Positions 1 through 64,000 of a DNA stretch of 64,000 bases are shown here, in pieces; position 1 is the stretch's first letter, and each line of letters begins with the position of its first letter. Source of the stretch: Mesostigma viride (taxonomy: Eukaryota > Streptophyta > Mesostigmatophyceae > Mesostigmatales > Mesostigmataceae). The stretch spans positions 124,001-188,000 of the forward strand of contig RPFO01000976.1 in NCBI GenBank assembly GCA_009746045.1, in the 5' to 3' direction. The notes beneath the pieces are model-generated. The model made no database searches and was not told the DNA's origin. It saw only the letters and a program-made list of their open reading frames with translations. The position numbers and the translations under genes were made by a program.

Positions 1-216
1 ACAGGTCGTGGGGACTGGGGCATGGGGCAGGCCCTCAGCCACCTGCACGTGATGTGGTCAGAGGCAAGTCACAAGCAGGGGCACAGTGGGCAGGTGGGAC
101 GGGGCAGGGGACCTGGGGCACGAGCCATGAAACTTTCCTTTGCATGTATAGGCAGGCAGGCTGGCAGGGGACATGGGGCACGAGGCTTGGGCCGTGGGGT
201 ATGTGGCATGGGTCAA

Positions 217-529
<313 letters not shown>

Positions 530-872
530 AAGGCAGCCACATGCACGAGATGTGATTATTGGCAAGCCAGCCAGCGGGGGCACCACAGGGAGGGGACAGG
601 GGGAAGGGGGGAGGGGGCGGGGGGCAGGGGACAGGCGGCAGGGGGCAGGGGGAGCCTTTCTGAAGCTATGAGTCACAGGTCGTGGGGACTGGGGCATGGG
701 GCACGCCCTCAGCCACCTGCACGTGATGTGGTCAGAGGCAAGTCACAAGCAGGGGCGCAGTGGGCAGGTGGGACGGGGCAGGGTACCTGGGGCACGAGCC
801 ATGAAACTTGGGGCATGGGGAGTGGGGCGTTGGGCAGGAAGGTAGGGGTGGTACACACGCACATGCCCTGCC

Positions 873-1082
873 ATGCCCTGCGATCCCGCAAAAGGGCACC
901 GTGGGGTCTTGTGGGTTGTCACATGTTGTTATGGGGTGCATATTTGCAGGGACATGAAGATGGGTGACCGCGCCGTAACCGAGACGTGTGTGGTGGCAAC
1001 ATGCCGCCTGGATACCAGCTGGCCTTGCTTCGTTAGATACATTTATGGCGTGCCCTTGCCGTGGTCACAGTGGTCACAGTGA
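873..1082 (+). CDS. ORF C, conserved 61-69 codon ORF present in every unit
   Basis: Starts MPCDPAKG and contains MKMGDRAVTETC and LDTSWPCFV. It is cysteine-rich, with no family recognised. Other copies lie at 5603-5788, 19590-19775, 20777-20962, 24981-25166, 29082-29267, 36286-36471, 38411-38620, 42685-42870, 48955-49140, 55186-55371 and 60351-60536. Among differences between copies, four are silent in this frame (GCA/GCC, GCA/GCG, ACG/ACA, AGC/AGT) and three change a residue (Cys/Arg, Arg/Ser, Arg/Gly). This is weak support for coding. The copies at 873 and 38411 read on to a longer C-terminus because 12 bases containing the usual stop are missing. A good splice acceptor (TTTGCAG) sits about 30 codons in, so the true unit may be an exon beginning near 951. 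It could also be non-coding. Confidence 0.3.
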   Translation: MPCDPAKGHRGVLWVVTCCYGVHICRDMKMGDRAVTETCVVATCRLDTSWPCFVRYIYGVPLPWSQWSQ

Positions 1083-1697
1083 GGGCCTGTGGTTGCCCCA
1101 TACTGGTGGTGGTTATAAAGAAGTTAGCGAATACAAAACTTTCTTTGTTAAGGTGATTTTGAAGTGGGCATGAGCGATCGTGCACATGCTAACATTTGAT
1201 GGCCATTCCATGGTGAAGTTGGGAATTGGATGGGATTGTTTGATAAAGATGCGGTGGTGTGTCTTAAAATGAGCTGTGCTAATCTCATTATGAAGTGCTC
1301 AAGACAACTCATTATAATAAATCAGAGTTGTCCAGAACAAACATTGTCTGCATCATGCCCCAACTTGAACACTACATGAAGTGTGACACCTATGCTACGT
1401 GTGTTGCGGGCTAGCTGTGTCAGCAAACAATTTTAGCTTTTAGCCCTCAAATCGTGTCCAACTCGCGCCTAACAATAAGAGCCAGTTGCACCTAGCATGG
1501 TAATGTCCACAAACTAACCTAAAACAGTTTAGTGTCCATACTGGGACCAAAGCACACTCATATAGGGACTTTGGTCTGGCAGGCCCCCAGCGGCTTGGCC
1601 GGCCAGGGTGGCATATTGTGACCTGGCCTGGCCCCAAGGGCATTCCCAAAAGGGTAGGGAAACATGCCACGAACTACACCCAGATGTTGCTGTCCAG
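1083..1697. repeat. conserved AT-richer spacer of the macrosatellite unit
   Basis: About 600 bases present in all units that retain this part. It includes a TATAAAG string near 1115, a CTCATTATAATAAATCAG stretch near 1308 and a GGCTTGGCCGGCCAGG inverted repeat near 1592. A minus-strand ORF of 76 codons (1440-1670) recurs in most copies but shows no sign of constraint. I see no gene here. Confidence 0.6.
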
Positions 1698-1743
1698 TGG
1701 CTGGGATGAGTAGGTCATCTAGATGACCTACTCATCCCAGCCA
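1698..1743. repeat. 46-nt perfect palindrome (23-bp arms, no spacer)
   Basis: The left arm 1698-1720 is the exact reverse complement of 1721-1743, with centre CATCTAGATG. Most other units carry only the right arm, after GTTGCTGGATGACC. The full palindrome recurs at 39236-39281 and a damaged version at 61184-61215. The extra arm looks like a templated inverted duplication. It would form a long cruciform or hairpin. Confidence 0.95.
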
Positions 1744-1887
1744 TAACTCATAAAAAAAGCCTACAATATTTGGAACGAATCCATGCATCGATGCTCCTAC
1801 ACCAATCAGTTTTCTGCACCGCCATAGCCTCGAATTTGCATGTACGTAATTATTTCGTCCCAGTGGACCTTTAGCGAGATGACTTGC

Positions 1888-2012
1888 CTGAACGTGTTCA
1901 GACGGGGAGCGTGGCAGGAAACGGCTCGAAGCCGCTGGGAAAAGCAGGGGGCTCCGCCTGCGGACGGGCCGTACGAAGCCGAAATTTTATGGCTCCCGCT
2001 GGCCCCCCCGCC
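1888..2012 (+). repeat. ~120-bp cassette, first copy in unit
   Basis: Begins with the imperfect palindrome CTGAACGTGTTCAG and continues through AAACGGCTCGAAGC, AGCAGGGGGCTCCGCCTGC (a hairpin), GGGCCGTACGAAGCCGAAA and CTCCCGCTGGCCCCCCC. A second direct copy follows at 2624-2745. The same pair recurs about 730 bases apart in most units, for example about 6597 and 7330, and about 16371 and 17099. The two copies flank the GC-rich block like terminal direct repeats. Confidence 0.75.
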
Positions 2013-2240
2013 TCGGCGCCCTCGGCCACTGCCCCTTCGCGCTGCGCGCCCCGCGTGGCGCCGGCGTTCCCGAGGACGCACCCCGCGGGTGTACGCGCCA
2101 ATCGCCCGCTCAGGCGCCAAAAAGTCCGGGCCCCGAAGGGGCCCCCAACTTGTCAACTACTATATTACGATCGTGTTGCGCAAAGGAGAAACCCGAACAT
2201 CCTGACACCGCCGCGGGCGCCGTACCGTACGGCCTGATCG
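1990..2240. repeat. GC-rich hairpin block
   Basis: Very GC-rich and highly conserved across units. It contains the hairpin GGGCCCCGAAGGGGCCC (about 2128-2144) and several GC palindromes. Open frames appear on both strands because stop codons are rare at this composition. There is no evidence of a protein. Unit-to-unit changes are mostly small deletions, which argues against coding. Confidence 0.6.
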
Positions 2241-2495
2241 CACCCCCACGACCGAGGGCCATCCCTGAAATCCTGCGGAGCCGCGAGTTACGGCCCGTAA
2301 CCGCTCGCCTGAACGCCGTCACACCCTCCTAAGATCGAGTCTTACCTATTCTGAACAGAAGCTGAATTCAGCAAAATGCACGAGAAATGCCGGGGGGCAT
2401 ATACGGCTGGGGGCAAGAGTTTATACACGAAGGATCTCTCTCCAAACAAAGTACTAGAAATACTAAGGGTTCAGACTGAATGGGAAATTTTGAGT

Positions 2496-2508
2496 GTTCA
2501 GACTGAAC
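2496..2508. other. 13-nt palindrome GTTCAGACTGAAC (recurrent motif)
   Basis: Arms GTTCAG and CTGAAC around one base. The same hexamer in the opposite arrangement, CTGAAC-N2-GTTCAG, occurs at 1888-1901, 2624-2637, 7330-7343 and 17099-17112, and as a perfect 14-mer at 61809-61822. Half-sites (TTCTGAACGG, GTTCAGGCTGAAC) are scattered through the same module in every unit. It may be a protein-binding site array. The function is unknown. Confidence 0.6.
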
Positions 2509-2623
2509 GGGAAATGTGCAGAAAATTAAGTTCGAACCCTAGTCTGAACGGTTTTCGCCTTCAATTTTCGGTTCGGCCTACTTCCCACGCCATTTCCGTG
2601 CCAATTTTTGCGAGATGACTGAA

Positions 2624-2745
2624 CTGAACGTGTTCAGAAGGGGAGCGTGGAAAAAAACGGCTCGAAACTCTGAAAACCAGGGGGCTCAGCCCAAAATCCA
2701 GCCGTACGAAACGGAAATTTTAGGGCTCCCGCTGGCACCCCCCAC
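2624..2745 (+). repeat. ~120-bp cassette, second direct copy in unit
   Basis: Direct repeat of 1888-2012, diverged by substitutions and small indels. It ends in CTCCCGCTGGC and a C-run, then runs into the ORF B block rather than the GC-rich block. Confidence 0.7.
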
Positions 2746-3454
2746 CTCCGACCCTGACGAAAATACGGACTTGAAGTGTTCAGGCTGAACGGGGAAAGTT
2801 GGACCGGTCGAACCGTACCAAATTTTAGTTCGCATGCAGGGCGGGGCGAGCGTCGCGTCGAACACACCAGGCTGGGCAGTGGCAATTGGTAAAGTGAACG
2901 TGAATAACAAAAGCGGCATGGTCGGGGCAAAAAATTTTAATGAAACAAAAAGCGACGTGCTGCGGAAGCAACCATAGTTGTTGCTGGATGGCGATGGCGG
3001 GCGACGTAGCATGTGAAATCGGGATGGGGAATGCGAATTCATGGCTTTCAAAAGTTTGTATTGGAAGAGTACGTAGGAAACTTTCGGAGCTGGCGGGGCG
3101 TCAACCCCGTGCAACCTGCGTGGGAGAGGTCCGTGTCGCTATGGCATTTGCTGTATAATAGCCAGCGACCTGGAAATTGAACGTCGTCATCAGATTGTTT
3201 TGTTTCAGTGTCGTCATTCTTCAGTTTTACGTATTTCACGCCTTGTAAAATCAGTTTTGCTGTTCATGGAAGACGTGGGATGGGGCAAACGAATGTCTGG
3301 TGTCACCATAGACAGTTTCGATTGAGCGCTGGATTGCTTGGAACGGGACGAACGCTGGCGATGGCGATTTGTGTCAAAGATGTGGTCAATGTATCTGCTT
3401 TTATCTAATGTGATTTACGTTTACCGTAATCTTATGCAATTTCCTTTTTTCCAG

Positions 3455-3674
3455 ACGAATTTTCTTGGTCGCAGCGTGCACGTACCGGACCAAGAGTCTG
3501 TCTTCCATTGTCGTATCCGTGGGGTGCGTCCTCTTCATTCTCCTGGGGAATGTCATTGCCACGTTATCCGTGTTGCTTTCTTCTGGAACAGGCTGGGCAG
3601 GGAAAGCCCATGATTGCTCATGGATGATTTCTCATGCACCAATTTTGGGAGTCGTTGACTGCTGTGCTTCCTGA
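3455..3674 (+). CDS. ORF B copy 1, putative 3' exon of a small membrane protein
   Basis: Read from the strong acceptor CCTTTTTTCCAG at 3443-3454. The frame containing VAACTYRTKSLSSIV runs 72 codons to TGA. Residues about 15-40 (SIVVSVGCVLFILLGNVIA) form one plausible membrane helix. All three frames are open over about 150 bases here, so I chose by comparing eight copies. In this frame about seven differences are silent (for example ACG/ACA/ACC Thr, ACC/ACG Thr, CTG/CTT Leu, ATT/ATC Ile, CCA/CCG Pro, GGA/GGT Gly) and four replace residues, three of them in the 34-kb copy. In the other two frames nearly all differences replace residues. The upstream exon is uncertain. A donor at AAT/GTATCT (about 3396) with a 60-odd base intron is attractive, but its phase does not match the open frame before it. 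No family is recognised. Confidence 0.45.
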
Positions 3675-4190
3675 CGTTGATGGTGGTTTTGCGTGTGATA
3701 AGCTGCCTTGCTTTGCACGTGAGTTTTCACTGGGCTATATGGGTGAAGGTGAGCAACTAGGGGTGTGTCATGGTGTGCTATATTGCTTCCATCCAGCATA
3801 TCCAAAGTTAGACTTGCTCTAATGGCTGTGCAATATTTGTGTTGTGCAGATTTTTACTGGGCTGAAGCCAAATTCACGCATGGGTAGACAGTTTGCTGCA
3901 CGTGAATTTTTACTGGGCTGTAACCATGTGTTGTGCCACATTTTTCTACATGGATTCATCATACTTGCTGTCAAACGTAGGCCCCATTCGCTTGCACACT
4001 GAATTTTGCTTTGCTGGCTGTGTAATTTTGATGTCTCATTGTGCAGGCGTGCCCGCTACCTGATCAACCAGGTGTGCTTTGCATTGTGCCAGCGGGGCCA
4101 TGTTTGTTTCCTTTGCATGTGTAGGCAGGCAGGCTGGCAGGGGACATGGGGCACGAGGCTTGGGGTGTGGGGTATGTGGCATGGGTCAGG

Positions 4191-4222
<32 letters not shown>

Positions 4223-4562
4223 AAGGCAGCCACATGCACAAGATGTGATTATTGGCAAGCCAGCCAGCGGGGGCACCACAGGGAGGAGGGCATGGGGACA
4301 GGGGGAAGGGGGGAGGGGGCGGGGGGCAGGGTCCAGGCGGCAGGGGGCAGGGGGAGCCTTTCTGAAGCTATGAGTCACAGGTCGTGGGGACTGGGGCATG
4401 GGGCAGGCCCTCAGCCACCTGCATGTGATGTGGTCAGAGGCAAGACACAAGCAAGGGCACAGTGGGCAGGTGGGACGGGGCAGGGGACCTGGGGCACGAG
4501 CCATGAAACTTGGGGACATGGGGCACGAGGCTTGGGGCGTGGGGTATGTGGCATGGGTCAGG

Positions 4563-4695
<133 letters not shown>

Positions 4696-5074
4696 AGGCA
4701 GCCACATGCACGAGATGTGATTATTGGCAAGCCAGCCAGCGGGGGCACCACAGGGAGGAGGGCATGGGGACAGGGGGAGGGGGGAGGGGGCGGGGGCAGG
4801 GTCCAGGCGGCAGGGGGCAGGGGGAGCCTTTCTGAAGCTATGAGTCACAGGTCGTGGGGACTGGGGCATGGGGCAGGCCCTCAGCCACCTGCACGTGATG
4901 TGGTCAGAGGCAAGTCACAAGCAGGGGCACAGTGGGCAGGTGGGACGGGGCAGGGGACCTGGGGCACGAGCCATGGGGAGTGGGGCGTTGGGCAGGCAGG
5001 TAGGGGTGGTACATACGCACATGCCCTTCCATGCCCTGCCCTGGGTTGTCACATGTTGTTATGGGGTGCATATT

Positions 5075-5265
<191 letters not shown>

Positions 5266-7440
5266 AAGCAGCCACATGCACGAGATGTGATTATTGGCAA
5301 GCCAGCCAGCGGGGGCACCACAGGGAGGAGGGCATGGGGACAGGGGGAAGGGGGCAGGGTCCAGGCGGCAGGGGGCAGGGGGAGCCTTTCTGAAGCTATG
5401 AGTCACAGGTCGTGGGGACTGGGGCATGGGGCAGGCCCTCAGCCACCTGCACGTGATGTGGTCAGAGGCAAGTCACAAGCAGGGGCACAGTGGGCAGGTG
5501 GGACAGGGCAGGGGACCTGGGGCACGAGCCATGAAACTTGGGGCATGGGGAGTGGGGCGTTGGGCAGGCAGGTAGGGGTGGTACACACGCACATGCCCTG
5601 CCATGCCCTGCGATCCCGCAAAAGGGCACCGTGGGGTCTTGTGGGTTGTCACACGTTGTTATGGGGTGCATATTTGCAGGGACATGAAGATGGGTGACCG
5701 CGCCGTAACCGAGACGTGTGTGGTGGCAACATGCCGCCTGGATACCAGCTGGCCTTGCTTCGTTAGATACATTTATGGCTGCATGTGATGGTGTGCCCTT
5801 CCCGTGGTCACAGTGGTCACAGTGAGGGCCTGTGGTTGCATCATACTGGTGGTGGTTATAAAGAAGTTAGCGAATACAAAACTGTCTTTCTTAAGATGAT
5901 TTTGAAGTGGGCATGAGCGATCGTGCACATGCTAACATTTGATGGCCATTCGATGGTGAAGTTGGGAATTGGATGGGATTGTTTGATAAAGATGCGGTGG
6001 TGTGTCTTAAAATGAGCTGTGCTAATCTCATTATGAAGTGCTCAAGACAACTCATTATAATAAATCAGAGTTGGAACAAACATTGTCTGCATCATGCCCC
6101 AACTTGAACACTACATGAAGTGTGACACCTATGCTACGTGTGTTGCGGGCTAGCTGTGTCAGCAAACAATTTTAGCTTTTAGCCCTCAAATCGTGTCCAA
6201 CTCGCGCCTAAAAATAGGAGCCAGTTGCACCTTGCATGGTAATGTCCACAAACTAACCTAAAACAGTTTAGTGTCCATACTGGGACCAAAGCACACTCAT
6301 ATAGGGACTTTGGTCTGGCAGGCCCCCAGCGGCTTGGCCGGCCAGGGCGGCATATTCTGACCTGGCCTGGCCCCAAGGGCATTCCCAAAAGGGTAGGGAA
6401 ACATGCCACGAACTACACCCAGATGTTGCTGGATGACCTACTCGTCCCAGCCATAACTCATAAAAAATGCCTACAATATTTGGAACGAATCCATGCATCG
6501 ATGCTCCTACACCAATCAGTTTTCTGCACCGCCATAGCCTCGACTTTGCATGTACGTAATTATTTCGTCCCAGTGGACCTTTAGCGAGATGACTTGCCTG
6601 AATGTGTTCAGATGGGGCGCGTGCCAGGAAACGGCTCGAAGCTGGGAAAAGCAGGGGGCTCCGCCTGCGGACGGGCCGTACGAAGCCGAAATTTTATGGC
6701 TCCCGCTGGCCCCCCGCCTCGGCGCCTTCGGCCACTGCCCCTTCGCGCTGCGCGCCCCGCGTGGCGCCGGCGTTCCCGAGGACGCACCCCGCGGGTGTAC
6801 GCGCCAATCGCCCGCTCAGGCGCCAAAAAGTCCGGGCCCCGAAGGGGCCCCCAACTTGTCAACTACTATATTACGATCGTGTTGCGCAAAGGAGAAACCC
6901 GAACATCCTGACACCGCCGCGGGCGCCGTACCGTACGGCCTGATCGCACCCCCACGACCGAGGGCCATCCCTGAAATCCTGCGGAGCCGCGAGTTACGGC
7001 CCGTAACCGCTCGCCTGAACGCCGTCACACCCTCCTAAGATCGAGTCTTACCTATTCTGAACAGAAGCTGAATTCAGCAAAATGCACGAGAAATGCCGGG
7101 GGGCATATACGGCTGGGGGCAAGAGTTTATACACGAAGGATCTCTCTCCAAACAAAGTACTAGAAATACTAAGGGTTCAGACTGAATGGGAAATTTTGAG
7201 TGTTCAGACTGAACGGGAATTGTGCCAAAAATTTAGTTCGAACACATTTCTGAACGGGTTTTTCGTTTAATTTTTGGTTGGGCCTACTTCCCACGCAATT
7301 TCCTTTCCAATTTTTGCGAGATGACTGAACTGAACGTGTTCAGACGGGGAGCGTGGCAAAAAAACGGCTCGAAACTGTGAAAAGCAGGGGGCTCAGCCCC
7401 AAAAACGGCCGTACGGAACCGAAATTTTTGGGCTCCCGCT

Positions 7441-7759
7441 GGCCCCCCGTTATATAGTGGAGCTACGAAACGAGTTGAGACTGTATGGGACACGTGGCAG
7501 TATGACAGTGAAAGTGACAGTGACAGGATAGTTGACAGTTTGGAGTGTTGTGAACCAGCGAATTTGGGGCGCGGTGTTTTGGGAGTGCGTGGCGATGGAT
7601 GCAATATAGTTGGCATCGTCAGAATGCTCGGCATTGTTAAGGGACGTAAGGGAACCATGTACATTGCTCACGCCGGGAAATTGGAATTACTGTAGCTCGG
7701 GGACAAGATCGCACTAGTTGTGCTGTTGTGATAGCATTGTCATCAGCCGTAGGTAATCG
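7441..7759 (+). promoter_or_regulatory. 5' flank / probable 5' leader of gene A
   Basis: About 300 bases conserved before all four gene A copies (also about 44745-45039, 50976-51270 and 57297-57701). It contains GAGCTACGAAACGAGTTGAG and clustered TGACAGTGACAG repeats. A 62-64 codon ORF over it is intact at 44820-45011 and 51051-51242, has an in-frame TAG near 7694, and is frame-shifted at 57.4 kb. I therefore read it as leader or promoter rather than coding. An in-frame TAA lies just before the chosen gene A start. Confidence 0.4.
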
Positions 7760-10700
7760 ATGGCCAACGCCGCTTTCAGAATGAGGAGGTGGACGTTATA
7801 CCTGATATCAATATACTTTGTTGGGCAGGTGAGTGGCCACGGAAAGGTTTCGATGCTTCCTTATTTCTGCATTCTGCATTGACCACTTGAGCGAGTCAGG
7901 ATATTGCTTAGCGCGTAGGGGTTGCAGGATGGCGTTGACGTTGTTGGGAATACGACGTGTGAATTTGTGTTCGTGTGCCTTCTCATACGTGTAGGCGAGC
8001 ACGGTTGTCAGTGTGGACCCGCGGCCAGAATCGTATCATTACGTCGAGCAAGCCTGGCTTTACCAGGGCGATGTCTCGTTGCAGCAGGCCTACGTCCGGG
8101 ATGTGCTGAATTGGTTGGCGCTGTCGCCACCTGACGGCTTCTGCGACAACGTTTATTTGACGGTGAGTTCCTTGTGGCGTTACTCTGCTATGAGCATATG
8201 TTTTTGGAAACGTGATGTTCTGGGCATGGTTGCCGTGTGTTATATTGTGGAAAGATAATAGTTAACTTATTTGGGCTGGTTATTTTTTGCTGGGGGGCCG
8301 GGCCCGTTCTTGCTCTGGTCGCAGATGTTACATCTCGTGTCGTTCCTGCCTCCCATGCCGAGCGGTGGGCAGACTTATGCGGAGGTGCAGCTGGTGAGTC
8401 TTTTGCTCTGTGGATTTCGTGGTGATGTCCACTATGATTTTTGTACTATTAATTGAGTGGAGTGTAGGGTAGGCACCACGCGACCCCCTGGCAGTTGCCA
8501 ACCCACCAAATGATGGACCTGCACGACCCCACTTTGCCCACATGATGGGCTAGTGTGGGGGAAGCCTCCCTCCAAGTTTCAGGCCAATCCAAGCCCGTTT
8601 GCATATTTTAGGACCATGGCTCACCCCTAACAGGAGGCACGTGCTAGCACGCATGAGGGACCATGTCACCCCCTGGCAGCATCCACTCCCTCAAATGATG
8701 GACCTGCACGACCCCACTTTGCCGACATGATGGGATAGTGTGGGGGAAGCCTCCCTCCAAGTTTCAGGCCAATCCAAGCCCGTTTGCATATTTTAGGACC
8801 ATGGCTCACCCCTAACAGGAGGCACGTGCTAGTGCACATGACGGACCATGTCACCCCCTGGCAGCATCCACTCCCTCAAATGATGGACCTGCACGCCCCC
8901 ACTTTGCCCACATGATGGGCTAGTGTGGGGGAAGCCTCCCTCCAAGTTTCAGGCCAATCCAAGCCCGTTTGCATATTTTAGGACCATGGCCCACCCCTAA
9001 CAGGAGGCACGTGCTAGCACGCATGAGGGACCATGTCACCCCCTGGCAGCATCCACTCCCTCAAATGATGGACCTGCACGACCCCACTTTGCCGACATGA
9101 TGGGATAGTGTGGGGGAAGCCTCCCTCCAAGTTTCAGGCCAATCCAAGCCCGTTTGCATATTTTAGGACCATGGCTCACCCCTAACAGGAGGCACGTGCT
9201 AGTGCACATGACGGACCATGTCACCCCCTGGCAGCATCCACTCCCTCAAATGATGGACCTGCACGCCATTATTTGCTTCGTGTTTGCTCTCGTGTTTGTT
9301 GATTGCTTAGCTGGAGGCTGCACGATTTGGCACTGCCAACGAGTTCCTGGTAGCGGCCGCGGCGTGTAACGGGGACCCAGCGCAGTGCCTCGCTCGCACG
9401 CGGTTTCTTGCGGGCATGCTCGAAGCACGGCGACTGCGCCAGGTGTATCAGCTTGAAGATCAACTGTTTGCATCAGAAGACTATTTGGACAGCGTAAGTG
9501 GATGTGTGTGAGGAGATTAACTGTACAGACATTGTTCTTTGGTTGTTGTGTTTCTGGCATGCGTGCGTGGGTGTGGGGGGGGGCAGGCATCCGTGCGTGG
9601 GTGTGGGAGGGGCTGGCATGTGTTCGTGGTGGTGGGGGCTGCCATGCGTTCGTGGGCGTGGGGGGGAGCTGCCATGCATGCATGTGGGTCGGGGCGGGGT
9701 GCCATGAATTCGTGGGTGTGGGTTTAGGGGAGGGCTGGCATGCATGCCTGGGTTCGTGGCGTGGGTTTGTGGGTGGCTGGCATGCGTGCCTGGGTTCGTG
9801 GGGAGTGCCATGCATGCGTGGGTTTGTGGGGGGCTGGCATGCGTGCATGTGGGAGGGGCTGGCATGCGTGCGTGGGTGTGTGGGGTGGCTGGCATGCGTG
9901 CGTGCATGTGGGGGGTGGCTGGCATGCATGTGTGGATTTATGGGAGGGCTGGCATGCATGCGTGGGTTCGTGGGGTGGCTGGCATGCATGCGTGGGTGTG
10001 GGGGGTGGCTGGCATGCATGCGTGCATGTGGGGGGGGGCTGACATGCGTGCGTGGGTTCGTGGGGTGTCGGCCATGCGTGCGTGGGTGTGGGGGGTGGCT
10101 GGCATGCGTGCGTGGGTTTAGGGGGTGGCTGGCATGCATGCCTGGGTTCGTGGGGTGGGCTGGCATCCGTGCGTGGGTGTTGGGGGTGGCTGGCATGCGT
10201 ACGTGGGTGTGGGGGGGGGCTGGCATGCGTGCGTGCGTGTGGGGGGGGGCTGGCATGCATGCGTGGGTTTGTGGGGGGGCTGCCATGCATGCGTGGGTGT
10301 GTGGGGGGTGGCTGGCATGCGTACGTTGGTGAGGGGGGTGGCTGGCATGCATGCGTGCATGTGGGGGGGGGCTGGCATGCGCGTGTGGATTTATGGGAGG
10401 GCTGGCATGCATGCGTGGGTGGGAGGATTACCATTCCAATGATAGCTCTTTACAACATGACAAATGTACAGACACCTTGCGGCGATGGTAAAATTGGTGG
10501 TTAATATTGTAATGCATATCTGTTGGCATCTTTTTTGTGCCCTTTTGGATCTGCAGGCTCAACGTATTGCAAACCTTTTGCAGCATTGGGGGCGTAGGTG
10601 CTTGGAAGGCGATGGGAGTGGTGGAGGTGGACGCGTTGGGAACGCAGCGATTGCGCCCTTGTCTATGTTGCAGCCAAGCATGGGTGTGCCTGTGGCGCAT

Positions 10701-13700
10701 GTAGTAGCGAGCTGGCCACCAGTCATGCGTGCGCAGGGGACGGGTGTGTGGCCACAGCCAAGGGCTGTTCAGGAAGGGCCAGCATCAGCGGGGTGGCAAG
10801 TGCCAAGTGGCGCGGTGTTGGGGCAGGCCACTGCAATGGGGCCAATGGTAATGGGTGGGCAGGCGGGGCAGGGAATTGTGGTGTGGCCACAGGCGGTGAG
10901 CGTGCAGCAAGGGCAGGTGGATGCAGCGAGGCAACCGGCCAACGGCACGGCCTGGGGGCAAACAACAGCGATGGCACAATCGGTTGCGGACGTGCATGCG
11001 GGTGTGGTATGGCCACAAGCAGCGGGTGTGGAGCTTAGGTCGGGGTCATTGGGTACTGGTCCAGGGGGAGCGCAGGCGGCAACGGTGTGGCACCCGGCAA
11101 CTCATACGCAGGCTGGCCAGGCTGCAGTGGAATTTCCACAAGTGGTTGGCGCAGTGGGTGATCAGGCCACAGCAGTGGGTGCGCAGCCATGGCAGGAGCA
11201 TGTGGGCAATACTGTCGGTCTGATGCCTACGGAGTTGGCGCCATCCATGAGTTTGAAGCGCGTTCGTTCCTCGACGGCAAGCACGCCTGTCGTGGGAGCG
11301 AGCACAAGGCGGGCTGATAAGGCAGTGGCTGTGGTTGGTGCGTCATCAACTGCGGCGGGTGCTTCCCAGATCGTGGTGAGTTTATAAAACATTCTGTCAT
11401 GTAGGTGGTGTTGTCATCTTTCGAAATTACGTGACCCCCTCGACTCTGCTGGCAAATATTTTCTATGTCTTCACTAGTGTTGTTTTGATTGATTTGCGAT
11501 TTTTTTAAATTTAATAGCGGTTGTCCTTTTGATGCATTTAACCGTGAATGCCGTATTTGTGTGTGTTTCTGCTGCGATCACTTGTGTGCAGGTGGATGTC
11601 AGTGGATTCACGTCTCCCTTCGAGTATGCTGCCGCTGCAAAGACTGGTCATCCGAATGCTTGGGAGCGCATTGCTCGTGTACAATTTCTTGAGCAGGCGT
11701 TGGAGGACAACTCTGATGAATTCGAGGATGAGGATGTGCGCACTGCTGTAAGTTTGTTGTTCTGTCTTATGTTGTGTGTTTTTGTTTTTGATGGCGGATG
11801 TATGTTGTAGTTGATTTTCCCCTGACAAAAATGTTTGTCATTTTTTTGGTGTGATTATCTTTTGGGTGTTGTTGCGCAGTTGAACGCGCTGAAGCGATAC
11901 TCGGTGGAATCTAAGAAAAGATTTTACCGATTGTCTTTGGACGCACAGCTTCGTCTGCAAGAAAAGAGCCGGGACGCTGGGCATAACGATGCTACGGTGG
12001 TCCCTTGTGGGCACGTTCCTCAACGCGTGGTGGATCAGCGGACACGTAGTGTTGGTGGTACTTCAGCGACGCGGTCAATGGAATCGCTGGGTGTTGCACC
12101 GGCATCAGAGCGTGCTCCACTAAGGCGTGAACCCGTTGGAAAAGGACAGTCGGGCTCGGGTGGACAGGCCAGAGATGATGTGCGTGAATGTGTGCTGGGC
12201 GATTCCAGCAAGGTCGCTGCTGCAGTGGAGGTGCAAGGGTCCGTTGATAAAAGGGCGCGACATGAAGTATCTGGGAGTGATGGACATGATGCAGCTGGCC
12301 TTCGCCCTGGACCTCAGGTTTGTATGCTTGATTGATTTGGGGGGGCGGGCTGCATTTCAAAACCTTATTTTTTACATGTGTGGTTTGTATGGTTGCCTTT
12401 TTTTGGTGTTGCATTTCTTATGTGTGTTCAGATATTGTATTGAGAAGAGTATGACTCGCTGTGATTTATTGTATGACTGCAGGTGTGCTTGCGGCGCTTT
12501 AAGTCTGGTGATGAGTACGTGAACTTTGCGAGCACTTCATCTCGGAGTCGGATCATGGCTGAAGATGAGAAGATTGCGCTCTTTGACTCGCTGTTGGCAG
12601 AACTTCAGAGTGGTGGACGCTCTTTCGAGGATGCTGTAAGTGATTTTTGGCAAGTAAAATATTTCTTGGAATGTCTGCATTTTATGGTCTGCTGTGGGAA
12701 AGTACATTTTACGACTGTCCGTCTGGTTTCAATTCTATTGCATATGTCCCTACCTCTTCCCTGTTCAACCCCAGGCGAAGAAACTCGAGCGGATGCTAGA
12801 CAAGCGCTGTAACAAGCTCATTTCACAAGCGGCTCAGGCGGATGTTGCGGTGGTATGTCATTATTGCGCTTTCTTTCTTTTTTTTTTTTCCAAGTTCCAC
12901 TTTTTCGATGCATGCATTAAAATAATTATAATAGTAATTGAACTATTTTTGTCATTTTTTCTTTTCTGTTCTTGTTTGTCAATCCTACGCAGGTGCGCGG
13001 TGCCATTTAATGGTCCTGGGGCTTACGAGCAGCTCGCTCAAGGTTTTTGTCGTGACACGTCATCATGCGTTTCAGACCGTTTGGACAACCTGCGCGTGCT
13101 TGTCAACCAAGTTGCACGTGACGAGCGGCTTTCACTGCCAGAGAAGCGATCCTTGGTAAGATTTGGTTTTATTATGTTACTTTGAGGTGGAGCATGCGGC
13201 ATGGGTGTAAACCGTGGCATGCAGGCCAGGCAGCCACCTGCATGTCACATGATAAGTGGATGGATGGAAAGGAAGGGCACTGGAGGGACGCAGCCAGGCA
13301 GGGGGGCGGGCACGCGATAGGCGGGCAGGCGGGCAGGCAGGAGGCAAGGAACATGTCTTACAAGGTTCATGCGCGCACGCCTGTGCCACAAGTTGTGCGC
13401 CGGAGATCTTCCTGCTGCCCAGGTGGGTGGGACATGGGTACGGGCCCCACCCTTGGCTGCGTTTCTCGCTAGCGACGGTGCTCTGCTGCATGCATTAGGG
13501 GGGCGCTGCCATGCGTGCGTGGGTGTGGGGGGGGGCTGGCATGCGTACGTTGGTGAGGGGGGGGCTGGCATGCGTGCGTTGGTGAGGGGGGGGCTGGCAT
13601 GCATGCGTGGGTGTGGGGGTGGCTGGCATGCCTTCGTGGGTGTGGTGGGGAGCTGCCATGCATGCGTGGGTTTATGGGGGCGCTGGCATGCGTGCGTGGG

Positions 13701-15416
13701 TTCGTGGGGTGGCTGCCATGCGTGCGTGGGTGTCGGGGGTGGCTGGCATGCGTACGTTGGTGAGTGGGTTGGCTGGCATGCATCACCGTGTATTTTAGCA
13801 GCTAAAGTATGGACATGGCGTGAAAGATGATCATGGCTAAGCCTATGTTCATTACGTTAATATTCATTGAGTGGCAATCCTTTGCACATTCACAATTGTA
13901 TGGGCATAATTGTATGGGAATTTATTTTGTATTAAGTGATTTCTCCGTGACAACCATCAAGTGCAGCGGCCGTAGTGCGCATGACTGGCATAGCGACCTC
14001 GGCTGTCGCCATTTCTGTGCGGGGGGGAGGTCAGCACAGGCAATCGGGTAAAAGGGCAAGCTGAGCAGACTGCGATATACCATGCATTGAAAGTCCATGA
14101 CACTGTAGTAGGGCACGAGAGGCAGGGGATCTTGCAAGGGTATGCAGCACATGTAGGCTGGCGGGCGAGCAGAAAGGGGCAGTGAGAAGGCGTGAGAAAC
14201 TAGTTGAGGGTGCAAACTAGCAAGCGGGGACTCGGGTAAGCGATGAGGTGCGATAAGGTGTGTCACTGTCGGGGGAGCTGGCATGCGTGCGTGGGTTCGT
14301 GGGGGTGCTGGCATGCATGCGTGGGTGTGGCGGGAAGCTGCCATGCAGGCATGTGGGGCGGGGTGGGCTGCCATGCATGCGTGGGTGTTGGGGGGGGACG
14401 GCATGCATTCGTGGGTGTGGTGGGGAGCTGCCACGCATGCGTGGGTTTAGGGGGGGGCTGGCATGCGTGCCTGGGTTCGTGGGGTGGCTGCCATGCGTGC
14501 GTGGTGCGTGGGTGGGTGGGGGGGGCTTCCATGCATGCGTGGGTTGGCGTGGGGGTTGGCAAGGTGCGTGGGTGCCAAAATTTCCTGCACCACCCGTGTG
14601 GTGCGAAAGCTATGCCAAAAGTTTTCTGAACCACCCTTGTGGCGCGGGAGCTATGCACCACCCTTGTGGCGCGTGAGCTATGCCAAAACTTTCTTCACTG
14701 CCCTTGTGGCGCGGAAGCTATGCCTAAATTTTCTGCACCACCCTTGTGGCGCGGAAGCTATGCCAAGAATTTTCTGCACCACCCTTGTGGCGCGGGAGCT
14801 ATGCCAAAATTTTCTGCACCACCCTTGGGGCGCGTAAGCTATGCCAAAACTTTCTTCACTGCCCTTGTATCGCGGAAGCTCTGCCAAAATTTTCTGCGCT
14901 ATCCTTGTGGCGCGGGAGCTATGCCAAAATTTTCTTCGCTACCCTTGTGGCGCGGGAGTGATGCCAAGGCCCATGCTGCTGGGTTACCGTTTTGCACTCT
15001 CTAAGAAGAAATAGTGATTGAGTTTAGTTTGGTTGTATAAAATTGGTACAATTTGTTGTCTCTTTTTTCATTCAGTAGTAGTGTATAATCTATTTATTAC
15101 GATGTCTGTTCTTTGTTTGCAATTTTCGCTCTGTGGACCTGTATGTTTTCTTCTTTTTTGGGGGGAATTGCAGGTGAGAAAGTTCATGTGCCTGAGCAAT
15201 GAGCTGAAGGCAGAACAAAACAACGACGATGCAGTCATGAACGATGTCGCGGACGAAAGTGCCGCTGATGCGTCGGCAGCCGCAGCTGTAGAACACCTGG
15301 AGTTGAAGAAGACTCACGTACGTGCGGGTAAGCGGGGGGTAACCCCTGCTGTCATTGTCCGTCAACCTGGAATGATGCAGAGTCACCAATCCACGGATGC
15401 AGGTGTAGTGTTCTAA
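7760..15416 (+). CDS. gene A: 11-exon gene, 832-codon protein of unknown function
   Basis: Exons: 7760-7828, 7995-8162, 8325-8393, 9311-9493, 10557-11375, 11592-11747, 11880-12317, 12483-12635, 12775-12852, 13033-13155, 15174-15416. Every exon is a multiple of three and every intron is phase 0 GT-AG. The start is the first ATG after an in-frame TAA. Residues 1-23 (MANAAFRMRRWTLYLI...) have a short hydrophobic end. Residues 24-163 are globular-looking (ESYHYVEQAWLYQGD; LNWLALSPPDGFCDN; TRFLAGMLEARRLRQVYQL). Residues 164-436 (exon 5) are Gly/Ala/Gln/Val-rich with degenerate repeats built on VWPQ near residues 227, 272 and 314, then a basic patch (LKRVRSS, about 397). Exon 6 ends acidic (EDNSDEFEDED). 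Exons 7-10 look helical and charged (SVESKKRFYRLSLDAQLRLQ; AKKLERMLDKRCNKL). Exon 11 has an Asp/Ala-rich stretch. A nuclear protein is a guess. For exon 10 the earlier acceptor at 12992 gives an immediate stop, so 13032 (or 13029) is preferred. No homologous family is recognised. Confidence 0.7.
8506..9257. repeat. 185-bp tandem repeat in gene A intron 3
   Basis: The phrase CAAATGATGGACCTGCAC recurs at 8507, 8692, 8877, 9062 and 9247, exactly 185 bases apart. Units 2 and 4 (after 8691 and 9061) match each other better than their neighbours (GCCGACATGATGGGATAG versus GCCCACATGATGGGCTAG), giving a 370-bp higher-order dimer. It shares CAAGTTTCAGGCCAAT with the 191-bp repeat at 45.5 and 58.2 kb. 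Confidence 0.95.
9555..10425. repeat. GGCATGCGTGCGTGGGTG minisatellite in gene A intron 4
   Basis: About 29-35 bp units built as GGCTGGCATGCGTGCGTGGG plus TGTGGGGG. Each unit combines an alternating purine-pyrimidine stretch (GCATGCGTGCGTG) with a G-run. Long frames rich in His-Ala-Cys-Val-Gly or Pro-Thr-His-Ala on the two strands are artefacts of the repeat. Flanked by exon 4 (ends 9493) and exon 5 (starts 10557). Confidence 0.95.
13497..13785. repeat. GGCATGCGTG minisatellite, gene A intron 10 (first block)
   Basis: About nine units of the intron 4 minisatellite. Preceded by about 300 bases (13156-13496) of intron with G/C-rich GGGCGGGCAGGCAGG sequence and no gene. Ends near TGGCATGCATCACC. 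Confidence 0.92.
13786..14267. other. intron 10 interior, no gene seen
   Basis: Unique AT-richer DNA between two minisatellite blocks. ORFs on both strands are short and unconvincing. No splice-flanked exon in the gene A reading frame is visible. Confidence 0.5.
14268..14570. repeat. GGCATGCGTG minisatellite, gene A intron 10 (second block)
   Basis: About nine units, including the variants TGCCATGCAGGCATGTGGGGC and GCGTGGTGCGTGGGTGGG, abutting the 40-bp repeat downstream. Confidence 0.9.
14581..14985. repeat. 40-bp tandem repeat in gene A intron 10
   Basis: Core CCCTTGTGGCGCGGGAGC followed by TATGCCAAAATTTTCTGCAC. Units begin at 14593, 14634, 14661, 14701, 14741, 14782, 14822, 14862, 14902 and 14942, spaced 40-41 bp except one 27-bp unit. 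A unit variant with ACTTTCTTCACTG recurs 160 bp apart (about 14688 and 14848), which suggests a four-unit higher-order period. It is not a CRISPR: there are no unique spacers and it is eukaryotic intronic DNA. Confidence 0.95.
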
Positions 15417-15466
15417 CGTCCACGCGTTGGGGGCAGGCTCGAGCAAGCTGCACAACAGGTGAATGC

Positions 15467-15691
15467 GTGGTAGCACGTCGTACGAACCGTGAATCGAATG
15501 TAGCTTTTCCCTCGCCGACTGTAGAGAAGACGAAAACAGAGCTCGCTCACCGCGCGCGGCGTGCTCGCACAGCACCATTTCACAGTTACGTAACAAACTG
15601 TCGTCATCCCCCATTTCAAATCGAGAATCTGCACGCAAAAGATGCAGCACACACAGTTGGCTTCAGGATACAATGCTTTCCTCAACCCTGA
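15467..15691 (+). CDS. possible coding segment just 3' of gene A
   Basis: An open frame of 74 codons (from GTG) with protein-like composition, VEKTKTELAHRARRARTAPF and PPFQIENLHAKDAAH, ending at TGA. It starts 50 bases after the gene A stop and has no ATG of its own. CAG dinucleotide contexts near 15436 and 15459 could act as acceptors. It may therefore be an alternative last exon of gene A, or 3' UTR that happens to be open. A 186-codon antisense ORF (15090-15650) overlaps gene A exon 11 and is rejected. Confidence 0.25.
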   Translation: MVARRTNRESNVAFPSPTVEKTKTELAHRARRARTAPFHSYVTNCRHPPFQIENLHAKDAAHTVGFRIQCFPQP

Positions 15692-15818
15692 TCGGGAAGT
15701 CTTTATGAAAAAAGCCGACCGACGTTAGATAGCAAACGCAATGTAGTCATACAAGCAATTGACAACTGCCTGAGACAGTCCGTCAACTACACTTGCATCG
15801 GTTCGTGTCCTTTGTTAC

Positions 15819-16103
15819 TTGCTCCTTCCCCTTGCCGGCGTTCCCGACGGAAGCCATTTGCGGCACACCACTAGACGAAGCCAGGCGACAATGCCCCAGA
15901 AAATGTACGCCTCGAAGTGCCGGTCGACCGCCAGTCCAAACGGTTTTATACCCACCACACCACCGTCAGTCACCTCGGACAACGTAGTTTCTCATGAACA
16001 AGGTCATTACCAAAATGACGTAGCTTCTCATGAACAAGGACATTACCAAAAAATTATCGACAACCTGCTAAGGCAGTCCCATCAGCCGCAGCTTACCAGG
16101 TAA
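15819..16103 (+). CDS. possible short ORF with internal 12-residue repeat
   Basis: Open frame of about 94 codons, with first ATG at about 15891 (MPQKMYASKCR). It contains a 36-nt tandem duplication (15984-16055) encoding VSHEQGHYQND then ASHEQGHYQKI. The two copies differ at a few bases and keep SHEQGHYQ. It ends in TAA at 16103. It is not recognised and has no splice evidence. It could be a fragment of a gene cut by unit 3, which begins about 170 bases downstream. Confidence 0.25.
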   Translation: MLLPLAGVPDGSHLRHTTRRSQATMPQKMYASKCRSTASPNGFIPTTPPSVTSDNVVSHEQGHYQNDVASHEQGHYQKIIDNLLRQSHQPQLTR

Positions 16104-16226
16104 CGTGCGTGTGTGCAACTCGCCCGTTGAAACTCATGAACGCTATGGCAGGCTTATGGTTGTAAATTTGGAACAAATTCTGTGGACAGATTTTATCCGG
16201 TATTCGTATGTCTTTTCTCACGTGTT

Positions 16227-16276
16227 GTAGTTAGTTAGCTAGTTAGTTAGTTAGCTAGTTAGTTAGTTAGTGTTAG
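16227..16276. repeat. short (TTAG)n array with GCTA variants
   Basis: TTAGTTAGCTAGTTAGTTAG-type tetranucleotides at the exact border between the unique DNA 3' of gene A and macrosatellite unit 3. It is a simple repeat marking a junction. It is not a canonical telomere sequence. Confidence 0.9.
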
Positions 16277-18600
16277 TGCTGAATTCAGCCGAAGGCGCGC
16301 AATTTTGCGGAAGAGTAGACGAACCGTACCAAAATTTAGTACGATTAAATTCCCATGCAATTTTCGTGCCGAACGTGTTCAGACGGGGAGCGTGGCAAAA
16401 AACGGCTCGAAACTCTGAAAAGCAGGGGGCTCAGCCCAAAAAACGGCCGTACGTAACCGAAATTTTCTGGCTCCCGCTGGCCCCCCCGCCTCGGCGCCCT
16501 CGGCCACTGCCCCTTCGCACTGCGCACCCCGCGTGGCGCCGGCGTTCCCGAGGACGCACCCCGCGGGTGTACGCGCCAATCGCCCGCTCAGGCGCCAAAA
16601 AGTCCGGGCCCCGAAGGGGCCCCCAACTTGTCAACTACTATATTACGATCGTGTTGCGCAAGGGAGAAACCCGAACAACCTGACATCGCCGCGGGCGCCG
16701 TACCGTACGGCCTGATCGCACCCCCACGAACGCCTACTATTCCTGAAATCCTGCGGAGCCGCCAGTAACGGCCCGTAACCGTGGGCCTGAACGTCGTCAC
16801 ACCCGCGTAAGATCGAGTGTCACCAATCCTGAACAGAAACTGACGTCAGCTCAATTCAGCAAAATGCGCGAGAAATTGCGGGGGGCATATACGGCTGGGG
16901 GGAAGAGTTTGCGCTGGGGGTTTTCGACCAAAATATCCTAGTTGATTTACTAAGGGTTCAGACTGAACGGGAAATTTCGAGTGTTCAGACTGAACGAAAA
17001 TTTAGTTCGAACACAATTCTGAACGGTTTTTTTGTTAAATTTTCGGTTCGGCCTACTTCCCACGCAATTTTCGTGCCAATTTTTGCGAGATGACACAACT
17101 GAACGTGTTCAGACGTGGAGCGTGGAAAAAAACGGCTCGAAACTGTGAAAAGCAGGGGGCTCCGCATAAAAAACGGCCGTACGAAACATAAATTTTTGGG
17201 CTCCCGCTGGCCCCCCCACCTCCGACCCTGAAGAAAATAAGGACTTGAGGTATTCAGGCTGGGGAAAGTTGGACCGGTCGAACCGTACCAAATTTTAGTT
17301 CGCATGCAGGGCGGGGCGAGCGTCGCGTCGAACGCACCAGGCTGGGCAGTGGCAATGGGTGAAGTGAACGTGAATAACAAAAGCGGCATGGTCGGGGCAA
17401 AAAATTTTAATGAAACAAAGCGACGTGCTGCGGAAGCAACCATAGTTGTTGCTGGATGGCGATGGCGGGCGACGTAGCATGTGAAATCGGGATGGGGAAT
17501 GAGAATTCATGGCTTTCAAAATTTTGTATTGGAAGAGTACGTAGGAAACTTTCTGAGCTGGCGGGGCGTCAACCCCGTGCAACCTGCGTGGGAGAGGTCC
17601 GTGTCGCTATGGCATTTGCTGTATAATAGCCAGCGACCTGGAAATTGAACGTCGTCATCAGATTGTTTTGTTTCAGTGTCGTCATTCTTCAGTTTTACGT
17701 ATTTCACGCCTTGTAAAATCAGTTTTGCTGTTCATGGAAGACGTGGGATGGGGCAAACGAATGTCTGGTGTCACCATAGACAGTTGCGATTGAGCGCTGG
17801 ATTGCTTGGCACGGGACGAACGCTGGCGCTGGCAATTTGTGTCAAAGATGTGGTCAATGTATCTGCTTTTATCAAATGTGATTTACGTTTACCGTAATCT
17901 TATGCAATTTCCTTTTTTCCAGACGAATTTTCTTGGTCGCAGCGTGCACATACCGGACCAAGAGTCTGTCTTCCATTGTCGTATCCGTGGGGTGCGTCCT
18001 CTTCATTCTCCTTGGGAATGTCATCGCCACGTTATCCGTGTTGCTTTCTTCTGGAACAGGCTGGGCAGGGAAAGCCCATGATTGCTCATGGATGATTTCT
18101 CATGCACCAATTTTGGGAGTCGTTGACTGCTGTGCTTCCTGACGTTGATGGTGGTTTTGCGTGTGATAAGCTGCCTTGCTTTGCACGTGAGTTTTCACTG
18201 GGCTATATGGGTGAAGGTGAGCAACTAGGGGTGTGTCATGCTGTGCTATATTGCTTCCATCCAGCATATCCAAAGTTAGACTTGCTCTAATGGCTGTGCA
18301 ATATTTGTGTTGTGCAGATTTTTACTGGGCTGAAGCCAAATTCACGCATGGGTAGACAGTTTGCTGCACGTGAATTTTGACTGGGCTGTACGTGCAGGTG
18401 GGCAACCATGTGTTGTGCCATATTTTTCTACATGGATTCATCATACTTGCTGTCAAACGTAGGCCCCATTCGCTTGCACACTGAATTTTGCTTTGCTGGC
18501 TGTGTAATTTTGATGTCTCATTGTGCAGGCGTGCCCGCTACCTGATCAACCAGGTGTGCTTTGCATTGTGCCAGCGGGGCCATGTTTGTTTCCTTTGCAC
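16276..18600 (+). repeat. macrosatellite unit 3 (5'-truncated)
   Basis: Enters the unit just before cassette 1 (16371) and lacks the (CAGC)n array, ORF C and spacer. It then continues through the GC block, GTTCAG motifs, cassette 2 (17099) and ORF B (17923-18142). From about 16470 it is nearly identical, at an offset of about 5.4 kb, to unit 4. It also matches the part of unit 9 after 39720. Confidence 0.9.
17923..18142 (+). CDS. ORF B copy 2
   Basis: Same 72-codon frame and acceptor as copy 1. Differs by silent changes (ACA for ACG, CTT for CTG, ATC for ATT), and the protein is identical. Confidence 0.42.
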
Positions 18601-19039
18601 GTGTAGACAGGCAGGCTGGCAGGGGACATGGGGTAGAGGCTTAGGGCGTGGGGTATGTGGAATGGGTCAGGCAGCCAGCCAGCCAGCCAGCCAGCCAGCA
18701 AGGCAGCCACATGCACGAGATGTGATTATTGGCAAGCCAGCCAGCGGGGGCACCACAGGGAGGAGGGCATGGGGACAGGGGGAAGGGGGGAGGGGGCGGG
18801 GGGCAGGGTCCAGGCGGCAGGGGGCAGGGGGAGCCTTTCTGAAGCTATGAGTCACAGGTCATGGGGACTGGGGCATGGGGCAGGCCCTCAGCCACCTGCA
18901 CGTGATGTGGTCAGAGGCAAGACACAAGCAAGGGCACAGTGGGCAGGTGGGACGGGGCAGGGGACCTGGGGCACGAGCCATGAAACTTGGGGACATGGGG
19001 CACGAGGCTTGGGGCGTGGGGTATGTGGCATGGGTCAGG

Positions 19040-19250
<211 letters not shown>

Positions 19251-19284
19251 GCAGCCACATGCACGAGATGTGATTATTGGCAAG

Positions 19285-21657
19285 CCAGCCAGCGGGGGCA
19301 CCACAGGGAGGGGACAGGGGGAAGGGGGAGGGGGCGGGGGGCAGGGTACAGTCGGCAGGGGGCAGGGGGAGCCTTTCTGAAGCTATGAGTCACAGGTCGT
19401 GGGGACTGGGGCATGGGGCAGGCCCTCAGCCACCTGCACGTGATGTGGTCAGAGGCAAGTCACAAGCAGGGGCACAGTGGGCAGGTGGGACGGGGCAGGG
19501 GACCTGGGGCACGAGCCATGAAACTTGGGGCATGGGGAGTGGGGCGTTGGGCAGGCAGGTAGGGGTGGTACACACGCACATGCCCTGCCATGCCCTGCGA
19601 TCCCGCAAAAGGGCACCGTGGGGTCTTGTGGGTTGTCACACGTTGTTATGGGGTGCATATTTGCAGGGACATGAAGATGGGTGACCGCGCCGTAACCGAG
19701 ACGTGTGTGGTGGCAACATGCCGCCTGGATACCAGCTGGCCTTGCTTCGTTAGCTACATTTATGGCTGCATGTGATGGCGTGCCCTTCCCGTTGTCACAG
19801 TGGTCACAGTGATGGCCTGTGGTTGCCCCATACTGGTGGTGGTTATAAAGAAGTTAGCGAATACAAAACTTTCTTTCTTAAGGTGATTTTGAAGTGGGCA
19901 TGAGCGATCGTGCACATGCTAACATTTGATGGCCATTCCATGGTGAAGTTGGGAATTGGATGGGATTGTTTGATAAAGATGCGGTGGTGTGTCTTAAAAT
20001 GAGCTGTGCTAATCTCATTATGAAGTGCTCAAGACAACTCATTATAATAAATCAGAGTTGGAACAAACATTGTCTGCATCATGCCCCAACTTGAACTCTA
20101 CATGAAGTGTGACACCTATGCTACGTGTGTTGCGGGCTAGCTGTGTCAGCAAACAATTTTAGCTTTTAGCCCTCAAATCGTGTCCAACTCGCGCCTCACA
20201 ATAAGAGCCAGTTGCACCTAGCATGGTAATGTCCACAAACTAACCTAAAACAGTTTAGTGTCCATACTGGGACCAAAGCACACTCATATAGGGACTTTGG
20301 TCTGGCAGGCCCCCAGCGGCTTGGCCGGCCAGGGTGGCATATTGTGACCTGGCCTGGCCCCAAGGGCATTCCCAAAAGGGTAGGGAAACATGCCACGAAC
20401 TACACCCAGATGTTGCTGGATGACCTACTCATCCCAGCCATAACTCATAAAAAATGCCTACAATATTTGGCCAGCCAGCGGGGGCACCACAGGGAGGGGA
20501 CAGGGGGAAGGGGGGAGGGGGCGGGGGGCAGGGTACAGTCGGCAGGGGGCAGGGGGAGCCTTTCTGAAGCTATGAGTCACAGGTCGTGGGGACTGGGGCA
20601 TGGGGCAGGCCCTCAGCCACCTGCACGTGATGTGGTCAGAGGCAAGTCACAAGCAGGGGCACAGTGGGCAGGTGGGACGGGGCAGGGGACCTGGGGCACG
20701 AGCCATGAAACTTGGGGCATGGGGAGTGGGGCGTTGGGCAGGCAGGTAGGGGTGGTACACACGCACATGCCCTGCCATGCCCTGCGATCCCGCAAAAGGG
20801 CACCGTGGGGTCTTGTGGGTTGTCACACGTTGTTATGGGGTGCATATTTGCAGGGACATGAAGATGGGTGACCGCGCCGTAACCGAGACGTGTGTGGTGG
20901 CAACATGCCGCCTGGATACCAGCTGGCCTTGCTTCGTTAGCTACATTTATGGCTGCATGTGATGGCGTGCCCTTCCCGTTGTCACAGTGGTCACAGTGAT
21001 GGCCTGTGGTTGCCCCATACTGGTGGTGGTTATAAAGAAGTTAGCGAATACAAAACTTTCTTTCTTAAGGTGATTTTGAAGTGGGCATGAGCGATCGTGC
21101 ACATGCTAACATTTGATGGCCATTCCATGGTGAAGTTGGGAATTGGATGGGATTGTTTGATAAAGATGCGGTGGTGTGTCTTAAAATGAGCTGTGCTAAT
21201 CTCATTATGAAGTGCTCAAGACAACTCATTATAATAAATCAGAGTTGGAACAAACATTGTCTGCATCATGCCCCAACTTGAACTCTACATGAAGTGTGAC
21301 ACCTATGCTACGTGTGTTGCGGGCTAGCTGTGTCAGCAAACAATTTTAGCTTTTAGCCCTCAAATCGTGTCCAACTCGCGCCTCACAATAAGAGCCAGTT
21401 GCACCTAGCATGGTAATGTCCACAAACTAACCTAAAACAGTTTAGTGTCCATACTGGGACCAAAGCACACTCATATAGGGACTTTGGTCTGGCAGGCCCC
21501 CAGCGGCTTGGCCGGCCAGGGTGGCATATTGTGACCTGGCCTGGCCCCAAGGGCATTCCCAAAAGGGTAGGGAAACATGCCACGAACTACACCCAGATGT
21601 TGCTGGATGACCTACTCATCCCAGCCATAACTCATAAAAAATGCCTACAATATTTGG
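19285..21657 (+). repeat. 1.19-kb direct tandem duplication
   Basis: 19285-20470 is repeated as 20471-21657, shifted 1186-1187 bases. The one-base change is in a G-run. The junction joins CTACAATATTTGG (spacer end) directly to CCAGCCAGCGGGGGCACC (start of the post-array flank). The sharing of GG/CCAG suggests short-homology recombination. The copies look identical otherwise. Confidence 0.95.
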
Positions 21658-23324
21658 AACGAATCCATGCATCGATGCTCCTACACCAATCAGTTTTCTG
21701 CACCGCCATAGCCTCGAATTTGCATGTACGTAATTATTTCGTCCCAGTGGACCTTAAGCGAGATGACTTGCCTGAACGTGTTCAGACGGGGAGTGTGCCA
21801 GGAAACGGCTCGAAGCTGGGAAAAGCAGGGGGCTCCGCCTGCGGACGGGCCGTACGAAGCCGAAATTTTATGGCTCCCGCTGGCCCCCCCGCCTCGGCGC
21901 CCTCGGCCACTGCCCCTTCGCGCTGCGCGCCCCGCGTGGCGCCGGCGTTCCCGAGGACGCACCCCGCGGGTGTACGCGCCAATCGCCCGCTCAGGCGCCA
22001 AAAAGTCCGGGCCCCGAAGGGGCCCCCAACTTGTCAACTACTATATTACGATCGTGTTGCGCAAGGGAGAAACCCGAACAACCTGACATCGCCGCGGGCG
22101 CCGTACCGTACGGCCTGATCGCACCCCCACGAACGCCTACTATTCCTGAAATCCTGCGGAGCCGCCAGTAACGGCCCGTAACCGTGGGCCTGAACGTCGT
22201 CACACCCGCGTAAGATCGAGTGTCACCAATCCTGAACAGAAACTGACGTCAGCTCAATTCAGCAAAATGCGCGAGAAATTGCGGGGGGCATATACGGCTG
22301 GGGGAAGAGTTTGCGCTGGGGGTTTTCGACCAAAATATCCTAGTTGATTTACTAAGGGTTCAGACTGAACGGGAAATTTCGAGTGTTCAGACTGAACGAA
22401 AATTTAGTTCGAACACAATTCTGAACGGTTTTTTTGTTAAATTTTCGGTTCGGCCTACTTCCCACGCAATTTTCGTGCCAATTTTTGCGAGATGACACAA
22501 CTGAACGTGTTCAGACGTGGAGCGTGGAAAAAAACGGCTCGAAACTGTGAAAAGCAGGGGGCTCCGCATAAAAAACGGCCGTACGAAACATAAATTTTTG
22601 GGCTCCCGCTGGCCCCCCCACCTCCGACCCTGAAGAAAATAAGGACTTGAGGTATTCAGGCTGGGGAAAGTTGGACCGGTCGAACCGTACCAAATTTTAG
22701 TTCGCATGCAGGGCGGGGCGAGCGTCGCGTCGAACGCACCAGGCTGGGCAGTGGCAATGGGTGAAGTGAACGTGAATAACAAAAGCGGCATGGTCGGGGC
22801 AAAAAATTTTAATGAAACAAAGCGACGTGCTGCGGAAGCAACCATAGTTGTTGCTGGATGGCGATGGCGGGCGACGTAGCATGTGAAATCGGGATGGGGA
22901 ATGAGAATTCATGGCTTTCAAAATTTTGTATTGGAAGAGTACGTAGGAAACTTTCTGAGCTGGCGGGGCGTCAACCCCGTGCAACCTGCGTGGGAGAGGT
23001 CCGTGTCGCTATGGCATTTGCTGTATAATAGCCAGCGACCTGGAAATTGAACGTCGTCATCAGATTGTTTTGTTTCAGTGTCGTCATTCTTCAGTTTTAC
23101 GTATTTCACGCCTTGTAAAATCAGTTTTGCTGTTCATGGAAGACGTGGGATGGGGCAAACGAATGTCTGGTGTCACCATAGACAGTTGCGATTGAGCGCT
23201 GGATTGCTTGGCACGGGACGAACGCTGGCGCTGGCAATTTGTGTCAAAGATGTGGTCAATGTATCTGCTTTTATCAAATGTGATTTACGTTTACCGTAAT
23301 CTTATGCAATTTCCTTTTTTCCAG

Positions 23325-23544
23325 ACGAATTTTCTTGGTCGCAGCGTGCACATACCGGACCAAGAGTCTGTCTTCCATTGTCGTATCCGTGGGGTGCGTC
23401 CTCTTCATTCTCCTTGGGAATGTCATCGCCACGTTATCCGTGTTGCTTTCTTCTGGAACAGGCTGGGCAGGGAAAGCCCATGATTGCTCATGGATGATTT
23501 CTCATGCACCAATTTTGGGAGTCGTTGACTGCTGTGCTTCCTGA
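23325..23544 (+). CDS. ORF B copy 3
   Basis: Same sequence as copy 2 over the ORF, part of the 4-kb near-duplicate of units 3-4. Confidence 0.42.
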
Positions 23545-24441
23545 CGTTGATGGTGGTTTTGCGTGTGATAAGCTGCCTTGCTTTGCACGTGAGTTTTCAC
23601 TGGGCTATATGGGTGAAGGTGAGCAACTAGGGGTGTGTCATGCTGTGCTATATTGCTTCCATCCAGCATATCCAAAGTTAGACTTGCTCTAATGGCTGTG
23701 CAATATTTGTGTTGTGCAGATTTTTACTGGGCTGAAGCCAAATTCACGCATGGGTAGACAGTTTGCTGCACGTGAATTTTGACTGGGCTGTACGTGCAGG
23801 TGGGCAACCATGTGTTGTGCCATATTTTTCTACATGGATTCATCATACTTGCTGTCAAACGTAGGCCCCATTCGCTTGCACACTGAATTTTGCTTTGCTG
23901 GCTGTGTAATTTTGATGTCTCATTGTGCAGGCGTGCCCGCTACCTGATCAACCAGGTGTGCTTTGCATTGTGCCAGCGGGGCCATGTTTGTTTCCTTTGC
24001 ACGTGTAGACAGGCAGGCTGGCAGGGGACATGGGGTAGAGGCTTAGGGCGTGGGGTATGTGGAATGGGTCAGGCAGCCAGCCAGCCAGCCAGCCAGCCAG
24101 CAAGGCAGCCACATGCACGAGATGTGATTATTGGCAAGCCAGCCAGCGGGGGCACCACAGGGAGGAGGGCATGGGGACAGGGGGAAGGGGGGAGGGGGCG
24201 GGGGGCAGGGTCCAGGCGGCAGGGGGCAGGGGGAGCCTTTCTGAAGCTATGAGTCACAGGTCATGGGGACTGGGGCATGGGGCAGGCCCTCAGCCACCTG
24301 CACGTGATGTGGTCAGAGGCAAGACACAAGCAAGGGCACAGTGGGCAGGTGGGACGGGGCAGGGGACCTGGGGCACGAGCCATGAAACTTGGGGACATGG
24401 GGCACGAGGCTTGGGGCGTGGGGTATGTGGCATGGGTCAGG

Positions 24442-24640
<199 letters not shown>

Positions 24641-27505
24641 GGCAGCCACATGCACGAGATGTGATTATTGGCAAGCCAGCCAGCGGGGGCACCACAGGGA
24701 GGGGACAGGGGGAAGGGGGAGGGGGCGGGGGGCAGGGTACAGTCGGCAGGGGGCAGGGGGAGCCTTTCTGAAGCTATGAGTCACAGGTCGTGGGGACTGG
24801 GGCATGGGGCAGGCCCTCAGCCACCTGCACGTGATGTGGTCAGAGGCAAGTCACAAGCAGGGGCACAGTGGGCAGGTGGGACGGGGCAGGGGACCTGGGG
24901 CACGAGCCATGAAACTTGGGGCATGGGGAGTGGGGCGTTGGGCAGGCAGGTAGGGGTGGTACACACGCACATGCCCTGCCATGCCCTGCGATCCCGCAAA
25001 AGGGCACCGTGGGGTCTTGTGGGTTGTCACACGTTGTTATGGGGTGCATATTTGCAGGGACATGAAGATGGGTGACCGCGCCGTAACCGAGACGTGTGTG
25101 GTGGCAACATGCCGCCTGGATACCAGCTGGCCTTGCTTCGTTAGCTACATTTATGGCTGCATGTGATGGCGTGCCCTTCCCGTTGTCACAGTGGTCACAG
25201 TGATGGCCTGTGGTTGCCCCATACTGGTGGTGGTTATAAAGAAGTTAGCGAATACAAAACTTTCTTTCTTAAGGTGATTTTGAAGTGGGCATGAGCGATC
25301 GTGCACATGCTAACATTTGATGGCCATTCCATGGTGAAGTTGGGAATTGGATGGGATTGTTTGATAAAGATGCGGTGGTGTGTCTTAAAATGAGCTGTGC
25401 TAATCTCATTATGAAGTGCTCAAGACAACTCATTATAATAAATCAGAGTTGGAACAAACATTGTCTGCATCATGCCCCAACTTGAACTCTACATGAAGTG
25501 TGACACCTATGCTACGTGTGTTGCGGGCTAGCTGTGTCAGCAAACAATTTTAGCTTTTAGCCCTCAAATCGTGTCCAACTCGCGCCTCACAATAAGAGCC
25601 AGTTGCACCTAGCATGGTAATGTCCACAAACTAACCTAAAACAGTTTAGTGTCCATACTGGGACCAAAGCACACTCATATAGGGACTTTGGTCTGGCAGG
25701 CCCCCAGCGGCTTGGCCGGCCAGGGTGGCATATTGTGACCTGGCCTGGCCCCAAGGGCATTCCCAAAAGGGTAGGGAAACATGCCACGAACTACACCCAG
25801 ATGTTGCTGGATGACCTACTCATCCCAGCCATAACTCATAAAAAATGCCTACAATATTTGGAACGAATCCATGCATCGATGCTCCTACACCAATCAGTTT
25901 TCTGCACCGCCATAGCCTCGAATTTGCATGTACGTAATTATTTCGTCCCAGTGGACCTTAAGCGAGATGACTTGCCTGAACGTGTTCAGACGGGGAGTGT
26001 GCCAGGAAACGGCTCGAAGCTGGGAAAAGCAGGGGGCTCCGCCTGCGGACGGGCCGTACGAAGCCGAAATTTTATGGCTCCCGCTGGCCCCCCCGCGTCG
26101 GCGCCCTCGGCCACTGCCCCTTCGCGCTGCGCGCCCCGTGTGGCGCCGGCGTTCCCGAGGACGCACCCCGCGGGTGTACGCGCCAATCGCCCGCTCAGGC
26201 GCCAAAAAGTCCGGGCCCCGAAGGGGCCCCCAACTTGTCAACTACTATATTACGATCGTGTTGCGCAAGGGAGAAACCCGAACATCCTGACATCGCCGCG
26301 GGCGCCGTACCGTACGGCCTGATCGCACCCCCACGACGCCATATCCTGAAATCCTGCGGAGCCGCGAGTAACGGCCCGTAACCGTGGCCTGAACGTCGTC
26401 ACACCCGCTAAGATCGAGTGTCACCATCTGAACAGAAACTGACGTCAGCTCAATTCAGCAAAATGCGCGAGAAATTGCGGGGGCATATACGGCTGGGGGA
26501 AGAGTTTGCGCTGGTTTCGACCAAATATCCTAGTTGATTTACTAAGGGTTCAGACTGAACGGGAAATTTCGAGTGTTCAGACTGAACGAAAATTTAGTTC
26601 GAACACATTCTGAACGGTTTTTTTAATTTTCGGTTCGGCCTACTTCCCACGCAATTTCCGTGCCAATTTTTGCGAGATGACAACTGAACGTGTTCAGACG
26701 GGAGCGTGGAAAAAAACGGCTCGAAACTGTGAAAAGCAGGGGGCTCCGCATAAAAAACGGCCGTACGAAACATAAATTTTGGGCTCCCGCTGGCCCCCCC
26801 ACCTCCGACCCTGAAGAAAATACGGACTTGAAGTATTCAGGCTGGGGAAAGTTGGACCGGTCGAACCGTACCAAATTTTAGTTCGCATGCAGGGCGGGGC
26901 GAGCGTCGCGTCGAACGCACCAGGCTGGGCAGTGGCAATGGGTAAAGTGAACGTGAATAACAAAAGCGGCATGGTCGGGGCAAAAAATTTTAATGAAACA
27001 AAGCGACGTGCTGCGGAAGCAACCATAGTTGTTGCTGGATGGCGATGGCGGGCGACGTAGCATGTGAAATCGGGATGGGGAATGCGAATTCATGGCTTTC
27101 AAAATTTTGTATTGGAAGAGTACGTAGGAAACTTTCTGAGCTGGCGGGGCGTCAACCCCGTGCAACCTGCGTGGGAGAGGTCCGTGTCGCTATGGCATTT
27201 GCTGTATAATAGCCAGCGACCTGGAAATTGAACGTCGTCATCAGATTGTTTTGTTTCAGTGTCGTCATTCTTCAGTTTTACGTATTTCACGCCTTGTAAA
27301 ATCAGTTTTGCTGTTCATGGAAGACGTGGGATGGGGCAAACGAATGTCTGGTGTCACCATAGACAGTTGCGATTGAGCGCTGGATTGCTTGGCACGGGAC
27401 GAACGCTGGCGCTGGCGATTTGTGTCAAAGATGTGGTCAATGTATCTGCTTTTATCTAATGTGATTTACGTTTACCGTAATCTTATGCAATTTCCTTTTT
27501 TCCAG

Positions 27506-27725
27506 ACGAATTTTCTTGGTCGCAGCGTGCACATACCGGACCAAGAGTCTGTCTTCCATTGTCGTATCCGTGGGGTGCGTCCTCTTCATTCTCCTTGGGA
27601 ATGTCATTGCCACGTTATCCGTGTTGCTTTCTTCTGGAACAGGCTGGGCAGGGAAAGCCCATGATTGCTCATGGATGATTTCTCATGCACCAATTTTGGG
27701 AGTCGTTGACTGCTGTGCTTCCTGA
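27506..27725 (+). CDS. ORF B copy 4
   Basis: Same protein as copy 1. ATT retained where copies 2 and 3 have ATC (silent). Confidence 0.42.
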
Positions 27726-28620
27726 CGTTGATGGTGGTTTTGCGTGTGATAAGCTGCCTTGCTTTGCACGTGAGTTTTCACTGGGCTATATGGGTGAAGG
27801 TGAGCAACTAGGGGTGTGTCATGCTGTGCTATATTGCTTCCATCCAGCATATCCAAAGTTAGACTTGCTCTAATGGCTGTGCAATATTTGTGTTGTGCAG
27901 ATTTTTACTGGGCTGAAGCCAAATTCACGCATGGGTAGACAGTTTGCTGCACGTGAATTTTTACTGGGCTGTACGTGCAGGTGGGCAACCATGTGTTGTG
28001 CCATATTTTTCTACATGGATTCATCATACTTGCTGTCAAACGTAGGCCCCATTCGCTTGCACACTGAATTTTGCTTTGCTGGCTGTGTAATTTTGATGTC
28101 TCATTGTGCAGGCGTGCCCGCTACCTGATCAACCAGGTGTGCTTTGCATTGTGCCAGCGGGGCCATGTTTGTTTCCTTTGCACGTGTAGACAGGCAGGCT
28201 GGCAGGGGACATGGGGCAGAGGCTTGGGCGTGGGGTATGTGGCATGGGTCAGGCAGCCAGCCAGCCAGCCAGCCAGCCAGCAAGGCAGCCACATGCACGA
28301 GATGTGATTATTGGCAAGCCAGCCAGCGGGGGCACCACAGGGAGGAGGGCATGGGGACAGGGGGAAGGGGGAGGGGGCGGGGGGCAGGGTCCAGGCGGCA
28401 GGGGGCAGGGGGAGCCTTTCTGAAGCTATGAGTCACAGGTCATGGGGACTGGGGCATGGGGCAGGCCCTCAGCCACCTGCACGTGATGTGGTCAGAGGCA
28501 AGACACAAGCAAGGGCACAGTGGGCAGGTGGGACGGGGCAGGGGACCTGGGGCACGAGCCATGAAACTTGGGGACATGGGGCACGAGGCTTGGGGCGTGG
28601 GGTATGTGGCATGGGTCAGG

Positions 28621-28742
<122 letters not shown>

Positions 28743-31634
28743 GGCAGCCACATGCACGAGATGTGATTATTGGCAAGCCAGCCAGCGGGGGCACCACAGG
28801 GAGGGGACAGGGGGAAGGGGGAGGGGGCGGGGGCAGGGTCCAGGCGGCAGGGGGCAGGGGGAGCCTTTCTGAAGCTATGAGTCACAGGTCGTGGGGACTG
28901 GGGCATGGGGCAGGCCCTCAGCCACCTGCACGTGATGTGGTCAGAGGCAAGTCACAAGCAGGGGCACAGTGGGCAGGTGGGACGGGGCAGGGGACCTGGG
29001 GCACGAGCCATGAAACTTGGGGCATGGGGAGTGGGGCGTTGGGCAGGCAGGTAGGGGTGGTACACACGCACATGCCCTGCCATGCCCTGCGATCCCGCAA
29101 AAGGGCACCGTGGGGTCTTGTGGGTTGTCACACGTTGTTATGGGGTGCATATTTGCAGGGACATGAAGATGGGTGACCGCGCCGTAACCGAGACGTGTGT
29201 GGTGGCAACATGCCGCCTGGATACCAGCTGGCCTTGCTTCGTTAGCTACATTTATGGCTGCATGTGATGGCGTGCCCTTCCGTTGTCACAGTGGTCACAG
29301 TGATGGCCTGTGGTTGCCCCATACTGGTGGTGGTTATAAAGAAGTTAGCGAATACAAAACTTTCTTTCTTAAGGTGATTTTGAAGTGGGCATGAGCGATC
29401 GTGCACATGCTAACATTTGATGGCCATTCCATGGTGAAGTTGGGAATTGGATGGGATTGTTTGATAAAGATGCGGTGGTGTGTCTTAAAATGAGCTGTGC
29501 TAATCTCATTATGAAGTGCTCAAGACAACTCATTATAATAAATCAGAGTTGGAACAAACATTGTCTGCATCATGCCCCAACTTGAACACTACATGAAGTG
29601 TGACACCTATGCTACGTGTGTTGCGGGCTAGCTGTGTCAGCAAACAATTTTAGCTTTTAGCCCTCAAATCGTGTCCAACTCGCGCCTAACAATAGGAGCC
29701 AGTTGCACCTAGCATGGTAATGTCCACAAACTAACCTAAAACAGTTTAGTGTCCATACTGGGACCAAAGCACACTCATATAGGGACTTTGGTCTGGCAGG
29801 CCCCCAGCGGCTTGGCCGGCCAGGGTGGCATATTGTGACCTGGCCTGGCCCCAAGGGCATTCCCAAAAGGGTAGGGAAACATGCCACGAACTACACCCAG
29901 ATGTTGCTGGATGACCTACTCATCCCAGCCATAACTCATAAAAAATGCCTACAATATTTGGAACGAATCCATGCATCGATGCTCCTACACCAATCAGTTT
30001 TCTGCACCGCCATAGCCTCGAATTTGCATGTACGTAATTATTTCGTCCCAGTGGACCTTTAGCGAGATGACTTGCCTGAACGTGTTCAGACGGGGAGTGT
30101 GCCAGGAAACGGCTCGAAGCTGGGAAAAGCAGGGGGCTCCGCCTGCGGACGGGCCGTACGAAGCCGAAATTTTATGGCTCCCGCTGGCCCCCCGCGTCGG
30201 CGCCCTCGGCCACTGCCCCTTCGCGCTGCGCGCCCCGTGGCGCCGGCGTTCCCGAGGACGCACCCCGCGGGTGTACGCGCCAATCGCCCGCTCAGGCGCC
30301 AAAAAGTCCGGGCCCCGAAGGGGCCCCCAACTTGTCAACTACTTAACTACGATCGTGTTGCGCAGGGAGAAACCCGAACATCCTGACATCGCCGCGGGCG
30401 CCGTACCGTACGGCCTGATCGAACCCCCACGACCGAGGGCAAATCCTGAAATCCTGCGGACCCGCGAGTAACGGCCCGTAACCGCCGGCCTGAACACCGT
30501 CACACCCTCCTAAGATCGAGTCTCACATGTTCTGAACGGAAAATGACGTCAGCTCAATTCAGCAAAATGCGCGAGAAATTGCGGGGGCATATACGGCAGG
30601 GTCAAATAGTTTGTTCCGAAGCAACTCTATCCAAACATCGTAGTCGATTTACTAAGGGTTCAGACTGAACGGTAAGTTTCGAGTGTTCAGACTGAACGGG
30701 AAATTTAGTTCGAACACTATTCTGAACGGTTTTTGGTTCAATTTTCGGTTCGGCCTACTTCCCACGCAATTTCCGTGCCAATTTTTGCGAGATGACTGAA
30801 CTGAACGTGTTCAGACGGGGAGCATGGGAAAAAACGGCTCGAAACTGTGAAAAGCAGGGGGCTCAGCCCGCCTAACGGCCGTACGAAACTGAAATTTTCG
30901 GGCTCCCTCTGGCCCCCCCGCCTGGACCCTGAAAGAAATACGGACTTGAAGTGTTCAGGCTGAACGGGGAAAGTTGGACCGGTCGAACCGTACCAAATTT
31001 TAGTTCGCATGCAGGGCGGGGCGAGCGTCGCGTCGAACGCACCAGGCTGGGCAGTGGCAATGGGTAAAGTGAACGTGAATAACAAAAGCGGCATGGTCGG
31101 GGCAAAAAATTTTAATGAAACAAAGCGACGTGCTGCGGAAGCAACCATAGTTGTTGCTGGCTGGCGATGGCGGGCGACGTAGCATGTGAAATTGGGATGG
31201 GGAATGCGAATTCCTGGCTTTTATACATCAAAAGTTTGTATTGGAAGAGTACGTAGGAAACTTTCTGAGCTGGCGGGGCGTCAACCCCGTGCAACCTGCG
31301 TGGGAGAGGTCCGTGTCGCTATGGCATTTGCTGTATAATAGCCAGCGACCTGGAAATTGAACGTCGTCATCAGATTGTTTTGTTTCAGTGTCGTCATTTT
31401 TCAGTTTTACGTATTTCACGCCTTGTAAAATCAGTTTTGCTGTTCATGGAAGACGTGGGATGGGGCAAACGAATGTCTGGTGTCACCATAGACAGTTGCG
31501 ATTGAGCGCTGGATTGCTTGGCACGGGACGAACGCTGGCGATGGCGATTTGTGTCAAAGATGTGGTCAATGTATCTGCTTTTATCTAATGTGATTTACGT
31601 TTACCGTCATCTTATGCAATTTCCCTTTTTCCAG

Positions 31635-31854
31635 ACGAATTTTCTTGGTCGCAGCGTGCACATACCGGACGAAGAGTCTGTCTTCCATTGTCGTATCCGT
31701 GGGGTGCGTCCTCTTCATTCTCCTTGGGAATGTCATTGCCACGTTATCCGTGTTGCTTTCTTCTGGAACAGGCTGGGCAGGGAAAGCCCATGATTGCTCA
31801 TGGATGATTTCTCATGCACCGATTTTGGGAGTCGTTGACTGCTGTGCTTCCTGA
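31635..31854 (+). CDS. ORF B copy 5
   Basis: Two further silent changes relative to copy 4 (ACG for ACC; CCG for CCA). The downstream exon-like frame changes Glu to Gly in the same copy, so constraint appears limited to this frame. Confidence 0.42.
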
Positions 31855-32754
31855 CGTTGATGGTGGTTTTGCGTGTGATAAGCTGCCTTGCTTTGCACGT
31901 GGGTTTTCACTGGGCTATATGGGTGAAGGTGAGCAACTAGGGGTGTGTCATGCTGTGCTATATTGCTTCCATCCAGCATATCCAAAGTTAGACTTGCTCT
32001 AATGGCTGTGCAATATTTGTGTTGTGCAGATTTTTACTGGGCTGAAGCCAAATTCACGCATGGGTAGACAGTTTGCTGCACGTGAATTTTTACTGGGCTG
32101 TACGTGCAGGTGGGCAACCATGTGTTGTGCCATATTTTTCTACATGGATTCATCATACTTGCTGTCAAACGTAGGCCCCATTGGCTTGCACACTGAATTT
32201 TGCTTTGCTGACTGTGTAATTTTGATGTCTCATTCTGCAGGCGTGCCCGCTACCTGATCAACCAGGTGTGCTTTGCATTGTGCCAGCGGGGCCATGTTTG
32301 TTTCCTTTGCACGTGTAGACAGGCAGGCTGGCAGGGGACATGGGGCACGAGGCTTGGGGTTTGGGGTATGTGGCATGGGTCAGGCAGCCAGCCAGCCAGC
32401 CAGCCCGCCAGCCAGCCAGCCAGCAAGGCAGCCACATGCACGAGATGTGATTATTGGCAAGCCAGCCAGCGGGGGCACCACAGAGGAGGGTATGGGGACA
32501 GGGGGAAGGGGGAGGGGGCGGGGGGCAGGGTCCAGGCGGCAGGGGGCAGGGGGAGCCTTTCTGAAGCTATGAGTCACAGGTCATGGGGACTGGGGCATGG
32601 GGCAGGCCCTCAGCCACCTGCACGTGATGTGGTCAGAGGCAAGACACAAGCAAGGGCACAGTGGGCAGGTGGGACGGGGCAGGGGACCTGGGGCACGAGC
32701 CATGAAACTTGGGACATGGGGCACGAGGCTTGGGGCGTGGGGTATGTGGCATGG

Positions 32755-32906
<152 letters not shown>

Positions 32907-34135
32907 GGCAGCCACATGCACGAGATGTGATTATTGGCAAGCCAGCCAGCGGGGGCACCACAGGGAGGAGGGCATGGGGACAGGGGGAAGGGGGAGGGGG
33001 CGGGGGCAGGGTCCAGGCGGCAGGGGGCAGGGGGAGCCTTTCTGAAGCTTTGAGTCACAGGTCGTGGGGACTGGGGCATGGGGCAGGCCCTCAGCCACCT
33101 GCACGTGATGTGGTCAGAGGCAAGTCCGAAGCAACTCTTGCGAAACATCGTAGTACATTTACTAAGGGTTCAGACTGAACGGCAAATTTTGAGTGCTCAG
33201 ACTGAACAAAAATTAAGTTCGAACACAAGTCTGAACGTTTTTTTTGTTGAATTTTCGGTTCTGCCTACTTCCCACGCAATTTTCGCGAGTTGACTGACCT
33301 GAACGTGTTCAGAAGGGGAGCGTGCAAAAAAAACGGCTCGAAACTGTGAAAAGCAGGGGGCTCCGCCCCCGAAACGGCCGTACGAAACCGAAAATTTTGG
33401 GCTCCCGCTGGCCCCCCCCGCCTCGGACCCTGACAAAAATACGGACTTGAAGTGTTCAGGTCGAACGGGGAAAGTTGGACCGGTCGAACCGTACCAAATT
33501 TTAGTTCGCGTGCAGGGCGGGGCGAGCGTCGCGTCGAACGCACCAGGCTGGGCAGTGGCAATGGGTAAAGTGAACGTGAATAATAAAAGCGGCATGGTCG
33601 GGGCAAAAAATGTTAATGAAACAAAGCAACGTGCTGCGGAAGCAATCATAGTTGTTGCTGGCTGGCAATGGCGGGCGACGTAGCATGTAAAATCGGGATG
33701 GGGAATGCGAATTCCTGGCTTTTATACTTCAACAATTTGTATTGGAAGAGTACGTAGGAAACTTTCTGAGCTGGCGGGGCGTCAACCCCGTGCTACCTGC
33801 GTGGGAGAGGTCCGTGTCGCTATGGCATTTGCTGTACAATAGCCAGCGACCTGGAAATTGAACGTCGTCATCAGATTGTTTTGTTTCATTGTCGTCATTC
33901 TTCAGTTTTACGTATTTCACGCCTAGTAAAATCAGTTTTGCTGTTCATGGAAGACGTGGGATGGGGCAAACGAATGTCTGGTGTCACCATAGACAATGGC
34001 GATTGAGCGCTGGATTGCTTGGCACGGGACGAACGCTGGCGATGGCGATTTGTGTCAAAGATGTGGTCAATGTATCTGCTTTTATCTAATGTGATTTACG
34101 TTTACCGTCATCTTATGCAATTTCCCTTTTTCCAG

Positions 34136-34355
34136 ACGAATTTTCTTGGTCGCAGCGTGCACCTACCGGACCAAGAGTCTGTCTTCCATTGTCGTATCCG
34201 TGGGGTGCGTCCTCTTCATTCTCCTTGGGAATGTCATTGCCACGTTATCCGTGTTGCTTTCTTCTGGAACAGACTGGGCAGGGAAAGCCCATGATTGCTC
34301 ATGGATGATTGCTCATGCACCAATTTTGGGAGTCGTTGACTGCTGTGCTGCCTGA
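34136..34355 (+). CDS. ORF B copy 6 (most diverged)
   Basis: Three residue changes in the C-terminal third (Gly to Asp, Ser to Ala, final Ser to Ala) plus silent ACC for ACG. The predicted membrane helix is unchanged. This may be a relaxed or pseudogenised copy. Confidence 0.35.
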
Positions 34356-34912
34356 CGTTGATGTTGGTTTTGCGTGTGATAAGCTGCCTTGCTTTGCACG
34401 TGAGTTTTCACTGGGCTATATGGGTGAAGGTGAGCGTCCACGGGGTGTGTCATGCTGTGCTATATTGCTTCCATCCAGCATATCCAAAGTTAGCCCAAGT
34501 GGCTTGAACAGTGAACATTTTGCTTTGCTCTAATGGCTGTGCAATATTTGTGTTGTGCAGATTTTTACTGGGCTGAAGCCAAATTCACGCATAGGTAGAC
34601 AGTTTGCTGCACGTGAATTTTTACTGGGCTGTACGTGCAGGTGGGCAACCATGCGTTGTGCCATTTTTCTACATGGATTCATCATAGTTGCTGTCAAACG
34701 TAGGCCCCATTGGCTTGCACACTGAATTTTGCTTTGCTGGCTGTGTAATTTTGATGTCTCATTCTGCAGGCGTGCCCGCTACCTGATCAACCAGGTGTGC
34801 TTTGCATTGTGCCAGCGGGGCCATGTTTGTTTCCTTTGCATGTGTAGGCAGGCAGACTGGCAGGGGACATGGGGCATGAGGCTTGGGTTGTGGGGTATGT
34901 TGCATGGGTCAG

Positions 34913-35055
<143 letters not shown>

Positions 35056-35390
35056 GGCAGCCACATGCACGAGATGTGATTATTGGCAAGCCAGCCAGCG
35101 GGGGCACCACAGGGAGGAGGGCATGGGGACAGGGGAAGGGGGAGGGGGCGGGGGCAGGGTCCAGGCGGCAGGGGGCAGGGGGAGCCTCTCTGAAGCTATG
35201 AGTCACAGGTCGTGGGGACTGGGGCATGGGGCAGGCCCTCAGCCACCTGCACGTGATGTGGTCAGAGGCAAGACACAAGCAAAGGCACAGTGGGCAGGTG
35301 GGACGGGTCAGGGGACCTGGGGCACGAGCCATGAAACTTGGGGACATGGGGCACGAGGCTTGGGGCGTGGGGTATGTGGCATGGGTCAGG

Positions 35391-35936
<546 letters not shown>

Positions 35937-37754
35937 GGCAGCCACATGCACGAGATGTGATTATTGGCAAGCCAGCCAGCGGTGGCACCACAGGGAGGAG
36001 GGCATGGGGACAGGGGGAAGGGGGAGGGGGCGGGGGGCAGGGTCCAGGCGGCAGGGGGCAGGGGAAGCCTTTCTGAAGCTATGAGTCACAGGTCGTGGGG
36101 ACTGGGGCATGGGGCAGGCCCTCAGCCACCTGCACGTGATGTGGTCAGAGGCAAGTCACAAGCAAGGGCACAGTGGGCAGGTGGGACGGGGCAGGGGACC
36201 TAGGCCACGAGCCATGAAACTTGGGGCATGGGGAGTGGGGCGTTGGGCAGGCAGGTAGGGGTGGTACACACGCACATGCCCTGCCATGCCCTGCGATCCC
36301 GCAAAAGGGCACCGTGGGGTCTTGTGGGTTGTCACACGTTGTTATGGGGTGCATATTTGCAGGGACATGAAGATGGGTGACCGCGCCGTAACCGAGACGT
36401 GTGTGGTGGCAACATGCCGCCTGGATACCAGCTGGCCTTGCTTCGTTAGATACATTTATGGCTGCATGTGATGGCGTGCCCTTGCGGTGGTCACAGTGGT
36501 CACAGTGAGGGCCTGTGGTTGCCCCATACTGGTGGTGGTTATAAAGAAGTTAGCGAATACAAAACTTTCTTTCTTCAGGTGATTTTGAAGTGGGCATGAG
36601 CGATCGTGCACATGCTAACATTTGATGGCCATTCCATGGTGAAGTTGGGAATTGGATGGGATTGTTTGATAAAGATGCGGTGGTGTGTCTTAAAATGAGC
36701 TGTGCTAATCTCATTATGAAGTGCTCAAGACAACTCATTATAATAAATCAGAGTTGTCCAGAACAAACATTGTCTGCATCGTGTCCCAACTTGAACAGTA
36801 CATGAAGTGTGACACCTATGCTACGTGTGTTGCGGGCTAGCTGTGTCAGCAAACAATTTTAGCTTTTAGCCCTCAAATCGTGTCCAACTCGCGCCTAACA
36901 ATAGGAGCCAGTTGCACCTTGCATGGTAATGTCCACAAACTAACCTAAAACAGTTGAGTGTCCATACTGGGACCAAAGCACACTCATATAGGGACTTTGG
37001 TCTGGCAGGCCCCCAGCGGCTTGGCCGGCCAGGGCGGCATATTCTGACCTGGCCTGGCCCCAAGGGCATTCCCAAAAGGGTAGGGAAACATGCCACGAAC
37101 TACACCCAGCCATAACTCATAAAAAATGCCTACAATATTTGGAACGAATCCATGCATCGATGCTCCTACACCAATCAGTTTTCTGCACCGCCATAGCCTA
37201 GAATTTGCATGTACGTAATTATTTCGTCCCTGTGGACCTTTAGCGAGATGACTTGCCTGAACGTGTTCAGACGGGGCGCGTGCCAGGAAACGGCTCGAAG
37301 CTGGGAAAAGCAGGGGGCTCAGCCCGCCAAACGGCCGTACGAAACCGAAAATTTTGGGCTCCCGCTGGCCCCCCCGCCTCGGCGCCCTCGGCCACTGCCC
37401 CTTCGCACTGCGCACCCCGCGTGGCGCCGGCGTTCCCGAGGACGCACCCCGCGGGTGTACGCGCCAATCGCCCGCTCAGGCGCCAAAAAGTCCGGGCCCC
37501 GAAGGGGCCCCCAACTTGAAAAAAAAAAGCTTTGAGTCACAGGTCGTGGGGACTGGGGCATGGGGCAGGCCCTCAGCCACCTGCACGTGATGTGGTCAGA
37601 GGCAAGTCACAAGCAGGGGCACAGTGGGCAGGTGGGACGGGGCAGGGGACCTGGGGCACGAGCCATGAAACTTTCCTTTGCATGTATAGGCAGGCAGGCT
37701 GGCAGGGGACATGGGGCACGAGGCTTGGGCCGTGGGGTATGTGGCATGGGTCAA

Positions 37755-38067
<313 letters not shown>

Positions 38068-39235
38068 AAGGCAGCCACATGCACGAGATGTGATTATTGG
38101 CAAGCCAGCCAGCGGGGGCACCACAGGGAGGGGACAGGGGGAAGGGGGGAGGGGGCGGGGGGCAGGGGACAGGCGGCAGGGGGCAGGGGGAGCCTTTCTG
38201 AAGCTATGAGTCACAGGTCGTGGGGACTGGGGCATGGGGCACGCCCTCAGCCACCTGCACGTGATGTGGTCAGAGGCAAGTCACAAGCAGGGGCGCAGTG
38301 GGCAGGTGGGACGGGGCAGGGTACCTGGGGCACGAGCCATGAAACTTGGGGCATGGGGAGTGGGGCGTTGGGCAGGAAGGTAGGGGTGGTACACACGCAC
38401 ATGCCCTGCCATGCCCTGCGATCCCGCAAAAGGGCACCGTGGGGTCTTGTGGGTTGTCACATGTTGTTATGGGGTGCATATTTGCAGGGACATGAAGATG
38501 GGTGACCGCGCCGTAACCGAGACGTGTGTGGTGGCAACATGCCGCCTGGATACCAGCTGGCCTTGCTTCGTTAGATACATTTATGGCGTGCCCTTGCCGT
38601 GGTCACAGTGGTCACAGTGAGGGCCTGTGGTTGCCCCATACTGGTGGTGGTTATAAAGAAGTTAGCGAATACAAAACTTTCTTTGTTAAGGTGATTTTGA
38701 AGTGGGCATGAGCGATCGTGCACATGCTAACATTTGATGGCCATTCCATGGTGAAGTTGGGAATTGGATGGGATTGTTTGATAAAGATGCGGTGGTGTGT
38801 CTTAAAATGAGCTGTGCTAATCTCATTATGAAGTGCTCAAGACAACTCATTATAATAAATCAGAGTTGTCCAGAACAAACATTGTCTGCATCATGCCCCA
38901 ACTTGAACACTACATGAAGTGTGACACCTATGCTACGTGTGTTGCGGGCTAGCTGTGTCAGCAAACAATTTTAGCTTTTAGCCCTCAAATCGTGTCCAAC
39001 TCGCGCCTAACAATAAGAGCCAGTTGCACCTAGCATGGTAATGTCCACAAACTAACCTAAAACAGTTTAGTGTCCATACTGGGACCAAAGCACACTCATA
39101 TAGGGACTTTGGTCTGGCAGGCCCCCAGCGGCTTGGCCGGCCAGGGTGGCATATTGTGACCTGGCCTGGCCCCAAGGGCATTCCCAAAAGGGTAGGGAAA
39201 CATGCCACGAACTACACCCAGATGTTGCTGTCCAG

Positions 39236-39281
39236 TGGCTGGGATGAGTAGGTCATCTAGATGACCTACTCATCCCAGCCA
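39236..39281. repeat. 46-nt perfect palindrome, second copy
   Basis: Base-for-base the palindrome at 1698-1743, in the equivalent place of the near-identical 2.18-kb segment. Confidence 0.95.
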
Positions 39282-40982
39282 TAACTCATAAAAAAAGCCT
39301 ACAATATTTGGAACGAATCCATGCATCGATGCTCCTACACCAATCAGTTTTCTGCACCGCCATAGCCTCGAATTTGCATGTACGTAATTATTTCGTCCCA
39401 GTGGACCTTTAGCGAGATGACTTGCCTGAACGTGTTCAGACGGGGAGCGTGGCAGGAAACGGCTCGAAGCCGCTGGGAAAAGCAGGGGGCTCCGCCTGCG
39501 GACGGGCCGTACGAAGCCGAAATTTTATGGCTCCCGCTGGCCCCCCCGCCTCGGCGCCCTCGGCCACTGCCCCTTCGCGCTGCGCGCCCCGCGTGGCGCC
39601 GGCGTTCCCGAGGACGCACCCCGCGGGTGTACGCGCCAATCGCCCGCTCAGGCGCCAAAAAGTCCGGGCCCCGAAGGGGCCCCCAACTTGTCAACTACTA
39701 TATTACGATCGTGTTGCGCAACGGAGAAACCCGAACATCCTGACATCGCCGCGGGCGCCGTACCGTACGGCCTGATCGCACCCCCACGCCCGAGGGCAAA
39801 TCCTGAAATCCTGCGGAGCCGCCAGTAACGGCCCGTAACCGTTGGCCTGAACGTCGTCACACCCGCGTAAGATCGAGTGTCACCAATCCTGAACAGAAAC
39901 TGACGTCAGCTCAATTCAGCAAAATGCGCGAGAAATTGCGGGGGGCATATACGGCTGGGGGGAAGAGTTTGCGCTGGGGGTTTTCGACCAAAATATCCTA
40001 GTTGATTTACTAAGGGTTCAGACTGAACGGGAAATTTTGAGTGTTCAGACTGAACGAAAATTTAGTTCGAACACAATTCTGAACGGTTTTTTTGTTAAAT
40101 TTTCGGTTCGGCCTACTTCCCACGCAATTTTCGTGCCAATTTTTGCGAGATGACACAACTGAACGTGTTCAGACGTGGAGCGTGGAAAAAAACGGCTCGA
40201 AACTGTGAAAAGCAGGGGGCTCCGCATAAAAAACGGCCGTACGAAACATAAATTTTTGGGCTCCCGCTGGCCCCCCCACCTCCGACCCTGAAGAAAATAA
40301 GGACTTGAGGTATTCAGGCTGGGGAAAGTTGGACCGGTCGAACCGTACCAAATTTTAGTTCGCATGCAGGGCGGGGCGAGCGTCGCGTCGAACGCACCAG
40401 GCTGGGCAGTGGCAATGGGTGAAGTGAACGTGAATAACAAAAGCGGCATGGTCGGGGCAAAAAATTTTAATGAAACAAAGCGACGTGCTGCGGAAGCAAC
40501 CATAGTTGTTGCTGGATGGCGATGGCGGGCGACGTAGCATGTGAAATCGGGATGGGGAATGAGAATTCATGGCTTTCAAAATTTTGTATTGGAAGAGTAC
40601 GTAGGAAACTTTCTGAGCTGGCGGGGCGTCAACCCCGTGCAACCTGCGTGGGAGAGGTCCGTGTCGCTATGGCATTTGCTGTATAATAGCCAGCGACCTG
40701 GAAATTGAACGTCGTCATCAGATTGTTTTGTTTCATTGTCGTCATTCTTCAGTTTTACGTATTTCACGCCTTGTAAAATCAGTTTTGCTGTTCATGGAAG
40801 ACGTGGGATGGGGCAAACGAATGTCTGGTGTCACCATAGACAGTTGCGATTGAGCGCTGGATTGCTTGGCACGGGACGAACGCTGGCGCTGGCAATTTGT
40901 GTCAAAGATGTGGTCAATGTATCTGCTTTTATCAAATGTGATTTACGTTTACCGTAATCTTATGCAATTTCCTTTTTTCCAG

Positions 40983-41202
40983 ACGAATTTTCTTGGTCGC
41001 AGCGTGCACATACCGGACCAAGAGTCTGTCTTCCATTGTCGTATCCGTGGGGTGCGTCCTCTTCATTCTCCTTGGGAATGTCATCGCCACGTTATCCGTG
41101 TTGCTTTCTTCTGGAACAGGCTGGGCAGGGAAAGCCCATGATTGCTCATGGATGATTTCTCATGCACCAATTTTCGGAGTCGTTGACTGCTGTGCTTCCT
41201 GA
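40983..41202 (+). CDS. ORF B copy 7
   Basis: Same as copies 2 and 3 except TTC for TTG (Leu to Phe) near the C-terminus. Confidence 0.4.
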
Positions 41203-41619
41203 CGTTGATGGTGGTTTTGCGTGTGATAAGCTGCCTTGCTTTGCACGTGAGTTTTCACTGGGCTATATGGGTGAAGGTGAGCAACTAGGGGTGTGTCATG
41301 CTGTGCTATATTGCTTCCATCCAGCATATCCAAAGTTAGACTTGCTCTAATGGCTGTGCAATATTTGTGTTGTGCAGATTTTTACTGGGCTGAAGCCAAA
41401 TTCACGCATGGGTAGACAGTTTGCTGCACGTGAATTTTGACTGGGCTGTACGTGCAGGTGGGCAACCATGTGTTGTGCCATATTTTTCTACATGGATTCG
41501 CTTGCACACTGAATTTTGCTTTGCTGGCTGTGTAATTTTGATGTCTCATTGTGCAGGCGTGCCCGCTACCTGATCAACCAGGTGTGCTTTGCATTGTGCC
41601 AGCGGGGCCATGTTTGTTT

Positions 41620-44744
<3,125 letters not shown>

Positions 44745-45527
44745 TCGAGCTACGAAACGAGTTGAGACTGAACGGGACGCGTGGCAGTATGACAGTGACA
44801 GGTTGACAGTGGGAAAATTTTGGAGTGCTGTGAAACAGCGAATTTGGGGCGCGGTGTTTTGGGAGTGCGTGGCGATGGATGCAATATAGTTGGCATCGTC
44901 AGAATGCTCGGCATTGTTAAGGAACGTAAGGAATCCATGTACATTGCTCACGCCGAGAAATTGGAATTACTGCAGCTCGGGGACAGGCTCGCACTAGTTG
45001 TGCTGTTGTGATAGGATTGTCATCAGCCGTAGGTAATCGATGGTCAACGCCGCTTTCAGAATGAGGAGGTGGACGTTATACCTGATATCAATATACTTTG
45101 TTGGGCAGGTAAGTGGCAAAGGTTTCGATGCTTACTTATTTCTGCATTCTGCATTGACAACTTTAGCGAGTCAGGATATTGCTTAGCGCGTAGGTGTTGT
45201 AGGATGGCGTTGACGTTGTTGGGAATACGACGCGTGAATTTGTGTTCGTGTGCCTTCTGAGACGTGTAGGCGAGCACGCTTGTAAGTGGGGACCCGCGGC
45301 CAGAATCGTATCATTACGTCGAGCAAGCCCGGCTTTACCAGGGCGATGTCTCGTTGCAGCAGGCCTACGTCCGGGATGTGCTAAATTGGTTGGTCCTGTC
45401 GCCACCTGACGGCTTCTGCGACAACGTTTATTTGACGGTGAGTTCCTTGTGGCGTTACTCTGGCATGATAATATGTTTTTGTAAACGTGATGTACTGGGC
45501 ATGGTTGGTGTGTCTTATTGCAGCCCA

Positions 45528-46090
45528 CCCATCAAATGACATCGGATTTACAACATAGTCGCTCGCCGGTAATAACCAAGTGGGTGTGGTGCAGCCCACC
45601 CATCAAATGACATCGGCTTCACCTGAAACTTGGAAGGTAGTTTTTGGGGCTGTGTTGCAGTGTGCCTACCAAGTTTCAGGCCAATTGAATGTCATTTGAT
45701 ATGGGCTGCCACTCCCAGGCTTTGGCTTGTGCAACACACCCCAACATAGTTGCTCGTCGGTAATAACCAAGTGGGTGTGGTGCAGCCCACCCATCAAATG
45801 ACATCGGCTTCACCTGAAACTTGGAAGGTAGTTTTTGGGGCTGTGTTGCAGTGTGCCTACCAAGTTTCAGGCCAATTGACTGTCATTTGATATGGGCTGC
45901 CACTCCCAGGCTTTGGCTTGTGCAACACACCCCAACATAGTTGCTCATCGGTAATAACCAAGTGGGTGTGGTGCAGCCCACCCATCAAATGACATCGGCT
46001 TCACCTGAAACTTGGAAGGTAGTTTTTGGGGCTGTGTTGCAGTGTGCCTACCAAGTTTCAGGCCAATTGAATGTCATTTGGTATGGGCTG
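45528..46090. repeat. 191-bp tandem repeat in gene A copy 2, intron 2
   Basis: TAATAACCAAGTGGGTG recurs at 45570, 45761 and 45952, exactly 191 bases apart. Each unit contains an inverted pair, ACCTGAAACTTGGAAGG and CTACCAAGTTTCAGGCC. The second half resembles the 185-bp repeat of the full gene's intron 3. Confidence 0.95.
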
Positions 46091-47357
46091 CGTATGTTGG
46101 TGAGGGTGGCTGGCATGCATAAGTGGGTTTGTAGGGTGGTTGGAATGAATGAGTGGGTGTGGGGGGGAGTGCCATGCATGCGTGGCATGTGGGGCGGGGC
46201 GGGCTGCCATGCGTGCGTGGGTGGTGGCTGGCATGCGTACATGCGTACGTTGGTGACGGGGGTGGCTGGAATGCGTGTGTGGGTGTGGGGGGTGGCCGGC
46301 ATGCATGCGTGCATGTGGGGGTGGCTCGCATGCGTGCGTGGGTGTCGGGGGGGCTGGCATGCATGGGTGGGTTCGTGGGGGTGCTGCCATGCGTGCATGG
46401 GTGTGTGGGGGGGGCTGGCATGCTTGCGTGGGTGTGGGTGGTGGCTGGCATGCGTGTGTGGGTGTCGGGGGGGGCTGCCATGCATGCGTGGGTTCGTGGG
46501 GGAGCTGCCATGCACGCATGTGGGGCGGGGCGCGCTGGCATGCGTGCGTGGGTGTGGGGAGGGGCTGACATGCGTGCGTGGGTATGGGGGTGGCTGGCAT
46601 GCGTGTGCGGGTTTGTGGGGTGGCTGGCATGCATGTGTGCATGTGGGGGGGGCTGGCACGCGTGCGTGGGTTTGGGGGGGGCTGGCATGCATGCGTGGCT
46701 GTGGGGGGGGGCTGACATGCGTGCGTGGGTGTGGGGGTGGCTGGCATGCGTGGGTTTGGGGGGGGCTGACATGCGTGCCTTGGTGTGGGGGTGGCTGGCA
46801 TGCATGCGTGGGTTTGGGGGGGAGCTGGCATGCATGTGTGCATGTGGGGGGGGCTTGCACGCGTGTGTGGGTTTGGGGGGGGCTGGCATGCATGCGTGGG
46901 TGTGTGGGGGGGTTGACATGCGTGCGTGGGTGTGGGGGTGGCTGGCATCCGTGCCTGGGTTCGTGGGGTGGGCTGTCATGCGCGCGTGGGTGTGGGAGGT
47001 GGCTTGCATGCGTGCGTGGGTGTGGGGGGTGGCTGGCATGCACGTGCATGTAGGGGGGGCCTGGCATCCATGCATGCATGTGGGGGATGGCTGGCATGCA
47101 TGCGTGGGCTCGTGGCATGGCTGGCATGCGTGCGTGGGTGTGGGGGTGGCTGGCATGCGTGCATGGGTTTGTGGAGGGGCTGCCATGCACGCGTGGGTGT
47201 GGGGGGGAGCTGCCATGCACGCATGTGGGGTGGGGCGGGCTGGGACGCGTGCGTGGGTGTGGGGGGGGACGGCATGCATGCGTGGGTGTGGGGGGCGGCT
47301 GACATGCGTGCCTTGGTGTGGGGGTGGCTGGCATGCATGCGTGGGTTTGTGGGCTGG
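46091..47357. repeat. GGCATGCGTG minisatellite, 1.27 kb, intron 2 of gene A copy 2
   Basis: The longest block of this minisatellite family, ending at the acceptor of exon 3 (GGTCGCAG). Higher-order patterns are visible, for example paired GCATGTGTGCATGTGGGGG variants near 46630 and 46830. Confidence 0.95.
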
Positions 47358-47530
47358 TCGCAGATGTTACATCTGGTGTCGTTCCTGCCTCCCATGCCGA
47401 ACGGTGGGCAGACTTCTGCGGAGGTGCAGCTGGTGAGTCTTTCGCTCTGTGGCTCTCGTGGTGATGTCCACTATGATTTGTATACTATTAATTGAGTGGA
47501 GGGTAGGGTAGGATCTGTGCACACGTTAAT

Positions 47531-47550
47531 TTTTTTTTTTTTTTTTTTTA
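47531..47550. repeat. poly-T tract in intron 3 of gene A copy 2
   Basis: About 20-21 T, followed by AATACGTCATT. The 6.23-kb duplicate has about 18-19 T. Placed where the full gene has its 185-bp array. Confidence 0.85.
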
Positions 47551-47844
47551 ATACGTCATTCTTTGCTTCGTGTTTGCTCTCATTTTTGTTGATTGCTTAG
47601 CTGGAGGCTGCACGATTTGGCACTGCCAACGAGTTCCTGGTAGCGGCCGCGGCGTGTAACGGGGACCCAGCGCAGTGCCTCGCTCGCACACGGTTTCTTG
47701 CGGGCATGCTCGAAGCACGACGACTGCGCCAGGTGTATCAGCTTGAAGATCGACTGTTTGCATCAGCTGACTATTTGGACAGCGTAAGTGGATGTGTGTG
47801 AGGAGTTTAACTGTACAGACATTGTTCTTTGGTTGTTGTGTTTC

Positions 47845-48149
47845 TGGCATGCATGCGTGTGTGTGTGGGGGGGGCAGGCATCCGTGTGTGGGTGTGGGAG
47901 GGGCTGGCATGCGTGCGTGGTGGGGGGGGCTGGCATGCGTGCGTCGGCGTTGAAGGGAGCTGCCATGCATGCATGTGGGGCGGGGCGGGCTGCCATGCAT
48001 TCGTGGGAGTGGGGGGGAGTGGGTTTAGGGGGGGCTGGCATGCGTGCGTGGGTTCGTGGGGTGGCTGGCATGCGTGTGTCAGTGTGGGTGGTGGCTGGCA
48101 TGCCTGTGTGGGTTTGTGGGGGGCTGGCATGCATGCGTGCATGTGGGGG

Positions 48150-48150
<1 letters not shown>
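47845..48150. repeat. GGCATGCGTG minisatellite, truncated intron 4 of gene A copy 2
   Basis: About nine units, then a switch at ATGTGGGGGTGCAGGCCCTCAG into the G-rich flank of unit 11. The breakpoint lies in shared G-rich sequence. Confidence 0.92.
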
Positions 48151-50975
<2,825 letters not shown>

Positions 50976-51758
50976 TCGAGCTACGAAACGAGTTGAGACT
51001 GAACGGGACGCGTGGCAGTATGACAGTGACAGGTTGACAGTGGGAAAATTTTGGAGTGCTGTGAAACAGCGAATTTGGGGCGCGGTGTTTTGGGAGTGCG
51101 TGGCGATGGATGCAATATAGTTGGCATCGTCAGAATGCTCGGCATTGTTAAGGAACGTAAGGAATCCATGTACATTGCTCACGCCGAGAAATTGGAATTA
51201 CTGCAGCTCGGGGACAGGCTCGCACTAGTTGTGCTGTTGTGATAGGATTGTCATCAGCCGTAGGTAATCGATGGTCAACGCCGCTTTCAGAATGAGGAGG
51301 TGGACGTTATACCTGATATCAATATACTTTGTTGGGCAGGTAAGTGGCAAAGGTTTCGATGCTTACTTATTTCTGCATTCTGCATTGACAACTTTAGCGA
51401 GTCAGGATATTGCTTAGCGCGTAGGTGTTGTAGGATGGCGTTGACGTTGTTGGGAATACGACGCGTGAATTTGTGTTCGTGTGCCTTCTGAGACGTGTAG
51501 GCGAGCACGCTTGTAAGTGGGGACCCGCGGCCAGAATCGTATCATTACGTCGAGCAAGCCCGGCTTTACCAGGGCGATGTCTCGTTGCAGCAGGCCTACG
51601 TCCGGGATGTGCTAAATTGGTTGGTCCTGTCGCCACCTGACGGCTTCTGCGACAACGTTTATTTGACGGTGAGTTCCTTGTGGCGTTACTCTGGCATGAT
51701 AATATGTTTTTGTAAACGTGATGTACTGGGCATGGTTGGTGTGTCTTATTGCAGCCCA

Positions 51759-52321
51759 CCCATCAAATGACATCGGATTTACAACATAGTCGCTCGCCGG
51801 TAATAACCAAGTGGGTGTGGTGCAGCCCACCCATCAAATGACATCGGCTTCACCTGAAACTTGGAAGGTAGTTTTTGGGGCTGTGTTGCAGTGTGCCTAC
51901 CAAGTTTCAGGCCAATTGAATGTCATTTGATATGGGCTGCCACTCCCAGGCTTTGGCTTGTGCAACACACCCCAACATAGTTGCTCGTCGGTAATAACCA
52001 AGTGGGTGTGGTGCAGCCCACCCATCAAATGACATCGGCTTCACCTGAAACTTGGAAGGTAGTTTTTGGGGCTGTGTTGCAGTGTGCCTACCAAGTTTCA
52101 GGCCAATTGACTGTCATTTGATATGGGCTGCCACTCCCAGGCTTTGGCTTGTGCAACACACCCCAACATAGTTGCTCATCGGTAATAACCAAGTGGGTGT
52201 GGTGCAGCCCACCCATCAAATGACATCGGCTTCACCTGAAACTTGGAAGGTAGTTTTTGGGGCTGTGTTGCAGTGTGCCTACCAAGTTTCAGGCCAATTG
52301 AATGTCATTTGGTATGGGCTG
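51759..52321. repeat. 191-bp tandem repeat, duplicate copy
   Basis: Same three-unit block as 45528-46090, displaced 6231 bases. Confidence 0.93.
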
Positions 52322-53586
52322 CGTATGTTGGTGAGGGTGGCTGGCATGCATAAGTGGGTTTGTAGGGTGGTTGGAATGAATGAGTGGGTGTGGGGGGGAG
52401 TGCCATGCATGCGTGGCATGTGGGGCGGGGCGGGCTGCCATGCGTGCGTGGGTGGTGGCTGGCATGCGTACATGCGTACGTTGGTGACGGGGGTGGCTGG
52501 AATGCGTGTGTGGGTGTGGGGGGTGGCCGGCATGCATGCGTGCATGTGGGGGTGGCTCGCATGCGTGCGTGGGTGTCGGGGGGGCTGGCATGCATGGGTG
52601 GGTTCGTGGGGGTGCTGCCATGCGTGCATGGGTGTGTGGGGGGGCTGGCATGCTTGCGTGGGTGTGGGTGGTGGCTGGCATGCGTGTGTGGGTGTCGGGG
52701 GGGGCTGCCATGCATGCGTGGGTTCGTGGGGGAGCTGCCATGCACGCATGTGGGGCGGGGCGCGCTGGCATGCGTGCGTGGGTGTGGGGAGGGGCTGACA
52801 TGCGTGCGTGGGTATGGGGGTGGCTGGCATGCGTGTGCGGGTTTGTGGGGTGGCTGGCATGCATGTGTGCATGTGGGGGGGGCTGGCACGCGTGCGTGGG
52901 TTTGGGGGGGGCTGGCATGCATGCGTGGCTGTGGGGGGGGCTGACATGCGTGCGTGGGTGTGGGGGTGGCTGGCATGCGTGGGTTTGGGGGGGGCTGACA
53001 TGCGTGCCTTGGTGTGGGGGTGGCTGGCATGCATGCGTGGGTTTGGGGGGGAGCTGGCATGCATGTGTGCATGTGGGGGGGGCTTGCACGCGTGTGTGGG
53101 TTTGGGGGGGGCTGGCATGCATGCGTGGGTGTGTGGGGGGGTTGACATGCGTGCGTGGGTGTGGGGGTGGCTGGCATCCGTGCCTGGGTTCGTGGGGTGG
53201 GCTGTCATGCGCGCGTGGGTGTGGGAGGTGGCTTGCATGCGTGCGTGGGTGTGGGGGGTGGCTGGCATGCACGTGCATGTAGGGGGGGCCTGGCATCCAT
53301 GCATGCATGTGGGGGATGGCTGGCATGCATGCGTGGGCTCGTGGCATGGCTGGCATGCGTGCGTGGGTGTGGGGGTGGCTGGCATGCGTGCATGGGTTTG
53401 TGGAGGGGCTGCCATGCACGCGTGGGTGTGGGGGGGAGCTGCCATGCACGCATGTGGGGTGGGGCGGGCTGGGACGCGTGCGTGGGTGTGGGGGGGGACG
53501 GCATGCATGCGTGGGTGTGGGGGGCGGCTGACATGCGTGCCTTGGTGTGGGGGTGGCTGGCATGCATGCGTGGGTTTGTGGGCTGG
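52322..53586. repeat. GGCATGCGTG minisatellite, duplicate copy
   Basis: Duplicate of 46091-47357, shorter by two bases in G-runs. Confidence 0.93.
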
Positions 53587-54073
53587 TCGCAGATGTTACA
53601 TCTGGTGTCGTTCCTGCCTCCCATGCCGAACGGTGGGCAGACTTCTGCGGAGGTGCAGCTGGTGAGTCTTTCGCTCTGTGGCTCTCGTGGTGATGTCCAC
53701 TATGATTTGTATACTATTAATTGAGTGGAGGGTAGGGTAGGATCTGTGCACACGTTAATTTTTTTTTTTTTTTTTTTTAATACGTCATTCTTTGCTTCGT
53801 GTTTGCTCTCATTTTTGTTGATTGCTTAGCTGGAGGCTGCACGATTTGGCACTGCCAACGAGTTCCTGGTAGCGGCCGCGGCGTGTAACGGGGACCCAGC
53901 GCAGTGCCTCGCTCGCACACGGTTTCTTGCGGGCATGCTCGAAGCACGACGACTGCGCCAGGTGTATCAGCTTGAAGATCGACTGTTTGCATCAGCTGAC
54001 TATTTGGACAGCGTAAGTGGATGTGTGTGAGGAGTTTAACTGTACAGACATTGTTCTTTGGTTGTTGTGTTTC

Positions 54074-54379
54074 TGGCATGCATGCGTGTGTGTGTGGGGG
54101 GGGCAGGCATCCGTGTGTGGGTGTGGGAGGGGCTGGCATGCGTGCGTGGTGGGGGGGGCTGGCATGCGTGCGTCGGCGTTGAAGGGAGCTGCCATGCATG
54201 CATGTGGGGCGGGGCGGGCTGCCATGCATTCGTGGGAGTGGGGGGGAGTGGGTTTAGGGGGGGCTGGCATGCGTGCGTGGGTTCGTGGGGTGGCTGGCAT
54301 GCGTGTGTCAGTGTGGGTGGTGGCTGGCATGCCTGTGTGGGTTTGTGGGGGGCTGGCATGCATGCGTGCATGTGGGGGT

Positions 54380-54380
<1 letters not shown>
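54074..54380. repeat. GGCATGCGTG minisatellite, duplicate copy at truncated intron 4
   Basis: Duplicate of 47845-48150, with the same breakpoint into a G-rich flank. Confidence 0.92.
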
Positions 54381-57296
<2,916 letters not shown>

Positions 57297-57500
57297 TGTA
57301 GAGCTACGAAACGAGTTGAGACTGAACGGGACGCGTGGCAGTATGACAGTGACAGTCATCGTGACAGGAGAGTTGACAGTGGGAAATTTTTGGAGTGTTG
57401 CGAATTTTTTAATATTGTCGAGCTACGAAACGGGTTGAGACTGAACGGGACGCGTGGCAGTATGACAGTGACAGTGGGAAATGTTTGGTGTGTTGTGAAC
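57297..57500. repeat. 120-bp tandem duplication in the gene A 5' flank
   Basis: GAGCTACGAAACGAGTTGAG at 57299 is repeated (with one change) at 57419, along with GGGACGCGTGGCAGTATGAC. Only this copy of the gene A flank has it. It duplicates the TGACAGTGACAG cluster. Confidence 0.85.
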
Positions 57501-57701
57501 CTGAATTTGGGGCGCGGTGTTTTGGGAGTGCGTGGCGATGGATGCAATACAGTTGGCATCGTTCATTGCTCGGCATTGTTAAGGGACGTAAGGAAACCAT
57601 GTACATTGCTCACGCAGGGAAATTGGAATTACTGCAGCTCGGGGACAGGCTCGCACTAGTTGTGCTGTTGTGATAGGATTGTCATCAGCCGTAGGTAATC
57701 G

Positions 57702-58114
57702 ATGGTCAACGCCGCTTTCAGAATGAGGAGGTGGACGTTATACCTGATATCAATATACTTTGTTGGGCAGGTAAGTGGCAACGGAAAGGTTTCGATGCTT
57801 CCTTATTTCTGCATCCTGCATTGACCACTTTAGCGAGTCAGGATGTTGCTTAGCGCGTAGGTGTACGTGCATTTTGCAGGATGGCGTTGACGTTGATGGG
57901 AATACGACGTGTGAATTTGTGTTCGTGTGCCTTCTGAGACGTGTAGGCGAGCACGGTTGTCAGTGTGGACCCGCGGCCAGAATCGTATCATTACGTCGAG
58001 CAAGCCGGGCTTTACCAGGGCGATGTCTCGTTGCAGCAGGCCTACGTCCGGGATGTGCTGAATTGGTTGGTCCTGTCGCCACCTGACGGCTTCTGCGACA
58101 ACGTATATTTGACG
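57702..58114 (+). pseudogene. gene A 5' fragment, exons 1-2 (copy 4)
   Basis: Exons 57702-57770 and 57947-58114 with intact splice sites (donor GTAAGT after exon 2). The variable position in EQA-LYQ is Gly here (Trp in the full gene, Arg in copies 2 and 3), and GTT to GTA is silent. The following intron carries the 191-bp repeat and is then fused to the ORF B block at about 58713. Exons 3-11 are absent. Confidence 0.75.
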
Positions 58115-58199
58115 GTAAGTTCCTTGTGGCGTTACTCTGCTATGATCATATGTTTTTGTAAACGTGATGAACTGGGCATGGTTGCTGTGTGTTATTATG

Positions 58200-58713
58200 G
58201 GGCTTGTGCAACACACCCCAACATAGTTGCTCGCCGGTAATAACCAAGTGGGTGTGGTGCAGCCCACCCATCAAATGACATCGGCTTCACCTGCAACTTG
58301 GAAGGTAGTTTTGGGGAGTGTGTTTCAGTGTGCCTACCAAGTTTCAGGCCAATTGAATGTCATTTGGTATGGGCTGCCGCTCCCAGGCTTTGGCTTGTGC
58401 AACACACCCCAACATAGTTGCTCGCCGGTAATAACCAATTGGGTGTGGTGCAGCCCACCCATCAAATGACGTCGGCTTCACCTGCAACTTGGAAGGTAGT
58501 TTTGGGGAGTGTGTTTTAGTGTGCCTACCAAGTTTCAGGCCAATTGAATGTCATTTGGTATGGGCTGCCGCTCCCAGGCTTTGGCTTGTGCAACACACCC
58601 CAACATAGTTGCTCGCCGGTAATAACCAAGTGGGTGTGGTGCAGCCCACCCATCAAATGACATCGGCTTCACCTGCAACTTGGAAGGTAGTTTTGGGGAG
58701 TGTGTTTTAGTGT
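58200..58713. repeat. 191-bp tandem repeat, intron 2 of gene A copy 4
   Basis: TAATAACC recurs at 58238, 58429 and 58620 (191 bp). The array stops mid-unit at GTGTTTTAGTG and continues directly as TTTACGTTTACCG of the ORF B block. Confidence 0.95.
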
Positions 58714-58755
58714 GTTTACGTTTACCGTAATCTTATGCAATTTCCTTTTTTCCAG

Positions 58756-58975
58756 ACGAATTTTCTTGGTCGCAGCGTGCACATACCGGACGAAGAGTCT
58801 GTCTTCCATTGTCGTATCCGTGGGGTGCGTCCTCTTCATTCTCCTTGGGAATGTCATTGCCACGTTATCCGTGTTGCTTTCTTCTGGAACAGGCTGGGCA
58901 GGGAAAGCCCATGATTGCTCATGGATGATTTCTCATGCACCGATTTTGGGTGTCGTTGACTGCTGTGCTTCCTGA
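58756..58975 (+). CDS. ORF B copy 8, fused behind gene A fragment
   Basis: Same frame as the other copies, with silent ACG (Thr), CCG (Pro) and GGT (Gly). Because the upstream DNA is now 191-bp repeat, the frame extends back to a GTG at 58700 without a stop, giving a 91-codon ORF. If gene A exon 2 (donor 58115) spliced to the acceptor at 58755, a gene A/ORF B fusion transcript would result. The join would be phase 0 into a frame needing phase 2, so it would not read ORF B. Confidence 0.38.
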
Positions 58976-59505
58976 CGTTCATGGTGGTTTTGCGTGTGAT
59001 AAGCTGCCTTGCTTTGCACGTGGGTTTTCACTGGGCTATATGGGTGAAGGTGAGCAACTAGGGGTGTGTCATGCTGTGCTATATTGCTTCCATCCAGCAT
59101 ATCCAAAGTTAGACTTGCTCTAATGGCTGTGCAATATTTGTGTTGTGCAGATTTTTACTGGGCTGAAGCCAAATTCACGCATGGGTAGACAGTTTGCTGC
59201 ACGTGAATTTTTACTGGGCTGTACGTGCAGGTGGGCAACCATGTGTTGTGCCATATTTTTCTACATGGATTCATCATACTTGCTGTCAAACGTAGGCCCC
59301 ATTGGCTTGCACACTGAATTTTGCTTTGCTGACTGTGTAATTTTGATGTCTCATTCTGCAGGCGTGCCCGCTACCTGATCAACCAGGTGTGCTTTGCATT
59401 GTGCCAGCGGGGCCATGTTTGTTTCCTTTGCACGTGTAGACAGGCAGGCTGGCAGGGGACATGGGGCACGAGGCTTGGGGTTTGGGGTATGTGGCATGGG
59501 TCAGG

Positions 59506-59541
<36 letters not shown>

Positions 59542-59878
59542 AAGGCAGCCACATGCACGAGATGTGATTATTGGCAAGCCAGCCAGCGGGGGCACCACAG
59601 AGGAGGGTATGGGGACAGGGGGAAGGGGGGAGGGGGCGGGGGGCAGGGTCCAGGCGGCAGGGGGCAGGGGGAGCCTTTCTGAAGCTATGAGTCACAGGTC
59701 ATGGGGACTGGGGCATGGGGCAGGCCCTCAGCCACCTGCACGTGATGTGGTCAGAGGCAAGACACAAGCAAGGGCACAGTGGGCAGGTGGGACGGGGCAG
59801 GGGACCTGGGGCACGAGCCATGAAACTTGGGGACATGGGGCACGAGGCTTGGGCCGTGGGGTATGTGGCATGGGTCAA

Positions 59879-60001
<123 letters not shown>

Positions 60002-61183
60002 GGCAGCCACATGCACGAGATGTGATTATTGGCAAGCCAGCCAGCGGGGGCACCACAGGGAGGAGGGCATGGGGACAGGGGGAAGGGGGAGGGGGCGGGG
60101 GGCAGGGTCCAGGCGGCAGGGGGCAGGGGGAGCCTTTCTGAAGCTTTGAGTCACAGGTCGTGGGGACTGGGGCATGGGGCAGGCCCTCAGCCACCTGCAC
60201 GTGATGTGGTCAGAGGCAAGTCACAAGCAGGGGCACAGTGGGCAGGTGGGACGGGGCAGGGGACCTAGGGCACGAGCCATGAAACTTGGGGCATGGGGAG
60301 TGGGGCGTTGGGCAGGCAGGTAGGGGTGGTACACACGCACATGCCCTGCCATGCCCTGCGATCCCGCCAAAGGGCACCGTGGGGTCTTGTGGGTTGTCAC
60401 ACGTTGTTATGGGGTGCATATTTGCAGGGACATGAAGATGGGTGACCGCGCCGTAACCGAGACATGTGTGGTGGCAACATGCGGCCTGGATACCAGTTGG
60501 CCTTGCTTCGTTAGATACATTTATGGCTGCATGTGATGGCGTGCCCTTGCCGTGGTCACAGTGGTCACAGTGAGGGCCTGTGGTTGCCCCATACTGGTGG
60601 TGGTTATAAAGAAGTTAGCGAATACAAAACTTTCTTTCTTCAGGTGATTTTGATGTGGGCATGAGCGATCGTGCACATGCTAACATTTGATGGCCATTCC
60701 ATGGTGAAGTTGGGAATTGGATGGGATTGCTTGATAAAGATGCGGTGGTGTGTCTTAAAATGAGCTGTGCTAATCTCATTATGAAGTGCTCAAGACAACT
60801 CATTATAATAAATCAGAGTTGGAACAAACATTGTCTGCATCATGCCCCAACTTGAACACTACATGAAGTGTGACACCTATGCTACGTGTGTTGCGGGCTA
60901 GCTGTGTCAGCAAACAATTTTAGCTTTTAGCCCTCAAATCGTGTCCAACTCGCGCCTAACAATAGGAGCCAGTTGCACCATGCATGGTAATGTCCACAAA
61001 CTAACCTAAAACATTTTAGTGTCCATACTGGGACCAAAGCACACTCATAGAGGGACTTTGGTGTGGCAGGCCCCAGCGGCTTGGCCGGCCAGGGCGGCAT
61101 ATTCTGACCTGGCCTGGCCCCAAGGGCATTCCCAAAAGAGTAGGGAAACATGCCACGAACTACACCCAGATGTTGCTGTCCAG

Positions 61184-61215
61184 TGGCTGGGATGAGTAGG
61201 TCATCTAGAGTAGGT
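61184..61215. repeat. damaged palindrome copy
   Basis: The left arm (61184-61206) matches the perfect palindrome. The right arm is replaced by AGAGTAGGTCATAACTCAT, a rearranged and shortened version. This is consistent with hairpin processing or deletion at the palindrome. Confidence 0.8.
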
Positions 61216-61615
61216 CATAACTCATAAAAAATGCCTACAATATTTGGAACGAATCCATGCATCGATGCTCCTACACCAATCAGTTTTCTGCACCGCCATA
61301 GCCTCGAATTTGCATGTACGTAATTATTTCGTCCCAGTGGACCTTTAGCGAGATGACTTGCCTGAACATGCCAGGAAGCGGCTCGAAGCTGGGAAAAGCA
61401 GGGGGCTCCGCCTGCGGACGGGCCGTACGAAGCCGAAATTTTATGGCTCCCGCTGGCCCCCCCGCCTCGGCGCCCTCGGCCACTGCCCCTTCGCGCTGCG
61501 CGCCCCGCGTGGCGCCGGCGTTCCCGAGGACGCACCCCGCGGGTGTACGCGCCAATCGCCCGCTCAGGCGCCAAAAAGTCCGGGCCCCGAAGGGGCCCCC
61601 AACTTGTCCCCTACT

Positions 61616-62130
61616 AGTAACTACGATTTATGAAGCCCGAAAACTTTGGCCGCGGCCGTAGGCCGAAGGTGGGGCCGTCCCCCGCGCCCCCTAGCGCGGG
61701 AGCGGACGACGTCCAAGACCGTAGCGAGATGGCCACTCGGCGTAGTACAAAGAAAATCCCCAAACCTTGGAGATCGACTGTCAGGAGTTCTGAACGGGTG
61801 CTGAAACGCTGAACATGTTCAGACTTTTGCGGGCAGGTGGGGCGTCTCGCCAATCCGCGCGGCCTCAGGACGGAACGGCGCGTTGACTAATTTAACCGTC
61901 AAACGTTTGGGTCGCGAATGGATCTCTCCTCAAACTTTCCACAGTTTCCCGTTGCACCACTTTGGACAAGGGGACCAACCGGTGCACGCCGTTTTGAATA
62001 ACGCGCTCGAGGTTAGGGCCACAACGTCAATGGAATGCGATTTTCTGAACGGATGGATCAAATTTGCAGGACGGTTGGAAGGTTCAGAGCCGAACTGGCG
62101 TTCAGTCAGGGTGGGGCGAAATAGTTCAGG
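61616..62130. other. diverged module relative at array edge
   Basis: Shares phrases with the array (GATCGACTGTCAGGAGTTCTGAACGG near 61770; a perfect CTGAACATGTTCAG at 61809-61822) but is otherwise unlike any unit. A 111-codon frame (61883-62218) is open, with no supporting comparison. It may be an ancient unit or a related element. No confident gene. Confidence 0.4.
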
Positions 62131-62136
62131 CGGAAA

Positions 62137-62367
62137 TTGGTTGTGTTTCAGTCCGAGCGGAGAAATTTGTCAGAATTTCATTGGAGATACGACCGTAACG
62201 AATTTTCCAAGTATCTGACTCCGAAATATCTCGAAAGTTTATCGAATGGTATGCTGAAATTCATTGTGGTTCAGTCCGAGCTGAAAAATTTGTCAGAATT
62301 TCATTTTCGATACGAACGTGACGAAATTTCCAAGTATCTCACGCTCGGAGAGCTTCCACGGTGTTGA
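62137..62367 (+). CDS. ORF with two-copy internal protein repeat
   Basis: Open frame of 76 codons. A 123-bp direct repeat (phases at 62147 and 62270) gives QSERRNLSEFHWRYDRNE then QSELKNLSEFHFRYERDE, each followed by SKYLT. Differences between the halves are conservative or silent: Trp/Phe, Asp/Glu, Asn/Asp, Phe/Ile, AGA/CGA Arg, CTG-ACT/CTC-ACG Leu-Thr. That pattern suggests the frame was once translated. There is no proper ATG start (it opens on GTG) and no recognised family. It may be an exon or a fragment. Confidence 0.35.
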   Translation: MVVFQSERRNLSEFHWRYDRNEFSKYLTPKYLESLSNGMLKFIVVQSELKNLSEFHFRYERDEISKYLTLGELPRC

Positions 62368-62543
62368 CGGGGAAGGGTCCGTTGCGCGTGGCGCACGGCG
62401 GCGGTTCGTCCCGGTCGGAATCGTCCGCTCGCGCGTCCTCCGTGGAAGGGTCTTGGCGCGTCGCGCGGGCCGGTGCGGTTGGCGCCCAGAAGGTCGACTA
62501 TCGGCCTCTGGGCCGCTAGCGGCGAGTCACGTCCTCTCAAGTC

Positions 62544-62573
62544 GGGGAGGGGGGGCGATAGCCCCCCCTCCCC
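62544..62573. other. strong G/C hairpin, 13-bp perfect stem, GATA loop
   Basis: Left arm 62544-62556, loop 62557-62560, right arm 62561-62573, followed by CACTTTTTTC. The stem is almost pure G on one strand. It could be an element terminus or a transcription-blocking hairpin. The preceding 160 bases (62380-62540) are GC-rich and non-coding as far as I can tell. Confidence 0.7.
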
Positions 62574-62639
62574 CACTTTTTTCTTGTCACAGCATGGTAC
62601 TAGGGTTTGCATACTTTTGACAAAGTTATAGAGGTGTTC

Positions 62640-64000
62640 TGGCCGGTCAAAGTACAAGGGGTCAGGGTACTTTTTCACGTACAACGTGCATTCCGGAAAA
62701 CGACGACCTGGCCATGGCGGCTTGCGCCCACGCATGGCATTTACGTTTGCGTTCGAATTTTCTGGCCAAACTTAGGATATTGATTTTAAACGTCCTAAAG
62801 ATCATACAGGCCAATTTTTGGTTCGCGGGAATGCCATTTGATAGGTGTCGGCAGCGTTCTTGCTGGAAAATACTGCGATCAGGCCGGACGATAGAAACGT
62901 TGACAGCAATACCTTTCCGGCGTATTTTAAAGGATATATCGGTTTCTTTTTACTTTTTATGATACATAGTAGTCGTAAACGTGCAAGGGTGGCCAGAAAT
63001 CGCCGAATCCAGCGACCATGCTGCACAGCTTTGGTGTGCCGAAATGCGCCATTTTGCGGCCACCGCCTGGGCCAAGGTAACGCCATCCATGCCTGGTAAA
63101 GCTTAAGCATCGTTTTCCTATCGATGTTTGACATTGATATATACGTTCTAGCTTGTGTAGCACATTCTTTTTGCACTATTCATGCTCTTTCTTGACCCTG
63201 GCCTGGCCCCTTTCTAAAACACCATTCTTAGATGCTTCCCTCAGTCAGTTGACCTGCCACAGGGTGATTGTGATAAGTTTTAGAGGCTGTATGGGTTTGA
63301 ATACCTCCATATATGTTTGTTATACATTTCCCATACACATATTGCATGAGTGTGAGGCAGTTGGCTGGTCTCTGTGGCATCATCAAGCACGTAACTGGTG
63401 AGTAAAAGCTTCCCATTGACAGCATGTGCCACCAGGTGTGCTGGCCATCACCTGGCAAGCTATAGCAGCTTAGGCCTAGTTTATCCTTGCTAGGGCAGGC
63501 TGAAATAGGCTCAACACCACTAGTTTGTTGGTGGCTGCCTCCTAGAATGCATGCCTTGCGTAGGGTGTCCGTACCACGTTACCTACGTGCATGGACAAGG
63601 TGGCACCTGCACATAGGTGCCATGTAAGGGCAGTGTGATGATGCAGTTATGTTTCCCCATCATTGTGGAAGGGAAATGTATTGTTTGGCATGGTTGGTGG
63701 CCATATTAGGAGGTCGTATGCCCACCCCTACTCCCTTGGTTGCTTTTTACCAACGGTACCCCTATGGGCTGTACTGGGTGTAACTGCTGGTATACCCACC
63801 CAAATGATGACCCCAATGGCTCAAACTGTTCAGCAACTAATTGTTTATCATCCCTGAAGTGGTAGGTGCCTAGGTCTTATAACATAATTCAAAATGCACA
63901 TTCTACCAAAAATGAAAACGCGCGTCTTGACCCCCCTGACTTTGACGGCAGTTAAACATGGCCTACCCTGCATATATGTGAGGTTGTGATATACCAACCC
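62640..64000. other. non-array DNA, no gene seen
   Basis: AT-richer sequence without homology to the array. ORFs on both strands (for example 62802-63176 minus, 62845-63099 plus, 63663-63857 plus) overlap each other, lack splice context and have no recognisable motif. No tandem repeats. This may be the flank of the macrosatellite. Confidence 0.5.

Follow-up and report, generated by a model that had tools for sequence, protein, structure and literature searches.

A broken front end of a probable Helitron RepHel gene within a Mesostigma viride macrosatellite

Our analysis of a 64,000-nucleotide stretch of the Mesostigma viride genome (the window; contig RPFO01000976.1, positions 124,001 to 188,000 of the forward strand) indicates that an apparently unique multi-intron gene at 7760..15416 is, judged through its relatives, a Helitron RepHel gene of which the front end is kept and the enzyme half is missing. 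This turns the gene into a transposon part and prevents a false gene call. With a probability that we put at roughly 0.85, the block from 7450 to about 16271 represents an internally deleted, non-autonomous and broken copy of a large Helitron, lying in an array derived from the same element. The copy would retain the first eleven RepHel exons, whose product is a long N-terminal region made up of linkers and small modules of two exons each, whereas exon 12, which encodes a segment containing Cys, would have been lost by internal deletion together with the Rep nuclease and the PIF1 helicase. This deletion would have joined a truncated exon 11 directly to the end region of the element, and the gene is broken by a frameshift in exon 10 together with the truncation in exon 11. 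All parts of the window mapped below lie on its plus strand.

Relatives of the gene and its Helitron identity

The sequence-only reading had modelled this locus as 832 codons in eleven exons (E1–E11), each a multiple of three in length, separated by ten phase-0 introns. Recomputation returned the identical model, 832 codons plus a stop with GT..AG introns, and this arithmetic was reproduced exactly. Relatives were sought elsewhere in the same 440-Mb genome, whose contigs we label C plus a number, the contig of the window being C723. The rbcL of this genome is of the green type, with the Chlamydomonas entry 1gk8 as its best PDB match. Exon 1 (7760..7828) is conserved in C777 and C1448. The model and the relatives together support exons 2 (7995..8162) and 3 (8325..8393), the two halves of module 1; exon 5 (10557..11375), the second half of module 2 with a long linker; exon 7 (11880..12317), the second half of module 3 with a linker; and exons 8 (12483..12635) and 9 (12775..12852), the two halves of module 4. 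For exons 4 (9311..9493) and 6 (11592..11747), the first halves of modules 2 and 3, comparison among modules adds further support. TRF places a 185-bp satellite of 4.1 copies in intron 3 (8507..9265), a 30-bp minisatellite in intron 4 (9554..10421), and 30-bp and 40-bp minisatellites in intron 10 (13498..14967). All eleven exons are present in C777 and C1448, and C253 has eight (E4–E11). Where exon lengths differ among the relatives they remain multiples of three (E5 819/780/864, E7 438/417/486, E8 153/147; E11, whose end in the relatives is not mappable, was left aside), introns 5–9 vary in length irrespective of multiples of three, and dN/dS is 0.58, 0.52 and 0.53 in three pairs. Exon lengths kept in threes, introns free in length and this range of dN/dS mark E1–E11 as real coding sequence.

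The identity of the gene follows from the C777 relative, in which exon 11 continues and is followed, in one colinear gene, by the Helitron Rep domain Helitron_like_N (PF14214, E 2.9e-28) and then by a PIF1 helicase (PF05970, E 9.4e-45). Since both domains of a Helitron RepHel protein are encoded there in order, the window gene reads as the N-terminal part of such a RepHel gene. The C777 relative also contains GLPHAHIIF, which we take to be an HUH-like motif, and YLNKYINKG, presumably the two-tyrosine-like motif. Intron 11, which joins exon 11 to exon 12 in the relatives, is in phase 0, and exon 12 carries a CxxC...CC pattern whose best Pfam match, C1_1 at E 0.054, falls under its cut-off. Downstream of the N-terminal exons and in the same orientation, C777, C1448 (at two loci), C253 and C854 have exon-12 or Rep matches, and C1752 has an exon-12 match; among the matches listed, 0 of 55 for Rep and 0 of 46 for exon 12 fall on the contig of the window. 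Compared with the known Helitron RepHel architecture, the gene described here has a long eleven-exon N-terminal region with repeated two-exon modules, and its copy in the window, beyond which array DNA follows, carries neither Rep nor helicase.

Searches of the N-terminal region against Pfam, NCBIfam and PDB returned nothing meaningful (best E 0.21, 0.023 and 0.31, respectively), and within these databases the modules appear to match no known family. The earlier statement that the product matches no family is accordingly correct for the 832-residue product as far as Pfam and PDB go, but misleading for the gene, because in relatives the same gene continues with the Rep and PIF1 helicase domains of a Helitron. 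A scan of viral contigs for a relative with two short patterns gave 138 stretches, none of them confirmed, and a 201-base DNA query had no match among phages.

Two-exon modules and intron phase

Proteins can grow by duplication of symmetric (phase 0-0) exons. Modules 2–4 resemble such proteins in having an intron at the same place in each, and differ from them in that the repeated unit is two exons inside a transposase gene and that modules 1 and 5 are unproven members. Similarity between modules 3 and 4 was equalled in 2 of 500 shuffles, between modules 2 and 3 in 7 of 500, and between modules 2 and 4 in 22 of 500. A profile of modules 2 and 4 against module 3 was matched by 0–1 of 500 shuffles and one of modules 3 and 4 against module 2 by 1–4 of 500, while 60 of 500 were as good for one of the two members when modules 2 and 3 were set against module 4. 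When the three modules, each split by a phase-0 intron, were anchored on that intron, their similarity was attained in 2 of 4000 sets of random sites and in 3 of 2000 jittered sets. By these comparisons modules 2–4 are related in sequence, and their introns coincide in position. As candidate further members, modules 1 and 5 failed by sequence in both the pairwise and the profile shuffle tests (in the latter, shuffles as good in 126–343 of 500 for module 1 and 99–182 of 500 for module 5), and their place in the series is putative. The description of the product as an exon-modular protein therefore holds for modules 2, 3 and 4 with their co-located internal introns, and lacks sequence support for modules 1 and 5.

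Because modules 2–4 are related and split at the same place, part of the phase-0 run can be explained if a module of two exons, bounded by phase 0, was duplicated in tandem within the transposase gene. The Rep–helicase half is also mostly phase 0, and a general phase-0 preference may therefore explain as much of the pattern as module duplication does. In its strict form, with the run reflecting a phase-0 excess of the gene or genome and module duplication playing no part, this alternative is a serious one, though short of even odds. A phase-0 excess is present in nearly all genomes (PMC3488318), and of the 16 introns along the complete gene about 14 are phase 0, among them introns in the non-duplicated Rep and helicase exons. 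Against this alternative, modules 2–4 agree in sequence and in the site of their intron more closely than the shuffled and jittered controls. Phase-selective intron gain, for instance through introner elements, is by comparison highly improbable: all eleven N-terminal introns are in phase 0, but for introns 12 and 13 the reading is phase 2. A search for mutual similarity among introns and for flanking target duplications, the marks of an introner-type origin, found only 1 of 45 intron pairs alike (introns 4 and 10, through the 30-bp minisatellite only) and no flanking direct repeat longer than 3 nt, and the earlier suggestion of unusual intron gain finds no support here.

The breakpoint, the DNA beyond it and the broken frame

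Only the 5' part of exon 11 is present in the window (15174..15324). It matches the C777 copy only as far as about 15325, and sequence from 15321 onward is found elsewhere without the gene, which places the breakpoint at 15321–15325. Since the gene stops there, the last ~92 coding bases of the model are foreign DNA; the last ~30 residues of the 832-residue product are read-through beyond the breakpoint, and the exon end at 15416 is not real. The segment that follows (15321..16271), which overlaps the truncated exon briefly at 15321–15324 and holds the modelled stop codon, is probably the end region of a related Helitron. The same DNA occurs at C1021 and C1324, and partly at C1673, C3, C1457 and C1724; within the window it occurs once. 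On C1673, C3 and C1324 it follows Rep in the same orientation at a distance of 16–19 kb, a position from which we infer that it is the 3' end region of the element; the identity of the 5' part of the copy is certain. Against this inference, the segment also lies on C1021, C1457 and C1724, for which no Rep is found among the matches listed. The DNA past the break thus behaves like the end region of related elements, which makes the window copy look internally deleted.

A part of this segment, about 190 bp long (16015–16211), recurs in inverted orientation 7–9 kb upstream of exon 12 on C1673, C3 and C1324, so that inverted pieces stand on either side of the RepHel gene across a span of ~32–35 kb. 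On C1457 this inverted pair recurs at a spacing of about 11.6 kb, and Rep is not among the matches listed there. To our knowledge an inverted repeat at the far ends is no feature of canonical Helitrons. These pairs would suit a mobile unit that is a larger, inverted-repeat-bounded element merely carrying the RepHel gene, with the window block as its deletion product. We regard this as unlikely, given that the repeat is only 78–80% identical to the window piece and that no inverted copy was found in the window or in the ten stretches searched on C777, C253, C1448, C1424 and C723, including those of the close family.

Exons 1–11 could also represent a host gene captured by the Helitron. Capture of host fragments by Helitrons is known (PMC12628747), and N-terminal copies stand with no nearby exon-12 match at C998 (1917–1923 kb) and C1424 (188–197 kb). 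Both copies look decayed, however: on C1424, E6 and E7 contain stops and E8 is broken, and on C998, E5 is split between reading frames, though E6 is open. Moreover, exon 11 runs in phase 0 into exon 12, the same arrangement is found at several loci, and in 11 of 11 rows the weak match of the E8–E11 protein to divergent RepHel families stands 0.6–2.6 kb upstream of an exon-12 match in the same orientation. Host-gene capture is for these reasons distinctly unlikely, and we judge the exons more probably to be the transposase's own N-terminal region.

The reading frame of this region is itself broken in the window copy. Exon 10 (12993..13155) begins at an acceptor common to C777, C1448 and C253, and the intron before it is still in phase 0. 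The start modelled at 13033 is an internal AG that bypasses an in-frame stop near 13008, and this stop arises from a frame-shifting length difference in the window copy. With a frameshift in exon 10 and a truncation in exon 11, the copy as sequenced is not an intact gene. The original model, with an intact and functional gene of 832 residues that exists at this locus alone, is scarcely tenable, since its open reading frame requires an exon-10 acceptor without conservation and a C-terminus read from DNA found elsewhere without the gene, and close copies lie on other contigs. The sequence-only reading is thus partly confirmed as an observation and partly supported as an interpretation: its exon arithmetic stands, whereas the start of exon 10 and the end of exon 11 do not.

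The surrounding array and related systems

The block opens with the 5' upstream part of the Helitron gene (7450..7759), which self-BLAST finds in three further copies, 7452/7460–8243 matching 44747–45518, 50978–51749 and 57412–58195. A tandem array of ~4.2-kb units resumes after the block (16367..33133; self-BLAST). One 5' fragment at 45040..47783 (+) holds E1 (45040–45108), E2 (45270–45437), E3 (47364–47432) and E4 (47601–47783), a second at 51271..54012 (+) holds E1 (51271–51339), E2 (51501–51668), E3 (53593–53661) and E4 (53830–54012), and a third at 57702..58114 (+) holds E1 (57702–57770) and E2 (57947–58114). Within the window E1 and E2 therefore occur four times, E3 and E4 three times, and E5–E11 and the end segment once; beyond the gene itself, this gives three additional copies each of E1 and E2 and two each of E3 and E4. 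The array is built from the same transposon as the gene block. Rolling-circle amplification of truncated Helitron templates, with insertion of the products in tandem, would be expected to leave extra 5' fragments of this kind, and such an origin would account for the macrosatellite. Truncated Helitrons arranged in tandem, with many 5' ends but a single 3' end, are described in PMC12628747 (citing Xiong et al. 2016). The window array resembles them in its four 5' fragments and one probable end segment, and differs in belonging to a green alga rather than to the plant genomes surveyed there. It would provide a case of Helitron 5' fragments building a macrosatellite with a single end segment.

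Helitron2 elements are named in Chlamydomonas in a paper on its genomes (PMC8226300), whose consulted passages hold nothing on the modules described here, and Mothra is a Helitron treated in PMC4683698. As a broader proposal, which we advance tentatively as close to an even bet, a green-algal Helitron lineage may have grown a large modular N-terminal region by two-exon phase-0 duplication in its transposase gene. This region would be common to RepHel families whose exon 12 is only ~43–50% alike, including some with elements in which inverted end pieces stand more than 30 kb apart, and the 5' end of the region would seed macrosatellites by rolling-circle amplification. The front half of the transposase seems to have grown by exon-pair duplication. 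The modules would most likely serve the transposase as an accessory region that binds DNA or protein, with DNA binding as a candidate role. Against the main reading, the product of exon 1 has a hydrophobic stretch resembling a signal peptide, which is odd for a nuclear transposase.

Continuation of the gene into Rep and helicase exons

In the relative on contig C777 of the same genome, exon 11 runs on to a phase-0 donor and is followed by exon 12 and then by Rep- and helicase-coding exons that match Helitron_like_N (PF14214, E 2.9e-28) and PIF1 helicase (PF05970, E 9.4e-45). The sequence-only reading had stated that the product matches no family it knew; this stands for the N-terminal region, which gave no meaningful match in Pfam, NCBIfam or the PDB, but not for the gene as a whole, since the C777 gene continues into these two families. 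A scan of viral contigs returned no relative of the N-terminal region, and the titles, abstract openings and passages covered by a literature search contain no report of such modules in Helitrons. The helicase reading on C777 shifts frame once, ~7 kb from the contig start, with no obvious intron, and this relative may therefore itself not be intact.

Same-strand exon-12 or Rep matches follow the N-terminal exons on C777, C1448 (two loci), C253 and C854, and a match to exon 12 only does so, again on the same strand, on C1752. A search of the genome (440 Mb, 2243 contigs) with the protein of C253 exons 8-11 yielded 50 matches with E no higher than 1, including 11 weak ones at E 0.033-0.83 (C74, C381, C1407, two on C1448, C481, C244, C1324, C1, C1513 and C1673); the remaining rows at these E values come from the close family or from C998 and C125. 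In all 11 cases a divergent exon-12 match follows 0.6-2.6 kb downstream on the same strand, as paired by eye from the two listings, with exon 8 represented in 10 and exons 10-11 in one (C1324). The N-terminal region is thus part of RepHel genes in several related families. On C723, of which the window spans 124001-188000 of 190000, we found none of the 55 PF14214 matches listed across the genome and none of the 46 listed matches to exon 12.

Gene model and coding status of the relatives

The eleven-exon model was recovered from the sequence, with every exon length divisible by three, 832 codons and a stop in total, and GT..AG at each intron. Most of the exon borders first proposed are sound; the exceptions are the start of exon 10 (13033) and the end and stop of exon 11 (15416). 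Exon 10 starts at 12993 in the relatives on C777, C1448 and C253, and in the window a frame-shifting length difference soon after this position leads to a stop near 13008, which the internal AG at 13033 bypasses. The difference could reflect either a real mutation or a mistake in the assembly. At the 3' side, identity to C777 stops at ~15325; the last residues and stop codon of the first model are other DNA, because the sequence from 15321 on occurs without exon 11 on C1021 (100%) and C1324 (98%). Exon 1 (7760-7828) encodes a hydrophobic, signal-peptide-like stretch, unexpected in a transposase, that is kept in C777 and C1448.

A genome search with the 832 residues gave at least 79 matches, with scores computed for 54 of 451 candidates. 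Exon-by-exon alignment was made for four stretches: C777 (all 11, at 98.6-100% across the aligned region including 30-bp flanks; exon 11 aligned for 181 of 303 bases from its start), C1448 (11 exons), C253 (exons 4-11, eight in all, plus a short piece of exon 3 flank) and C1424 (exons 6-8). The first three have common splice sites, and their exon lengths are multiples of three throughout despite length differences in exons 5, 7 and 8, a check that left out exon 11, whose end is not mappable from the window copy. The three pairs have dN/dS values of 0.58, 0.52 and 0.53 when all compared exons are taken together, with a wide spread among single exons (for example 1.96 on eight changes in exon 6). 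Divergence is low in exons 1-6 and high from exon 7 onward in pairs involving C777, an unevenness that looks as if pieces had been swapped between copies. C1424 has stops in exons 6 and 7 and a broken exon 8, and is therefore a decayed copy.

Intron phase and repeated modules

Across the whole gene, 16 introns were read on both sides, 14 in phase 0 and two in phase 2. Fourteen of these phases are secure: phase 0 for introns 1-11, for one Rep intron and for one helicase intron, and phase 2 for intron 12. Those of intron 13 (phase 2) and the intron beside a 42-nt linking exon (phase 0) depend on the chosen open frame. The acceptor at the Rep entry is in phase 2, and its matching donor was not found. 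At even odds, ten phase-0 introns out of ten would come to ~1/1000; the exon-10 acceptor of the first model was itself frame-keeping. A phase-0 excess is described for eukaryotes in general in a passage of PMC3488318.

Because the five intron-split modules (m1-m5) were first picked by eye from the protein, all test figures for them are optimistic: pairwise shuffles support m3-m4 (2/500), m2-m3 (7/500) and m2-m4 (22/500), and give no support to m4-m5 (76/500), m2-m5 (230/500), m3-m5 (281/500) or the pairs that include m1 (286-481 of 500). Profile-profile comparison ranks m3-m4 highest (probability 7.8%, E 0.0045). Shuffle tests with module profiles support m3 (0-1/500) and m2 (1-4/500); m4 gave 0/500 in one of two members tested and 60/500 in the other, and m5 and m1 are unsupported. 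Around each within-module intron, similarity was scored on a span starting 8 residues ahead of it and ending 16 residues past it. The score for modules 2-4 was reached by 2/4000 random and 3/2000 jittered sets of sites, that for modules 2-5 by 3/4000 and 9/2000, and that for modules 1-5 by 32/4000 and 6/2000; three further span lengths did less well in every case (19-289 of 4000 random sets, 7-100 of 2000 jittered sets). A duplicated two-exon phase-0 unit can account for the phases seen in modules 2-4, and taken alone it leaves the remaining phase-0 introns unexplained.

Probable end segment and tandem array

On C1673, C3 and C1324 the probable end segment (15321-16271), or parts of it, is found on the same strand as Rep and 16-19 kb 3' of it. 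On C1021 it lies ~4 kb 3' of an exon-4 match; this contig, C1457 and C1724 carry all or part of the segment with no Rep among the matches listed. A ~190-bp piece (16015-16211) has inverted counterparts, 78-80% alike and 7-9 kb 5' of exon 12, on C1673, C3 and C1324, where the pairs bracket RepHel-bearing stretches of ~32-35 kb (C1673:31.6-66.0 kb, C3:16.5-51.7 kb and C1324:942.7-975.1 kb). A further pair at 78-80%, ~11.6 kb apart, occupies C1457:2399.6-2411.2 kb with no Rep among listed matches, and C920 has a single piece. A search of the window and of ten genome stretches turned up no inverted copy. The inverted bracketing and the location downstream of Rep support an end position for 15321-16271. 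The window block is most simply read as the end region of an element joined to a truncated exon 11, the two sharing a short overlap (15321-15324) at the junction. The inverted pieces may be long terminal inverted repeats of Helitron-type elements; canonical Helitrons are not known to show inverted pieces at both ends.

Exons 1 and 2 occur four times in the window, exons 3 and 4 three times, and exons 5-11 and the probable end segment once. A comparable array is found 5' of the RepHel gene on C777, where a repeat built from the array unit has 733-bp spacing (C777:28.5-38 kb). Truncated Helitrons arrayed in plants, often with several 5' ends to a single 3' end, are described in a review (PMC12628747), which explains them by rolling-circle replication. 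The window array, with several 5' fragments and one probable end segment, may be of this type. Xiong et al. 2016 is reportedly the original study behind the plant arrays.

Two adjacent 6.2-kb array units (43949-50182 and 50180-56412) are 99.92% identical, reflecting either very recent tandem duplication or assembly duplication. Intron 3 (8394-9310) contains a 185-bp satellite and introns 4 (9494-10556) and 10 (13156-15173) contain 30-bp minisatellites, with related satellites in and around the C777 element. Elsewhere in the genome, a green-type rbcL has its best PDB match in 1gk8, a Chlamydomonas entry, and kinase-domain matches cluster on one strand of C1107:650000-1310000, mostly in open frames of 1039-1265 codons.
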